This document shows, one piece after another, positions 1 through 64,000 of a stretch of 64,000 bases of DNA (the first letter of the stretch is position 1; each line of letters begins with the position of its first letter). Below the pieces are notes generated by a model, which did not search any database, was not told the origin of the DNA, and saw nothing but the letters and a program-made list of their open reading frames with translations. Source of the stretch: Actinophytocola sp. GTDB taxonomy: Bacteria; Actinomycetota; Actinomycetes; Mycobacteriales; Pseudonocardiaceae. The translations under genes were made by a program, and so were the position numbers. The stretch covers positions 16,826 to 80,825 of the forward strand of contig WHUD01000003.1 in NCBI GenBank assembly GCA_009377385.1. The letters run 5' to 3'.

Positions 1-884
1 ACGTGCAGCTCATGCTTGTAGCGCGAGACGATGAACAGCGCGTAGTCGATGGACAGCGCGATGCCGATCATGGACGCGAGGAACGTCGTGAAGCTGGGGA
101 TCTCGATCGCCGACGTCCCGATCATGATCACGGCGGTGGCCGCGCCGAGCCCGACGATCGCGGTGATGATCAGCACGAACGACGCGATGATCGCCCCGAA
201 CGCGATGATCATGACGAGGAACGCGACGCCCATGCCGATCATCTCGGCGGTGCCGCCCGGCGCCTCCTGCTGCATCGCGATGGAGCCGCTGAGCTCGATC
301 TGGAGACCGGCGTCGCGGGCGGCGTCAGCGACGCCGTAGGCGACGTCCCGGTCGGCCTGGGTGATGTCCTCCCACTTCTCGATGGTGAACGGCACGTCGA
401 GCAGCGCCACCGTGTCAGGGCGCTCGTCGGCAAGCACGTTCAGCGGCGCACCGGAGCACAAGGCGGTGAACTCCTGCCCGCCGCGTTCCGGGGCGAGGCA
501 GCCCATCTTCGCGGCGGCCGTGACCGGATTCGCCAGCGGCGTGCTGTGGTCGATGATGTCGAGGCCGTTCAGCTCGCGGATCAGCGTGTTGACGGCTTGC
601 TTGTTCTCCGGGTCGGTGAGCTTCTCACCCTCGGGAGCGCCGATGACGTAGGTCCCGGTCACGGCGTCGAAGTTGAACTGGGCGGACATCCCAGGGAAGT
701 GCTCGTCCATGATCTCAGTGGCCCGCTCCGATGGCAGGTCCGGCATGGAGAAGTCGTCCTCCATCGGCTGGGAAACGACGCTGGCCAGTGCGCCGAGGCC
801 CACGAGCACGATGAGCCAGATCGGTAACACGACCCATTTGCGCCGGTAGGCGAGCTTGCCGAACCGGTACAGGTAGACGGACAC
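1..884 (-). CDS. MMPL/RND-family transporter, N-terminal part (runs off window start)
   Basis: Reverse strand reads VSVYLYRFGKLAYRRKWVVLPIWLIVLVGLG... to ...MIGIALSIDYALFIVSRYKHELH, typical MMPL N-terminus; open at the window edge. Confidence 0.9.
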   Translation of the reverse strand, partial: MSVYLYRFGKLAYRRKWVVLPIWLIVLVGLGALASVVSQPMEDDFSMPDLPSERATEIMDEHFPGMSAQFNFDAVTGTYVIGAPEGEKLTDPENKQAVNTLIRELNGLDIIDHSTPLANPVTAAAKMGCLAPERGGQEFTALCSGAPLNVLADERPDTVALLDVPFTIEKWEDITQADRDVAYGVADAARDAGLQIELSGSIAMQQEAPGGTAEMIGMGVAFLVMIIAFGAIIASFVLIITAIVGLGAATAVIMIGTSAIEIPSFTTFLASMIGIALSIDYALFIVSRYKHELH

Positions 885-1166
885 GTGGATCTCCCCTCGG
901 ACAGGAACGACCGGACAATGCGCACAGCGTTGTCAATAAGTGATATGCACGGCATCAGGGTGCGACCCTGAGATTTCCCCTACGTAGCAGGCTTTCCGGC
1001 AAACGCGAGCATAGAAGAACTCTGTTCACCAGCGCAGACGAAGCTGAGATGGCCCTGAGAAAACCGGGCGTGACGTCCGCCACGGAGCAGCGTCCCTGCC
1101 GGTAGTACCACCGCGTCCGGGCAAACCGGACGCTACATGGCGCTACCGGAAGGGTCCCTGATCAAC

Positions 1167-2156
1167 TCACGCCGCATGCCGCCGCTGCCTGCCCAACTGG
1201 CGTTCGGCGCCACGCGCAAAGGCCGCCCGTAGCCGCCTTGCCAGCCGTGGCGGATCGTTGGCGTCTTGCCAGCCCCAACGCACTACCTCATAGCCCGCGT
1301 CAGCCAGCCACTCTTCCCTGCGCTTCTCCGCACGCAGCACGTCACGAACGGAGCGATCACCACGCGGCTCGTACTTGCCGAGCCCGTCCGCCTCGCCCAC
1401 CACCCGGACGTCGTCCCACAGGAAGTTGACGCGGCAACGCGGCCCACCGGCGTCTCCCAGCGTGACCTGGGTTCGCGGCGCGGGCAGGGACTGCACGTGG
1501 ATCGCCACCCGCGACAGCGATTCCAGTACCGACTCCGCACCCGGATCGGCGAAGTCGACCACCCGACGCGCCTGCGAGACACCAGACCACGTCGAGCAAT
1601 CCCTGATCACGACACGGAACTGGTCCACAGACACCAGCCCCTCGCGCAGGGCCGAATCCGCCACGGCAACGCTCTCAGCGAACGATCGCGTCCGAGCCAG
1701 ATCGATCACGGTGCGCGCGACGGACGTGACTGGGACGCCGTGCCTGGTCGCGCGATGATGCTCGGGCAACGCCGCCGAGCGCAGCACGTAGCCGTTACGG
1801 TGAGTGCCCTTCACCGCCGCGACGTCGGTCAACAGCACGGGCTCCGCCGGAGGTTCACCGAGTAGTTCAAGGCCGAAGATCCGGGCGGCGGACGTCCCGC
1901 CCGCCACGGTCGCGTCACCGAGGACGAGCCGCAGCGCCGCCACGTCGAGGGCGTGCCGTCGCTCCGCGCACCCGGCGACGTCATCGAGCAGGGAAGTCTC
2001 GACATAGACCCCTCGTCGTAAGCACACCCACGAACCCCTGCGGAGCGCACGTCGGATCGCGGCCTTGTCGAAGCCTGCCGCGCGCACCTGAGCCGCTGTG
2101 AACGGGCCCGCACCGAGCCGATCGATCACGCTGTCCTCCTCCCCAAAGCTGTGCAC
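1167..2156 (-). CDS. AbiEi-antitoxin-domain / DUF559-like hypothetical protein
   Basis: 329 aa; N-term LGAGPFTAAQVRAAGFDKAAIRRALRRGSWVCLRRGVYV resembles AbiEi wHTH; C-term WDDVRVVGEADGLGKYEP...EKRREEWLADAGYEVVRW resembles a DUF559/Vsr-like nuclease fold. Confidence 0.7.
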   Translation of the reverse strand: MHSFGEEDSVIDRLGAGPFTAAQVRAAGFDKAAIRRALRRGSWVCLRRGVYVETSLLDDVAGCAERRHALDVAALRLVLGDATVAGGTSAARIFGLELLGEPPAEPVLLTDVAAVKGTHRNGYVLRSAALPEHHRATRHGVPVTSVARTVIDLARTRSFAESVAVADSALREGLVSVDQFRVVIRDCSTWSGVSQARRVVDFADPGAESVLESLSRVAIHVQSLPAPRTQVTLGDAGGPRCRVNFLWDDVRVVGEADGLGKYEPRGDRSVRDVLRAEKRREEWLADAGYEVVRWGWQDANDPPRLARRLRAAFARGAERQLGRQRRHAA

Positions 2157-2302
2157 ACGGTATGTCGCGGGTCAGACACAATCCGGCCATCCTGCTGGTA
2201 GGCCATCGGAAGCGGACAAAACCGGCGCCAGCATGGGCCTCCCGGCAGGGACGCGAGGGTTCCAGCGCGGAGCTGACTTACCCGCACGTTAACCTCCCCG
2301 GT

Positions 2303-3076
2303 GTGAGTACCGTGCCGACAAGCCGCGCAGTCGCGCTGCACCTGACGGGCGAACGCACCGTGCCCGGCGTCCCTGAGGAGAACTACTGGTTCAGGCGCCA
2401 TGAGGCGGCGTATCGTGCGCTGCTCCCGTGCTGTGCGGACGCGCGGGTGCTCGAAGCGGGCTGCGGCGAGGGCTACGGCGCCGCGCTGATCGCCGAGACC
2501 GCGACCAGCGTGCTCGCGCTGGACTACGACACGCCGTCAACCGAGCACATCGCCGCGCGGTACCCCCAGGTCGACGTCGCCCGCGGCAACCTCGCGTACC
2601 TCCCTGTCGCGGACGGCGCCTTCGACGTCGTGGCGAACTTCCAGGTCATCGAGCACCTGTGGGATCAGGACGGCTTCCTCGCGGAGTGCTTCCGGGTGCT
2701 GCGGCCGGGCGGCAGGCTGCTGTGCACCACGCCGAACCGGCTCACGTTCACGCCGGACTCCGACACCCCGCTGAACCCGTACCACACCCGCGAGCTGGCA
2801 CCGGACGAGCTGGCAGACCTGCTGCGCGACGCGGGCTTCGACGTCGAGCTGCTGCACGGACTCCACCACGGCGCGGGCGTCCGCGCGCTGGACGAGCGCT
2901 ACGGCGGGATCATCGACGCGCAGCTCGACGTCGTCATGGGGCATCTGCCGGGCACCGCGCCGTGGCCGGAGAAGCTGCTGGCCGACATCGGGGCCATCAC
3001 GGCGGACGACTTTGACATCACAGGCGAGAACGTCGATGCCAGCCTCGATCTCGTCTCGGTCGCGGTGCGGCCGTGA
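2303..3076 (+). CDS. Class I SAM-dependent methyltransferase (Rv3030/MeT1-like by context)
   Basis: VLEAGCGEGYGAALIAE motif; GTG start at 2303; overlaps next CDS by 4 bp; followed by GH57 as in mycobacteria. Confidence 0.8.
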   Translation: MSTVPTSRAVALHLTGERTVPGVPEENYWFRRHEAAYRALLPCCADARVLEAGCGEGYGAALIAETATSVLALDYDTPSTEHIAARYPQVDVARGNLAYLPVADGAFDVVANFQVIEHLWDQDGFLAECFRVLRPGGRLLCTTPNRLTFTPDSDTPLNPYHTRELAPDELADLLRDAGFDVELLHGLHHGAGVRALDERYGGIIDAQLDVVMGHLPGTAPWPEKLLADIGAITADDFDITGENVDASLDLVSVAVRP

Positions 3077-4629
3077 GCGACTACGAGGGCACGTTCTGCC
3101 TTGTCCTGCACAGCCATCTGCCCTGGCTGCCGCACCACGGGTCGTGGCCGGTCGGTGAGGAATGGCTCTACCAGGCGTGGGCGCACTCCTACTTGCCGGT
3201 GGTGGACCTGCTGCGCCGGTTCGCCGACGAGGGCAGGCACGACGTCCTGACCCTCGGCGTGACACCGGTGCTTGCGGCGCAGCTCGACGACCCGTACACG
3301 CTGCGGGCGTTTCACGACTGGCTCGGCCACTGGCAGTTGCGTGCCGAGCACGCCGCAGGGCTGTGGCGGGACCCGCTGCTCCGCGAGCTGGCCGCCGCCG
3401 AACACCGGCAGGCGTCCCAGGCTATGGCGGACTTCGAAACGCGCTGGCGGCACGGCTTCTCCCCGCTCCTGCGCTCGCTGGTAGACGCCGACATCGTCGA
3501 GCTGCTGGGCGGGCCGCTGACCCACCCGTTCCAGCCGCTGCTCGAACCGAGGGTGACCGACTTCGCGTTGCGGGAGGGTCTCGCGGACGCCGCGCTGCGC
3601 ATCGGCAGCACGCCCGAGGGCATCTGGGCGCCGGAGTGCGGCTACGCGCCGGGCATGGAGCGGCACTACGCGGCGGCGGGCGTGCGACGGTTCCTTGTCG
3701 ACGGTCCCTCGCTGCGCGGCGACACCTCGACGGCGCGGACCGTCGGGGACTCCGACGTGGTGTGCTTCGGCAGGGACCTGGAAGTCACCTACCGAGTGTG
3801 GTCACCCAAGGCGGGCTACCCGGGCCACGCGCACTACCGCGACTTCCACACCTGGGACCACGACGTCGGCATCAAGCCGTCGCGGGTGACCGGCAAGCAC
3901 ATCGAGCCGCACGCCAAGGCTCCCTACGACCCCGAGCTGGCTCAGCAGACGCTGCACACCCATGTGAAGGACTTCATCGACACCGTCGTGGAGCGACTGC
4001 GGTCGCTGCGCGCCGAGCGCGGCAGGCAGGCGCTGGTCGTCGCGGCGTACGACACCGAGCTGTACGGGCACTGGTGGCATGAGGGACCAGCGTGGCTGGA
4101 GGGCGTGCTGCGGGCGCTGCCGGAGGCCGGGGTGCGCGTCACCACGCTGCGGGGCGCCCTTGAGGCGGGCCATCTCGGGCCGCACTATGACCTTCCGGCG
4201 TCCTCCTGGGGCTCGGGCAAGGACTGGCGCGTGTGGGACGGCGAGCAGGTGTCCGACCTGGTGGCGGACAACGCCACGCTGCAGCGGGAGCTGCTGGATG
4301 TCCTCGGCGACACGCCCACTCGCGTGCGTTCGGCCGCCCGGGATCAGCTCGTGCGGGAGGCGCTGCTGGCGCTGTCCAGCGACTGGGCGTTCATGGTCAC
4401 CAAGGACTCAGCCGCCGACTACGCACGCGGCCGAGCGCATGAGCACCACGCGCGGTTCGATGAGCTGGCGCGGCTGCTGCGCGCGGGCGACCCGGCCGCC
4501 ACCGCGCACGCCGCCGCGCTCCGCGCCAGGGACTACCCGTTCGGCCAGCTCGACGCCCGGCGGCTCACGTCCCCACCGGTCGAGCGAGGTCCAGAACCTG
4601 GCGGAGGCCGCGATCAACCTGCTCCATGA
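3073..4629 (+). CDS. GH57 alpha-1,4-glucan branching enzyme (Rv3031-like)
   Basis: FCLVLHSHLPWLPHHG N-term motif, GIWAPECGYAPG, AAYDTELYGHWWHEGP; 518 aa. Confidence 0.9.
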   Translation: MSDYEGTFCLVLHSHLPWLPHHGSWPVGEEWLYQAWAHSYLPVVDLLRRFADEGRHDVLTLGVTPVLAAQLDDPYTLRAFHDWLGHWQLRAEHAAGLWRDPLLRELAAAEHRQASQAMADFETRWRHGFSPLLRSLVDADIVELLGGPLTHPFQPLLEPRVTDFALREGLADAALRIGSTPEGIWAPECGYAPGMERHYAAAGVRRFLVDGPSLRGDTSTARTVGDSDVVCFGRDLEVTYRVWSPKAGYPGHAHYRDFHTWDHDVGIKPSRVTGKHIEPHAKAPYDPELAQQTLHTHVKDFIDTVVERLRSLRAERGRQALVVAAYDTELYGHWWHEGPAWLEGVLRALPEAGVRVTTLRGALEAGHLGPHYDLPASSWGSGKDWRVWDGEQVSDLVADNATLQRELLDVLGDTPTRVRSAARDQLVREALLALSSDWAFMVTKDSAADYARGRAHEHHARFDELARLLRAGDPAATAHAAALRARDYPFGQLDARRLTSPPVERGPEPGGGRDQPAP

Positions 4630-4924
4630 GGCTCGTCGGCAACTGCCCAACCGGGCCGTCGAGTTCGTCCTTGTTCACGGTCACGAGCGCCGTTACGTTG
4701 ACCACCGAGTCCTTTGGCAACCCGCTGGCAACCGCCGGTATGAACACATTGCCCGGCATCGCCGAAAGCGCGGTGTTCGACGTCAACACGGCAACCAGTG
4801 CGGTCGCCAGCTTGCTGGAGTTGTAGGGATCAGCTTGGACGAGCAGCACGGGACGTTCCTTGGTAGGTCGACTTCCGTCGGGATCGCCGAGGTCCACCCA
4901 GTACACGCCGCCGCGCCGGATCAC
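4565..4924 (-). CDS. MazF/PemK-family toxin
   Basis: MIRRGGVYWVDLGDPDGSRPTKERPVLLVQADPYN... typical MazF; preceded by a ribbon-helix-helix antitoxin gene. Confidence 0.9.
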   Translation of the reverse strand: MIRRGGVYWVDLGDPDGSRPTKERPVLLVQADPYNSSKLATALVAVLTSNTALSAMPGNVFIPAVASGLPKDSVVNVTALVTVNKDELDGPVGQLPTSLMEQVDRGLRQVLDLARPVGT

Positions 4925-5166
4925 CAGTCACCCGACAAGTCGGCAAGACTCCGACGTCCTGCGGCCACCGCGGAGACGGTCGAGTCGTCCTCGCCCGCGA
5001 GCGCGATCGCCTGGTTGATCTTCTCGGAAAGGTCCTCGGTCTCGAGGTCCTCCAAGTAGTGTTGCGCGGCTTTCGTATAAAACTCAGAGCGGCTCATACC
5101 TGAGGCGGCGGCATACTCTTCTACCTGCTCGAACGTTGCGTCCGGTATCGATATCGCGGTCTTCAC
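4921..5166 (-). CDS. Ribbon-helix-helix antitoxin (MazE-like)
   Basis: VKTAISIPDATFEQVEEYAAASGMSRSEFYTKAAQHYLEDLE; 4-bp overlap with toxin. Confidence 0.88.
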   Translation of the reverse strand: MKTAISIPDATFEQVEEYAAASGMSRSEFYTKAAQHYLEDLETEDLSEKINQAIALAGEDDSTVSAVAAGRRSLADLSGDW

Positions 5167-5174
5167 AAACGTGA

Positions 5175-5192
5175 GTATAACCCGGTATAACC
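5175..5192. promoter_or_regulatory. Candidate antitoxin operator: direct repeat GTATAACC-CG-GTATAACC
   Basis: Two identical 8-mers with 10-bp period, 9 bp upstream of the antitoxin start. Confidence 0.5.
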
Positions 5193-5224
5193 ACGCGAGC
5201 AAACGCCGATAGCCGTGGCACCCC

Positions 5225-7252
5225 TCATGTCCCCGCCTGGTCAACCTCGGCGCACACCCGCTCACTCGCGCGTTGCGCGACCGCGCGCGAGAGCACGCCA
5301 GCGTCGACCATCCCGTTGAGCACCTCGACGGTGGCGATCCGGCTCAGCGCCTTGGACTGCCGCCGATGCAGCATGTACCGGTCGACCTCGACGTCGCCTT
5401 CCAGCCGTTCCAGCGTCTCCCCGGCTGACTTCTCCCAGTGCATGAACGTGCCCTTGGCCTCGGCGACGTGGGCGGCGTCGACGCCGGGCAGTTCGGTGAA
5501 GCGTTCCAGCTCCGCCGCTGCCTTGTGCGCCGCGAGCCTGCGTGCGCTGACCTCGATGTAGGCCACCTTGGTCAGGTCCTCGCCGAACGGCTCCGGCAGC
5601 AGGCTCAGCACCCGGCGATGCAGCCGCCCGTACCAGGGCAGGTGCGCGCGGCGAGCCGCGTCCACCCGCAGGTCACCGTGTCGCAGCTCCTCGATCTCGG
5701 TGTCGATCTCCTCGAGCAAGGTCCTGGTCGCGATCGGCGGCAGCAGTCCGGCGTCGGAGAGGTTTTGGTACGTCTCGCGCTCGATGTGCAGCCCGCGCAG
5801 CAGGAAGACGTTGACGGCTTCCAGCGACGTCAGGTGGGAGCGCAGCAGCTGGTCGTTGGCGTCGGCCTCCGCCACGTTGAGGTGCGCGGTGACCAGGTCG
5901 TCGTCGAAGCCGAGCGCGGCGAGCCGCTGCCGCGCCGCCTGCACCGCGCGCAGCCGGGCGAGCGCGCCGAGGTAGTCGTCGGCCTGGCTCGGCGTGTCCA
6001 GCCCGAGCAGGTGCACGACGAACGAGATGGTCGTCGCGTTGACCAGCAGGGTGGCGAGCACGACGCCGCCGGTCATCGCGATGAGTTGCTCCCGCTCGAT
6101 GAGCGCGGCGGGCAGCGCAAGGGCGAGCGCGAGCGCCACCCCGCCGCGCAGCCCGCCCCATACGACGACGGCCGAGTTGTGTCTGCCGACCTTCGGAACC
6201 CTCGCGAGCCGTTCCAGCACGCTGACCAGCGGAATGACCGCCAGCGGGCGGGAGATCAGCACGGCGGCGACACCGATGCCGATCGCGCCAAGGTTCTGCC
6301 GGATCAGCTCGTAGTCGAGGGCGAGGCCGATGAACAGGAACAGCAGCGCGTTGGCGATGAACCCGAGTGACTCCCACAGCTCGCGCAGCAGGTCGCGCAC
6401 GCTCTCGTCGGCCCTGCTCTCCATCATCCCGCCCATCGCGATGCCCGCCGCGACGGTGGCCATCACGCCGGACGCGCCGACGATGCCCTCGGAGAGCACG
6501 AACGAGCCGTAGGCCACAGCGACCGATGTCGCGGCGGCTGGCAGCCGCTCCAGGTACGGCAGCAGCAACACGGCCGCGACGCCGATCGCGGCGCCGATCA
6601 GCACCCCGACCACGCAGACGAACACGAACTCGCCCGCGACACCCGCCACGCTCAGCGAGCTGCCGAGCGCGCCGACGAGCAGGATCTCGTACAGCACGAT
6701 GGCGACGCCGTCGTTGAGCAGGCTCTCGCCCTCGACCAGCGTGAGCAGCCGCTTCGACACGCCGAGCTCGCGGAACACGGCCACAACCGCGACCGGGTCG
6801 GTCGCCGAGATCAGCGCGCCGAACAGCAGCGCGACCAGGATCGGCATGCCGAGCATCAGGTTCAGTCCGATGCCGACCAGCGCCGCTGAGATCGCCAGCG
6901 CGACCGTGGCCAGGGCGGTGATCGCGAGCAGGTTGCGCATGAACTCGCGGGTCGACAGGCCAAGCGCCGCCTCGAAGATCAGGATCGGCAGGAAGAGGTT
7001 GACCAGCAGTTCCTTCAGGCCTGCGCCCGATACCAGCTCCGCGACCGCGAGATCGGGTGCCAACTGCACGACCAGCATCCCGGCGAGCGCGAGCACCACG
7101 GTGACCGGAATGTTGATCCGCTGCGCGAGCATGCCGATGAGCACCGCGACGGCGAGCAAGATCGAGACCTGCAGCAGTGCTGGGGCAAGAAGCTCTTCAG
7201 GCATCGCACGCTCCGTCCGCGCGATCACGATGTGGTTGTCTGATCCTCGCAA
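5225..7252 (-). CDS. Na+/H+ antiporter, CPA1 family (start possibly ~7204)
   Basis: 675 aa; multi-TM; ALISATDPVAVVAVFRELGVSKRLLTLVEGESLLNDGVAIVLY. Confidence 0.92.
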   Translation of the reverse strand: MRGSDNHIVIARTERAMPEELLAPALLQVSILLAVAVLIGMLAQRINIPVTVVLALAGMLVVQLAPDLAVAELVSGAGLKELLVNLFLPILIFEAALGLSTREFMRNLLAITALATVALAISAALVGIGLNLMLGMPILVALLFGALISATDPVAVVAVFRELGVSKRLLTLVEGESLLNDGVAIVLYEILLVGALGSSLSVAGVAGEFVFVCVVGVLIGAAIGVAAVLLLPYLERLPAAATSVAVAYGSFVLSEGIVGASGVMATVAAGIAMGGMMESRADESVRDLLRELWESLGFIANALLFLFIGLALDYELIRQNLGAIGIGVAAVLISRPLAVIPLVSVLERLARVPKVGRHNSAVVVWGGLRGGVALALALALPAALIEREQLIAMTGGVVLATLLVNATTISFVVHLLGLDTPSQADDYLGALARLRAVQAARQRLAALGFDDDLVTAHLNVAEADANDQLLRSHLTSLEAVNVFLLRGLHIERETYQNLSDAGLLPPIATRTLLEEIDTEIEELRHGDLRVDAARRAHLPWYGRLHRRVLSLLPEPFGEDLTKVAYIEVSARRLAAHKAAAELERFTELPGVDAAHVAEAKGTFMHWEKSAGETLERLEGDVEVDRYMLHRRQSKALSRIATVEVLNGMVDAGVLSRAVAQRASERVCAEVDQAGT

Positions 7253-7358
7253 CGGCAGCTAAGCGCTGCCACTCGAAACGGACGCGAAACGTACTCACGG
7301 GTAAATAGGCGTGGGTCGTGCGCGGGGCTGTTTTTACTGGATGGGAGGATCGACGTCT

Positions 7359-8615
7359 ATGCGCGTGCTGATGATGTCGTGGGAGTACCCACCGGTCGTG
7401 GTCGGTGGGCTGTCCCGGCACGTGCACGCGCTGGCACGGTACCTCGCCGCCGACGGCCACGACGTCGTCGTGCTGTGCCGTCACGTCGCCGGCACCGACG
7501 GCCAGACCCACCCCACCACCGACCGCGCCGTCGACGGCGTGCGGGTGATCCGGGTGGCCGAGGACCCGATGCACGTCACCTTCGAGCGTGACCTGGTGGC
7601 GTGGACGCTCGCGATGGGGCACGCCATGGTCCGGGCGGGCACCGAGCTGCTGCGACAGTGGCAGCCTGACGTCGTACACGCGCACGACTGGCTGGTCACG
7701 CATCCCGCGATCGCGCTAGCCGAGTACTCGGGCGCACCGCTGGTCGGCACCGTGCACGCCACCGAGGCGGGCAGGCACTCCGGCTGGCTGTCGCACCCGC
7801 TCAACCAGCAGATCCATTCGGTCGAGTGGTGGCTCGCGCAGCGCGCGGACGAGCTGATCACCTGCTCGATCGCGATGCGCGCCGAGGTGGCGCACCTGTT
7901 CGACGTCGACGCCGACGCGATCCACGTGATCCACAACGGCATCGAGGAGCGCGGCTGGCGGGTCAACGAGCAGGAGATCACGCGGGCGCGGGAACGGCAC
8001 GGCACCGACACGCCGCTGCTGTTGTACTTCGGACGGCTGGAGTACGAGAAGGGCGTGCAGGACCTGCTCGCCGCACTCCCCCGGGTCCGCAGGCAGCATC
8101 CCGGTACCCGGCTGGTCGTCGCGGGCAAGGGGCGGCACCTTGACCCGCTGATCGAGCAAGCGCGCAAGCTGCGCATCCGGCGCGCGGTGGACTTCACCGG
8201 GCACCTGTCCGACCGCGACCTGCGTGCGGTGCTCGCCGCGGCGGACGCCGTGGTATTGCCCAGCCGCTATGAGCCGTTCGGCATCGTCGCGCTCGAGGCG
8301 GCGGCGGCCAAGGCTCCGCTGGTCGCGTCCACGGCGGGCGGACTCGGCGAGGTCGTGCTGGACGGTAAGACCGGGCTGGCGTTCGCGCCAGGCGACGTCG
8401 ACGCGCTCGCGACCGCGGTCGGCACCGTACTCGACGACAGGGACACCGCCGCCCGGCGCGCAGAAGCCGCAGCGGCCCGGCTCGCCGGGTCGTTCAACTG
8501 GACCACCATCGCCGAGGAGACAGTCGAGGTCTACCGCAGGGCACGCCCGTCAGGTCCGCGCGCCATGGCCCGCCCGAAGATCCCCACCGGGAACGTGTTC
8601 GACGTCGACGCCTGA
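7359..8615 (+). CDS. GT4 glycosyltransferase, glycogen synthase-like (Rv3032-like)
   Basis: MRVLMMSWEYPPVVVGGLSRHVHALARYLAADGHDVVVLCRH...YEPFGIVALEAAAAKAPLVAS. Confidence 0.9.
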   Translation: MRVLMMSWEYPPVVVGGLSRHVHALARYLAADGHDVVVLCRHVAGTDGQTHPTTDRAVDGVRVIRVAEDPMHVTFERDLVAWTLAMGHAMVRAGTELLRQWQPDVVHAHDWLVTHPAIALAEYSGAPLVGTVHATEAGRHSGWLSHPLNQQIHSVEWWLAQRADELITCSIAMRAEVAHLFDVDADAIHVIHNGIEERGWRVNEQEITRARERHGTDTPLLLYFGRLEYEKGVQDLLAALPRVRRQHPGTRLVVAGKGRHLDPLIEQARKLRIRRAVDFTGHLSDRDLRAVLAAADAVVLPSRYEPFGIVALEAAAAKAPLVASTAGGLGEVVLDGKTGLAFAPGDVDALATAVGTVLDDRDTAARRAEAAAARLAGSFNWTTIAEETVEVYRRARPSGPRAMARPKIPTGNVFDVDA

Positions 8616-8618
8616 CCC

Positions 8619-10034
8619 CTACGACGCCAGTCCGAGGATCGTCATGATCCCGACGATCGTCTGCACCACCGGCAGACCGACGGCACCGGCGCTTTTGGCG
8701 TACTCGAGCAGTGCCAGCCCGGCGGCCTTGATACGGCCAGGACTCGGCTCGTCGCCGGTGACCTCCGCCTCGAACTCCCGCTGCGCGGCGACGACACCTG
8801 CCCGCAAGTTCGGATGCTGCTCGACGAGCGCCGAGGTTCTGGTCGCGAGCTCACTCAGTCGTGGGTCCACGGCCGACCTGTCCACCCAGAACGTGCCGCC
8901 GGATGCCCGTGACCCCGGTCCGAACGCACTGCCCAAGGCGTCGCCATGCACCGTGTAGCTGTCGCCCTCGGTCATACTGACCTGCCCTCCTGACCCGACG
9001 TGGATCGTCAGGTATCGGCCCGGTTCCGGTGCGGTCGATTGTTCCATCATCCGATCGAGCAACCGCACGATGCCGAGGCTTTCCTTGCGCAACTCGCCGC
9101 GAAGATCGTCGATGACGTCCGGCGACGCCAACGACTCGATCCATTGCGCCCGACGCAACAGCGGGCCCTGGTCGATGCCGAACCGCTTCGGTTTCGCCAG
9201 CACCTTCAACTGTCGCGCCAGGTAGTCGCGCAGCAATGTCGGGTCGAACCGTGCCGCGTCCTGGCGCCATGCGCGCAACACGTTCCGCAGCGCCTCCCGC
9301 TCGGTGTGGAGTCGCCAGAGGTGGCCACGAATCTGCCTGACCCTGGCGACGTCGCAGCCCGGCTGCACCGACACCGCCCACACCGGAATCCTGCTGCCAC
9401 CGACCCAGGCGTCCGAACCGGTGAACGATGCGCCGTCGGTCGCTGCGATCGTCGCGGCACATTCCGTGCGCGTCGGTCCCTCAAGCATCACCATCGGTGT
9501 GCCCGGCTGCAGCAGTTCGGTGTGGACAGTCGCGCCTTCCGTCGTGGTCACGATCGCCAGCCGCTGGGCCACCCTGGTCCCTGCCGCCGCCAGCGCGAGG
9601 GGTTTGCCGTGGTCCGGCACGCCGATCGGAAGCATCGCGACCGTCGACGGCAGCTCAAGGGCTTTCGCCGTGGAGTCCTGCCGCCATCGCAGGTGGACGC
9701 CGACGTCGAGCCGCAGCGCGACCTCGCCGACGTAGAGCCTGCGATACTGCGGCGTGACCCTGACGTCGACGGTGTCCGACGCGCTCGGCGGCGGCAGGCG
9801 AATCAGCCCACGCGCGTCGCAGAACGCCCGCTCACCCGACCAGTCACGAATGGTGCCACGGGGCCGGTCCCGCACCATGCCCACCGCACGGACGAACTCT
9901 CTGACCGGTATCGGGTCCGGCCAGCTCGGCCGGGACAGCCGTGCGGTGGGGAACGCGACCAACTGCCGCAGATCCGCCATCGGCAACTGCACCACGCTGA
10001 ATCGCCGGGACACCCGAGACCGCCGCTGCGCCAT
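8619..10034 (-). CDS. Uncharacterised protein with C-terminal hydrophobic segment (possible conflict-system effector)
   Basis: ~471 aa from ATG at 10034; no family recognised; C-term GDSYTVHGDALGSAFGPGSRASGGTF...IKAAGLALLEYAKSAGAVGLPVVQTIVGIMTILGLAS. Confidence 0.7.
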   Translation of the reverse strand: MAQRRSRVSRRFSVVQLPMADLRQLVAFPTARLSRPSWPDPIPVREFVRAVGMVRDRPRGTIRDWSGERAFCDARGLIRLPPPSASDTVDVRVTPQYRRLYVGEVALRLDVGVHLRWRQDSTAKALELPSTVAMLPIGVPDHGKPLALAAAGTRVAQRLAIVTTTEGATVHTELLQPGTPMVMLEGPTRTECAATIAATDGASFTGSDAWVGGSRIPVWAVSVQPGCDVARVRQIRGHLWRLHTEREALRNVLRAWRQDAARFDPTLLRDYLARQLKVLAKPKRFGIDQGPLLRRAQWIESLASPDVIDDLRGELRKESLGIVRLLDRMMEQSTAPEPGRYLTIHVGSGGQVSMTEGDSYTVHGDALGSAFGPGSRASGGTFWVDRSAVDPRLSELATRTSALVEQHPNLRAGVVAAQREFEAEVTGDEPSPGRIKAAGLALLEYAKSAGAVGLPVVQTIVGIMTILGLAS

Positions 10035-10131
10035 GCTCCGAGGGTAGGGCACATCGGACGCGCACACGGCATCCCCGGACAAACCTCTGGGATGCCGCCC
10101 GCGTGGCCCCAACGGGCCCAATACCCGTCAA

Positions 10132-10203
10132 GGTCGCTGGAGGGATTTGCACCCTCGACCTCTCGGTTGTGAGCCGAGCGTTCGACTGCTGAACTTCAGC
10201 CGT
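10132..10203 (-). other. tRNA-like sequence (Val CAC anticodon position), degenerate
   Basis: Reverse strand folds as D-arm GTTC/GAAC, anticodon arm CTCGG-CTCACAA-CCGAG, T-arm GAGGG-TGCAAAT-CCCTC; acceptor pairs at only 4/7 positions; T8, G18G19 and T55 not conserved. Confidence 0.5.
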
Positions 10204-10294
10204 GCGGACACGTACCGGGAGTCCGCAACCACCGGCACGCTGCCACACCGGCGGACGGCGCGGCAGTCGGATCGTAGCAGGATTCGAGGCCCGG

Positions 10295-11284
10295 TCACAC
10301 CGATGTCGCGGCGCGGCCATACCGCTCGGCGAGCTCCCGCAGGCACGCCACCAGCTCCGGCGGATCGATCACCGTGAAGTCCACCCCGAGCAGCCCGAGG
10401 TACACCGCCAGCGTCTCGACGCTGTCCGCGCCCGTGTCTAGCACGCAGATGTCCGCGTCGACTGCTTCCACCGTGCCAACCGCCGGGGTGATCCGCTCCG
10501 CCACAACGGACGCGGTCGCGTGCACTGTCACCCGCGCCCGGTAGCGCCAGGCGGCAGCGGACACCCGGCGCGAGACGTACGCAGCAACGTCGCCGTCGGG
10601 CAGCTCGCGCGGAGTGAACCGCGGTCCGTACGGCACGCGCGGCGGCGACATCCGGTCCACCCGGAAGGTCCGCCATGCCTGCCGGTCGACGTCGAAGGCA
10701 ACCAGGTACCAGCGGCGTCCCCAGCTCACCACCCGATACGGCTCCGCCCGGCGCAACTCCGCACCGCCCCGGTGGTCGGTGTAGTCGAACCGGAGCTGCT
10801 CCTGGCCCCGGCACGCGGCCGTGAGCGTTGTCAGCAGGTCGGCGTCAACGGCGGGCGCCACTGTGTCCGGCGGCACCGGCACGGTGTACGCCTGCAACGC
10901 GGCGAGCCTGCGACGCAGCCGCGACGGCAGCACCTGCTCCAGCTTGGCCAGCGCCCGCAACGACGACTCCTCGATCCCGGCGACGCTGCCCGCGGTGGCA
11001 CCGGCTCGCAGGCCAACCGCGACCGCGACGGCCTCGTCGTCGTCCAGCAGCAGCGGCGGCAGCGTCGCGCCTGCGCCGAGCCGGTAGCCGCCAACCGCGC
11101 CTCTGGTGCCATGCACCGGATAACCGAGGCCACGGAGGCGTTCGACGTCGTTGCGCACCGTCCTCGGGCTCACGCCAAGGCGTTCCGCGAGTTCCGCCCC
11201 CGTCCAGTCGCGCGGTGTCTGCAGCAGGGACAGCAACCGGAGCAGCCGCGCCGATGTTTCCAACATGGTTCCAGTCTGCAGCAC
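10295..11284 (-). CDS. HTH-WYL-domain transcriptional regulator (YafY family)
   Basis: RLLRLLSLLQTPRDWTGAELAERLGVSPRTVRNDVERLRGLGYPV...EPYRVVSWGRRWYLVAFD. Confidence 0.9.
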   Translation of the reverse strand: MLQTGTMLETSARLLRLLSLLQTPRDWTGAELAERLGVSPRTVRNDVERLRGLGYPVHGTRGAVGGYRLGAGATLPPLLLDDDEAVAVAVGLRAGATAGSVAGIEESSLRALAKLEQVLPSRLRRRLAALQAYTVPVPPDTVAPAVDADLLTTLTAACRGQEQLRFDYTDHRGGAELRRAEPYRVVSWGRRWYLVAFDVDRQAWRTFRVDRMSPPRVPYGPRFTPRELPDGDVAAYVSRRVSAAAWRYRARVTVHATASVVAERITPAVGTVEAVDADICVLDTGADSVETLAVYLGLLGVDFTVIDPPELVACLRELAERYGRAATSV

Positions 11285-11310
11285 TATTAGGAACGAACTC
11301 TGCCTAATAG
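11284..11310. promoter_or_regulatory. Inverted repeat CTATTAGG-N11-CCTAATAG in divergent promoter region
   Basis: Perfect 8-bp arms between WYL regulator and epoxide hydrolase. Confidence 0.55.
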
Positions 11311-11328
11311 CCGCCTAAGGTCGTCGTC

Positions 11329-12417
11329 ATGACAAACACAACGCAGATCCGCCCCTTCCGCATCGATGTCCCGCAGGCCGACCTGGACGACCTCGCCGAC
11401 CGGCTCGCCCGTACCCGCTGGACCGACGAGATCCCCGGCTCGTCGTACGGCGTCGCGCTCGACCGCGTCCGCAAGCTGGCGGAGTACTGGCGCGACGGCT
11501 ACGACTGGCGCGCGTTGGAGGCGAGGCTCAACTCATACCCGCAGTTCACCACCGAGATCGACGGCCAGAACGTCCACTTCCTGCACGTCCGCTCGCCGCA
11601 GCCGGACGCGCTGCCGCTGATCCTCACCCACAGCTGGCCCGGCTCCGTCGTCGACTATCTTGACGTCATCGAGCCGCTGACCGAGGCCGGTTTCGATCTG
11701 GTCATCCCGTCCATCCCCGGATTCGGCTTCTCCGGCCCGACCACCGAGCAGGGCTGGAGCCGCTACCGTGTCGCGACGGCGTGGGCGGAGCTGATGCGCA
11801 GGCTCGGCTACGACCGCTACGGCGCTGTCGGCAACGACGCTGGCTCGCTGATCTCGCCCGAGGTCGGCAGGGTCGATCCGGAGCACGTCGTCGGCGTGCA
11901 CGTGACGCAGATCTTCTCGTTCCCGTCAGGCGATCCTGCCGAGTTCGAGGGACTATCGGACGACGAGCTCGCCGCACTGGAGCACCTGAAGTGGTTCTGG
12001 GAGACCATGGGTGCGTTCAACCAGTTGCAGTCCCAGCAGCCGCAAACCCTGGCGCACGCGCTCGCGGACTCGCCGGTCGGCCTGCTCGGCTGGAACGCAC
12101 AGCTCTTCGACGAGGACCTGGACGACGACTTCGTGCTCACCAATGTGACGCTGTACTGGCTCACCCGCACGGCAGGGTCGTCAATCCGGTTCTACTACGA
12201 GGACGACAAGGCCGATGCGCCGAGCGGACAGACGACGGTGCCGATCGCCTTGGCGGCGTCACGCAACGACTTCCAGTCCATCCGGAGGTTCGCCGAGCGC
12301 GACCACGCGAACATCGCGTCGTGGCAGGTCTACGACGATGGCGGGCACTACACGGCGCACCAGGCACCGGGCGTCCTCGCCGCCGACATAGCGGCGTTCT
12401 TCGGCTCGCTGCGCTAG
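11329..12417 (+). CDS. Epoxide hydrolase (alpha/beta hydrolase with EHN domain)
   Basis: RPFRIDVPQADLDDLADRLARTRW...HSWPGSVVDYLDVIEPL...GAVGNDAGSLIS. Confidence 0.92.
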   Translation: MTNTTQIRPFRIDVPQADLDDLADRLARTRWTDEIPGSSYGVALDRVRKLAEYWRDGYDWRALEARLNSYPQFTTEIDGQNVHFLHVRSPQPDALPLILTHSWPGSVVDYLDVIEPLTEAGFDLVIPSIPGFGFSGPTTEQGWSRYRVATAWAELMRRLGYDRYGAVGNDAGSLISPEVGRVDPEHVVGVHVTQIFSFPSGDPAEFEGLSDDELAALEHLKWFWETMGAFNQLQSQQPQTLAHALADSPVGLLGWNAQLFDEDLDDDFVLTNVTLYWLTRTAGSSIRFYYEDDKADAPSGQTTVPIALAASRNDFQSIRRFAERDHANIASWQVYDDGGHYTAHQAPGVLAADIAAFFGSLR

Positions 12418-12432
12418 CCAGCCCGCCAACGT

Positions 12433-12470
12433 TGAGGCGTTCGGGCGATACGGACCGCCCGAACGCCTCA
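12433..12470. terminator. Hairpin TGAGGCGTTCGGGCG-N8-CGCCCGAACGCCTCA
   Basis: Perfect 15-bp stem between convergent genes. Confidence 0.7.
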
Positions 12471-12509
12471 TGATCCACCCGCACCGACCGACGCAGGCGG
12501 CCCTGCACC

Positions 12510-13088
12510 TCACGACCGCGGCGCCAGCACCAGCCGGGTCCCCCGCGGCGGCCTCCGGAGCACCTGCGCTGAGTGCCACCCGCGCAACCGCCCGGTGTCG
12601 CGCAGCACGTCCTCGATCGCGCGCGCGTGGCGCACGTGGCGCGCGAACGAGCGCGGGCGGCTCACCCGACCGCGCCCCACCTGCGCGCGGTAGGCGTCAT
12701 CGGGGTCGACGCTGATCCACACCAGCCGCCGGGTGCGCCGGGAAAGCATCCCGATCAGGATCAGCAGCGCCCTGGTGCGCCAGCACGTCGCGGGCAGGTG
12801 TGCGATGACCGGACCGGCAAAGCTCATCGCCGCCCGCAGGATCCGCCACCGGTGAACGAGATGCACCACCGGCCGGTACCAGCGGTAGGACAGCCACGCG
12901 GGGACCACTTCGGACAGTCGACGCGCGACGTGTTCTGAGTCGATAACGGCCGCGCCAGCACGATTGTCCGCTTCGTGCAAGACAGTGCTCTTGCCCGCTC
13001 CGGGAATGCCCGCCACGACGACCAGGTCGTTCGTCGCGAGCACCAGGCGTAATGCGTCCGAGGGCGCGTGGCTCACCAGTGCGGTCAT
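12510..13088 (-). CDS. P-loop AAA/zeta-toxin-like kinase family ATPase
   Basis: LVVVAGIPGAGKSTVLHEAD Walker A; ~192 aa from ATG at 13088. Confidence 0.75.
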   Translation of the reverse strand: MTALVSHAPSDALRLVLATNDLVVVAGIPGAGKSTVLHEADNRAGAAVIDSEHVARRLSEVVPAWLSYRWYRPVVHLVHRWRILRAAMSFAGPVIAHLPATCWRTRALLILIGMLSRRTRRLVWISVDPDDAYRAQVGRGRVSRPRSFARHVRHARAIEDVLRDTGRLRGWHSAQVLRRPPRGTRLVLAPRS

Positions 13089-13142
13089 ACCGGCACCAAC
13101 GCGCGCTGTCCATCCCCCGGTTCCCGTCCGGGGTATGAAAAA

Positions 13143-13192
13143 TCCCTCCCCTCGCGTCGGTGGCGGGTGATCACCGACGCGAGCGGGAGGGA
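13143..13192. terminator. Long hairpin TCCCTCCC-CTCGCGTCGGTG ... CACCGACGCGAG-C-GGGAGGGA
   Basis: 20-bp stem with a single bulge; downstream of aceB. Confidence 0.6.
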
Positions 13193-13209
13193 CGTCTACC
13201 CGGCCACTA

Positions 13210-13243
13210 CCGGCATGTGCACGTCGGGGTGCGCACATGCCGG
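13210..13243. terminator. Hairpin CCGGCATGTGC-N12-GCACATGCCGG
   Basis: Perfect 11-bp arms just downstream of the malate synthase stop. Confidence 0.65.
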
Positions 13244-13293
13244 CAGCGACTGTGGAACACAGCGTCCCGAGCGGGGGACACGGCGCTCCGAGG

Positions 13294-14910
<1,617 letters not shown>

Positions 14911-15035
14911 GGTCGTCCCTTCGAGTTGGACACTGTGGACACTGTGGACGCTGAAGTTGATGGTTAGGGCCCTGAGCGGGTGGTGCGGGCGACGGGAGGC
15001 CGCCCGCACCACTCACCGCGCGCCGGGGACGCTGA

Positions 15036-16322
<1,287 letters not shown>

Positions 16323-16384
16323 CCGATCTCCAGTGATCTTGTCTTTTTAGCTTGGCGCGAGGTGCGCAGACACGGACCAAGCTC

Positions 16385-16401
16385 GAAGGTTGCAAAGGTT
16401 G
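16385..16401. promoter_or_regulatory. Direct repeat AGGTTGC-AA-AGGTTGC upstream of aceA
   Basis: Located in the aceA/regulator divergent intergenic region. Confidence 0.4.
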
Positions 16402-16461
16402 CTATCCCGTATCTGCTTGCCATGACCATTGCATAAGCTGCAAGAATCGCGCTACCAAGCG

Positions 16462-16473
16462 AATTTGCAAATT
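16462..16473. promoter_or_regulatory. RamB-like operator palindrome AATTTGCAAATT
   Basis: Perfect 12-bp palindrome containing TTTGCAAA, the core described for RamB sites in Corynebacterium. Confidence 0.55.
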
Positions 16474-16589
16474 TCTGTGAACGATCGGTAGCATCCTGCG
16501 AAGGCTGCGAAGACGTCGATCGCGATGACGATCAAACAACGCCGAAACGCAGGCTTAACCTGAAGAAACTCCGGGTAGAGAGGCCCTTC

Positions 16590-18017
16590 ATGGAGAAAAC
16601 CTTCGCCGGGGCGAAGCTCAGGCACCTCCGCGAGAGCCGCCAGATGAGTCAAGCGGATCTCGCGAGAGTGTTGGAGATCTCACCAAGCTATCTGAACCAA
16701 ATCGAACATAACGCTCGGCCGCTCACGGTCCCGGTGCTGTTGCGCATCACGCAGGCGTTCGGAGTCGATGCCGAGTTCTTCGCCAGCAACGACACCGCCC
16801 GGCTGGTCGCCGACGTCCGCGAAGCGCTGCTGGACGAGTCGGTGAACGCTGACATCAGCTTGGGCGAGCTGAACGACCTCGCCACGAATATGCCGAGCCT
16901 CGCGACGGCGCTGGTCAAGCTGCACCGGCGGTACCGGGACGCGGTGGAGAACACCGCCGCGCTGGTCACCGAGGACGGCAGGGGCACCCACGGCAGCACC
17001 GCCGCTCCGCTGCCCCACGAGGAGGTCCGCGACTTCTTCTACGAGCGGGAGAACTACGTCGCCGAGCTGGACGAACGCGCCGAGCGGATGTCGCTCGACA
17101 TGAACCTGCGCCGGGGCGATCTGCGCAACGCGCTGCGGGAGAAGCTCGCCGACGTCTACGGCGTCATCGCCACGACGGAGGGCATCGACGAGTCCACCGG
17201 CGAGCAGCACCGCTACGAGCCGGACGCCAAGGTGCTGCGCATGGCGCCCAGTCTGCGGGTCGGGCAGCAGGCGTTCCGGATGGCATCGCAGATCGCGCTG
17301 CTTGAGTACTCTGAACTGATCAACGAGCTGGCCGACTCCTGGGCGTTCTCCGGGCCAGCCGCGCGCTCGCTGGCCAGGGTCGGGCTGGCGAACTACTTCG
17401 CAGGCGCGCTGATCCTGCCGTACACCGCGTTCCACACCACCGCCGAGCGCTACCGCTACGACATCGAACGGCTCTGTGACCACTTCGGCGTCGGCTTCGA
17501 GACGGTGTGCCACCGGCTGTCGACGTTGCAGCGGCCGAAGCAGCGCGGCGTGCCGTTCTCGTTCGTGCGGGTCGACCGGGCGGGCAACATGTCGAAGCGG
17601 CAGTCGGCAGCCGGGTTCCACTTCTCGCGGGTCGGCGGGTCCTGCCCACTGTGGAACATCTACGAGGCGTTCGCATCGCCTGGCAAGATCCTCACCCAGG
17701 TCGCCGAGATGCCGGACGGCAAGAAGTACTTCTGGGTGGCGCGCACGGTGTCACGCAATATCGGCGGCTACGGCAAGCCGGGCAAGATCTTCTCGGTCGG
17801 CCTCGGCTGCGAGCTGCGGCACGCCCGCAGGCTGGTGTACTCCACCGGGCTCGACCTTGACGACAGCTCGGCGGCCACCCCGATCGGCATGGGTTGCAAA
17901 GTCTGCGAACGGCAGGCCTGCCCGCAGCGGGCGTTCCCCACGATCGGCAAGCACCTCACCGTCGACGAGAACACGTCGACGTTCGTGCCGTATCCGGCGG
18001 TGCCGAAGGAGGAGTGA
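16590..18017 (+). CDS. ramB: XRE-family short-chain fatty acid regulator (RamB/Rv0465c-like)
   Basis: FAGAKLRHLRESRQMSQADLARVLEISPSYLNQIEHNARPLTVPVLLRITQAF; divergent from aceA; 475 aa. Confidence 0.88.
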   Translation: MEKTFAGAKLRHLRESRQMSQADLARVLEISPSYLNQIEHNARPLTVPVLLRITQAFGVDAEFFASNDTARLVADVREALLDESVNADISLGELNDLATNMPSLATALVKLHRRYRDAVENTAALVTEDGRGTHGSTAAPLPHEEVRDFFYERENYVAELDERAERMSLDMNLRRGDLRNALREKLADVYGVIATTEGIDESTGEQHRYEPDAKVLRMAPSLRVGQQAFRMASQIALLEYSELINELADSWAFSGPAARSLARVGLANYFAGALILPYTAFHTTAERYRYDIERLCDHFGVGFETVCHRLSTLQRPKQRGVPFSFVRVDRAGNMSKRQSAAGFHFSRVGGSCPLWNIYEAFASPGKILTQVAEMPDGKKYFWVARTVSRNIGGYGKPGKIFSVGLGCELRHARRLVYSTGLDLDDSSAATPIGMGCKVCERQACPQRAFPTIGKHLTVDENTSTFVPYPAVPKEE

Positions 18018-18054
18018 GCCCTGCTTGCAGGGGCGAACTATCAGACACTGCAGG

Positions 18055-18801
18055 TCAGTGCTCGTCGAGGGTCCGCTGCAGGGCGGCATTGGCCTTGCGG
18101 GCCATGTCGGCGACGGCTTCCCTGCGTGCCCGGTCGGCCTCGTAGGCGTCCCGCCGGTCGCGGAGGACCTTCGCCGGGATGCCCGCCGCGATGGCGTAGT
18201 CAGGGACGTCGCCCTTGACCACGGCGTGCGCGCCGAGCACGCAGCCGCGCCCGACCCTGGTGCCCTTGGTGACGGTCACCTTGGTGCAGATCCAGGTGTC
18301 AGGGCCGATCCGTACCGGGGCCTTGACGATGCCCTGGTCCTTGATCGGCAGGTTGATGTCGGTGGTGACGTGGTCGAAGTCGCAGATGTAGACCCAGTCG
18401 GCCACCAGCGTCGCCGCGCCCATCTCGATGTCGAGGTAACAGTTGATGACGTTCTGCCGCCCGAAAACGGCCTTGTCGCCGATGCGCAGCGAGCCCTCGT
18501 GGCAGCGGATGGCGTTGCCGTCGCCGATGTGCACCCAGCGGCCGATCTCCAGCCGCCCGTACCCGGCGCGGGCGTGCAGCTCGACGTCCTTGCCGAGGAA
18601 CACCATGCCGCGCAGGATCACGTGCGGGTTGGCGATGCGGAACTTGAGCAGCCGCCAGTACCTCACGAGGTACCAGGGCGTGTACGCCCGATTGCGCAGC
18701 ACCCAGCGCAGCGAGTCCCTGGTCAGGAACTTCGCCTGTCGCGGATCGTGGCGGTTCGCCCGCCACGCCTTCACCCGGTGCACCACCGGCGAACCCCACA
18801 T
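18055..18801 (-). CDS. Left-handed beta-helix acyltransferase (Rv3034c-like)
   Basis: WVHIGDGNAIRCHEGSLRIGDKAVFGRQNVINCYLDIEMG... hexapeptide repeats; GAHAVVKGDVPDYAIAAGIPAKVL. Confidence 0.88.
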   Translation of the reverse strand: MWGSPVVHRVKAWRANRHDPRQAKFLTRDSLRWVLRNRAYTPWYLVRYWRLLKFRIANPHVILRGMVFLGKDVELHARAGYGRLEIGRWVHIGDGNAIRCHEGSLRIGDKAVFGRQNVINCYLDIEMGAATLVADWVYICDFDHVTTDINLPIKDQGIVKAPVRIGPDTWICTKVTVTKGTRVGRGCVLGAHAVVKGDVPDYAIAAGIPAKVLRDRRDAYEADRARREAVADMARKANAALQRTLDEH

Positions 18802-18924
18802 CGACGTCACGATTGCACGGTATCCGACGTGGTCAGGAGCCCGCTGACTCGCCCGGCCACCGGCAGATGACCATAGCGAGAGCACGCCAGCGAGCATCGG
18901 CCGAACAATGGCAGGATCACGGTC

Positions 18925-19890
18925 ATGACCCGGCTGATCATCGACACCGACCCCGGCGTTGACGACGCCATCGCGATCGCTATCGCCGCGCTGAGCCCCG
19001 ACACCGACCTGCTGGGGGTGACCACCGTGTACGGCAACGTCGGGCTGGCGAAGACCACCCGCAACGCGCTGCGCCTCCTGGAGCTGTGCGGGCGGGACGA
19101 CGTCCCGGTCGCGGCGGGTGCCGCCATGCCGCTGGTGCATCCACAGAAGCGGCGCGACAGTACCGCGCACGGTGACGACGGGCTGTCCGGGCACGCGGAC
19201 GTGTTGCCGGAGCCGTCGCGGGACGCCGTGGCGGGTGGCGCTGTCGGGCTCATGGCGTCGCTGCTGGAGCAGTCCGAGGAGCCGGTGACGATCGCGCCAA
19301 TCGGCCCGCTGACCAACATCGCCGTCCTGCTGGCGGCGTATCCGCACCTCAAGCCGAAGATCGAACGCCTGGTGATCATGGGTGGCGCGCTCGAAGGTGG
19401 CAACGTCTCCGCTCGCGCCGAGTTCAACGTCTGGAGCGACCCGGAGGCCGCCCGGCGGGTGCTGGTCGAGGAGGACGTCCCGAGCGTGCTTGTGCCGATG
19501 GATCTGACCTACCGCTGCGCCGTCGACACGGCGTGGCTGGAGCGGCTGGCCGCGTCCGGGCACGTCGGCGAGGCGCTGCGTGCGCTCACCCCAGACTACG
19601 TCCGGCACTACACCGGCGCGCTGGGCTGGCCCTGCATGGTGGTCCACGACGCGGTGGCCATCGTCGAGGCGATCACACCGGGAACGCTGGCCACGGAGTC
19701 GCTGCCAGTGGACATCGAGTGCTCGTTCGGGCCGTCCCGTGGCGCGGTGATCGCAGACCGCCGCAGGCAAGCGCAGATCGACGACACCGTGGCGCTCGAC
19801 GGCAACCGGGTCGACGTCGCCGTCGACACGGACATCGACCAACTTCGCGCGGTGTTGCTCGACGGCATCACAGAGAAGAGGGAGATATGA
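18925..19890 (+). CDS. Inosine-uridine preferring nucleoside hydrolase
   Basis: RLIIDTDPGVDDAIAIAIAALSPDTDLLGVTTVYGN. Confidence 0.93.
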   Translation: MTRLIIDTDPGVDDAIAIAIAALSPDTDLLGVTTVYGNVGLAKTTRNALRLLELCGRDDVPVAAGAAMPLVHPQKRRDSTAHGDDGLSGHADVLPEPSRDAVAGGAVGLMASLLEQSEEPVTIAPIGPLTNIAVLLAAYPHLKPKIERLVIMGGALEGGNVSARAEFNVWSDPEAARRVLVEEDVPSVLVPMDLTYRCAVDTAWLERLAASGHVGEALRALTPDYVRHYTGALGWPCMVVHDAVAIVEAITPGTLATESLPVDIECSFGPSRGAVIADRRRQAQIDDTVALDGNRVDVAVDTDIDQLRAVLLDGITEKREI

Positions 19891-20369
19891 CCGACCGGCG
19901 ACTGGTGATCCTGCGACACGCGAAGTCGGGTTGGCCGGAGGGCGTGTCCGACATCGAGCGTCCGCTGGCAGAGCGTGGCGAACGCGACGCCCCCGCCGCG
20001 GGGCGATGGCTCGCGGAGAACCTGGGGACCATCGACATGGCGCTGTGCTCCCCCGCCACTCGCGCCCGCGAGACCTGGACCCTGGCCGCTGGCGAGCTGG
20101 CCGCGACCCCAGACACGCGCTACGACGACCGGATCTACGACGCATCCCCCGGCGACCTGCTTGCCGTGGTGCAGGACATCGACGACGACGTCGAGACAGC
20201 GGTGCTGATCGGGCACAACCCCGGGCTGTCGCAGCTCGTGACAGCGCTCGCCGGGGAACCGCACGAGCTGAAGACGTCGGGGATCGTGGTGCTGACGTGG
20301 TCGGGCGACTGGACCGACGCCGGGAGCGTGCCGGTGACGCTGACGGAGACGACCAAGCCGAGAGGCTAG
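19887..20369 (+). CDS. SixA-like histidine phosphatase family protein
   Basis: RLVILRHAKSGWPEGVSDIERPLAERGERDAPAAGRWL; 4-bp overlap with nucleoside hydrolase. Confidence 0.9.
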   Translation: MTDRRLVILRHAKSGWPEGVSDIERPLAERGERDAPAAGRWLAENLGTIDMALCSPATRARETWTLAAGELAATPDTRYDDRIYDASPGDLLAVVQDIDDDVETAVLIGHNPGLSQLVTALAGEPHELKTSGIVVLTWSGDWTDAGSVPVTLTETTKPRG

Positions 20370-20502
20370 CGCCTGTCGAGGCTGTCGAGGAGGTCCAGCA
20401 CCCGTTTCAGCACCAGGTCCGCCGCCGCGGGGAGCCGCGCGGCGATGTCAACGCAGCCCGGTGTCAGCCTTGGGCGTGGTGGAAGAAGAGGATCTCGGCC
20501 AT
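20368..20502 (-). pseudogene. Dienelactone hydrolase remnant (N-terminal and C-terminal ends only, frameshifted)
   Basis: MAEILFFHHAQG then +frame LTPGCVDIAARLPAAADLVLKRVLDLLDSLDRR; resembles DLH family ends. Confidence 0.5.
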
Positions 20503-20505
20503 GGG

Positions 20506-20850
20506 TCAGCGGCGCTTCTTCTTGGCGGGCAACGAGCGCGCGTAGCCAACGCCGCGGGTCACCCAGTCTTCGAGCTGGCCCTCGGTACCCACGGCTGACT
20601 TGTCGACCTGTAGCCACCCGCGCATCTCCCGCTCGCGCATCACCATGGTCCGTACCCGCTCGTCGTCGACCAGGCCCTCTGCCCCGTCGGGATTCACCCT
20701 GACCAGCAAGCCACCCTGCCCGCTGGCGGCTACCGACATGTTCCCGTTGATCAGAAATGCCAAGCCGCCGAACATCTGCTGCTCGGTGACGCCTTCCTCA
20801 CCGGCCACCAGTTCGCGGATGCGGTCGGCTAGTTCGTGGTCGTATGCCAT
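20506..20850 (-). CDS. TfoX/Sxy N-terminal domain protein
   Basis: MAYDHELADRIRELVAGEEGVTEQQMFGGLAFLINGNM. Confidence 0.9.
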   Translation of the reverse strand: MAYDHELADRIRELVAGEEGVTEQQMFGGLAFLINGNMSVAASGQGGLLVRVNPDGAEGLVDDERVRTMVMREREMRGWLQVDKSAVGTEGQLEDWVTRGVGYARSLPAKKKRR

Positions 20851-21511
20851 CAGCACGCATCTCGATCAGGCGCGCGACGGCCCGCTGCGCGGCGACCATC
20901 CCCGGCACCCGGCGCGCGGTCGCACCCCATGCGACGAATGGCAGCACGACGAGGTCGTGCCGTTCCCGCAGGTGGGCGCGCTCGTGCGCGAGGACGGCGT
21001 CCAGTTCGGACTGCGCAAGCGTCGTCACGGCACCGGCGCTGACGACCAGCCGCGAACGCGGGCCGGGCAGGCAGTACGCCACCGGGACCGGGTGGTCGAG
21101 CACGTGCGCACCGGACGCCGAGGGCCACGGCGTCGCGAGGACGTCCAGCAGGTCGCGGTGTTTGCGTCGCGCCCGCAGCGTGCGAGCGGTGATCAGCGCG
21201 AGCACCCCGAGCAGCCACCCGGCGACCAGCAGTGTCACCGCGAGGACGACGTCGTGGAGCAGGCCGAGGTCGCGCAACTGGCCGTCGAGGATCGCGCCCC
21301 CAGCGGCGAGCAGGCCGTCGCCGAGCGGCGCGAGACCGAACGTGACGCCGGCGCCGAGCAGCGACAGACCGCCGGCCAGACCGATCGCCTGCCACAGAAT
21401 GAGCGCACCGACCGGGTCGCGCTCGGCCCACGAGGCAACAGCGAGCCAGCGGCTGACCGGCTCGGCCAGGGCGATCCCCAGCACGAGCAGGATCGGCCAG
21501 ACGGCGCTCAT
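20798..21511 (-). CDS. M56-family (BlaR1-like) metallopeptidase, C-terminus apparently truncated
   Basis: SELDAVLAHERAHLRERHDL (HExxH); C-term reads out of frame over the TfoX start. Confidence 0.8.
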   Translation of the reverse strand: MSAVWPILLVLGIALAEPVSRWLAVASWAERDPVGALILWQAIGLAGGLSLLGAGVTFGLAPLGDGLLAAGGAILDGQLRDLGLLHDVVLAVTLLVAGWLLGVLALITARTLRARRKHRDLLDVLATPWPSASGAHVLDHPVPVAYCLPGPRSRLVVSAGAVTTLAQSELDAVLAHERAHLRERHDLVVLPFVAWGATARRVPGMVAAQRAVARLIEMRADGIRPRTSRPHPRTGGR

Positions 21512-21528
21512 ATTGGCCCCATGGCAGC

Positions 21529-21870
21529 TTAGTCCAGCAGATCGCGCAGCGTGGAGCGGTCGTTGGGCGGCACGGAGCCGAGGAAGCTGGCGAGCGCGGC
21601 GCCTCGGTCGGGGGCGGCGTCGAGGACGTCGCGCATCAGTTCGGCGATGTGGTCCTCGCGGCTGGCGGTCGGCCGGTAGCGGTGCGCGCGACCCACCTTC
21701 GCGCGGGCGAGCAGGCCCTTGCGCTCAAGACGTCCCAATACGGTCAGCACCGTCGTGGTGGCCAGCTCCCGCTCGGCGAGCGCGTCCTGCACCTCGCGAG
21801 CGGTCAGCGGCTCGGACGCGGCCCAGAGCGCGTCCATGACCGCGCGTTCCAGATCTCCCAATGGCGACAC
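21529..21870 (-). CDS. BlaI/MecI/CopY-family repressor
   Basis: LGDLERAVMDALWAASEPLTAREVQDALAERELATTTVLTVLGRLERKGLL. Confidence 0.93.
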   Translation of the reverse strand: MSPLGDLERAVMDALWAASEPLTAREVQDALAERELATTTVLTVLGRLERKGLLARAKVGRAHRYRPTASREDHIAELMRDVLDAAPDRGAALASFLGSVPPNDRSTLRDLLD

Positions 21871-21877
21871 GCAAGTA

Positions 21878-21912
21878 TTCTACATCACGTAGAAGTTCTA
21901 CAGCGTGTAGAA
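21878..21912. promoter_or_regulatory. Two tandem 17-bp dyads TTCTACatcacGTAGAA and TTCTACAgcgTGTAGAA (BlaI-type operator)
   Basis: Between blaI-like gene and cydA; 18-bp centre spacing. Confidence 0.8.
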
Positions 21913-21925
21913 GTATGGTGATGTC

Positions 21926-23242
21926 ATGCTGGATGATCTGACCGCCGCCAGGGAACAGATGGCGTTCTCGCTCGGGTTCCACATCATCTTCGCGGTGCTC
22001 GGGGTCGGCATGCCGTGGCTGATGCTGTGGGCCGAGTGGCGTGGTCTGCGCACGGGCGACGCGCGCTGGACGGCGCTGGCGCGGCGCTGGTCGAAGGCGG
22101 TCGCCGTGCTGTTCGCGGTCGGCGCGGTCTCCGGCACGGTGCTGTCCGTCGAGTTCGGACTCCTCTGGCCGGAGTTCATGGCGCGGTTCGGCTCGGCGTT
22201 CGGGATCTCGTTCACGCTGGAGTCGTTCGCGTTCTTCCTTGAGGCGATCTTCCTCGCGCTCTACCTCTACGGCTGGGATCGGTTGCGTCCCCGCGCGCAC
22301 CTGCTGTGCGGGATCCCGGTCGCGGTGTCCGGCGTGGCATCGGCACTGTTCGTGACCACGGCCAACGCCTGGATGAACGGACCCGTCGGGTTGGTGCGCG
22401 GACCGGACGGCGAGCTGGTGTCGACCGAACCGCTCGGACCGTTCCTGGCGCCCACGACGGGACCGCAGGTGGTGCACATGGTGCTCGCGGCGTTCCTGTG
22501 CACCGGGCTGGCGGTGGCGGCGGTGTACGCGGTGGCGATGCTGCGCGACCCGGCCAAGCGCGACGGCTACCACCGGCGCGGGTTCGCCGCAGGAGCCGTC
22601 ATGGGGCTTGGGCTCGCGGTACCGCAGGCGGTGGTCGGCGACTGGGCGTCGCGCGTTGTGGCCGAGTACCAGCCAGCGAAGTTCGCCGCGATGGAGGGCC
22701 TTGAGCACACCACTGAGGGCGCACCGTTTTCCGTTGGCCCGTGGGAGATCCCGAACCTGCTGTCGCTGCTGCTGAAGTTCGATCCGAACGCACGCATCAG
22801 CGGCCTTGACGTCGTCCCTGCCGCCGATCGGCCACCGGTCGGGATCACCCATCTGGCGTTCGAGGTGATGATCGGCATCGGCGTCGCGCTGATCGCGCTC
22901 GCTGCCTACGCCGTGTGGGCGTGGTACCGCGACCGTCGGCGTGGTGCGCTGGTGACCGACCGGCGTGGGCTGCTCATCGCGATGGCCGTGGCCGGTCCGG
23001 CGCCGTTCGTGGCGCTGATCGCGGGCTGGATCGTCACCGAGGTCGGCAGGCAGCCGTGGATCGTCTACCAGGTGATGCGGACTCCGGAGGCGCTGACCAG
23101 CCAGACCGGGCTGGCGACCTACTTCTACGTCACGATCGCCGTCTACCTCGCGCTGTCGGTGGCGCTGGTGGCGATCCTGCGCCGGATCGCGGCGGGCCCG
23201 CACCCCGCGCCGGACCGCGCGCTGGAAAGGATGATTTCCTAG
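21926..23242 (+). CDS. cydA: Cytochrome bd ubiquinol oxidase subunit I
   Basis: LTAAREQMAFSLGFHIIFAVLGVGMPWLMLWAE...ESFAFFLEAIFLALYLYGWDRL. Confidence 0.95.
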   Translation: MLDDLTAAREQMAFSLGFHIIFAVLGVGMPWLMLWAEWRGLRTGDARWTALARRWSKAVAVLFAVGAVSGTVLSVEFGLLWPEFMARFGSAFGISFTLESFAFFLEAIFLALYLYGWDRLRPRAHLLCGIPVAVSGVASALFVTTANAWMNGPVGLVRGPDGELVSTEPLGPFLAPTTGPQVVHMVLAAFLCTGLAVAAVYAVAMLRDPAKRDGYHRRGFAAGAVMGLGLAVPQAVVGDWASRVVAEYQPAKFAAMEGLEHTTEGAPFSVGPWEIPNLLSLLLKFDPNARISGLDVVPAADRPPVGITHLAFEVMIGIGVALIALAAYAVWAWYRDRRRGALVTDRRGLLIAMAVAGPAPFVALIAGWIVTEVGRQPWIVYQVMRTPEALTSQTGLATYFYVTIAVYLALSVALVAILRRIAAGPHPAPDRALERMIS

Positions 23243-24204
23243 TGACCACATCGGACGTCCTTGCGCTGCTGGTCTTGGCGGGACTGACCGCCTACACGGT
23301 GCTTGGCGGCGCCGACTTCGGAGCAGGCCTGTGGGACCTCACCCGCGACCGGCGGCAGCGTGACCTCGTCGTCCGCGCGATGGGGCCGGTATGGGAGGCC
23401 AACCACGTGTGGCTGATCTTCGTGCTCATCGCGCTGTTCTCCGGGTTCCCCAGCGCGTTCGCGGCGTTGTCCCGGTCGCTGACCGGGCCGCTGTCGATCG
23501 CACTGCTCGGCATCGTGCTGCGCGGTGCGGCGTTCGCGTTCCGGCAGTACGGTGCGCCGCACGGCGGACCGCCGGTGCGCGGGACCGCACTGTGGGGTCG
23601 AGTGTTCGCGGTGTCGTCGTTGGTCACGCCGTTCGCGTTCGGCGCGGCGGCGGGCGGCATCACCAGCGGCACGCTGCGCGCCAACGGCTCGGCGGGGTTC
23701 ATCGCACCGTTCCTGCAGACGTTGCCGCTGGTCGCCGGGCTGCTCGCGGTCGCGGCGTGCGGGTTCATCGCGGCGGTGTATCTCACCACCGACGCCGATC
23801 GCAACGGCGAGCCGGAGTTGGTCGCGAGGCTGCGCGTGCGGGCGTTGGCCAGTGGCGCGGCGGCCGGGGCGTTCGCGTTGCTGGCCCTCCCGCTGCTGCC
23901 CGGCGCGTTCCTCGACCAGTTGCCGTGGCCAGCGGTGGCGGTGAGTGTCGTCAGCGGTGCGCTCGCGCTGGAGTTGATGCGCCGGAAGCGGTTCGTGCTG
24001 GCGCGGGTGGCCGCCGCTGGCGCACCAGCCGGGCTGCTGGCCGGGTGGGCGGTGGCGCTCTACCCGTGGGCGCTGCCCGGCGAGGCGGTGCTCTCCCCCG
24101 CACCCTCGGCCACGACCGGGTTGATCGTCGGAGTGCTGATCGTCGGACTGCTGCTGGTGATCCCGAGCTACGTGTTCATGATCCGGGTGCTACGAGCCCA
24201 CTGA
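23242..24204 (+). CDS. cydB: Cytochrome bd oxidase subunit II
   Basis: VLGGADFGAGLWDLTRDRRQRDLVVRAMGPVWEANHVWLIF; overlaps cydA stop. Confidence 0.93.
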   Translation: MTTSDVLALLVLAGLTAYTVLGGADFGAGLWDLTRDRRQRDLVVRAMGPVWEANHVWLIFVLIALFSGFPSAFAALSRSLTGPLSIALLGIVLRGAAFAFRQYGAPHGGPPVRGTALWGRVFAVSSLVTPFAFGAAAGGITSGTLRANGSAGFIAPFLQTLPLVAGLLAVAACGFIAAVYLTTDADRNGEPELVARLRVRALASGAAAGAFALLALPLLPGAFLDQLPWPAVAVSVVSGALALELMRRKRFVLARVAAAGAPAGLLAGWAVALYPWALPGEAVLSPAPSATTGLIVGVLIVGLLLVIPSYVFMIRVLRAH

Positions 24205-24801
24205 TCGTCAGGATAGGCACCTGGTGTTCGCGAGCGAATGCCACGGAACCCGGCCAGCGCGCCACGTTCGCAACGTCGTCGGTGAGCTCACCGATCACGG
24301 CGACCGGGCCAGCGTTTGCGCGTGTCATCAGCTCGACAGCGGCTTCCGCACGGCAGGGCCGTTCGAGCACGCCGCCGGATGCCACCCGCTCGGGGATGAC
24401 GTGACCTGGCCGGATCAGGTCGCCAGGTACCGATGCCGGGTCTGCCAGGATCCGGAACGCGCGGGCGCGATCCCCAGCGGAGATGCCGGTCGTGATCCCG
24501 GTGGCAGCGTCGACGGCAACGGCGAACCTCGACTGTCCCGGCTCGTCGTGCCTCGCCACCATCGGTGGGATCGCCAGCCGGTCGAGGTCGGCCGCCGTCA
24601 TCGCCGCACGCAGCAGCCCGCTGGTGTGCCGCACCATGGCGGCGACGGTGCGCTTGGTCGCCAGCCGTGCCGCCAGTACCAGCACACCCTCGCAAGCGAT
24701 GTCATCGAACAGCACCACGATGCGTCCGGCGCGGATCTCGGCAACCGCGTGCGCGACCTGAGCAGGCTCCCGGGTGGCGGGTGGCTCAAGGACGGCACTC
24801 A
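24176..24801 (-). CDS. Divergent RibB-like (DHBP synthase fold) protein lacking canonical metal ligands
   Basis: AVAEIRAGRIVVLFDDIACEGVLVLAAR...TGITTGISAGDRARAFRILADP...DLIRPGHVIPERVASGGVLERPCRAEAAVELM. Confidence 0.8.
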
Positions 24802-26283
24802 TGACTTCAGCACAAACGGGTCGGCGGCTGGTTCGTCGCTCGTGTTGATCCACACGCTCTTGAGCCGGGTGTACTCGCGCAGCACTTCGGTGCCGTGCTC
24901 GACCCCGAGACCGCTCTGTTTGAACCCGGATCGCGGCGACATCGGCGACATCGCCCGGTAGGTGTTGACCCACACCGTCCCCGCGTCCAATCGGGACGCC
25001 ATCCGGTGCGCACGCGCGAGGTCGCGAGTCCAGACCCCCGCCGCGAGACCGTAGCTGGTGTCGTTGGCGAGCTTGACGACGTCGTCCTCGGTGTCGAATG
25101 GCATCACGGTAACCACCGGCCCGAAGATCTCCTCCTGGCAGATGCGCATCGAGTTGTCGGTGTCGGTGAAGATCGTCGGAGTGTAGAAGTAGCCAGCCAG
25201 GTCGAGGTCGGGCCGGTGCCCGCCGTGCAGCACCTTGCCGCCTTCCTGCCTGCCGAGCGCCACGTACTCCTCGATCTTGCTGAGCTGGTCGGCGAACGCG
25301 ACCGGACCCAGTTCGGTGGTCGGCTCCAGCGGGTCACCGATGACGATGCTGGCCGCCCGGTCGCGCACCTTCTCCAGCACCTCGTCGTAGACGCCGCGTT
25401 GCAGGAACACCCGGCTGCCCGCGATGCACGTCTGACCCGCCGCCGCGAAAACCCCGGCCACGATGCCCATGGCCGCGCTGCCGGTGTCGGCGTCATCGAA
25501 CACGATGTTGGGTGACTTGCCGCCCAGTTCGAGCGTCACCGGCACCACGCGGGAGCCGCACTGTTCGGCGATGCGGGCGCCGGTCGCTGTGCTGCCGGTG
25601 AAGGTGACCTTGTCGACGCCAGGGTGTTCGGCCAGCGGGGCACCCGTCTCGGAGCCGTAGCCGGTGACCACGTTGACGACGCCCGGCGGGAACCCGGCCT
25701 GTTCGAAGAGCGGCGCCAGTTCCAGCAGCGACGCCGACGTGTGCTCCGACGGCTTGATCACCACGGTGTTGCCTGCCGCGAGGGCAGGCGCGAGCTTGGT
25801 GCTGGTGAGCAACAACGGCGAGTTCCACGGCGTGATCGCGCCGACGACGCCAAGCGGTTCCCGCTGCGTGTAGTTGAGGATCGCGGTGTTGGCCGACGGG
25901 ATCACCGAGCCTTCGATCTTGTCGGCGTACCCGGCGTAGTAGTAGAAGTACTCCGGCAACGCGGCCAGTTGCGCCCGCATCTCCCGCAGCAGTTTGCCGT
26001 TGTCGAGCGTCTCGGTGCGCGCCAACTCCTCGCTGTGCTCGCCGATCAGGTCGCCGAGCTTGCGCAGGAGCTTGCCACGCGCGGTCTGCGACAGGCCGCG
26101 CCACGACGGCGACTCGAACGCCGCGCGCGCCGCGCTGACGGCTCTGTCCACATCGGCCTGCGTGCCCCTGGCCGCCTCGTACCAGGCCTGCCCGGTGGTG
26201 GGGTTGGTCGACGCGAAGTACGCGCCGTCGGCCGGTTCGACCCACTCACCGGCGATGTAGTGCTTGTGGCGCTGCGGCGTCAT
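24799..26283 (-). CDS. Aldehyde dehydrogenase (TgnC-like by context)
   Basis: VTLELGGKSPNIVFDDADTG; AGQTCIAGSRVFLQ; EEIFGPVVTVMPF. Confidence 0.95.
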   Translation of the reverse strand: MTPQRHKHYIAGEWVEPADGAYFASTNPTTGQAWYEAARGTQADVDRAVSAARAAFESPSWRGLSQTARGKLLRKLGDLIGEHSEELARTETLDNGKLLREMRAQLAALPEYFYYYAGYADKIEGSVIPSANTAILNYTQREPLGVVGAITPWNSPLLLTSTKLAPALAAGNTVVIKPSEHTSASLLELAPLFEQAGFPPGVVNVVTGYGSETGAPLAEHPGVDKVTFTGSTATGARIAEQCGSRVVPVTLELGGKSPNIVFDDADTGSAAMGIVAGVFAAAGQTCIAGSRVFLQRGVYDEVLEKVRDRAASIVIGDPLEPTTELGPVAFADQLSKIEEYVALGRQEGGKVLHGGHRPDLDLAGYFYTPTIFTDTDNSMRICQEEIFGPVVTVMPFDTEDDVVKLANDTSYGLAAGVWTRDLARAHRMASRLDAGTVWVNTYRAMSPMSPRSGFKQSGLGVEHGTEVLREYTRLKSVWINTSDEPAADPFVLKS

Positions 26284-27007
26284 GATCCACCTCCGTGGTG
26301 TGGCTGAGGATGTGCTGGACAAGCGTGTCGGGGGCCTGCATCGGCAGCAGGTGACGGACGCCGGGCACGATCACCGCCCGCGCGCCGGGGATGACGTCCG
26401 CCAACCGATGCGTCATCTCCTGAGTCGAGCCGGGATCGTCCGCTCCGGTGATCGCGAGCGTTGGTGCGGCGATCTCCGGCAGTCGCGGCCACAGCACCTG
26501 ATCGGCGGTCGCGAAGACGCGGTAGCACCGCAGGTAGGAGCGATGGTCAGTGCCAAGCAGCGTGGCACGCAGTTCCACTGCCAGGTCCGGGTCGGTGGCT
26601 TGCCAAGCTGGAGGCATCCACCGGTCCACGGCCGCGTCCGCCGCAGCGGCGAAGTCTCGCTCGGCGAGGGCCAGCCGCTCGGCGACGGCGGCCGACTCGG
26701 CCGGTGACCGGTCGACCACCGCACTGACCAGCACCAGCGAACGCACCAGCGCCGGGTGTTCGAGCGCTAGCTGTTGCGCCACCATCGTGCCGAGCGAGAA
26801 GCCCACCACGTGCGCGGGTCCGTCCATGCGGCTGGCGACGTCGTCGGCGAGGTCCGCCACCGTCGCCCCCTCCGGCGCCGGACCCGCGTGCCCGTGGCCG
26901 AGCAGGTCCAGCGCGCGGACCCGGTGCCGGGTGCCGAGCGGATCGAGGCAGCGCCGCCACATCCGGCGGTTCAGCCCGATGCCGTGCAGCAGCAGGAGAC
27001 CGCTCAT
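26246..27007 (-). CDS. Alpha/beta hydrolase (TgnD-like by context)
   Basis: MSGLLLLHGIGLNRRMWRRCLDPL...VVGFSLGTMVAQQLALEHP. Confidence 0.92.
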   Translation of the reverse strand: MSGLLLLHGIGLNRRMWRRCLDPLGTRHRVRALDLLGHGHAGPAPEGATVADLADDVASRMDGPAHVVGFSLGTMVAQQLALEHPALVRSLVLVSAVVDRSPAESAAVAERLALAERDFAAAADAAVDRWMPPAWQATDPDLAVELRATLLGTDHRSYLRCYRVFATADQVLWPRLPEIAAPTLAITGADDPGSTQEMTHRLADVIPGARAVIVPGVRHLLPMQAPDTLVQHILSHTTEVDHDAAAPQALHRR

Positions 27008-27555
27008 TGCTCAGTCGACAACGAAGCGAGCCGGGCGTGTGGACGGCCCTGCGCGGCGGCGGCGAGACCGACGATGATCTCGTCCGGCCGGGGCGCGTCC
27101 GGCACCCGAACCTCGACGGTCTGGTGGTGGGAGCGGATGGTGGCGTCGGTGACGTGCTTGAGCGGGATGTCGAACACGGTGCCTGCCGGGGCGCGCTTCT
27201 CCACCGCGGGCAGCAGCGTGGTGGCGTTGGCGACCTTGCGGAAGTGGTCGCCGAACTTCAGGGTGTGGATGAGCGCGGAGCCGTGCTCGATCTCCCCGTC
27301 GAGCCCAACGATCGCGGCCTTACCGTACGCCTCGATCGGCGCGTCGAGCGCCTCGGCGACCTTGGGTGCGAGCAGTTCGCCGAGCCGGGGCGCGATCTCG
27401 TCGATCAGTGGCCCGAGGTCGGTCACGAATCCCTGCCCTGCCCACGGGTTCTCCACCACGGCGAGCACGACGGCAGTGCGGGCGACCGGATCGACCGGCT
27501 GCTCGCCCTCGCGGTGGACGTCGTCGACGACAGTGGTGATCTTGCGTAGCTTCAC
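27004..27555 (-). CDS. Amino acid synthesis (PF06684/DUF1185) family protein, copy 1
   Basis: ENPWAGQGFVTDLGPLIDEIAPRLGE...AYGKAAIVGLDGEIEHGSALIHTLKFGDHFRK. Confidence 0.85.
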   Translation of the reverse strand: MKLRKITTVVDDVHREGEQPVDPVARTAVVLAVVENPWAGQGFVTDLGPLIDEIAPRLGELLAPKVAEALDAPIEAYGKAAIVGLDGEIEHGSALIHTLKFGDHFRKVANATTLLPAVEKRAPAGTVFDIPLKHVTDATIRSHHQTVEVRVPDAPRPDEIIVGLAAAAQGRPHARLASLSTEQ

Positions 27556-28145
27556 GATGCGTTCTCCAATTCGGCCAGGGTGACGCGCGGATCGGTGGTG
27601 CGGTCGCCGATGCGGGCGTTGGGACGGGGCCCCGACGACGCGGCGGCGATGACGACGATCTCGTCGTCGGCCGGGGCGTCGGGGATGCGGATCTGCATGG
27701 TCTGGTAGTGCGAGCGGGTCGCCGCCTCGGTCTTGTGCCAGAGCGGCACGGTGAGCGCGGTGCCAGCCGGGCCGCGCTCGTCGGAGAACACGATGATCGA
27801 CGTGCCTCCGGTCAGCTCGCGCAGCACGTTGCCGAAGTACGGCGTGTGGATCAGCGCCGCGCCGTGCTCGATCTCCCCACCGAGCCCGACCAGCGCCGCC
27901 TTGCCGAACGCCGTGACGTTGTCCGGCCCGCCGAGCGCGCTGGTCAGCCGGTCGCTCAGCCGCGTCGCCAGCGTCGGCGCGACCTTTGCGGCCGCCGGAC
28001 CCAGGTCCGCGACGACGCCCTGCCCCGCCCACGGGTTGGCGATCGCGGCGGCCGCCGCGACCCGGCGAGCCTGATGGGAGACCGGCGTGCCGAGCTCGGT
28101 CACGACCTCCTCGGTGACCGTCACGACCCTGCGTACCAGCGTCAC
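27552..28145 (-). CDS. Amino acid synthesis (PF06684/DUF1185) family protein, copy 2
   Basis: IANPWAGQGVVADLGPAAAKVAPTL...AFGKAALVGLGGEIEHGAALIHTPYFGNVLRE. Confidence 0.85.
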   Translation of the reverse strand: MTLVRRVVTVTEEVVTELGTPVSHQARRVAAAAAIANPWAGQGVVADLGPAAAKVAPTLATRLSDRLTSALGGPDNVTAFGKAALVGLGGEIEHGAALIHTPYFGNVLRELTGGTSIIVFSDERGPAGTALTVPLWHKTEAATRSHYQTMQIRIPDAPADDEIVVIAAASSGPRPNARIGDRTTDPRVTLAELENAS

Positions 28146-29284
28146 GGCTGTGTCCTATCGTCGTCGGCGAACCTAGGCATGACCTTCTCGGTGAACAGCT
28201 CAAGGCTGCGCATCGCGTGCCGGTGCTCCAGCCCGGGGTGCGTGGTCCACAGCAGCAGGTGCTCCAGGTTCAGCTCGCTCCGCAGCTCCTCGATCTTCTC
28301 CGCGACGTACTCCGGCGTGCCGACCAGCAGGTTGCGGTCGGCGAGGAAGTCGAAGGACAGCTCGTGCTCGTCGGTGAGCTCCTCCCCCGCCTCCATCATG
28401 TTGCCGAGACCGCGGAAGTGCGTGACCCACCGGTACGAGGTCATCAGCGCGTCCTCGAACTCGGCCCGCGCCTGCTCCATGGTGTCGGCTACGTAGACGT
28501 CGCGGACCAGCCCGATGCCCTCACCGAGCGCGTACTCCCGGCCGGATGCGGCACTGGCGGTGTCGCGGTACAGCGCGAACCGGTCCTTGAGCGCCGACAC
28601 CGGCGGCAACCAGAACAAGCCCTGCACGCCCTGCTCGGCCGCGCTCTTGATGGACCGAGGGCTGTCGATCACCTGCCACAACGGCGGATGCGGCCGCTGG
28701 TACGGCCTCGGCGTGACCGCCATCTTGGTGATCACACCGTCCGCAGTGAACTCCGGCGTCGCAGGGGACAGCGGGTGGTTCCAGCGCACGCCGGGCTCGG
28801 GGAAGGTGTAGAACTGGCCGGAGTGGGAGAAGAACTCCTCGCTCCACGCCTTCCGCATGATCTCGACGGTCTCCTCGTAAAGCGCCCGGTTCTGCTCCTG
28901 ATCGCGCGGGTCGGCGAAGCGGTTGAGGTTGAGCGCCTCCCGCCCGTACAGCCCTCGGCCGAGACCAACCTCGACCCGGCCACCGGAGAGCTGATCGAGC
29001 ATGGCGATGTCCTCGGCCAGCCGCAGCGGATGCCAGAACGTGGCGATGCTGGCGGCCTGTCCGATGCGGATTCGCGAGGTGTGGGCGGCGATGTCGGCGC
29101 CCATCAGCACCGGGTTGGGCGTGATCTCGATGCCCTCGTGTCCAAAGTGGTGCTCGGTGTACCAGATCGACCAGTACCCGGCGTCGTCTGCCGCCTTGGC
29201 GAACTCGCGCGCCTCGGCCATCACCTGGTGATAGTCGTCCAGCCGCCCTGGCGCGCCCAGGTTGTGGAAGATGGAAAAACGCAT
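28142..29284 (-). CDS. LLM class flavin-dependent oxidoreductase
   Basis: AKAADDAGYWSIWYTEHHF...LDQLSGGRVEVGLGRGLY. Confidence 0.93.
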   Translation of the reverse strand: MRFSIFHNLGAPGRLDDYHQVMAEAREFAKAADDAGYWSIWYTEHHFGHEGIEITPNPVLMGADIAAHTSRIRIGQAASIATFWHPLRLAEDIAMLDQLSGGRVEVGLGRGLYGREALNLNRFADPRDQEQNRALYEETVEIMRKAWSEEFFSHSGQFYTFPEPGVRWNHPLSPATPEFTADGVITKMAVTPRPYQRPHPPLWQVIDSPRSIKSAAEQGVQGLFWLPPVSALKDRFALYRDTASAASGREYALGEGIGLVRDVYVADTMEQARAEFEDALMTSYRWVTHFRGLGNMMEAGEELTDEHELSFDFLADRNLLVGTPEYVAEKIEELRSELNLEHLLLWTTHPGLEHRHAMRSLELFTEKVMPRFADDDRTQP

Positions 29285-29305
29285 GTGTCGACTCCCCGCG
29301 TGTTC

Positions 29306-29995
29306 TCAGCTGTCTGCGTCAGAGCGGTTGCTCATGGCCTCCCGCTGGGAGGACTGGACGTGGTCGCGCATCGCGAACTCGGCGCCGAAGGCGTCCTTGC
29401 CGAGAATCCGGTCGAGCACGTTGCGGTGCTCGGCGAGCGAGACGTCCAACCGCCCCGGATGTCGCAGCGTGTTCACGACGATGCGGTGGTAGGCCAGTTT
29501 GTGCATCAAATTGTCATACTGTGCCGCAAGCATGTGGTTGTCCGCGCCCTGGATGATCAGGCCGTGGAAGTCGTGCACCAGCTGGGCGTAGCGCTCGGCG
29601 TCGCCTGCGGCGACGGCCCGCTCCGAGTCCGCCAGGTTGGCCTGGAGTAGCTCGGTCTCGGCGACGAGCCCACGCTGCGCGAGCAACTGAGCGCCGAGCC
29701 CCTCAAGGACCGCCTTGAGCTGGAAAAGCTCAGTCAGCTCACGCCGCGACGGCTGCCGCACGAAGGTGCCCACCCTTGGCCTGACCTCGACGAGCCCTTC
29801 GGACTGCAACTGCTGGATTGCCTCCCGGATCGGCGTGCGGCTGGTGCCGTACGCATCCGCGAGCGCACCTTCCGACAGCGAACTGCCCGGCTGATACTCG
29901 CCGCGGATGATCGCGTCCCTGAGCTGATCCAGCACGCGCGCCTTGGCGCCACGGCCAGCTTGCATACCAGCAGTCACCTTTACGACATCTTGCAT
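29306..29995 (-). CDS. GntR-family regulator, FCD domain
   Basis: LDQLRDAIIRGEYQPGSSLSEGALADAYGTSRTPIREAIQQLQSEGLVEVRPRVGTFV. Confidence 0.93.
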   Translation of the reverse strand: MQDVVKVTAGMQAGRGAKARVLDQLRDAIIRGEYQPGSSLSEGALADAYGTSRTPIREAIQQLQSEGLVEVRPRVGTFVRQPSRRELTELFQLKAVLEGLGAQLLAQRGLVAETELLQANLADSERAVAAGDAERYAQLVHDFHGLIIQGADNHMLAAQYDNLMHKLAYHRIVVNTLRHPGRLDVSLAEHRNVLDRILGKDAFGAEFAMRDHVQSSQREAMSNRSDADS

Positions 29996-30142
29996 GCCAG
30001 CGACGTTAGCCGGACGCCAGGCACATCGTCAAGGGCACCCGAGGCCATACCGCCTTGTCAAACCCCATTTAACTGGGCGGGAGCAGCGGAGCCATGACGT
30101 GACCGTTGACACGTCCCATGTCCGCTCGTATCGTCATCTGCC

Positions 30143-30715
30143 ATGCAAGAGCGGGCCAACGGCGGGTCGTCGGAGGACGTCGAGCGGGCGACCACGCTCA
30201 TCGGCGACAACCTCCAGCTGCTCACCGGTCACGAGCCACACCGGCAGCGCCTGGTGCGCGGGCATCGCCACATCCACCGGCTCGCGCTGGCCTGGCCGAG
30301 CGCCGACCACCCTCGGGTGTGCCTGCAGGTCCTGCGCGACACCGAGCCGGGCACCGGCCAGCAAGGCTGGCTGCCAGCCGACGCCATGGCGGTGGCGGAG
30401 TCGCTCGACGTCAAGCTCAAGCACACCGAGACAGGCGCGGCCAGCTTCGAGGAATGGCGCCGGGAGGCAGACCCGGCCTACTACGTCGTGGTGATCGACG
30501 GGAGCCCGGCCGCGCGGCGCGACGCCGAGCTGACCCGGCGGTGCGCGCTGCTGGAGTCCGGCTACGTCGACGGCGCCGGCTGGCTGCGCTTCTACGCAGA
30601 CGGCATGTTCGCGGAGGGCTCGTTCACGCGCGTGATCGAGCGCGCCGCGTTCGAGATCCGCACGCGGCTGGGCACGCACGCGGACCGCGCGGAATACCGC
30701 AGCGGGCTGTGCTGA
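30143..30715 (+). CDS. Hypothetical protein
   Basis: 190 aa ORF in a gene-sized gap; good coding composition; no family recognised. Confidence 0.65.
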   Translation: MQERANGGSSEDVERATTLIGDNLQLLTGHEPHRQRLVRGHRHIHRLALAWPSADHPRVCLQVLRDTEPGTGQQGWLPADAMAVAESLDVKLKHTETGAASFEEWRREADPAYYVVVIDGSPAARRDAELTRRCALLESGYVDGAGWLRFYADGMFAEGSFTRVIERAAFEIRTRLGTHADRAEYRSGLC

Positions 30716-30750
30716 CCGCCAACGCAACAGACGACACCGAGGAGGTGCCC

Positions 30751-31194
30751 ATGGCAACAGAATCGGCCCGCAAGCAGCGGGTACGGGAGGTATGGCAGGC
30801 GAGTTGGGGACGCGGCGACGTCGACGCGCTCGACGAACTGCTAGATCCTAGCTACCGCCGCCACACCGCGTCCGGCGGCACGCCGCAGAGCCGCGACGGG
30901 TTCAAGGCGTCGATCCTCTCGACCAGAGAGGCGTTCCCCAACCTGATGACCACCATCGAGGAGATGGTCGAGGAAGGCGATCGCCTCGCCATCCGCTGGC
31001 GCAGCACCGGAACCCACACGGGCACCTTCCACGATGTGCCGCCGACCGGCCGCGACGTCGAGGTCTTCGGCGTCACCTTCGCCCACTTCACCGGATCGGC
31101 CGTGGCCGAGGAATGGGTTACGTGGGATCCGCTGCAACTGCTGACCGCGCTGGGCATCATCCCGCTCTCCGCGGCGACACGGCGCTCCACCTGA
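30751..31194 (+). CDS. SnoaL-like / ester cyclase family protein
   Basis: VREVWQASWGRGDVDALDELLDPSYRRHTASGG...DRLAIRWRSTGTHTGTFHDVPPTGR. Confidence 0.88.
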   Translation: MATESARKQRVREVWQASWGRGDVDALDELLDPSYRRHTASGGTPQSRDGFKASILSTREAFPNLMTTIEEMVEEGDRLAIRWRSTGTHTGTFHDVPPTGRDVEVFGVTFAHFTGSAVAEEWVTWDPLQLLTALGIIPLSAATRRST

Positions 31195-31210
31195 CGCAAG
31201 GAGGTAGTCC

Positions 31211-31717
31211 ATGGCAACCACACCGACCACTGTGGATCCCGAAACCGTCAAGGACGTGCACCGCCAGTTCGTTACCGGCGTCACCGTCGTCACAACGGTC
31301 GACGGCGACACGCCACGCGGACTCGCCGTCAACGCGTTCAGCAGCGTGTCGCTGGAGCCGCCAGTGGTGCTGGTGTGCGTGCAGGCGACGTCAACCAGCT
31401 ACCCGGCGCTGTTCCGGTCGAGTCACCTCGCGGTGAACATCCTCGCCGCCGACCAGCTTCCGGTGCTGCGCGTCTTCGCCGCGAAGGGACACGACAAGTT
31501 CGCCGACATCGACTGGTCACCTGGCGTGCACGGCTCGCCCATCATCGACGGCTGCGCCGCGTCCATCGAAGTCGAGATCGGCGAACGACTGCGGGCGGGC
31601 ACCCACACCGTCTTCATCGGACAGGTCGTGGACGCCCGCACCCGCGACACCGAACCGCTCATCTACCGCGCTGGCGAGTTCTACACACCCTCCGGCCTCA
31701 CCACCATCACCGAGTGA
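31211..31717 (+). CDS. Flavin reductase family protein
   Basis: HRQFVTGVTVVTTVDGDTPRGLAVNAFSSVSLEPPVVLVCV. Confidence 0.93.
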   Translation: MATTPTTVDPETVKDVHRQFVTGVTVVTTVDGDTPRGLAVNAFSSVSLEPPVVLVCVQATSTSYPALFRSSHLAVNILAADQLPVLRVFAAKGHDKFADIDWSPGVHGSPIIDGCAASIEVEIGERLRAGTHTVFIGQVVDARTRDTEPLIYRAGEFYTPSGLTTITE

Positions 31718-31739
31718 CCCAGCAGGAAAGGGAGAAACC

Positions 31740-33347
31740 ATGCGTTCAGCACTAGGCGACCGGCTTGGCGGCCGGTCCGGCCCCGTCTTCGGCATATCCA
31801 TCGCGGTCTCCGCGTTGTTCCTTGCCTGGGGGATCTTCTTCACCAGCAGCCTCGCCACGACCATGTCGGCCGCACTCGACTGGGTGACCCGGAGCTTCGG
31901 GTGGATGTACCTTGCGTCGACCGTCGCGCTGCTCGGCTTCCTCGTCGTCCTCGCGTGCAGCCGCTACGGCAAGATCCGGCTCGGCAAAGACCACGAGCGG
32001 CCGGAGTTCTCCACCTTCAGCTGGCTCGCCATGATGCTCGCGGCGATCATGGGCATCGGGCTGATCGCGTACGGCGTCGCCGAACCGATCTCCCATTTCG
32101 CCACCCCGCCACACGGCCTCGCCCAGCCGGAATCGGCACGGGCCATGGTGGTGGCGCTGCAGTACTCCTTCTTCCATTGGGGACTGCACGCATGGGGCGT
32201 CTTCGCAGTCTTCGGCCTCGCCATCGGTTACTCGATGTACCGGAAGGGCAGGAAGGGGCTCGTCAGCTCGCTGTTTTATCCATTGCTCGGCGACCGTGTC
32301 CACGGCCCGATCGGCAAGGCCATCGACGTGCTGGCCATCTTCGCCACGCTGTTCGGCACGACGACGTCGCTCGGCCTTGGCGCGCTGCAGATCAACGGCG
32401 GGCTGAACACGCTGTTCGGCGTGCCGACCGGGGAGGTCGTCCAGATCGCGATCATCGCGGTCATCACGCTGCTCTTCACCGCGTCCGCCGTGACCGGGCT
32501 CCACCGGGGCATCAAGTACCTCAGCACGATCACCGCCGGAATCGCCACTCCCCTGCTCGTATTCGTTCTCATCGCGGGACCCACCGTGTTCCTGGCGAAC
32601 CTCTTCTTCGAGTCCGCGGGCGCGTACCTGACCGACTTCGTCCGGATGAGCCTGCGCGGCGCGACATTCGGCGACCTCGCCTGGATGCAAAGCTGGACCT
32701 ACTTCATGCTCGCCTGGTGGGTCGCGTGGGCCGCCTTCGTCGGCGTCTTCCTCGCCCGCATCTCACGGGGACGCACCATCCGCGAGTTCATCGTCGGCGT
32801 CCTTGTCGGACCGAGCGCCGCGTTCTTCGCCTGGTTCACCGTGTTCGGCGGGGCCGCGATGCACCGTGACTTCTACCAAGGCGGCAACATCGCCCAGGTC
32901 ACCGCCAACAACATCAATGACGCCTTCTTCGCCACCCTCGACGCCTTTCCATGGCCGGTACTCACCTCCGCCGGCGCGCTCATCCTCGCGGTGCTGTTCT
33001 TCGTGACCAGCGCTGACTCCAACACGTTCGTGCTGAGCATGCTCTCCTCGGAAGGCACTCAGCAGCCGAAACGACGTGTGCTGGTGACCTGGGGCAGCAT
33101 CACCGGACTGACGGCGATCGTGCTGCTGCTCACCGGTGGGCTCGACGCCCTGCAGCAAACCGTCATCGTCACGTCGGCTCCCTTCATCGTGATCATCTTC
33201 GGACTGGCGATTGCGTTCTGGAAGGACCTCAAGGGCGACCCAGTCGTGCATGCCCAAGCCATAGGCAATGACCAGCCGGAGCCCGCCGTGGCCGAGGAAC
33301 CAGACACCGCGGTTTACGCGTCCTCGGAGCGCTCGCAGGCACCGTGA
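31740..33347 (+). CDS. BCCT-family betaine/carnitine/choline transporter (1)
   Basis: FSWLAMMLAAIMGIGLIAYGVAEPISHF...YSFFHWGLHAWGVF; 535 aa. Confidence 0.93.
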   Translation: MRSALGDRLGGRSGPVFGISIAVSALFLAWGIFFTSSLATTMSAALDWVTRSFGWMYLASTVALLGFLVVLACSRYGKIRLGKDHERPEFSTFSWLAMMLAAIMGIGLIAYGVAEPISHFATPPHGLAQPESARAMVVALQYSFFHWGLHAWGVFAVFGLAIGYSMYRKGRKGLVSSLFYPLLGDRVHGPIGKAIDVLAIFATLFGTTTSLGLGALQINGGLNTLFGVPTGEVVQIAIIAVITLLFTASAVTGLHRGIKYLSTITAGIATPLLVFVLIAGPTVFLANLFFESAGAYLTDFVRMSLRGATFGDLAWMQSWTYFMLAWWVAWAAFVGVFLARISRGRTIREFIVGVLVGPSAAFFAWFTVFGGAAMHRDFYQGGNIAQVTANNINDAFFATLDAFPWPVLTSAGALILAVLFFVTSADSNTFVLSMLSSEGTQQPKRRVLVTWGSITGLTAIVLLLTGGLDALQQTVIVTSAPFIVIIFGLAIAFWKDLKGDPVVHAQAIGNDQPEPAVAEEPDTAVYASSERSQAP

Positions 33348-33487
33348 ACCTGCGCGACCGTCCTGGCGCCGTGCCACAACCATGGCGCCGGGGCGGTCCA
33401 CTGGCCGTTTAACCCCTCTTCTTGCAGGGTGCAGCAGCGTGTCACCACTCTGGTAGGTCGGGGACAGCCACGTGCTGGCCGCCGCGC

Positions 33488-34180
33488 TCACGGCCCCCGC
33501 AGCAGCTCCCTGACCGGCGTGTCGGCATGGACGGAGATACCGAGCACACCGGCGTTGCTCTCGAACAGCGCGAGGAGTGAGTCGGTGAGCCGGCTGGTGA
33601 CCTCGGCGGGTGTGACGGCGGAAGCCGGATCGCTACGCCAGGCGTTGACCACCCCGTCAACCAGGCCGACCACCCCGAACGCCATGGGTCGCGCGAACGA
33701 GGCGTCCTTGCCGAAATGAGCAAGCGCCTCGGTGAACAGCGCCGCGAGCTGCGCCGCGATGGCGTCGCGTGCGCCGCTGACCACCGGCGAACCGGTGACG
33801 CGCTCGTGGTGACGCCCCGCGCCGAGGAAGTGGTGCAACCGCGGATGCCGATCAACCCAGCCCAGGTAGGTGCCCACGGCATGCCGGACGGCCTCCGCGA
33901 CCGTGCCATCGGGATGCAGCGCGGGTTCGAGCTCGGCAAGCAGCAGCTCGAGAATGCGGGCCCTGACCTGCTCATCGAGGTCGCTACGCCCGTTGAAATG
34001 CCGGTAGACCACCGGCCTCGGCAACCCCAACCGGTCGGCGATCTGCTTGACCGTGACACCGACACCGTGCCGCTCGATCGCCTCGATGGCTGCGTCGAGC
34101 ACGTCCAGCCTGCGCTGCGCTTTGTGCTCCTCCCACCGGCTGGTGCGGCCGTCGGCGCTGCGTTCGGTCACGTCGAGCAC
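33488..34180 (-). CDS. TetR-family regulator
   Basis: RLDVLDAAIEAIERHGVGVTVKQIADRLGLPRPVVYRHFNGRSDLDEQV. Confidence 0.92.
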   Translation of the reverse strand: MLDVTERSADGRTSRWEEHKAQRRLDVLDAAIEAIERHGVGVTVKQIADRLGLPRPVVYRHFNGRSDLDEQVRARILELLLAELEPALHPDGTVAEAVRHAVGTYLGWVDRHPRLHHFLGAGRHHERVTGSPVVSGARDAIAAQLAALFTEALAHFGKDASFARPMAFGVVGLVDGVVNAWRSDPASAVTPAEVTSRLTDSLLALFESNAGVLGISVHADTPVRELLRGP

Positions 34181-34201
34181 GATACCGCCGGGCCCTTGCG
34201 T

Positions 34202-34236
34202 GTGACACTATGTCTCACTTAATCTATGTGTGACAC
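34202..34236. promoter_or_regulatory. Candidate TetR operator: GTGACACtaTGTCTCAC dyad plus GTGTGACAC
   Basis: Imperfect dyad and repeated GTGACAC between divergent genes. Confidence 0.5.
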
Positions 34237-34278
34237 GAGGTAATAGATACCTTCCAGCGGGAGCGAAGGAGCTCGGAG

Positions 34279-35178
34279 ATGGCGGAGAAGCTCGGCGCCC
34301 ATCCGCGCGACGAGGTCGCGAAGCGGCTGCTCGACGGCTCGGTGAAACGGTCATACGACCCGGTCGTCGACATGGACTGGGACGCGCCGCTTGACCCGGA
34401 CAAGTTGTTCCTGCCTGCCGAGGTGATCTCGCTGTACGGCACGCCGATGTGGCAGCAGATGTCGCACGAACAGCGCCGCGAGCTGTCCCGCCAGGAACTC
34501 GCGAACGTCCTCAGCGTCGGCATCTGGTTCGAGAACGTCCTCAACCGGATGCTGCTGCGCGAGCTCCTCAGTGAGGACCCGACCAGCAAGCACGCCCACT
34601 ACACGCTCACCGAGATGGGCGACGAGTGCAGGCACATGGTGATGTTCGGCAGGGTGATCGACCGGGTCGGCGCCCGGCCGTACTGGCCGAAGGGCCTCGC
34701 CGCCGTCTTCGTCAAGGTGCTGCCGTTCTTCCTGCGCAAGTCGATGGTCTGGACGGGTGCGCTGCTCGGCGAGGAGATCTTCGACGCGCTGCAACGGCGG
34801 ATCATGTCGGACCCGGACCTGCAGCCGCTGGTCGCGCGGCTGATGCGGATCCACGTCACCGAGGAGGCCCGCCACATCCGGTTCGCCCGCGAGGCTCTCG
34901 CTCGCGACGCCCGCACGCTGCCCTGGTGGGAACGCCGCTACACCCAGACACTCGCGGCGATCGCCGCACCGCTGTTCGCCGGCATGTTCACGAACAGTCA
35001 CATGTACGTCCGCGCCGGGCTGGACGGTCGCGAGGCCAAGCGCCAGGCGTTGGCCAACCCACGGTTCCGCCAGGCGCGTGAGACCGGATCGGCCCGGCTC
35101 GCCACGTTCCTCGACGACATCGGCCTGATGGGGTCACTGACCAGGGCGTCGTGGCGACGGTGGGGGTTCCTGGCGTGA
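34279..35178 (+). CDS. AurF-like diiron oxygenase
   Basis: EMGDECRHMVMFGRVIDRVG...HVTEEARHIRFAREAL (ExxxH diiron motifs). Confidence 0.85.
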   Translation: MAEKLGAHPRDEVAKRLLDGSVKRSYDPVVDMDWDAPLDPDKLFLPAEVISLYGTPMWQQMSHEQRRELSRQELANVLSVGIWFENVLNRMLLRELLSEDPTSKHAHYTLTEMGDECRHMVMFGRVIDRVGARPYWPKGLAAVFVKVLPFFLRKSMVWTGALLGEEIFDALQRRIMSDPDLQPLVARLMRIHVTEEARHIRFAREALARDARTLPWWERRYTQTLAAIAAPLFAGMFTNSHMYVRAGLDGREAKRQALANPRFRQARETGSARLATFLDDIGLMGSLTRASWRRWGFLA

Positions 35179-35489
35179 GCGAAGACTACAGCGGCCCGGC
35201 CGTGCTGGCCTGCGGGGACACCGAGATCGCCGTGACGGTAGTGCTGGCCGGTCACTGGGAGCCGCTGGACGGCGCGTTCCACTGGTACGGCAGGGTCAAC
35301 GCCGACGCCAGGGTGCGGTCGCTGAAGGAGTCGGGACGGTCGGAAGTGACCGTGACGCTGCCCGACGGCGCGCCAACGCCCGCCCGCCTCGCCGAGGTTG
35401 ACCCGTGGGGACACGCACGCGTTACCGGCGTCGGCGTGCCACCGTTCCCGCTGGAAACGCTCGAGGACATCGAGCCCTCCGGCGCATGA
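35175..35489 (+). CDS. DUF4873 domain-containing protein
   Basis: VSEDYSGPAVLACGDTEIAVTVVLAGHWEPLDGAFHWYGRV; 4-bp overlap with AurF-like gene. Confidence 0.8.
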   Translation: MSEDYSGPAVLACGDTEIAVTVVLAGHWEPLDGAFHWYGRVNADARVRSLKESGRSEVTVTLPDGAPTPARLAEVDPWGHARVTGVGVPPFPLETLEDIEPSGA

Positions 35490-35493
35490 CGCC

Positions 35494-35546
35494 GAGCCGA
35501 ACGGGGCGTTCGGTGCAGAATGCGTGCCGAACGCCCCGTTCGGCTC
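35494..35546. terminator. Bidirectional hairpin GAGCCGAACGGGGCGTTCGG-N13-CCGAACGCCCCGTTCGGCTC
   Basis: Perfect 20-bp stem between convergent genes. Confidence 0.85.
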
Positions 35547-35557
35547 GCCGGCTCCGC

Positions 35558-36733
35558 TCACGGAATCCGCTTGGCCTCACACAGGAAGGCCATCGGGCCG
35601 CGGCCGATCCGGGTCAGCACCACGCTCAATTCGGCTGGGCCGCGCAGCTTCAGCCGGGGCCGCAGGGCGTTCGGGTCGACGTCAAGGCCGCGCACCAGGA
35701 TCTCCACCCGCCCGACGTCGAGCTCCCGCAACCGCGCGCGCAGCTCCTTCTCCCGGTACGGTCCGAACTCCAGCACGTGGAACGCCCGGATGCCGGGCGG
35801 TGGCTCGTCACCGGTCAGGTACGCGATGCGCTCGTCGAGCTGCCACAACCCGTGCCGCGCCGCGTAGTGGCGCACCAGCCCGGCCCGCACGATCGCGCCG
35901 TCCGGGTCGATCAGCCATTCCCCCGGCTCGCCGACGTCGCAGTCGTCCGGCTCGGCGTCGGTGATGCTCCAGCTCTCTCCTGCGCCGCGTAGCACGGTGG
36001 CGCGCCGCCCTGCGGTAGCGACCGAGCCCGCCCACAGGCACGCCTCCCGCACCTGGCCGTCCAGCGACACCACCTCGAACTCTGCCGCCCACGGCGCGAC
36101 GTCCGGGTCGATCCCCGGCGCCGTCTTCACCGCGAGGTCGCGGCCCCGGTACGTCTCGGCGAGCGCGTCCAGCGGGGGCTGGAAGTCGCCCGGCCGCCAG
36201 CGCCTGCGACCTCGCGCGTCGCGGCGAGCGGGGTCGGCGACGACGACGGCGTCGCGGGTGACCGGGCGCAGCGCGTCCGCACGCGCCAGCGCGGGCGCGA
36301 CACCCGCACGCTCGCAGTTGTGCCACGCCATGGCGAGCCGGACCTCGTCCAGATCGGACCCGACGCACCGGCGCGCCGATGCCGCGATCGGCACCAGGTC
36401 CGCACCGATGGAGCAGGTGACGTCGTGCACGTCGCGACCGGCGAGACGCTGTGCGCGGTGGCGCGCGACGGCGGTGGGGCTCGCCTGCTGCAGCGCATCG
36501 TCCGTGAACAGCCAGCCGTCCGCCGAGTCCAGTTTGGACACCGCCTTGCGCCGCAGCAGCACGGTCTCCAGCACGGCGGCGGCGCGGTCCTCGCCGACCA
36601 GCTTCCGGGCACGGCGGACGTCGCGGAGCCGCGTGGCGTCCGTCAGATCAAGATCGGCGCACGCGGCCACGGCATCCGTCCCCTCTGCCGAGCGCAGAAA
36701 CACGACGTCGTCCACGGTGAAGGCATACCCCAC
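35558..36733 (-). CDS. THUMP-like SAM methyltransferase (Rv3037c-like)
   Basis: DVTCSIGADLVPIAASARRCVGSDLDEVRLAMAWHNCERAGV...VVADPARRDARGRRRW. Confidence 0.87.
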   Translation of the reverse strand: MGYAFTVDDVVFLRSAEGTDAVAACADLDLTDATRLRDVRRARKLVGEDRAAAVLETVLLRRKAVSKLDSADGWLFTDDALQQASPTAVARHRAQRLAGRDVHDVTCSIGADLVPIAASARRCVGSDLDEVRLAMAWHNCERAGVAPALARADALRPVTRDAVVVADPARRDARGRRRWRPGDFQPPLDALAETYRGRDLAVKTAPGIDPDVAPWAAEFEVVSLDGQVREACLWAGSVATAGRRATVLRGAGESWSITDAEPDDCDVGEPGEWLIDPDGAIVRAGLVRHYAARHGLWQLDERIAYLTGDEPPPGIRAFHVLEFGPYREKELRARLRELDVGRVEILVRGLDVDPNALRPRLKLRGPAELSVVLTRIGRGPMAFLCEAKRIP

Positions 36734-36822
36734 GGCGCTGACGCTACCGGGCGGACCCGAGCAGCGCCTGCCCCGCTGGTGCGTTTGTCGGCGGCGGCAC
36801 CAGCGGGACGCGGCATCGGGCG

Positions 36823-38183
36823 CTACCGCGACGCGACGGCGGGCGCGGTCGCATCACTGGCTTCGACGTCGCCAGTGCGGGTGTAGTCGAACGTGGTGAT
36901 GTCGCGCTGGTAGGTCTCCGGAAGGAAGCGCGCCGCCGCGAGGCTCGCCACCGCCGCGAGCACGGTGTACCCGGCGAACAGCCACGGCTCACCACCGTTC
37001 ACCTGCACCAGCAGCGCCGCGACCAGTGGCGTGAGCCCGCTCGCGAAGATCCCCGAGAACTGGTACACCGACCCGACTCCGGTGTAGCGGATGCGGGTGT
37101 CGAACAGCTCCGACCAGAACGCGGCCAGCGGCGCGTAGATCGCGGCGTACACCAGCCCGAGGCTGATGACGATGCTGAGCCAGATCAACGCGGTCACACC
37201 GGTCTGGATGAGCCAGAACGACGGGAAGACGAACACCGCGATGCCGATGACGCCGGTCCGGTACACCGCCTTGCGGCCGTACCGATCCGACAGCGCACCG
37301 CACACCGGGATCAGCAGCACACCGACCGCTGCCGCGATGATCACGCCGCCGAGTGCGGTGCCGCTCGCCAGGCCGAGGTTGTTGGCCACGTAGGAGACCA
37401 CGAACACGCCGTAGGCGTTGAACGTCAGCCCTTCGATCCAGCGAGTGCCCATGCCGAGGACGAGCTCCTTCGGCTGTGTGCGCAGCAGCGTCACCATCGG
37501 CACCTTGACCTCTTCCTGCTCCTGCCGCACCCGGGTGAAGGCGGGCGTCTCCAGCACGGTGAGCCGGATGTAGAGGCCGAGCACAAGCAGCAGCGTGCTC
37601 GCCAGGAACGGCAGCCGCCAGCCCCAGGCGAGGAAGGCGTCCTCAGGCAGCAGCGTCACCAGGCCGAACGCGCCTGACGCCAGCAGCAGCCGGCGGGCAC
37701 GCCCACCTGCGGCCAGCTGCCGTAGAAGCCGCGACGCCCGGCAGGGGCGTACTCGACGGCCATCAGCACGGCGCCGCCGTACTCCCCGCCGACGCCGATG
37801 CCCTGGAGCACCCGCATCAGCACCAGCAGCGCGGGAGCCCACAACCCGATGGCGTCATAGGTGGGCAGCAGGCCGATGACGACCGTGCCGACGCCCATGA
37901 TGAACAGCGTCAGGATCAACATCTTCTTGCGGCCGATCCGATCGCCGAAGTGACCGAAGATCAGGCTGCCAAACGGCCGGGCGAGGAACCCGACGGCGAA
38001 GGTCGCGAACGCGACCAGCGTGCCGACCGCGGAGTCGAGGTTGGTGAAGAACAGCTTGTTGAACACCAGTCCGGCGGCGGTGCCGTAGATGAAGAAGTCG
38101 TACCACTCGATGGACGCGCCGATCGAGCTGGCGAGCGCGACCTTCTTGACCGACACCGATTCGGACGGGGTTGATCTGGCCAT
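36823..38183 (-). pseudogene. MHS-family MFS transporter interrupted by a 1-nt frameshift near 37690
   Basis: N-part MARSTPSESVSVKKVALASSIGASIEWYDFFIYG...FYGSWPQVGVPAG continues in another frame LLLASGAFGLVTLLPEDAFLAWGWRLPF... Confidence 0.85.
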
Positions 38184-38213
38184 GATGACCTCCTTGGGAG
38201 GGAGTCTGGAGGG

Positions 38214-39488
38214 TCAGATGGATTGGCGGAAGATGGTCGCCGCTGCGTCGCGGTCCAGCGGCCGAGGCACGACGGAGAGCTGGCGGGTCTGCTGCAGCGT
38301 GCCGTCGACCAGCGTGTCGACGTCGTCCTCGGTGAAACCGAACGCGCGCAGGCCGACCGGCATACCGATGTCGCGCATCAGCTCCTCGAGCACGGCGGGC
38401 AGCGCGTCCGCGCCTTCGGTGCGGGTGAACGTGCGCCCGGAAAGCAGTTCGGCGGCGCGCAGGTGACGATCGGGGTCGGCCGGGTACGTCCAGCGGAACA
38501 CCGAGGGCGCCGTCGCCGACACCGCCTGGCCGTGCGGCACCATCGGCATCGGCGGATAGCCGTCGGCCTGGTAGTCCCGCACCGCACCGGCGATCGGGTA
38601 GGCGTTGGCGTGTGGCAGGTGGGTTCCCGCGTTGCCGAACCCAGTTCCGGCGTACGTCGACGCGAGCGCCATGTGGTATCTGGCGTGCAGGTCGTCACCG
38701 TTGAGTACCGCCGCGCGCAGGTGCTCGCCGGTCAGCCGCAGCGCCATCTCACACCAGACGTCGCTGATCGGGTTGGAGCCGCAGAACGCGGGACGTTTCG
38801 TGGTGTCGGGCGGCGCCGGTCTCGCGTCGAACCGCACCGCGGTGTAGCTCTCCAGCGCGTGTGACAGCACGTCCATCCCGCTCGCGGCGGTGACCTGTGC
38901 GGGCATGGACACCGTGGTCAGCGGATCGACCACCGCCACCGCCGGGCGCAGCCTTGGATGGCTGATGCCCGCCTTCAGGTGCCGGGTCAGCAGGTCGACA
39001 ACGCAGATCGTGGTGGACTCAGAGCCGGTGCCCGCCGTGGTCGGCATGGCGATCAGCGGCTTGAGCGGACCGTCTGGCGCCCTGCCCGCGCCGATCGGTG
39101 GCGTGACATAGTCCAGCAGCTCGCCGGGATGGGTGGTGAGCAAGTTGACGGCCTTCGCGGTGTCGATCGCGGAACCACCGCCGACCGCGATGAAACAGTC
39201 CCATTCGGACTCACGCGCCCAGGAGACCGCTTCGGCGATGCTGACGTCGGTCGGCTCGACGGCGACGCCATCGAAGACCTCGCACTTGATGTCGTGCGCG
39301 ATCACGTGATCACGCACCCGGTCGGGCAGACCGCTCTCGCGCACACCGGGGTCCGTGATGACCAGGCAGCGTTCCGCGCCCAGCGCGGCGACGTCCGCAC
39401 CGATCTCGTCGGCGGCGCCGATGCCGAACTTCAGCGGCGGGGCGGCCCAGGTGAAGACCGTCTCGTTGGGGTGGGGACCAAGAACCAT
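38214..39488 (-). CDS. Iron-containing alcohol dehydrogenase, hydroxyacid-oxoacid transhydrogenase (ADHFE1/HOT)-like
   Basis: HPNETVFTWAAPPLKFGIGAADEIG...TTHPGELLDYVTPPIGAGRAP...AMPTTAGTGSESTT. Confidence 0.88.
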   Translation of the reverse strand: MVLGPHPNETVFTWAAPPLKFGIGAADEIGADVAALGAERCLVITDPGVRESGLPDRVRDHVIAHDIKCEVFDGVAVEPTDVSIAEAVSWARESEWDCFIAVGGGSAIDTAKAVNLLTTHPGELLDYVTPPIGAGRAPDGPLKPLIAMPTTAGTGSESTTICVVDLLTRHLKAGISHPRLRPAVAVVDPLTTVSMPAQVTAASGMDVLSHALESYTAVRFDARPAPPDTTKRPAFCGSNPISDVWCEMALRLTGEHLRAAVLNGDDLHARYHMALASTYAGTGFGNAGTHLPHANAYPIAGAVRDYQADGYPPMPMVPHGQAVSATAPSVFRWTYPADPDRHLRAAELLSGRTFTRTEGADALPAVLEELMRDIGMPVGLRAFGFTEDDVDTLVDGTLQQTRQLSVVPRPLDRDAAATIFRQSI

Positions 39489-39501
39489 GTGACGCAGCTC
39501 C

Positions 39502-39519
39502 CATCTTGAAGTTAAGATG
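39502..39519. promoter_or_regulatory. Inverted repeat CATCTT-GAAGTT-AAGATG in divergent promoter
   Basis: Perfect 6-bp arms, 6-bp spacer. Confidence 0.45.
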
Positions 39520-39621
39520 TGGAATGGTGTACCACTATGTAACCGACTTGGCTACCCCTACCACCGGATTTCCTCGCCTCGGTGCCCGATTCCGGCGGCG
39601 ACGACCGAACCTGGAGGCCCC

Positions 39622-42495
39622 ATGCCCGGAATCGCATCGACGCTGGCCCGCGAGCTGACCGACGTCGTGCGCGGCGACGTCCGGTTCGACGCGGGAACCC
39701 GCGCGATGTACTCGACCGACGCCTCGAACTACCGGGCGGTGCCGATCGGCGTCGTAGTCCCGCGCTCGACCGAGGACGTGCTCGCCGCGCTCGACGTGTG
39801 CCGCCGCCACGACGTGCCGGTGCTGCCGCGCGGCGCCGCCACCAGCATCGCCGGGCAGACCTGCAACGTCGCCGTGGTGATCGACTTCGCCCGCCACCTT
39901 GACCGGGTGCTGGACATCGATCCCGACCGATCACTCGCCCGGCTACAGCCCGGCGTCGTGCTCGACACGCTGCAGTCCGCCGCTGGGCCGTACGGGCTGG
40001 CGTTCGGGCCGGACCCGTCCACCCACAGCCGTTGCACCCTCGGCGGCATGATCGGCAACAACGCCTGCGGATCGCACTCGGTGGCCTGGGGCAAGACCGT
40101 CGACAACGTCGAGTCGCTCGACGTCGTGCTCTACGACGGCACCCGACTTACCGTCGGCGCCACTCCGGACGACGACCTCGCGCGACTGTGCGCCCGCGAG
40201 GACCGGATCGGCACCCTGCACCGCGACCTCCGCGCGCTGCGTGACACGAACGCCGAGCGGATCCGGCAGTCGTTCCCCCGGCTGGATCGCCGTGTCTCCG
40301 GCTACAACCTGGACCAGCTGCTGCCGGAGCACGGCTTCGACCTCGCGCGTGCGCTGGTCGGCACAGAAGGCAGCTGCGCAACGATCCTCGGCGCAACAGT
40401 CCGGTTGGTCCGCCCGCCGACGGCACGCGCGCTGGCGGTGCTCGGCTTCGCCGACCGGTTCGCCGCCGCCGACAACGTCGTCGGCGTACTCGACCTCAAC
40501 CCGCTCACCGTTGAGGGCATCGACGCCGCCCTCGTCGCCGCGTTCCGCGCCAAGAACCCGCGCAGCCGCGCCGCCGAGCTGCTGCCTGCTGGGGAGAGCT
40601 GGCTGCTTGTCGAGACCGGCGGCGAGACCCCGGCGGAGGCGGCCGCCCGCGCCCGCGAGGTCACCCGGTACGGCGCCACCGGCGTAGTGCTGACCGCGCC
40701 GGAACAGCGGCGGGCGCTGTGGCGGGTCAGGGAGGAGGGCGCTGGCACCGCGACCCGGCTCGCCGACGGCACCGAGGCGTGGTCCGGCTGGGAGGACGCC
40801 GCCGTGCCGCCGCACCGTCTCGGCGCGTACCTGCGCGAGTTCGACCGGCTCATGCGCGAGCACGACCGGCGCGGGGTGGTGTACGGCCATTTCGGCGACG
40901 GCTGCCTGCATGTGCGCATCGACTTCGACCTGCACAGCGACGCCGGGGTCGCCGGGTACCGGCGGTTCATGACGGACGCAGCCGAGCTGGTCGTCAGCCA
41001 CGGCGGGTCGCTGTCCGGCGAGCACGGCGACGGCCAGGCCCGCGCCGAGCTGCTACCCAGGATGTTCCCACCGGAGATCATCGAGGCGTTCGGCCAGTTC
41101 AAGGCCGCCTTCGACCCGCGAGACAGGATGAACCCCGGCAAGATCGTGCGTCCCCGCAGGCTGGACGACGACCTGCGCGTGCACATCGCCCCGCCCACCA
41201 TCCCGACGCGGGCGCGGCTCGCGCTCGACGCCGACGACGGCGACCTCGCCGCGGCGAGCAGGCGTTGCGCGGGCGTCGGCACATGCCTCAACGCCACCGG
41301 TGGGGTGATGTGCCCGAGCTACCGTGCCACTCGCGAGGAGCGGCACTCCACCCGGGGACGCGCGCGGCTGCTGTTCGAGCTGCTGCACGGCGACGTCGTC
41401 ACCGATGGCTGGCGCTCGGCCGAGGTGCGCGAGGCACTCGACCTGTGTCTGTCCTGCAAGGGCTGCAAGAGCGACTGCCCGGTCAACGTCGACATGGCCA
41501 GCTACAAGGCGGAGTTCCTCAGCCGCCACTACCACCGGCGGATCCGGCCTGCCAGCCACTACTCGATGGGCTACCTGCCGCTCTGGCTCGCGCTCGGCGC
41601 GCGGACGCCATGGCTGGTCAACCGGATCACCGGCGGACAAGCGGGCGGGTTGCTCAAGCGGCTCGGCGGCATCGCACCGGAGCGCGCGATCCCCGCGCTG
41701 GCGCCCCGCACCTTCCAGGCGGCGCACCACGCGTCCCGTCCCGAGTCGCCGCAGCCCGACGTCATGCTGTGGCCTGACACCTTCACCAACCACTTCGACC
41801 CGGACATCGGCCACGACGCCGTCGGGGTACTCGAGTCGCTCGGCCTTTCCGTCGCGGTGCCGCGACAGCGGGTCTGTTGTGGACTGACGTGGCTGTCGAC
41901 AGGGCAGCTCGGCACGGCGCGCCGGGTGCTGCGACGCACGCTCCGGGTTCTCGCACCCGCACTCGACCGGAAGGTGCCGATCGTCGGGCTGGAACCGAGC
42001 TGCACCGCGTTCCTCCGCTATGACGCCGCAGAGTTACTGCCAGAGGCGCGGCGGCTCGCGGACGGCGTGCGCACCTTCGCCGAGGTGCTCGATGAGCACC
42101 GAAGCGACTGGACGGTGCGCAACCCCGGCCAGCGCGCCATGGTGCAGGTGCACTGCCACCAGCATGCCGAGCTCGGCTTCGACGCCGACCGCCGCGTACT
42201 CGACGATCTCGACGTGACGGCGGACGTACTCGACAGCGGCTGCTGCGGCCTCGCGGGCAACTTCGGCTTCGAACGTGGCCACTACGACGTGTCGATGGCC
42301 TGCGCAGAACAGGCGTTGCTGCCCGCGATCCGGGCGGACACCGATGCCACGGTGCTCGCGGACGGGTTCAGCTGCCGCACCCAGGTAAGCCAGGCCACCG
42401 ACACGCAGCCGGTGCACCTCGCGACGCTGGCCGCACGCGCACTGGGCGTGTCAGCCGAGGATCAGCGCTGGCTCAGCGACCGCCGCACGGTGTGA
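39622..42495 (+). CDS. FAD-binding/(Fe-S)-binding oxidase (GlcD-GlcF fusion; D-2-hydroxyglutarate/D-lactate dehydrogenase type)
   Basis: ~957 aa; PRGAATSIAGQTCN...LGGMIGNNACGSHSVAWGKT; CLSCKGCKSDCPVNVDMA and CCGLAGNFGFE Fe-S motifs. Confidence 0.92.
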   Translation: MPGIASTLARELTDVVRGDVRFDAGTRAMYSTDASNYRAVPIGVVVPRSTEDVLAALDVCRRHDVPVLPRGAATSIAGQTCNVAVVIDFARHLDRVLDIDPDRSLARLQPGVVLDTLQSAAGPYGLAFGPDPSTHSRCTLGGMIGNNACGSHSVAWGKTVDNVESLDVVLYDGTRLTVGATPDDDLARLCAREDRIGTLHRDLRALRDTNAERIRQSFPRLDRRVSGYNLDQLLPEHGFDLARALVGTEGSCATILGATVRLVRPPTARALAVLGFADRFAAADNVVGVLDLNPLTVEGIDAALVAAFRAKNPRSRAAELLPAGESWLLVETGGETPAEAAARAREVTRYGATGVVLTAPEQRRALWRVREEGAGTATRLADGTEAWSGWEDAAVPPHRLGAYLREFDRLMREHDRRGVVYGHFGDGCLHVRIDFDLHSDAGVAGYRRFMTDAAELVVSHGGSLSGEHGDGQARAELLPRMFPPEIIEAFGQFKAAFDPRDRMNPGKIVRPRRLDDDLRVHIAPPTIPTRARLALDADDGDLAAASRRCAGVGTCLNATGGVMCPSYRATREERHSTRGRARLLFELLHGDVVTDGWRSAEVREALDLCLSCKGCKSDCPVNVDMASYKAEFLSRHYHRRIRPASHYSMGYLPLWLALGARTPWLVNRITGGQAGGLLKRLGGIAPERAIPALAPRTFQAAHHASRPESPQPDVMLWPDTFTNHFDPDIGHDAVGVLESLGLSVAVPRQRVCCGLTWLSTGQLGTARRVLRRTLRVLAPALDRKVPIVGLEPSCTAFLRYDAAELLPEARRLADGVRTFAEVLDEHRSDWTVRNPGQRAMVQVHCHQHAELGFDADRRVLDDLDVTADVLDSGCCGLAGNFGFERGHYDVSMACAEQALLPAIRADTDATVLADGFSCRTQVSQATDTQPVHLATLAARALGVSAEDQRWLSDRRTV

Positions 42496-43307
42496 TCCGG
42501 CGGCACCACGTGCGCGACCTGCTTGGCCAGCTCGATCATCCGAGGGCCGAGCTCGTGGATCCGCTCGAACGGCATCCGTACCGTCGGCACCTGGATCACC
42601 ACCGCGGCATGCGCCTGCCCATCGATGTCGAACACCGGCGCGCCGACACAACGCACGCCTGCGACGTTCTCCTCGTCGTCGATGCTGTAGCCCCGCTCCC
42701 GGATCGCATCGAGGTCACGGACCAGATCATCAGGCGTGCGCAGCGTGTTCGGCGTAAGGGCGTCGAGCTGCTCCGGCAACCCGCGCAGGTACTCATCGGC
42801 GTCGTCGGAGAAGCTGAGCATCGCCTTGCCGGATGCGGTGGAGTACAGCGGAAACCGCGCGCCAGGGTACTGCTCGAACCGCAGCGGTAGCTTCGACTGC
42901 ACCCGCATCAGCACCACCGACTCCTCGCCCTCCCTTACGACGAGGTTGACCGACTCCTCTGTCTCCTGGTGCAACCGCTCAAGCAGCGGCAGCGCGCGGT
43001 CGACGCCAAGCGCACGCTGTGCCGACTGGCCGATCAGGATGGCGCGGCTGCCAAGGTAGTAGCCGTCGGTGGCTGGGTTCTGCGCGACGTAGCCCTCCAG
43101 CATGAGCGCCCGCACGATGCGGTGCGCCGTGCCCGGCTTCAGTCCCAGCTCCTGCGCGATGTAGAGGATCCCGAGGTCGCCGTTCGCCTCGGTCAGCAAC
43201 CGGAGCACCGCCAGCGCGCGACCGATCGCCTGCGTGCCTGCAGGCGCCGATACACCATCGGGCGAGGATGTACCGGCGCGCTGCTGACCAGGCTTCTCCT
43301 TCGCCAC
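42462..43307 (-). CDS. IclR-family regulator
   Basis: QAIGRALAVLRLLTEANGDLGILYIAQELGLKPGTAHRIVRALMLEGYV...FPLYSTASGKAML. Confidence 0.93.
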   Translation of the reverse strand: MAKEKPGQQRAGTSSPDGVSAPAGTQAIGRALAVLRLLTEANGDLGILYIAQELGLKPGTAHRIVRALMLEGYVAQNPATDGYYLGSRAILIGQSAQRALGVDRALPLLERLHQETEESVNLVVREGEESVVLMRVQSKLPLRFEQYPGARFPLYSTASGKAMLSFSDDADEYLRGLPEQLDALTPNTLRTPDDLVRDLDAIRERGYSIDDEENVAGVRCVGAPVFDIDGQAHAAVVIQVPTVRMPFERIHELGPRMIELAKQVAHVVPPDHTVRRSLSQR

Positions 43308-43355
43308 ACAACCTCCTCGACGTTCCTTCGCTCAGGGTAGCCGAGGCGCGACAGG

Positions 43356-43807
43356 CTACCGCCAGCCGCAGACGCCTTCGGTTGCGCCGCGATCCCGCAA
43401 GCTGACCGCCTGCGCAGCGGGCACCAGCTGGCTCCGGCCGTGCCAGCACAGCACGACATAGTCCCCATAACCAGCCACATCGGCGAGAAGCTGGTCCCAG
43501 TGCCGGTACTGGACGTCGTCACAAGCGTCGTCGTACCGGCGCACCTTGGCGACGTTCGGGATCGCGTCCCGCCACAGCGTCAACGTCGACGGCGGCACGA
43601 CCGTGTCGTGGTTCCCTGCGTAGAGGTAGGCGGGCGCCGCTAGCTCCGACAGATCCGGACCGGGACGGTCGCACCACAGCCGGTACTCGTGCACCAGCGG
43701 AGCCGGGTCGGCCAGCTGGATCGCTCGCAGAACTCGGGCCGTTCGCCGTAAGGCGGCAGCGCGGCGGCCAGATGCAGCGACGCGATCCGATCTGGCGCGT
43801 ATCTCAC
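43356..43807 (-). pseudogene. Alpha/beta hydrolase C-terminal remnant, frameshifted
   Basis: APDRIASLHLAAALPPYGERPEF(C) then shifted frame RAIQLADPAPLVHEYRLWCDRPGPDL...VVPPSTLTLWRDAIPNVAKVRRYDDA; no N-terminus. Confidence 0.7.
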
Positions 43808-45394
43808 TCAGCCGATCGGTGCCTCGTCGCGTGTCTCCGCGGTCACCGCAACGGACACGGGCTTGGCAGCGGGGTAGTCGTCGAGCAACCATCTCCGGAA
43901 TGACAGCACCACGATGACCAGCACGAAGATCAACGGGAACGCGGTGATGATGGCGAGCGTCTGCAGCGCTTCGAGACCGCCCGCGTACATCAGCGCGATG
44001 GACACACCGGCAAGCGCGACCGCCCACACGACCCGGTGCCAGCGCGCCGGTTCGACCTCGGCGGGCAGCTCCCGCGACGCGACGGCCGCCATGGTGTACG
44101 CCGAAGAGTCCAATGTGGTCGCGAGGAAGATGACGAGCAGCAGAATGAACACCGCGAGCACCACCCAACCGAGCGGGAGCGCTTGCAGTGTGGCCACAAT
44201 GGCGGCGGTTGGCCCCTCGTTCTCCAGGATGCCCGCGACCGGCACGGTACCGTTGAGCTGGAACGACAGCCCGGTGTTGCTCATCAGCGCGAACGCGATC
44301 CAGTTGCCGAAGCTGCCCGCGACCAGCATCGCAACGATGACTCCACGCATGGTGCGTCCGCGGGAGATCTTCGCGGTGAACAGCCCAAGGAACGGCGCGT
44401 AGGCGATCCACCATGCCCAGTAGAAGACCGTCCAGCTCTCCTCGAAACCGGAACCGCCGATCGGGTCCATGTAGAAGCTCATCTGCACGAAGTTCTGCAT
44501 CATCGTGCCGACGCTGTTAGTGAAGGTGTCGACGATGAACACCGTCGGTCCAGCGATGAGCAGGAACACCGCGAGCGCGCCCGCGAGCCACAGGTTCAGC
44601 TGCGCGAGCCGCCGCAGGCCGCGCTGCAGGCCAAGGTAGACGCTGACGCCGAACAGCAACGTCCAGGCGACCAGGATGCCGATGTCAAGGCCGGTGCCGG
44701 GGCTCAGCGGGCTGAGCGCGGCGACGCCTTCGGAAACGATCGGCACCTCTAGGCCGAGGGAGGTTCCCGCCGCGCCGACGACACCGAAGATGAACAGCAC
44801 GTCGATGGTCCGGCCGAGCCAGCCGTCGGCACGGTCACCGATGATGCCCCTGCAGGCGTCGGACAGCCGCAGGGTGGGGCGCTTCCGCACGTGGTAGGCG
44901 TACGCGAGCGGCAACGCCGGTAGGCAGTACAGGGCCCAGCCGATGAAGCCCCAGTGATACATCGGGTAGGTCGCTGCCCACTCGGCGGCCGCGGTGCTGC
45001 GCGGTTCTACCCCGAACGGTGGATCGGTGTAGTAGTAGGCCCACTCGATCATGCCCCAGTACATGATCCCGCCACCGATACCAGCGGTGAAGATCATCGC
45101 GATCCAGGTGACGGTGGAGAATTGCGGCGTGTCGCCGCGCTGCCCGAACAGCACCTTGCCGAATCGGCTTGCGGCGAGCCAGACAAGCAGACCGAAGACG
45201 AGGACACCGAACCACAAGTACAGCCAGCCGAACTTGCCGGTAAGAAACGACAACACCGTGCTCATCGCCTTGGTGCCCGCCTCGGGTGCCACCATCAGCG
45301 GCACTCCGATGGCGGCCACGATGGCGAGTGCCGGCCAGAAGATCTTCTTGTCGAGCTGCGCTTTCTGCCTCGTATCGGCAGCTGTCGGTTGCAT
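43808..45394 (-). CDS. BCCT-family betaine/carnitine transporter (2)
   Basis: MIFTAGIGGGIMYWGMIEWAYYYTDPPFGVEPRS...YPMYHWGFIGWALYCLPALPLAYAYHVR. Confidence 0.94.
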   Translation of the reverse strand: MQPTAADTRQKAQLDKKIFWPALAIVAAIGVPLMVAPEAGTKAMSTVLSFLTGKFGWLYLWFGVLVFGLLVWLAASRFGKVLFGQRGDTPQFSTVTWIAMIFTAGIGGGIMYWGMIEWAYYYTDPPFGVEPRSTAAAEWAATYPMYHWGFIGWALYCLPALPLAYAYHVRKRPTLRLSDACRGIIGDRADGWLGRTIDVLFIFGVVGAAGTSLGLEVPIVSEGVAALSPLSPGTGLDIGILVAWTLLFGVSVYLGLQRGLRRLAQLNLWLAGALAVFLLIAGPTVFIVDTFTNSVGTMMQNFVQMSFYMDPIGGSGFEESWTVFYWAWWIAYAPFLGLFTAKISRGRTMRGVIVAMLVAGSFGNWIAFALMSNTGLSFQLNGTVPVAGILENEGPTAAIVATLQALPLGWVVLAVFILLLVIFLATTLDSSAYTMAAVASRELPAEVEPARWHRVVWAVALAGVSIALMYAGGLEALQTLAIITAFPLIFVLVIVVLSFRRWLLDDYPAAKPVSVAVTAETRDEAPIG

Positions 45395-45436
45395 CGCTGT
45401 CTCCCGTGTCCTGCGTGATTCGCCACGTTGCGATCT

Positions 45437-45454
45437 GACTAATTAATCAGTAGG
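45437..45454. promoter_or_regulatory. Predicted operator TGACTAATtaATCAGTAG (carnitine regulator)
   Basis: Shares TGACTAAT-NN-ATCAGT with the site upstream of the SDR gene at ~53.2 kb. Confidence 0.5.
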
Positions 45455-45588
45455 TACGCCGGAGTAGCGTGCGTCACTCAACAGTGCGATGTCAACCCCC
45501 TGTTTTCCAGGAGATAACGGCTGGAGCCGAAACATCGGCCGGAAGCTCCATATTGCGATTATCTCAACAACTGGTTAGGGTGGGCGCT

Positions 45589-46458
45589 GTGAACGACGCA
45601 GTGCCCACCCCGGAGCCCGCATCGGTGCAAGAACGCGTCCGCGAGGTCATCCGTCTCGCGGGGCGCAGCCAGCGAGCCTTCGCGGCCGAAGTCGGGCTCG
45701 ATCCGACCAAGCTGTCGAAGTCCCTCAATGGCAGCCGCCGCTTTACCATCGAGGAGCTCGACCGGATCGGCGAAGCCGGCGGCGTCAGCGTGACATGGCT
45801 GCTGCGGGGCCGCGACGACACCCGCGTCGGTCCCGCCGTTTCCGCTGCTCGCATCGACGGCGAGGGCACGCTGCTTGCCGAGACCGGCAGGCAGCGGGAA
45901 ATCGTCGACGCGGCGTGGCGGCTGATCGCCGAACGCGGCTACCACTCGGTGCGCGTCGCCGACATCGCGCGCGCGTGCGGCACAAGCACGGCCGCCATTC
46001 ACTACTACTTCGACACCAGGCAGGACCTGCTCAACGCAGCGCTGCGGCACTGCGTCGCTGAGGCGTTCGCGCGGCAAGGAGCGGTGCTCCGTGAGGTCGA
46101 CGACGCGCACAAGCGGCTGCTCACCCTGATCGACCTGCAACTGCCGGTGCCGGAACAGGTCGTCCTCGAATGGCGGGTATGGCTGCAGTTCTGGGCCGAG
46201 ACGGCGCTGCGGCCCGAGCTCAGGACGGTGCACGAGGACTTCTACGCCCGGTGGCGGGAGACCGTCGAGCGGATCGTGCGCCGCGGCGTCAAGCAGGGCG
46301 TCTTCCGTGACGTCGATCCGGACGAGACGGCGTTGCGGTTCACGGCCCTGACCGACGGGCTGGCCATCCAGGTGCTGACCGGCGCGCAACAACTACCGCC
46401 GGACATGATGCGCCGGGTCCTCGTCGACTTCGTCAATTCCGAGCTCGTCAAGCAGTAA
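45589..46458 (+). CDS. XRE-TetR double-HTH fusion regulator
   Basis: [47 protein letters not shown]; Tet[51 protein letters not shown]. Confidence 0.9.
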
Positions 46459-46481
46459 ACCCACGATATAAGGGGAACCTC

Positions 46482-47366
46482 ATGAACACCGAGGTCGTAC
46501 TGACCTGCGCGCTGACCGGCGCCGGCGACACCACCCGCAAGAGCGAGCACGTCCCGGTGACGCCGAAGGAAATCGCGGAGTCGGGCATCGAGGCGGCCAT
46601 GGCGGGCGCGACAGTCGTCCACATCCACGTCCGCGACCCGGAGACCGGGCAGGGCAGCAGGCAGACGTCGTACTACGCGGAGGTCGTTGAGCGCATCGAG
46701 GCCAGCGGCGTCGACGTGATCCTCAACCTCACCGCAGGCATGGGAGGCGACCTCGATGTGCCAGACTCCGATCCGCTCACTCCGGGTCCTGCCACCGATC
46801 TGGTCGGCGCGAAGGAGCGGCTGGTCCACATCGAACAGATCCGTCCTGAGATCTGCACCCTGGACTGCGGCACACTCAACTTCGGCGATGGCAGCAGCAT
46901 CTACATCGGCACCCCGGAGATGGTGCGTCGCGGGGCAGAGCGCATCAAGCACCTCGGCGTGAAGCCAGAGCTGGAAACGTTCGACACCGGGCAGGTGTGG
47001 CTTGCCAACCAGCTCTACGCGGAAGGACTGCTCGACGGCCCGCCGCTGTACCAGTTGTGCATGGGCATCCCGTACGGCGCCCCGGCCGAACCCCGGGTGC
47101 TGCAGGGCATGGTCGACATGCTGCCCGCGAACGCGCAGTGGGCCAGCTTCGCGATCGGCAGGATGCAATTCCCGTGGGTGGCGCAATCGGTGTTGCTCGG
47201 CGGCCATGTGCGGGTGCGGCTGGAGGACAACCTCTACCTCGCCAAGGGCCTCAAGGCGACCAACGCGCAACTGACCGCCAAGGCCAAGGAGATCATCGAG
47301 TTGCTCGGCGCCCGTGTGCTCACCCCTGACGAGGGCCGCGCCAAGCTCGGCCTGCGCACCCGCTGA
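46482..47366 (+). CDS. BKACE family 3-dehydrocarnitine:acetyl-CoA trimethylamine transferase (CdhC-like)
   Basis: [29 protein letters not shown]; adjacent to carnitine dehydrogenase. Confidence 0.87.
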
Positions 47367-47377
47367 AGGAGAATACC

Positions 47378-48340
47378 GTGACTGTCGTTCCCCCTGCTGA
47401 CGTCCACCGCGTCGGCTGCGTCGGCGCCGGCGTGATCGGCGGCGGCTGGGTCGCCCACTTCCTCGCGCGCGGCCTCGACGTCGTCGCCTACGACCCGGCG
47501 CCGGACGCCGAGGACCGGCTGCACCGCTTCGTCGATGCTGCGTGGCCCGCACTGGACCATCTCGGCCTCGCCGACGGGGCCAGCCCCGACCGGCTGACCA
47601 CCGCGCCGACGCTGCCGGACGCCGTCGCCGAGGTCCAGTTCGTACAGGAGAGCGCGCCGGAACGGCTTGACATCAAACTCGACCTGCTGGCCGATATCGA
47701 CGCCGCCGCCCCGGCAGGCGTCGTGATCGGCTCATCGACGTCGGGCTACGGCATGACCGAGATGGCAGCGCGCTGCGCCACCCCTGAGCGACTCGTCGTC
47801 GGGCACCCGTTCAACCCGCCGTACCTGATTCCGCTGGTCGAGGTGGTCGGCGGCAAGCGAACCAGCGCCGATGCCGTTGCGTGGGCTAGCGAGTTCTACC
47901 GGGCGGTCGGCAAGTTCGTCATCACGATGGACCGCGAGGTACCCGGCTTCATCGCCAACCGGCTGCAGGAAGCACTCTGGCGGGAGGCGCTGCACATGGT
48001 CGCAGATGGCGATGCCACGGTGCGGCAGATCGACGACGCGATGACGCAAGGCCCCGGCCTGCGCTGGGCGTTTATGGGGCCGTGCCTCACCTTCCACCTG
48101 GCAGGGGGCGAGGGCGGCATGGCGCACATGCTGGACCACTTCGGACCGTCTTTGCAGGCGCCGTGGACCCGGCTGACCGCACCAGAGCTCACGACGGAGC
48201 TGCGTGACCGGATGGTGTCGGGATGCGAGGAGGAGGCCGCTGGGCGCACCATCGCCGACCTTGTCGCCGAGCGCGACCGTGGCGTGCTCGCCGTGCTCGA
48301 CGCGCTGGCGGGGCGCGACGGGCACGGTCCACGGTCGTGA
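47378..48340 (+). CDS. L-carnitine dehydrogenase (CdhA/LcdH-like)
   Basis: RVGCVGAGVIGGGWVAHFLARGLDVVAYDP...GPGLRWAFMGPCLTFHLAGGEGGMAHMLDHFGPSL. Confidence 0.9.
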   Translation: MTVVPPADVHRVGCVGAGVIGGGWVAHFLARGLDVVAYDPAPDAEDRLHRFVDAAWPALDHLGLADGASPDRLTTAPTLPDAVAEVQFVQESAPERLDIKLDLLADIDAAAPAGVVIGSSTSGYGMTEMAARCATPERLVVGHPFNPPYLIPLVEVVGGKRTSADAVAWASEFYRAVGKFVITMDREVPGFIANRLQEALWREALHMVADGDATVRQIDDAMTQGPGLRWAFMGPCLTFHLAGGEGGMAHMLDHFGPSLQAPWTRLTAPELTTELRDRMVSGCEEEAAGRTIADLVAERDRGVLAVLDALAGRDGHGPRS

Positions 48341-48357
48341 TCGAGAAGCGGGTCGCG

Positions 48358-49098
48358 CTATCGCGATGCCTGTTCGACCTGGTTGAGCATTCCGTACGCC
48401 AGCCGCTCGATCAGCAGCGCGGCGGCGTTGGACGACTCCGCGACCGCGTCGATCGCCTGCTTGGCGACCGCGACGGCCAGCGCGGGTTTGCCAGCGAGGG
48501 TGTCAGCGACCTCGAGAGCCCGCTGCCTGGCTTGCCCTTCAGGGACGACCTCGGTCAGCAGGCCGAGCCGGTGCGCGGTCTCGGCGTCTACTTTGGAGCC
48601 AAGCAGGATCAGCTCGCGTGCCCGTGCGGTGCCGAGTATGCGGACCAGCCGTGTCAGGCCGCCAGAGCTGGGTACGATGCCCAGCCCCACCTCAGGCAAG
48701 CCGAACACCGCGGTGCCGTCAGCCACCCTGATGTCGGTGGTCAGCGCCAGCTCGAGCCCGCCGCCGAGGCAATATCCGTGTATGGCGCTCACGGTGGGCT
48801 GTTCAAGGGCAGCGACGGCCTCGTAGACACGACCGCTGCCCCGGTAGTAGGCCGCGATCGCCTGCGCGCCGAACTCAGCGACCTCCGTGACGTCGGCGCC
48901 AGCCGAAAACGCCCGCCCGGCACCTGTGAACACGACGGCCCGGCTCGTGGCGACGTCGTGGGTGCCGAGTGCGTCCAGCAGCTCCTGTTCCAGCGCTGTC
49001 GACAGCGCGTTGAACTTGCCGGGCCGGTTCAGCGTGACGACGGCGAGGCCGCCGTGCCGTTCAACGTGCACGGCGGCCTCGGTTGCGGGTGCACTCAT
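48358..49098 (-). CDS. Enoyl-CoA hydratase/isomerase (CaiD-like by context)
   Basis: AIHGYCLGGGLELALTTDIRVADGTAVFGLPEVGLGIVPSSGG. Confidence 0.9.
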   Translation of the reverse strand: MSAPATEAAVHVERHGGLAVVTLNRPGKFNALSTALEQELLDALGTHDVATSRAVVFTGAGRAFSAGADVTEVAEFGAQAIAAYYRGSGRVYEAVAALEQPTVSAIHGYCLGGGLELALTTDIRVADGTAVFGLPEVGLGIVPSSGGLTRLVRILGTARARELILLGSKVDAETAHRLGLLTEVVPEGQARQRALEVADTLAGKPALAVAVAKQAIDAVAESSNAAALLIERLAYGMLNQVEQASR

Positions 49099-50276
49099 GC
49101 CGCGGTTCCCGGGTGCCCAAGCACGCCTGCGACGCCGCGCTTGACGATCTCGTTGCCGATGATGAGCCGCTGGATCTCCGAGGTGCCCTCCCAGATCCGG
49201 TCGACCCGCAGCTCTCGGTACAGCCGCTCGACAGGGTTGTCGCGCATGTAGCCCCGGCCGCCGAAGATCTGCACCGCCCGGTCGACCGCCCTGCCTGCCG
49301 ACTCGGACGCGGACAGCTTCGCAACCGCCGCCTTTGCGTGCAGTGTCTTCCGGTCCGTCTTGCCGTCGCTGCCCTGGTCGGACTCCCATGCGAGCTGATA
49401 CACCAGCGCGCGGTTGGTGACGATGTCGACGACGTTGTCAGCCAGCATCGACTGGATCAGCTGGTAGTGCGAGATCGGCTCGCCGAACTGCTGGCGGGAG
49501 TTGGCCCAGTCGGCGGCTAGCTCGGTCGCGCGGGCAGCCGCACCGACGGTACGGGCGGCGATCATCAGCCGCTCCTCGACGAACCAGTCCCGGATCAGGT
49601 CGTAGCCCTTGCCGACATCGCCGAGCCGGGCCTCGGCTGGCAGCCGGACGTCGGTGAATCGGAACTCGGGGTGCTCGTAGACAAAGGTGTGGGTATAGCG
49701 CGGCACCCGGGTGATCTCGACGCCGGGCAGGTCGGTGTCCACAAGGAACGTGGTCGGCTCGCCGTCCACAGCGGCGAGCACGATCAGGAAGTCGGCGGCG
49801 TCGCCGACGGTGACGAACCACTTCTCGCCGTTCAGCACGTAGCCGTCGCCATCGCGGACGGCGGTGGTGCGCAGCGCCTGCGGGTCGGAACCCGCCTCGG
49901 CCTCGGTGACCGCGACGGCGTCGCGGCGCTCACCCCTGATCTCCGGGAGGAGATACCGCTCTCGCTGCCACGGCGTGCACGCGCGCAGCGCGTTCGCGGG
50001 GCGCCACACCACGTCCCACAGCGCGCCGGTGAGCTTGCCCAGCTCCTCCTGCACGATCGCTTGTTCCAGAATGGACAGTCCTGCGCCGCCCCATTCGGTC
50101 GGCATGTTGATGGCCTGCAGCCGGTGGTCGAGGATCGCCTGGCGCAGCTTGGCGTGGGTCTCGGCTGGCAGACCGTTGTTGTCCTCGCATTCCTGCTCGT
50201 ACGCCATGATGACCGTGGCGAGCGATGCGGCGCGGCCCTTCAGCTCGAGCTGACGGTCGGTGTAGTTGAAGTCCAT
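49095..50276 (-). CDS. Acyl-CoA dehydrogenase (CaiA-like by context)
   Basis: AVTEAEAGSDPQALRTTAV; IFGGRGYMRDNPVERLYRELRVDRIWEGTSEIQRLI. Confidence 0.93.
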   Translation of the reverse strand: MDFNYTDRQLELKGRAASLATVIMAYEQECEDNNGLPAETHAKLRQAILDHRLQAINMPTEWGGAGLSILEQAIVQEELGKLTGALWDVVWRPANALRACTPWQRERYLLPEIRGERRDAVAVTEAEAGSDPQALRTTAVRDGDGYVLNGEKWFVTVGDAADFLIVLAAVDGEPTTFLVDTDLPGVEITRVPRYTHTFVYEHPEFRFTDVRLPAEARLGDVGKGYDLIRDWFVEERLMIAARTVGAAARATELAADWANSRQQFGEPISHYQLIQSMLADNVVDIVTNRALVYQLAWESDQGSDGKTDRKTLHAKAAVAKLSASESAGRAVDRAVQIFGGRGYMRDNPVERLYRELRVDRIWEGTSEIQRLIIGNEIVKRGVAGVLGHPGTAA

Positions 50277-50307
50277 GGGTGTTGCTTCCTATCGACGTGG
50301 TGGTTAA

Positions 50308-52383
50308 CTAAAGAACGATTCGGACGTCGAGGCAGAGCGCTCCGGATGGCGTCACGGCAACCGGGTTGCACTCGATCTCGGCGATCTCGGGGTGTGCGGC
50401 GGCGAACTCGGACAGCCGGGCGACGAGCATGGCGGCGCCGTCGACGTCGACCGGACGGCGACCTCGGAAACCGGTGAGCAGGCGCGATCCCCGCAGCGAC
50501 AGCAGTAGCTCCCGCGCCGACACGGCATCGATCGGCCCGAGAGCACAGCGGGTGTCGGCGAGCAGCTCGGTATAGACGCCGCCGATCCCGACAAGCACGA
50601 CCGGGCCGAACCTCGGGTCGCTGCGCACGCCGACGATCAGCTCGACGGCATCGCTGAGGTCGGCCTGCTCCTCGACCGAACAGCTCGGCGGAGACAGCCG
50701 TTCGTGCAGGTCCTGCCATGCCGCTTCCAGCTCGGCCGCGTCGCGGATGCCGAGCAGCACGCCGCCCCGATCGGACTTGTGCTCGTCACCGAGAGCTTTG
50801 AGGACCAGCGGGTACCGCAGTCTCGCCGCTGCCGCGCGTAGCTCACCGAGTGTCCCCACTTCGGCGGCTGGCACGAATGGCAGGCCTGCCTCGGCGAGCA
50901 GCCTTCGCGCCTGCCAGTAGCCGATGCTCGTGATCGGCTCTTCAGGCGCAGGGAGCGTTGGGACGCCGCGCGACGGGCGTTGCGCCCTCGCCGCGAGCCG
51001 GTCGAGCACCCACACCGCGTCGGCGACGTCGCGATAGACCGGTACGCCGTCGGCCCTGAGCGCATCGGCGGCCTGCGACTGCCAGTTCATCGTCTGCACC
51101 ACAAGGGTGGTGTCGCTGTCGCGGTGCAGCGCGGCGATGTCTTGCGCGGTGAGCAGCTCGCCTGCGCCTAGCTCGGCGCTGTAGCCGACGTAGCCGCCGA
51201 AGAACCCGGTCAGCAGCACGGCGTCGACCTCGTCGCTGCCAAGGAGGCGGTCCGTCACCCGGCTGAAGCAGATGATGTCCTGTTCCCCGCCGCCCGCGAC
51301 ATCGACCGGGTTGGTCACCGCTGCCGTCGGCGGCAGCTCGGTCGCGACGGCAGCGCTCAAGGCCGGCGAGAACTCGTCGACCCGCCAGCCCGCGGCGTCG
51401 AGGCAGTCGCTGGCGACGGACGCCTGCCCGCCGCCGTCAGCGAACACCGCCGCCCTGCGGCCGCATGGTGGCTTGGTGCGCAGCAATCCTTGTAGCAGGT
51501 GCACCATTTCGGTCGGCGTCGCCACCAGCTCCATGCCAGCCGCGGCGCAGGCGGCGTCGACCACGACGCCGGGGCTAACCATGGCGCCGGTGTGTGAGCG
51601 GGCACCGCGTGCGGCGGCCGCGCCTCGCCCGACCGCGAGCAGCACAACCGGCTTACCTGCCTGGTGCGCCCGCAGCGCCGCATCGGCGAACCGGCGACCG
51701 TCGCGGAAGTCCTCGCAGTAGATCGCGATGGCCTCGGTCTGGTCGTGGTCGACGCAGGCGTCAATGAGGTCTGCGATGCCGACGTCGGCCTGGTTGCCGA
51801 GGCTGGCGAACCGGGAGAAGCCGAGGCCGTGGTCGGCGACGAGCGCGGCCAGTTCGATCGCGATGTTGCCGCTTTGCGAGAGCAGCGCGACCGATCCGGC
51901 TGGGAAGTCGTTGGAAGCGAGTTCGAGCCCTGCGCTGTGATCGAGCACGCCAAGGCAGTTCGGGCCGAGCAGGCAGGCACCGGCGTCGCTGACCCGTTTG
52001 GCCACCTCCCGTTCCCTGAGCTGTCCGTCCACTCCGGACTCGCCAAGACCGGCGCTGATGCCGACGATCGCCTTGGCTCCCGCGGCGAGCGCGTCGTCGA
52101 TGGCGGCATCGAATCCGGCCGCAGGCACCGCGATCACCGCGAGTTCGACCGGCTCGCCGATCGCTGTCACGCTCGGTGCGGCCGGCCTGCCCAGCACCGT
52201 GGTACGGGCGCGGTTCACCAGATGCACCGGGCGGTCGCCGCGCAGCGCGTGCAGCGCGATCCAGTTACCGTACTTGCTGGGGTCATCGCTCGCGCCAACC
52301 ACAGCGACCGAGCGCGGCGAGAACAACGCCGTCAGGTCCCGCCGCGCAGTCGTCGTGGGCACGGGGTGGTGTGCCGTCGTCAT
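50308..52383 (-). CDS. ADP-forming acetate/acyl-CoA synthetase-like protein
   Basis: LFSPRSVAVVGASDDPSKYGN (CoA-binding), LLGPNCLGVLD, LLSQSGNIAIELA, C-terminal ATP-grasp ITSIGYWQARRLLAEAGLPFVPA. Confidence 0.92.
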   Translation of the reverse strand: MTTAHHPVPTTTARRDLTALFSPRSVAVVGASDDPSKYGNWIALHALRGDRPVHLVNRARTTVLGRPAAPSVTAIGEPVELAVIAVPAAGFDAAIDDALAAGAKAIVGISAGLGESGVDGQLREREVAKRVSDAGACLLGPNCLGVLDHSAGLELASNDFPAGSVALLSQSGNIAIELAALVADHGLGFSRFASLGNQADVGIADLIDACVDHDQTEAIAIYCEDFRDGRRFADAALRAHQAGKPVVLLAVGRGAAAARGARSHTGAMVSPGVVVDAACAAAGMELVATPTEMVHLLQGLLRTKPPCGRRAAVFADGGGQASVASDCLDAAGWRVDEFSPALSAAVATELPPTAAVTNPVDVAGGGEQDIICFSRVTDRLLGSDEVDAVLLTGFFGGYVGYSAELGAGELLTAQDIAALHRDSDTTLVVQTMNWQSQAADALRADGVPVYRDVADAVWVLDRLAARAQRPSRGVPTLPAPEEPITSIGYWQARRLLAEAGLPFVPAAEVGTLGELRAAAARLRYPLVLKALGDEHKSDRGGVLLGIRDAAELEAAWQDLHERLSPPSCSVEEQADLSDAVELIVGVRSDPRFGPVVLVGIGGVYTELLADTRCALGPIDAVSARELLLSLRGSRLLTGFRGRRPVDVDGAAMLVARLSEFAAAHPEIAEIECNPVAVTPSGALCLDVRIVL

Positions 52384-53195
52384 GGCTCCTCCACGGGGTG
52401 AGCGGGACGGCCGGTGCCCCACGCGTCCACGCCGCCGTCGACGCCCACGGTGGTTCCGGTGATGTAGCCACCTGCGGGCGTGGCGAGGAACGCGACGAGC
52501 CCGGCCACTTCCTCCGGACTACCGAGCCTGCCCAGCGGGACGGCACGTGTCCATTCCTCGATCGCCTCCGCCGAGTACTGCTCCCTGAGCCCCTCGGTGA
52601 GGATCGTCCCCGGAGCTACGGCCACACTGCGGATGCCATACCGGCTCCACTCGAGCGCGAGCCCAGCGGCGAGGTTCTCCACCGCAGCACGCGCGGCAGT
52701 GGCGTGCACCATGCCGGGGATGCCACGGCGCGGCGAGAACGCGAGGAACAACACCAGGCCTGACTGATTCGGAATCATCGCGCGGGTCGCCACCTCGCGC
52801 GTCACGTTCCAGGCCGCCTCGACCGAGAGCCGATGCACCGCCCGCCAGCCGTTCACCGAGATGTTCTCCGCAGGCGCCATGAACTGGCCGCCCGCACCAT
52901 TGACCAGGACATCGATCCGGCCGCAGGCATCGAGAACATGGTCGACGAGCCCGGTGACCGCATCCGGTTCGCGGACGTCGCAGGCGACACTCAGACAATC
53001 GCTGCCCAGCTCGGTGATCTCGCTTGTCACCGAATCCAGTGGCTCACGACGTCGTCCGCACACAACGACCCGCGCTCCGGCCGCAGCGCACGCGAGCGCC
53101 GTGGCCCGGCCGATCCCCGTGCCCCCTCCCGTGATCAGGACGACCTGACCGGCAAGGGCGTCGCTGGCAAGTGCGGACGCCATAGGTTTGGCCAT
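52380..53195 (-). CDS. SDR-family oxidoreductase
   Basis: LAGQVVLITGGGTGIGRATALACAAAGARVVVCGRR; 4-bp overlap with synthetase gene. Confidence 0.92.
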   Translation of the reverse strand: MAKPMASALASDALAGQVVLITGGGTGIGRATALACAAAGARVVVCGRRREPLDSVTSEITELGSDCLSVACDVREPDAVTGLVDHVLDACGRIDVLVNGAGGQFMAPAENISVNGWRAVHRLSVEAAWNVTREVATRAMIPNQSGLVLFLAFSPRRGIPGMVHATAARAAVENLAAGLALEWSRYGIRSVAVAPGTILTEGLREQYSAEAIEEWTRAVPLGRLGSPEEVAGLVAFLATPAGGYITGTTVGVDGGVDAWGTGRPAHPVEEP

Positions 53196-53211
53196 CTCAC
53201 CTCCAAAGCAC

Positions 53212-53229
53212 TGACTGATCCATTAGTCA
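53212..53229. promoter_or_regulatory. Predicted operator (minus strand TGACTAATggATCAGTCA)
   Basis: Near-perfect dyad upstream of the SDR operon; matches site at 45437-45454. Confidence 0.6.
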
Positions 53230-53554
53230 ATCGAAACACTACAGTGCCCTGCGCTCCGTCCGCTGTCAAGCTAGCTGGCCAATATCGATGTCAAGTGGGC
53301 TTATGCTGACCTGTAGCGTGCCGGACGGTATTCAAGCACGGACCATGCCCACGGCGGTATATTGCGTTAATCGCAATTCACGGAGGGTCGGGTGCGCAGG
53401 ATGATCCGAAGGCGAGTTCATCGACGCAGATCGCCATGATGCGTGTCTCGCTGAGGGTGATTGATCCTTGGCACGCCCAGGGCCGTCGCAGCTCCGCGCT
53501 ATTCCGTGACACACGCACCTTGAGCGGCCTTGGCGGGCTGTCACGGCGCCGAGG

Positions 53555-54547
53555 CTACAACGCGACGGGCCCTGGCGGCTTCGTCCCGGCGATCATCACG
53601 TTGTAGAACACCGACCGCGGCAGCACCTTGGCCAGCACGCGCTTGTCCAGCGCGGACAGCCGCAGCCACGCCTTGTACGCGAACAGCCGCCACTGCGGCG
53701 TCAGCTTCTCGTCCGGCACGGCGGCCTCGACGGTGCGCACCGGCCAGCCGAACAGCGCAGCGGCGAACTCCTCGGTGACCGCACAGACGTCGATCGCACC
53801 GGCGCCGAGCGCCCAGCGCTCCAGCTCGGACGGGTCAAAGGTGTGCAGGTCGACGACGGCCTCGAGCGCGGCCGCCCTGGAGGACTCGTCCAGCTCCGCC
53901 TGCGGACGTCGCCAGCCCCGCAGCGCGGGCAGCCTGGTCAGGTTCGTCGTCGCCCACCAGGTGAGCTGGCCGAGCTTGCGGGCGTAGGCGTCGCCGATCC
54001 GCGTCGGCTCGCCGCAGAACACGAACCGCCCTCCCGGCTTGAGCACGCGCAGCACCTCGCGAAACGCCGCCCGCACGTCCGGGATGTGGTGCAGCACCGC
54101 GTGCCCGATGACCAGGTCGAAGCTGTCGTCGTCATAGGGCAGCCGCTCTGCGTCGGCGACCCTGCCGTCGACGTCGAGGCCGAGGTGCTCGGCGTTGCGC
54201 AGCGCCGCCTGCACCATGCCCGGCGAGAGATCGGTGACCGAACCCTTCTTGATCACCCCGCCCTGCATCAGGTTGAGCAGGAAGAACCCGGTGCCGCTGC
54301 CCAGCTCCATCGCGGTCTCGTACGGCGTGTCCTCAACGCCCGCCACCGCGCGAAAGACGTCGACCGCGTAGGTGATGCAGCGCTCGTCGTAGGAGATCGA
54401 CCACTTCTCGTCGTAGGTGCCCGCCTCCCAGTCGTGGTAGAGCACGTTGGCGAGCTTCGGGTCGTCGTAGGCGGCCCGCACCTCGGCCTCGGAGGCGTGC
54501 GGGTGCGGCGCCGGATCGGACGCGGCGGGTTTGATCGCTTCGGTCAC
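53555..54547 (-). CDS. Class I SAM methyltransferase (Rv3038c-like)
   Basis: TAMELGSGTGFFLLNLMQGG...SFDLVIGHAVLHHIPDVRAAFREVLRVLKPGGRFVF. Confidence 0.9.
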   Translation of the reverse strand: MTEAIKPAASDPAPHPHASEAEVRAAYDDPKLANVLYHDWEAGTYDEKWSISYDERCITYAVDVFRAVAGVEDTPYETAMELGSGTGFFLLNLMQGGVIKKGSVTDLSPGMVQAALRNAEHLGLDVDGRVADAERLPYDDDSFDLVIGHAVLHHIPDVRAAFREVLRVLKPGGRFVFCGEPTRIGDAYARKLGQLTWWATTNLTRLPALRGWRRPQAELDESSRAAALEAVVDLHTFDPSELERWALGAGAIDVCAVTEEFAAALFGWPVRTVEAAVPDEKLTPQWRLFAYKAWLRLSALDKRVLAKVLPRSVFYNVMIAGTKPPGPVAL

Positions 54548-54556
54548 TGGCGTTGC

Positions 54557-55336
54557 TCACTTTCCGGAGAAGGTCGCCTTGCCGGGACCGTTTTCGATGA
54601 ACGAGCGCATGCCCTCTGTCCTGTCCTCGGTGCCGAACAGCCCGGCGAACAGGTGGCTTTCCAGCTTGAGGCCGCTGGCGAGGTCGTTGTCCAGCCCGCC
54701 GTCGATAGCGGCCTTCGCCGCGGCGAGCGCCCTGCTCGCCGCGCCCACGAACTGCTCGGCCCAGGCGTGCGCCGCGCGGTAGACGTCGTCCGGCGCGACG
54801 ACCTCGTCCACGATGCCGAGCGAGAGTGCCTCGTCCGGCTTGACGAACCGCCCCGTGTAGATGAGGTCCTTGGCCTTGCTCGGGCCGATGAGCCGCGCGA
54901 GTCGCTGCGTGCCACCAGCGCCGGGGATGATGCCGAGCAGGATCTCCGGCTGGCCGACCTTGACGTTGTCGCCGATGACGCGGCGGTCGGCGGCCAGCGC
55001 CAGCTCGAGTCCGCCGCCGAGCGCGTAGCCGGTGACGGCGGCGACGGTCGGTTTCGGGATGTCGGCGATGGCGGACAGCGATGAGCTGAGCCCCGGCGCA
55101 CGGTCGAGCATGTCGGCATACGACATCGCCGCGAACTCCTTGACGTCCGCACCACCTGCGAAGGTCTTCTCGCCACCGTAGATGATGACCGCCGCGATGT
55201 CGTCCCGCTCGGTCGCCTCGTGGGCAGCCGCGCGGATCTCCTCCTGCATCTGCTTGTTCAGCGCGTTCACCGGGGGCCGGTCCAGCCGGATCGTGCCGAT
55301 GCCTGCCTCGACCTCAAAGCGTACGAACTCTGCCAC
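54557..55336 (-). CDS. Enoyl-CoA hydratase (EchA17-like)
   Basis: AEFVRFEVEAGIGTIRLDRPPVNALNKQMQEEI...VTGYALGGGLELALAADRRVIGDN. Confidence 0.92.
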   Translation of the reverse strand: MAEFVRFEVEAGIGTIRLDRPPVNALNKQMQEEIRAAAHEATERDDIAAVIIYGGEKTFAGGADVKEFAAMSYADMLDRAPGLSSSLSAIADIPKPTVAAVTGYALGGGLELALAADRRVIGDNVKVGQPEILLGIIPGAGGTQRLARLIGPSKAKDLIYTGRFVKPDEALSLGIVDEVVAPDDVYRAAHAWAEQFVGAASRALAAAKAAIDGGLDNDLASGLKLESHLFAGLFGTEDRTEGMRSFIENGPGKATFSGK

Positions 55337-55523
55337 GCTTCCTCCTCATCTCCACGGGTGGCGTTCCCGAATGCTACTCGTGAGTATCTTCGGCGCTGCG
55401 CCAGGCCGTGCCCGGTGCGGGGTCGACAAAATGAGAACATGTTTCGACGCCCTGCGCAGCATCTTGTGATCAAGGCCCCGTCATCGAGGCCACAGTCTCA
55501 CGCCAAGCTACCGTGTCCCACCC

Positions 55524-56459
55524 TCAGCGACGGCGCGCGAAGAACCGGTCAGCCGAACGTTCCAGGACCAGCTGCTGGCTGAACGCGTCGGACAGGCTCT
55601 CGCTGCTGAGGACGTCGTCGATCAGGCCGCTGGCGACCTCCTCGCCGTCACGCAGCAGCAGCACGTGGGTGAAGCCGGGCGGGATCTCCTCGACGTGGTG
55701 GGTGACCAGCACCGTCGCGGGCGCGTCCGGGTCCATTGCCAGCACCGATAGCCGCGCGACCAGGTCCTCGCGGCCACCGAGGTCGAGTCCGGCGGCAGGC
55801 TCGTCCAGCAGCAGCATCTCCGGGTCGGTCATCAGCGAGCGGGCGATCAGCGCGCGCTTGCGCTCACCTTCGGAGAGCGTGCCGTACTTGCGATCGGCCA
55901 GCGTGGCGATGCCGAGCCCGCCGAGCAGCTCGTCCGCCCGGTCGTGGTCGATCTCGTCGTAGTGCTCGCGCCACCGGCCCATCACCGCGTACCCGGCGCT
56001 GAGCACGACGTCGCGGGCTGTCTCCTCCGGCGGCACCCGGTTCGCCAGCGCGGCCGAGGTGAACCCGATCCGGGGCCGCAGCTCGAAGACGTCCGTCTTG
56101 CCGAGCTGTTCCCCCAGCAGGTGCACCGACCCGGACGTGGGGTGCAGCTCGGCTGCCGCGATCCGCAGCAACGTCGTCTTGCCAGCGCCGTTCGCGCCGA
56201 GCACGACCCACCGCTCGTCCAGCTCGACCGACCAGGTGAGCTTGTTGAGCAACTGATTCTGCCCGCGCCGCACCACGACGTCGTCCATGTGCACGACGAG
56301 ATCGTCCAGCACGAGCGGCGATTCGCTGGTTTGGGTCACCGCGCCATTCTGTCCTAGCTGTCCGTCGGGCTCCCCGACACCCGTCCGCAGCTCGTCTTGC
56401 TCACCGAACGGCTTGCGCCACTGCTCAAGCATCTGCATCGCTGAGCGCGCCCACCCCAT
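55524..56459 (-). CDS. ABC transporter ATP-binding protein (Rv3041c-like)
   Basis: VVLGANGAGKTTLLRIAAAEL Walker A; LSEGERKRALIARSLMTDPEMLLLDEPAAGLDL; start uncertain. Confidence 0.92.
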   Translation of the reverse strand: MGWARSAMQMLEQWRKPFGEQDELRTGVGEPDGQLGQNGAVTQTSESPLVLDDLVVHMDDVVVRRGQNQLLNKLTWSVELDERWVVLGANGAGKTTLLRIAAAELHPTSGSVHLLGEQLGKTDVFELRPRIGFTSAALANRVPPEETARDVVLSAGYAVMGRWREHYDEIDHDRADELLGGLGIATLADRKYGTLSEGERKRALIARSLMTDPEMLLLDEPAAGLDLGGREDLVARLSVLAMDPDAPATVLVTHHVEEIPPGFTHVLLLRDGEEVASGLIDDVLSSESLSDAFSQQLVLERSADRFFARRR

Positions 56460-56617
56460 CGGCCGTCATCACCTCGCCGTCATTCCCTCGGCAGCGCTTC
56501 GAGCTGTTCACCGACCGCCACGGTCGGCCACCATGACATCACCCACATCGGTAACGGGCGGAACTGACCCTGGCGCTGTGCCTACAGTACCGACATCCAC
56601 TCGCGCGCCACAGACGA

Positions 56618-59158
56618 CTACTGCAACACCACCTTGCCCAGTTCAGCGGGGCTCGCGAGCAGATCGTGGCGCGGCAGCACCCGCACCGTGTAGCCGAGTG
56701 CGCCCGCATGGGGCAACGGCACCTCGGCGGCGAATCCCCCGTCCTGCTGACGGCGCATCGTCGTCGTCACGACGTCGTGCAGATCGTCGGTGTCTCCGAG
56801 CTTGCCAAGCACCGCCTGGACGTCGACCTCATCGGGCGACAACCCTGCCAGCTCGACGTGCGCCGTGACCCGCACCGGGGACCCGACGACCAGCTCGCCC
56901 TTGCCGTCGGTGTCTGCGACGGTCAGCGCGGAGTCGCTCACCCTGACGTGCTGCCACGCCTCGTCCAGCCGCGCCCGGAATCCGGCCAGCTCCCGCGCGC
57001 CCTGGTAGTCGTCGGCTGAGGTGGCCGCGACCGACGCCGCAGCAGGCAGGTAGTAGCGCTCGACGTACTCGCGCAGCATCCGCGACGTCTGCACGCTCGG
57101 CCCGAGTGTGGCCAGCGTGTGCCACACCATCGACAGCCAGCCCTTCGGCACGCCGCCATCGTCACCGCCGTCTCGGTCGTAGAACAGCGGCGCGACCTGC
57201 TGCGTCATGAGCTCGTACAGCGCGGCGGCCTCAAGGTCGTCGCGGCGCAGCGGATCCTTGATGCCGTCCGCGGTCGGGATCGCCCAGCCGTTGCTGCCGT
57301 CGTAGTAGTACTCCCACCAGCCGTCCTTGATGGACAGGTTCAGCCCGCCGTTGAGCGCCGACTTCATGCCGGACGTGCCGCAGGCCTCAAGTGGCCGGGT
57401 CGGGTTGTTCAGCCAGACGTCGCAGCCCCAGTACAGGTAGCGCGCCAGCGACATGTCGTAGTCCGGCAGGAACACGATCCGGTGCCGGACATCGGGGTCG
57501 TCGGCGAACCGCACGATCTGCTGGATCAGCGCCTTGCCGCCCTCGTCAGCGGGGTGCGACTTGCCAGCGACGACGACCTGCACCGGCGTACGCTCGTCAA
57601 GCAGGATGCGCCGCAGCCGCTCCGGGTCGCGCAGCATCAGGGTGAGCCGCTTATAGGTCGGCACCCTGCGGGCGAAGCCCACGGTGAGGACGTCGGGGTC
57701 GAAGACCCGGTCGGTCCAGCCAAGCTCGAGCGCGGACGCGCCCCGCTGCAGCCATGAGTCCCGCAGCCTGCGCCGCACCTCGGTGATCAGCCGTTGCCGC
57801 AGCTCGCGGCGCACCCGCCACAGGTCAGCGTCGGTGACGCCGTCGTCGGCGAGCAGCTCGCTCATCTCGCGGGCGGTCCACGTCGGCCCGTGCACGCCGT
57901 TGGTGACCGAGCGCAGCGGGATCTCGTCCGGCGCGAAGCCGGGCCACAACCGCGCGAACATCCGCCGCGACACCGCGCCGTGCAGCCGCGAGACGGCGTT
58001 GGCCCGCTGCGCCAGCCGCAGGCCCATGTGCGCCATGTTGAACAGGCCGGGGTTGTCCTCGGCGCCGAGTTCCAGCACCCGCTCGACGTCGATGCCGGGC
58101 ACGAGCCTGCCGTCGCCGAAGTAGCGGCGCATCTTCTCGATCGGGAACCGGTCGATCCCGGCGGGCACCGGCGTGTGTGTGGTGAACACGGTGCCTGCCC
58201 GCACCGCGGAGACCGCCTCGTCGAACGACAACCCCGCCTCGGCGACCAGCTCCCGCGCCCGCTCGACGCCGAGAAACCCGGCGTGGCCTTCGTTGGTGTG
58301 GAACACCTCGGGACGCGGGTGGCCGGACAGCGCGCAGTACCGGCGCACCGCCCGCACGCCGCCGATCCCCGCGAGCAGTTCCTGCCGGATGCGGTGGTCG
58401 GTGTCACCGCCGTAGAGTCGGTCGGTGACCGAGCGCAGGTCCTCGTCGTTCTCCTCGATGTCGGTGTCGAGCAGCAGCAGCGGGGCCCTGCCGACGCTGG
58501 CCTGCCACACCTGCGCGAGCAGGTCCCGCCCGCACGGCATGGCGACGTCGACAAGCACCGGCTCGCCGTCGTCGTCCTCCATCCGGGACAGCGGCAGCCC
58601 GCTGGGATCGATCACCGGGTAGTGCTCGACCTGCCAGCCGTCGATCGACAGCGACTGCCTGAAGTACCCGGAGCGGTAGAGCAGCCCGACACCGATGACA
58701 GGCACACCCAGGTCGGACGCCGACTTCAGGTGATCGGCGGCGAGTACCCCGAGGCCACCGGAGTAGTTCGGCAGCGCCTCGGTGACGCCGAACTCCATCG
58801 AGAAGTAGGCGATGCCGCGTGGCAGCGGCCTGCCATCGCTGCCATTGCCGTCCTGCTCGCCGAGCTGCTGGTACCAGCGGGGTTCGGTGAGGTAACGGTG
58901 TAGCTCCTCGCTGGCCGCCCTGGTGCGGGCGATGAAGTCCTCGTCGGCGGCGAGCTCGTCAAGCCGCGCTGGTGTCACGCCGGTCAAGATGCGCAGCGGG
59001 TCGCCGCCGACATCCTTGGCGAGCTCGGGGTCCATGGCTTTGAACAGTTCTCTGGTCTCCGGGTGCCACGTCCAGCGCAGGTTGGTCGCCAGCTCGGTCA
59101 GACCGGCCAGCGGCTGGGGCACACGGGCGCGCACGGTGAACCGTCGGACTGCCTTCAT
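56618..59158 (-). CDS. glgP: Alpha-glucan (glycogen/maltodextrin) phosphorylase, GT35
   Basis: 846 aa; IAYFSMEFGVTEALPNYSGGLGVLAADHLKSASDLGVPVIGVGLLY; GTSGMKSALNGGLNLSIKDGWW. Confidence 0.94.
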   Translation of the reverse strand: MKAVRRFTVRARVPQPLAGLTELATNLRWTWHPETRELFKAMDPELAKDVGGDPLRILTGVTPARLDELAADEDFIARTRAASEELHRYLTEPRWYQQLGEQDGNGSDGRPLPRGIAYFSMEFGVTEALPNYSGGLGVLAADHLKSASDLGVPVIGVGLLYRSGYFRQSLSIDGWQVEHYPVIDPSGLPLSRMEDDDGEPVLVDVAMPCGRDLLAQVWQASVGRAPLLLLDTDIEENDEDLRSVTDRLYGGDTDHRIRQELLAGIGGVRAVRRYCALSGHPRPEVFHTNEGHAGFLGVERARELVAEAGLSFDEAVSAVRAGTVFTTHTPVPAGIDRFPIEKMRRYFGDGRLVPGIDVERVLELGAEDNPGLFNMAHMGLRLAQRANAVSRLHGAVSRRMFARLWPGFAPDEIPLRSVTNGVHGPTWTAREMSELLADDGVTDADLWRVRRELRQRLITEVRRRLRDSWLQRGASALELGWTDRVFDPDVLTVGFARRVPTYKRLTLMLRDPERLRRILLDERTPVQVVVAGKSHPADEGGKALIQQIVRFADDPDVRHRIVFLPDYDMSLARYLYWGCDVWLNNPTRPLEACGTSGMKSALNGGLNLSIKDGWWEYYYDGSNGWAIPTADGIKDPLRRDDLEAAALYELMTQQVAPLFYDRDGGDDGGVPKGWLSMVWHTLATLGPSVQTSRMLREYVERYYLPAAASVAATSADDYQGARELAGFRARLDEAWQHVRVSDSALTVADTDGKGELVVGSPVRVTAHVELAGLSPDEVDVQAVLGKLGDTDDLHDVVTTTMRRQQDGGFAAEVPLPHAGALGYTVRVLPRHDLLASPAELGKVVLQ

Positions 59159-59291
59159 GACTGGAGAGTAACGGCAGCGGGTGACCGCGTGGTCACCTCC
59201 GGCCGAGTGCCGCCCCAGCCTCGGTAGGGTTCCGCCTGTCGGTGCAGGAGAACGGGTCCTGGCTGGGGCCGAGAACGGAGTGGATCACAGG

Positions 59292-60719
59292 ATGTTTCCC
59301 GCACGCAGCGGCAGGGCGGCGGTCGGCGCCGCGCTCGCGCTCGCCATGATCACCGGGTGCGAGCAGGCCACGGAGGGGCAGGCGATGCCGGTCGACGTCA
59401 CCAAGGTCGGTGGCTTCGACGTCACCCACTTCGATAGCGGCATGAAGCCGGACGCGCCCACCCCGGACGTGACGGTCGAGAACGCGACGAGCCAGCAGGT
59501 CGACCGGCTGGCGATCGCGACCATCGCCGACCTGAACGACTACTGGGGCGAGACGCTGCCCGCCGAGTTCGGCATGGAGTTCGACCCCGTCGGCAGGCTG
59601 ATCTCGTACGACTCCCACACGGACAACATCAGCACGCCGTGCGGCACGCTGAACCAGCAGAACGCCTTCTTCTGCAAGCCGGGCGACATCGTGGCATGGG
59701 ACAGGGGCGTGCTGCTGCCGGGCATGATGGCCAAGTACGGCCCGCTGGCGCCGGTGACCGTCATGGCGCACGAGTACGGCCACGCGGTACAGCACCGGCT
59801 CGGCGACAAGGCGGGCATCGGCGACTCCACGGCGTCGATCATCAAGGAGCTGCAGGCGGACTGCCTGACGGGGGCCTACTTCCAGTGGGTCATCGCGGAC
59901 AACAGCGAGTACCTGCGGGTCTCCACCGCCGATGGCCTCAATGCCGTGCTCAGCGCGCTGTACTTCGTGCGGGACGCGCCGGGGATGCTGCACGGCGAGC
60001 GCGGCGCGCACGGCACGTCGTTCGACCGCACCTACGCCTTCCAGGAGGGCTTCGAGCGCGGGCCGGAGACCTGCGCGGGCTACGACAAGGCGATGATCGA
60101 ACGGCGGACGACGCAGCAGGAGTTCAGCGAGCAGGACACCAACGGGGGCGACCTGCCGATCACGGAGGAGAACGTGGCGCTGGTCAGGGAGAGCCTCGAC
60201 GCGGCCTTCGGCGGCGCCGGTGGCGCCGAGATCACATCGAGCGGCGGCTGCGACCACGGCGGGCGGGCCGCCGCCTACTGCGCTGAGGACGGCACCGTGG
60301 TGCTCAACGATGCGGAGCTGAGCCGGATGGGGCAGCCGCTCGACATCGGGGCGGAACGCCAGGGGCAGGGTTCGACCGGCAAGGGTGACTTCGCGGCGTG
60401 GGCCTCGATCGCGTCCCGCTACGTGCTGTCGGTGCAGGAAGCCAACGGCCTGCCGCTTGACGGCCCGCTGACCGGGCTGCGCACCGCGTGCCTTGTCGGC
60501 TCATGGGCCGGTGCCGCCAACCAGCCCCGCCAGGTGGACACGGTCATCCGGCTCTCGCCCGGCGACGTCGACGAGGCTGTCCTCGAGCTGTTGCAGCCGG
60601 ACAGCCTGATCGCCTCCGACGTCGATGGCACGCCGGTGCCAAGCGGGTTCCTGCGCATCGAGGCGTTCCGCGTCGGCTACACCGAGGGCCCGGAGACCTG
60701 CACCGGCCGCTACACCTGA
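59292..60719 (+). CDS. Secreted lipoprotein zinc metallopeptidase
   Basis: Lipobox-like ALAMITGCEQ; HEYGHAVQHRLGD zinc motif. Confidence 0.85.
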   Translation: MFPARSGRAAVGAALALAMITGCEQATEGQAMPVDVTKVGGFDVTHFDSGMKPDAPTPDVTVENATSQQVDRLAIATIADLNDYWGETLPAEFGMEFDPVGRLISYDSHTDNISTPCGTLNQQNAFFCKPGDIVAWDRGVLLPGMMAKYGPLAPVTVMAHEYGHAVQHRLGDKAGIGDSTASIIKELQADCLTGAYFQWVIADNSEYLRVSTADGLNAVLSALYFVRDAPGMLHGERGAHGTSFDRTYAFQEGFERGPETCAGYDKAMIERRTTQQEFSEQDTNGGDLPITEENVALVRESLDAAFGGAGGAEITSSGGCDHGGRAAAYCAEDGTVVLNDAELSRMGQPLDIGAERQGQGSTGKGDFAAWASIASRYVLSVQEANGLPLDGPLTGLRTACLVGSWAGAANQPRQVDTVIRLSPGDVDEAVLELLQPDSLIASDVDGTPVPSGFLRIEAFRVGYTEGPETCTGRYT

Positions 60720-60752
60720 CCCCGGTGACGGCGGGCACCCCGCCGCCACCCG

Positions 60753-61751
60753 TCAGAACAGGGCGCTCGCCAGGTCCCTGCGCGCCTTGCTGACGCGCTC
60801 GTCGGCCGGGTCGAACAGCTCGAACAGCTCAACGAGGTGGTTGCGCAGCTCGTCCCTGGTCTCGCCTGCGTTGACGCGGATGGCGGCGATGAGCCGCGCG
60901 AAGGCCTCCTCCGGCCGCTGGTGGGCGACCTCGACGTCGGCGGCGGACATGGCGGCCTTCGGGTCGGCGGGGTCGGCGTTCGACGTCTCGATGACGGCGG
61001 GGTCGATCGAGTCCGTGCGGGCGGCGAAGCGCACCTGGTTCAGCGCGGCCTTGGCCTCGGCGTTGGCCGGTTCCTCGGCAAGGATGCGCTGGTAGGCGGC
61101 CTCGGCCTCGGCGAAGTCGCCCCGCTCGAAGGCGGCTTCCGCCTCGGTGAACCGGGGATCCTCCTGCTCTTCGACCTCGGCCTCGACCTGCCCGCCTGCC
61201 TCCTCGGCGGCCTTGATGCCGGGCAGCTTGTCCCGCAGCGTGTCGAGCAGCGAGGTCAGCCACTTGCGGATCTCGGGCTCAGGCAGCGCGCCAGAGAAGG
61301 CATCGACCGGCTGGCCACCCGCGATCGCCACGACCGTCGGGATCGACTGGGCCCCGAAAAGCTGGGCGATGCGCGGGTTCGCGTCGACGTCGACCTTGGC
61401 GAGCACCCAGGCGCCGTTGGCCTCGTTGGCCAGCTTGTCAAGGAGCGGGCCGAGCTGCTTGCACGGCCCGCACCATTCCGCCCACAGATCGACGACGACG
61501 AGCTGCTCCATCGAGCGCTCGACGACGTCGGACTGGAAGCTCGACTCCGTGACGTCGATGACGGCACCACCGGCGCGGGGTGGCGCTCCTGCCTGCTGGC
61601 CGCCGCCAGCCGCCTGCTGCTGGGATGCGGCTTCCGCCCGCTGCTTGAGTCCGGACAGGTCGACCGCGCCCGCGAGCGACGCCGACATCGCGGGGGAAGG
61701 TTGTGCTGATTGCGCACCTGATCTTGGTGCGGATCCGGGTGGTTGTATCAC
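60753..61751 (-). CDS. Thioredoxin-TPR co-chaperone (YbbN-like)
   Basis: [27 protein letters not shown]-terminal [25 protein letters not shown]. Confidence 0.92.
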
Positions 61752-61876
61752 GTCACCATCCTGGCACGAAACGCTGACACGCTCACCACGACCCGATGCG
61801 TGTGGCCGAGTGAACCATTACATCTCGTGGCGGTCGGCATCCGCACGCGGCCGATGGTGTTGGTAGCTTCACCGCT

Positions 61877-62374
61877 ATGAATGATCCGTTGCCGTTCGAC
61901 CCCATCGCCCGCGCCGCGGAATTCTGGGAGGAACGCATCGGACCCGCACGGACCATGGCCGCGGCCACCGGTGTCATGCGTGTGCAGCAGATCATCCAGT
62001 CCGCCGTCGACGGCGCGCTCAAGTCACACAAGCTCACCTTCGCCCGGTTCGAGGCGCTTGTGCTGCTCACCTTCGCCCGGCGCGGCAGCCTGCCGATGCG
62101 GGTGATGGGCGAGCGGCTGCAGCTGCACCCGACCAGCGTCACCAACATCGTCGACCGGCTGGAAGCTGACAGCCTCGTCACCCGGTTGCCGCATCCGACG
62201 GACCGGCGCACCACGCTTGTCGAGATCACCCAGGCCGGCAGGGACCGCTGCGCCGAGGCGACGAAAGCCGTCACCGACATCGACTTCGGCCTTACCGGGC
62301 TGACCGGCAGACAGACGGATCAGCTCATCGAGCTGCTGACCAGAGTGCGGAAGGCGACCGGCGACTTCGAGTGA
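61877..62374 (+). CDS. MarR-family regulator
   Basis: LTFARFEALVLLTFARRGSLPMRVMGERLQLHPTSVTNIVDRLEADSLVTRLPHPTDRRTTLVEIT. Confidence 0.93.
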   Translation: MNDPLPFDPIARAAEFWEERIGPARTMAAATGVMRVQQIIQSAVDGALKSHKLTFARFEALVLLTFARRGSLPMRVMGERLQLHPTSVTNIVDRLEADSLVTRLPHPTDRRTTLVEITQAGRDRCAEATKAVTDIDFGLTGLTGRQTDQLIELLTRVRKATGDFE

Positions 62375-62743
62375 TCAGGCAGGCGCCTGCTCGCGACCGC
62401 GCGGCAGGTAGAGGGCAACGCCCGCGTGGCGGTCGATCTCGGGGCCGTCGAACTTGCCAGAGCGCAGCGCCCACAGCTCGAACCACCAGGTGCACAGCGG
62501 CGGCACACTCGCGGCGAGCGCGAGCAGCAAGGTCTTGGCGTCCCAGCCGAAGATCCGGAACACGACCAGCGTCGTCACGACGTAGGCGGAGAACAGGATG
62601 CCGTGCACCATCCCGAGCACGGGCACGCCGCCCTCACCGAACTCGATCACGTACTTGACGAACATGCCCGCGAGCAGCCCAGCCCAGGACAGCGCCTCGG
62701 CGACGGCGATGACCCGGAACACCGTTGCGGCCTTGCCAACCAC
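62375..62743 (-). CDS. DUF3817 membrane protein
   Basis: VFRVIAVAEALSWAGLLAGMFVKYV...GMVHGILFSAYVVTTL. Confidence 0.88.
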   Translation of the reverse strand: MVGKAATVFRVIAVAEALSWAGLLAGMFVKYVIEFGEGGVPVLGMVHGILFSAYVVTTLVVFRIFGWDAKTLLLALAASVPPLCTWWFELWALRSGKFDGPEIDRHAGVALYLPRGREQAPA

Positions 62744-62887
62744 GATTGCCTCCAGACACACGAAAGGCGGTTATCCGCTGACTGAGTGGGAACATGGGCT
62801 CAGCGCTGAACCCGCCAACGGCGGCCGATCGGCCGCCCACGACGTTCATTCTGAAGCGTGATGGCCATCACCGGGACACTGGGCGGC

Positions 62888-63919
62888 ATGAACGACGTGA
62901 ACCGACCGAAAGCCGAACCCTTGCCACCGAACCAGCCGCCGCACTTCTACCGGGGCGGCGCGGCGATCGCCGAACTCCGGGGTCTGCCGGTGCTGGACGA
63001 CTACCTGCCTGAGGACTGGGTCGCGTCCACAACGACGCGGTTCGGCGCCACCGAAACCGGGCTGAGCACGCTCGCTGACGGCACGCGGCTGGCTGACGCC
63101 GTCCGCGCCGACCCTGACGGCTGGCTGGGCGCCGAGCACGTCGCCCGGTTCGGTGAGAGCACGGCGCTGCTGGTGAAGCTGCTCGACGCAGGGCAGCGGC
63201 TGCCGGTGCACTGCCACCCTTCGGACGCCTTCGCACGGGCGCATCTCGCGGCGGCCTGCGGCAAGACCGAGGCGTGGCTCGTGCTGGGCACGCCCGGCGA
63301 GCGGCCGACGGTCCGGGCGGGCTTCCGCAGCGGCGTCGACGAGGCGACCGTGCGGCGCTGGGTGTCCGAGCAGGATGGCGCGGCGCTGCTCGGCGCGCTC
63401 AACGAGATCCCGGTGAGCGCGGGCGACGCCCTCGTCATCCCCGCTGGGCTGCCGCACGCCATTGGCGAGGGCGTGTTCGTGCTCGAACTGCAGCAGCCGA
63501 GCGATCTGTCGCTGACGCTGGAGTGGCAGGGCTTCCTCGACGCCGAGGAGCAGGCGCACCTCGGCATCGGTTTCGAGCGAGCGCTGGCCGCGCTGGACCG
63601 CTCCTGCTGGGACTCCGACCGGCTCGCGACGCTGCTCACCCGACGCGAATCGGGTTCGCTGCTGGCTGCGGCGGCGGACGACTTCTTCCGCGCGCACCGG
63701 CTGATCGGCGACGCGACGCTGGCGGCGGGCTTCACCGTGCTGATCGTCGTGGACGGTAGCGGTACGCTGCATACCGCCGACGGCGCAACCCTGCCGCTGG
63801 CTCGGGGCACCACCGTCGTCGTCCCCCACGCTGCCGGACCGGCGCGACTCGACGGGCCCCTCGACGTGATCGCGTGTCGGCCGCCTGCCGTGCCCAATCC
63901 GGGTGATCCGGTGTCGTGA
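62888..63919 (+). CDS. Class I mannose-6-phosphate isomerase-like protein
   Basis: LVKLLDAGQRLPVHCHPSDAFARAHL; VSAGDALVIPAGLPHAIGEGVFVLELQQPSDLSL. Confidence 0.88.
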   Translation: MNDVNRPKAEPLPPNQPPHFYRGGAAIAELRGLPVLDDYLPEDWVASTTTRFGATETGLSTLADGTRLADAVRADPDGWLGAEHVARFGESTALLVKLLDAGQRLPVHCHPSDAFARAHLAAACGKTEAWLVLGTPGERPTVRAGFRSGVDEATVRRWVSEQDGAALLGALNEIPVSAGDALVIPAGLPHAIGEGVFVLELQQPSDLSLTLEWQGFLDAEEQAHLGIGFERALAALDRSCWDSDRLATLLTRRESGSLLAAAADDFFRAHRLIGDATLAAGFTVLIVVDGSGTLHTADGATLPLARGTTVVVPHAAGPARLDGPLDVIACRPPAVPNPGDPVS

Positions 63920-64000
63920 TCGGCTCTGCCCGGTTACGTTAAGGACTTGCCGATAAATAAGCGCTTCATTTAGTGGTCCATCCGTCATGATGTGGTATGG

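Follow-up and report, generated by a model that had tools for sequence, protein, structure and literature searches.

A candidate pyridinium-betaine catabolic operon in Actinophytocola combines trigonelline-type downstream enzymes with a non-orthologous LLM oxygenase

Trigonelline (N-methylnicotinate) and homarine (N-methylpicolinate) are abundant plant and marine betaines. A trigonelline (tgn) pathway of Acinetobacter baylyi was reportedly described by Perchat et al. in 2018, and judging from its gene content and that pathway, a locus of A. baumannii (L116) is presumably a tgn cluster. This locus stands in here for A. baylyi, and the "presumed TgnB type" of LLM oxygenase is defined through it. 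It encodes a GntR regulator, a PF06684 protein, a hydrolase, a flavin reductase, an LLM, an ALDH, a succinate-semialdehyde dehydrogenase, and a PcaC-like protein, along with a permease that shares 36% identity with an NCS1 permease of Bacillota and an outer-membrane protein presumed to be a porin. Without pSymA, Sinorhizobium meliloti fails to grow on trigonelline (PMC4207669). On pSymA (L094, L117), genes for a PF06684 protein, a hydrolase, a flavin reductase, an LLM, and an ALDH lie in one row with a GntR gene upstream, and the LLM and ALDH are 72% and 71% identical, respectively, to those of Acinetobacter. A further cluster on pDCT5 of Arthrobacter dokdonellae (L089) combines a presumed TgnB-type LLM with an NCS1-type permease, a tautomerase, a riboflavin kinase, and a succinate-semialdehyde dehydrogenase.

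The window, a 64,000-nt stretch of a draft Actinophytocola sp. genome (5.1 Mb in 688 contigs), carries a related cluster. Gene calls were checked with Pfam and NCBIfam profiles; each match was well above the curated Pfam cut-offs, and every gene named in the initial annotation was recovered at its coordinates. On the minus strand, a GntR/FCD transcriptional regulator (29306-29995; PF00392 and PF07729), presumed to control the pathway, is followed by an LLM flavin-dependent monooxygenase (28142-29284; PF00296, 183 bits) as the presumed ring-opening oxygenase, two PF06684 proteins (protein 1 at 27552-28145, 200 bits; protein 2 at about 27004-27555, 203 bits), an alpha/beta hydrolase of presumed TgnD type (253 aa, 26246-27007; PF12697/PF00561), an ALDH as presumed TgnC equivalent (494 aa, 24799-26283; PF00171, 588 bits), and a RibB-like protein (208 aa, 24176-24802; PF00926, DHBP_synthase-like, 181 bits). 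The GntR and LLM genes are 21 bp apart, and the subsequent genes overlap by 4, 4, 4, 38, and 4 bp, figures that assume for the second PF06684 gene a GTG start overlapping the upstream stop; the last of them is the overlap of the RibB-like ATG with the ALDH stop. Such tight packing suggests that the minus-strand genes from GntR to the RibB-like gene probably form one operon.

The divergent plus-strand set comprises orfX (30143-30715, 190 aa), a gene for a SnoaL-like protein (30751-31194; PF07366) inside the frame 30106-31194, a flavin reductase gene (31211-31717; PF01613, Flavin_Reduct, 142 bits) for the presumed TgnA-like reductase component, and a BCCT transporter gene (31740-33347; PF02028, 606 bits) for the presumed substrate importer. 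The gene orfX had been overlooked in the initial annotation. It matched no Pfam or NCBIfam family, and its predicted structure (pLDDT 36) is unusable as a model; homologues occupy the same place in another Actinophytocola locus (L009, 82% identity) and in Saccharopolyspora (L029, 44%).

As in the window, the Acinetobacter genes for the GntR regulator, PF06684 protein, hydrolase, flavin reductase, LLM, and ALDH lie together, and for both ALDH and PF06684 its proteins share a clade with those of the window. In contrast, the window has an LLM of another clade, a shorter reductase with a separate SnoaL-like protein, two PF06684 copies, and a BCCT instead of an NCS1 transporter, and lacks the porin, the adjacent succinate-semialdehyde dehydrogenase, and the PcaC-like protein; the best match to a succinate-semialdehyde dehydrogenase in the genome is 44% identical and located elsewhere. 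The S. meliloti cluster likewise shares the core gene set with the window, but has an LLM that is only 27% identical, an ABC transporter, and a single PF06684 protein. The Arthrobacter cluster is close in all components other than its LLM and the additional genes listed above, with two PF06684 proteins (55% and 69% identity), ALDH (68%), reductase (56%), GntR regulator (55%), hydrolase (46%), and a SnoaL domain. Identities to the Acinetobacter and S. meliloti counterparts are lower for the reductase (35-37%) and the hydrolase (24-31%). Across all module hydrolases, identity to the window protein ranges from 23% to 46%, and a Ser-Asp-His triad and an RW motif are conserved throughout, including in the window.

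The downstream enzymes tie these clusters together. The window ALDH, which has the catalytic Cys and Glu motifs, groups with its counterparts from the Acinetobacter, S. meliloti, and Arthrobacter clusters in a clade with 100% support. The idea that PF06684 marks the module in general was rejected, since a detectable LLM lay nearby in only 7 of the 57 sampled PF06684 loci and just one clade is linked. The LLM-linked proteins form this 99% clade, which stands apart from 62 other sequences and has 56 members: 50 labelled as linked, two that are LLM-adjacent by annotation (L118, L119), and four with no detected LLM (L134, L243, L247, L250). Both window copies, encoded beside the oxygenase gene, belong to it and sit in two actinobacterial subclades also found in Arthrobacter and in G503. 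Members of the module group carry the Trp of an NPW motif (100% vs. 0% in non-module members), the Thr of an IHT motif (100% vs. 8%), and an Ala at position 56 of the window protein (97% vs. 0%), a signature that describes the clade and is no independent test of it, as the group was partly drawn from the tree. The window proteins have both motifs and share the GK, EH, and several Arg residues that are common to the whole family and conserved in the structures of BB2672 and SPO0826 (PMC2954203), whereas most non-module members have NPF or NPY together with other residues.

PF06684 proteins had initially been regarded as extra components with no role in the tgn scheme. This was mistaken, as the Acinetobacter and S. 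meliloti clusters also carry them, and a distinct subfamily common to these, the Arthrobacter locus, and the window points to a core component of the pathway. Together with the hydrolase, the reductase, and the GntR regulator, the shared and phylogenetically linked ALDH and PF06684 proteins lend good support, at the level of sequence comparison, to a pathway that opens the ring of a pyridinium betaine and is akin to trigonelline degradation. The earlier proposal of a trigonelline-like cluster is partly supported, the oxygenase being the component that does not match. Its suggestion of a variant pathway fits, with the variation lying in the oxygenase and the transporter, and not in PF06684.

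The oxygenases of these modules fall into two groups. Added plasmid records (S. meliloti pSymA, A. baumannii, A. dokdonellae, Leisingera, Agrobacterium pAt, and others) yielded loci with the same module and another LLM, the presumed TgnB type. In a full search with bootstraps, window-type ("type I") LLMs formed a single clade (support 95/99), as did those of the presumed TgnB type (100/100). With an identity of 26%-31% to the latter and a place in a separate clade, the window LLM, which had been proposed as the TgnB equivalent, is clearly not an ortholog of the presumed TgnB type as far as sequence can tell. We dropped the notion that the two clades are not sisters, because a tree uniting all module LLMs was not rejected (p-AU 0.129). 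No presumed TgnB-type LLM was found elsewhere among the approximately 20 LLM genes of the window genome. A dedicated flavin reductase in the window cluster and the FMN_red and riboflavin kinase domains of a Bacillota locus (L038) fit with the use of FMN instead of F420 by the oxygenase.

Scanning with the LLM gave 324 related loci, and the analysis used the best 80 of them; the closest LLM among the matches listed stems from an Actinophytocola MAG (94% identity). Members of the type I clade come from Streptomyces, Bacillota, and Alphaproteobacteria (SAR11 and others), all on common downstream genes. The order LLM-PF06684-hydrolase-ALDH recurs in SAR11, in many Bacillota (Staphylococcus xylosus among them), and in the actinobacterial genera Streptomyces, Amycolatopsis, Saccharopolyspora, and Pseudonocardia, while in a Rhodospirillales MAG the module set occurs with PF06684 not alongside. 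In an even draw of Actinomycetota, only 3 of 298 genomes encoded a close LLM, the window genome included, indicating a patchy distribution. Given the size of the LLM, ALDH, and hydrolase families and the many LLM genes in this genome, the oxygenase could serve some unrelated pathway, for degradation or for an osmolyte, and have its neighbors by coincidence. Yet the gene order is identical in three phyla, so that chance grouping does not explain it, and the PF06684 subfamily and ALDH trees tie the LLM to presumed trigonelline modules; coincidence is already disfavored by this synteny and these trees, and we regard it as very improbable.

Oxygenase type and downstream genes do not match across the clusters. 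The ALDHs of window-type and presumed TgnB-type clusters together form one 100% clade that is sorted mainly by host phylum: those of Arthrobacter and G503 (L140), which have a presumed TgnB-type LLM, lie among the actinobacterial ALDHs of window-type clusters, and those of SAR11 and three further loci with a window-type LLM (L066, L125, L126) fall among the proteobacterial ones. Constraining the ALDH tree to one clade per LLM type was rejected (p-AU 3e-76); over this tree, the LLM type must have changed at least six times. While the LLM, PF06684, and first ALDH trees are quick trees with SH-aLRT support only, this constraint test, like the LLM clade test, was a full search with bootstraps. As the simplest reading, the oxygenase was probably exchanged several times over conserved downstream enzymes; the mirror image, in which the downstream genes were transferred and not the LLM, may have happened instead.

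The remaining genes point to flavin supply. The SnoaL-like and RibB-like proteins had also been listed as extra genes with no role in the tgn scheme; fusions in relatives make both look like flavin-side accessories. In Arthrobacter, SnoaL and flavin reductase domains are fused in one 312-aa protein (L089), and the window SnoaL-like protein is thus probably paired with the flavin reductase. Bacillota clusters have an FMN_red-type reductase after the ALDH, and their RibB-like domain forms one protein with riboflavin kinase in the scanned locus L038 and, by alignment, in others. Like its module homologues, the window RibB-like protein lacks the RENEGD loop and the GHTE histidine (metal-ligand motifs), both retained by a canonical RibB (L092), which makes a working DHBP synthase unlikely and a flavin-side accessory the probable role.

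Homology and gene neighborhood suggest the following functional steps. The betaine would be imported by the BCCT transporter, and the flavin reductase, assisted by the SnoaL-like protein, would provide reduced FMN to the LLM oxygenase. This enzyme may cut the ring next to the nitrogen, yielding an N-formyl enamide that bears an aldehyde, which the ALDH would oxidize. The hydrolase and the PF06684 pair, the latter presumably acting on the post-cleavage intermediate, would then release formate and methylamine and leave succinate semialdehyde. The RibB-like protein may aid flavin supply or sensing, and both divergent arms are predicted to be under GntR control. With moderate confidence, we read the cluster as an operon for the catabolism of an N-methylpyridinium carboxylate, of which trigonelline is the most likely, that follows the Acinetobacter Tgn logic with a non-orthologous ring-opening oxygenase.

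A substrate other than trigonelline is possible. From the chemistry, trigonelline, N-methylpyridinium, and pyridine would be expected to lead to succinate semialdehyde, and homarine to 2-oxoglutarate or N-methylglutamate. A succinate-semialdehyde dehydrogenase above the curated cut-off is encoded in two Bacillota loci of the window type, in L060 as the next gene downstream and in L037 close by on the opposite strand, as well as in the Acinetobacter cluster. Combined with the expected products, this favors trigonelline, and homarine is its main rival. Several window-type modules of Bacillota also have beside them a gene for a PcaC-like protein (65% identity to that of Acinetobacter), and the window-type cluster of Brevibacillus (L064) includes an ABC binding protein that shares 59% identity with its S. 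meliloti counterpart.

If the window-type LLM were a homarine oxygenase, its dissimilarity to the presumed TgnB type and its presence in SAR11 would be accounted for, and an action of TgnAB on homarine has been argued to be unlikely (PMC8269262). According to PMC13390433, Mgd participates in homarine catabolism; that paper cites a conserved pathway (Nat Microbiol 2026, doi 10.1038/s41564-026-02313-7), which possibly uses the same enzyme classes as the window on the regioisomer. Should the oxygenase of this pathway prove to be the window-type LLM, the substrate would be homarine and the novelty of our finding lower. However, the expected homarine chemistry needs neither the succinate-semialdehyde dehydrogenase nor the PcaC-like protein of the Bacillota modules, and no N-methylglutamate genes were recognized beside the modules examined in a non-systematic look for mgd. 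We consider homarine an unlikely substrate on this evidence.

Transporters bear on a further candidate, pyridine or another uncharged pyridine. In Arthrobacter pyridine degraders, succinate semialdehyde is likewise the product of a route with an LLM-type oxygenase, a flavin reductase, an aldehyde dehydrogenase, and a hydrolase; the window has the same enzyme classes and its relatives have the succinate-semialdehyde dehydrogenase. The transporters of module clusters differ (BCCT, NCS1, or ABC), and NCS1 permeases in several of them would suit such a substrate. A quaternary ammonium compound is indicated instead by the BCCT transporters of the window and many Bacillota clusters and by a proline/betaine ABC transporter adjoining the module of Agrobacterium (L119). 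Aligned to 2wit (offset 29), the window BCCT has Trp at the positions of BetP W189, W194, and W374 and Phe in place of Y197, residues that form the betaine cage of BetP. These residues fit a quaternary ammonium substrate in general; a loss of the tryptophan cage as a sign of an unusual substrate was rejected, since the BetP numbering shows all three tryptophans retained. Moreover, that the module occurs as widely as in SAR11, Streptomyces, and Staphylococcus points to a metabolite that is common in nature. Pyridine thus appears improbable, more so than homarine.

Trigonelline remaining our preferred substrate, this Actinophytocola probably imports and uses it or a related compound with known downstream enzymes and a different ring-cutting oxygenase. 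A bolder reading, to which we give slightly less than even weight, is that window-type LLMs constitute a previously undescribed second family of pyridinium-ring-opening oxygenases, repeatedly swapped with TgnB on a conserved module with the PF06684 subfamily as a core enzyme, and allowing Streptomyces, Bacillota (S. xylosus among them), and SAR11 to feed on trigonelline or a closely related compound. PF06684 is currently annotated as "amino acid synthesis" with no assigned reaction, and the residue signature of a pathway-specific subfamily makes its role testable. A ring-opening oxygenase repeatedly exchanged over fixed downstream enzymes, as probably happened here, clearly exemplifies how pathways evolve in modules. 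Should the module be in use in SAR11 and many Gram-positive soil bacteria, gene-based surveys for TgnB-type oxygenases alone would miss much of the degradation of these betaines.

In those of the SAR11 loci L067-L088 that were read, the module of LLM oxygenase, PF06684, alpha/beta hydrolase and aldehyde dehydrogenase genes is neighboured by arylmalonate-decarboxylase-like and M24 peptidase-like genes and, in L076, by an ABC transporter. In locus L069, a gene for a TPP enzyme also separates the LLM oxygenase from PF06684. In an alphaproteobacterial genome (L125:11774-18226), genes from enzyme classes frequently met in betaine catabolism adjoin the module; they encode a Rieske oxygenase, a DAO-type oxidase and a GMC oxidoreductase. 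Tandem PF06684 pairs are also found with no LLM gene nearby (loci L201, L203, L217-L220 and L225-L228) and represent a separate context of this family. The A. baumannii record NZ_CP104448.1 (L116), which stands in for the Acinetobacter trigonelline cluster, is filed as a plasmid, but its size of 4.09 Mb suggests that it is a chromosome.

Elsewhere in the window, a carnitine-type gene cluster (43808-48340) encodes the second BCCT transporter (477 bits to the BCCT subfamily model and 456 bits to the carnitine antiporter model), a TetR regulator with a BetI-type C-terminal domain, a beta-keto acid cleavage enzyme, and an L-carnitine dehydrogenase-like protein whose score of 381 bits lies below the cut-off of 414. 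The window further encodes an AurF-like N-oxygenase (34279-35178, 332 bits) adjoined by a TetR gene, and a 992-aa FAD-oxidase/Fe-S protein (39517-42495) related to the D-2-hydroxyglutarate dehydrogenase YdiJ. Malate synthase and isocitrate lyase are specified, together with a ScfR-type regulator, by consecutive genes at 13294-18017.

Finally, a RibB-like domain lacking the canonical metal-binding motifs is fused to riboflavin kinase in L038 (14602-15594) and other Bacillota loci. These Bacillota fusions may represent a so far unrecognised flavin-supply protein.
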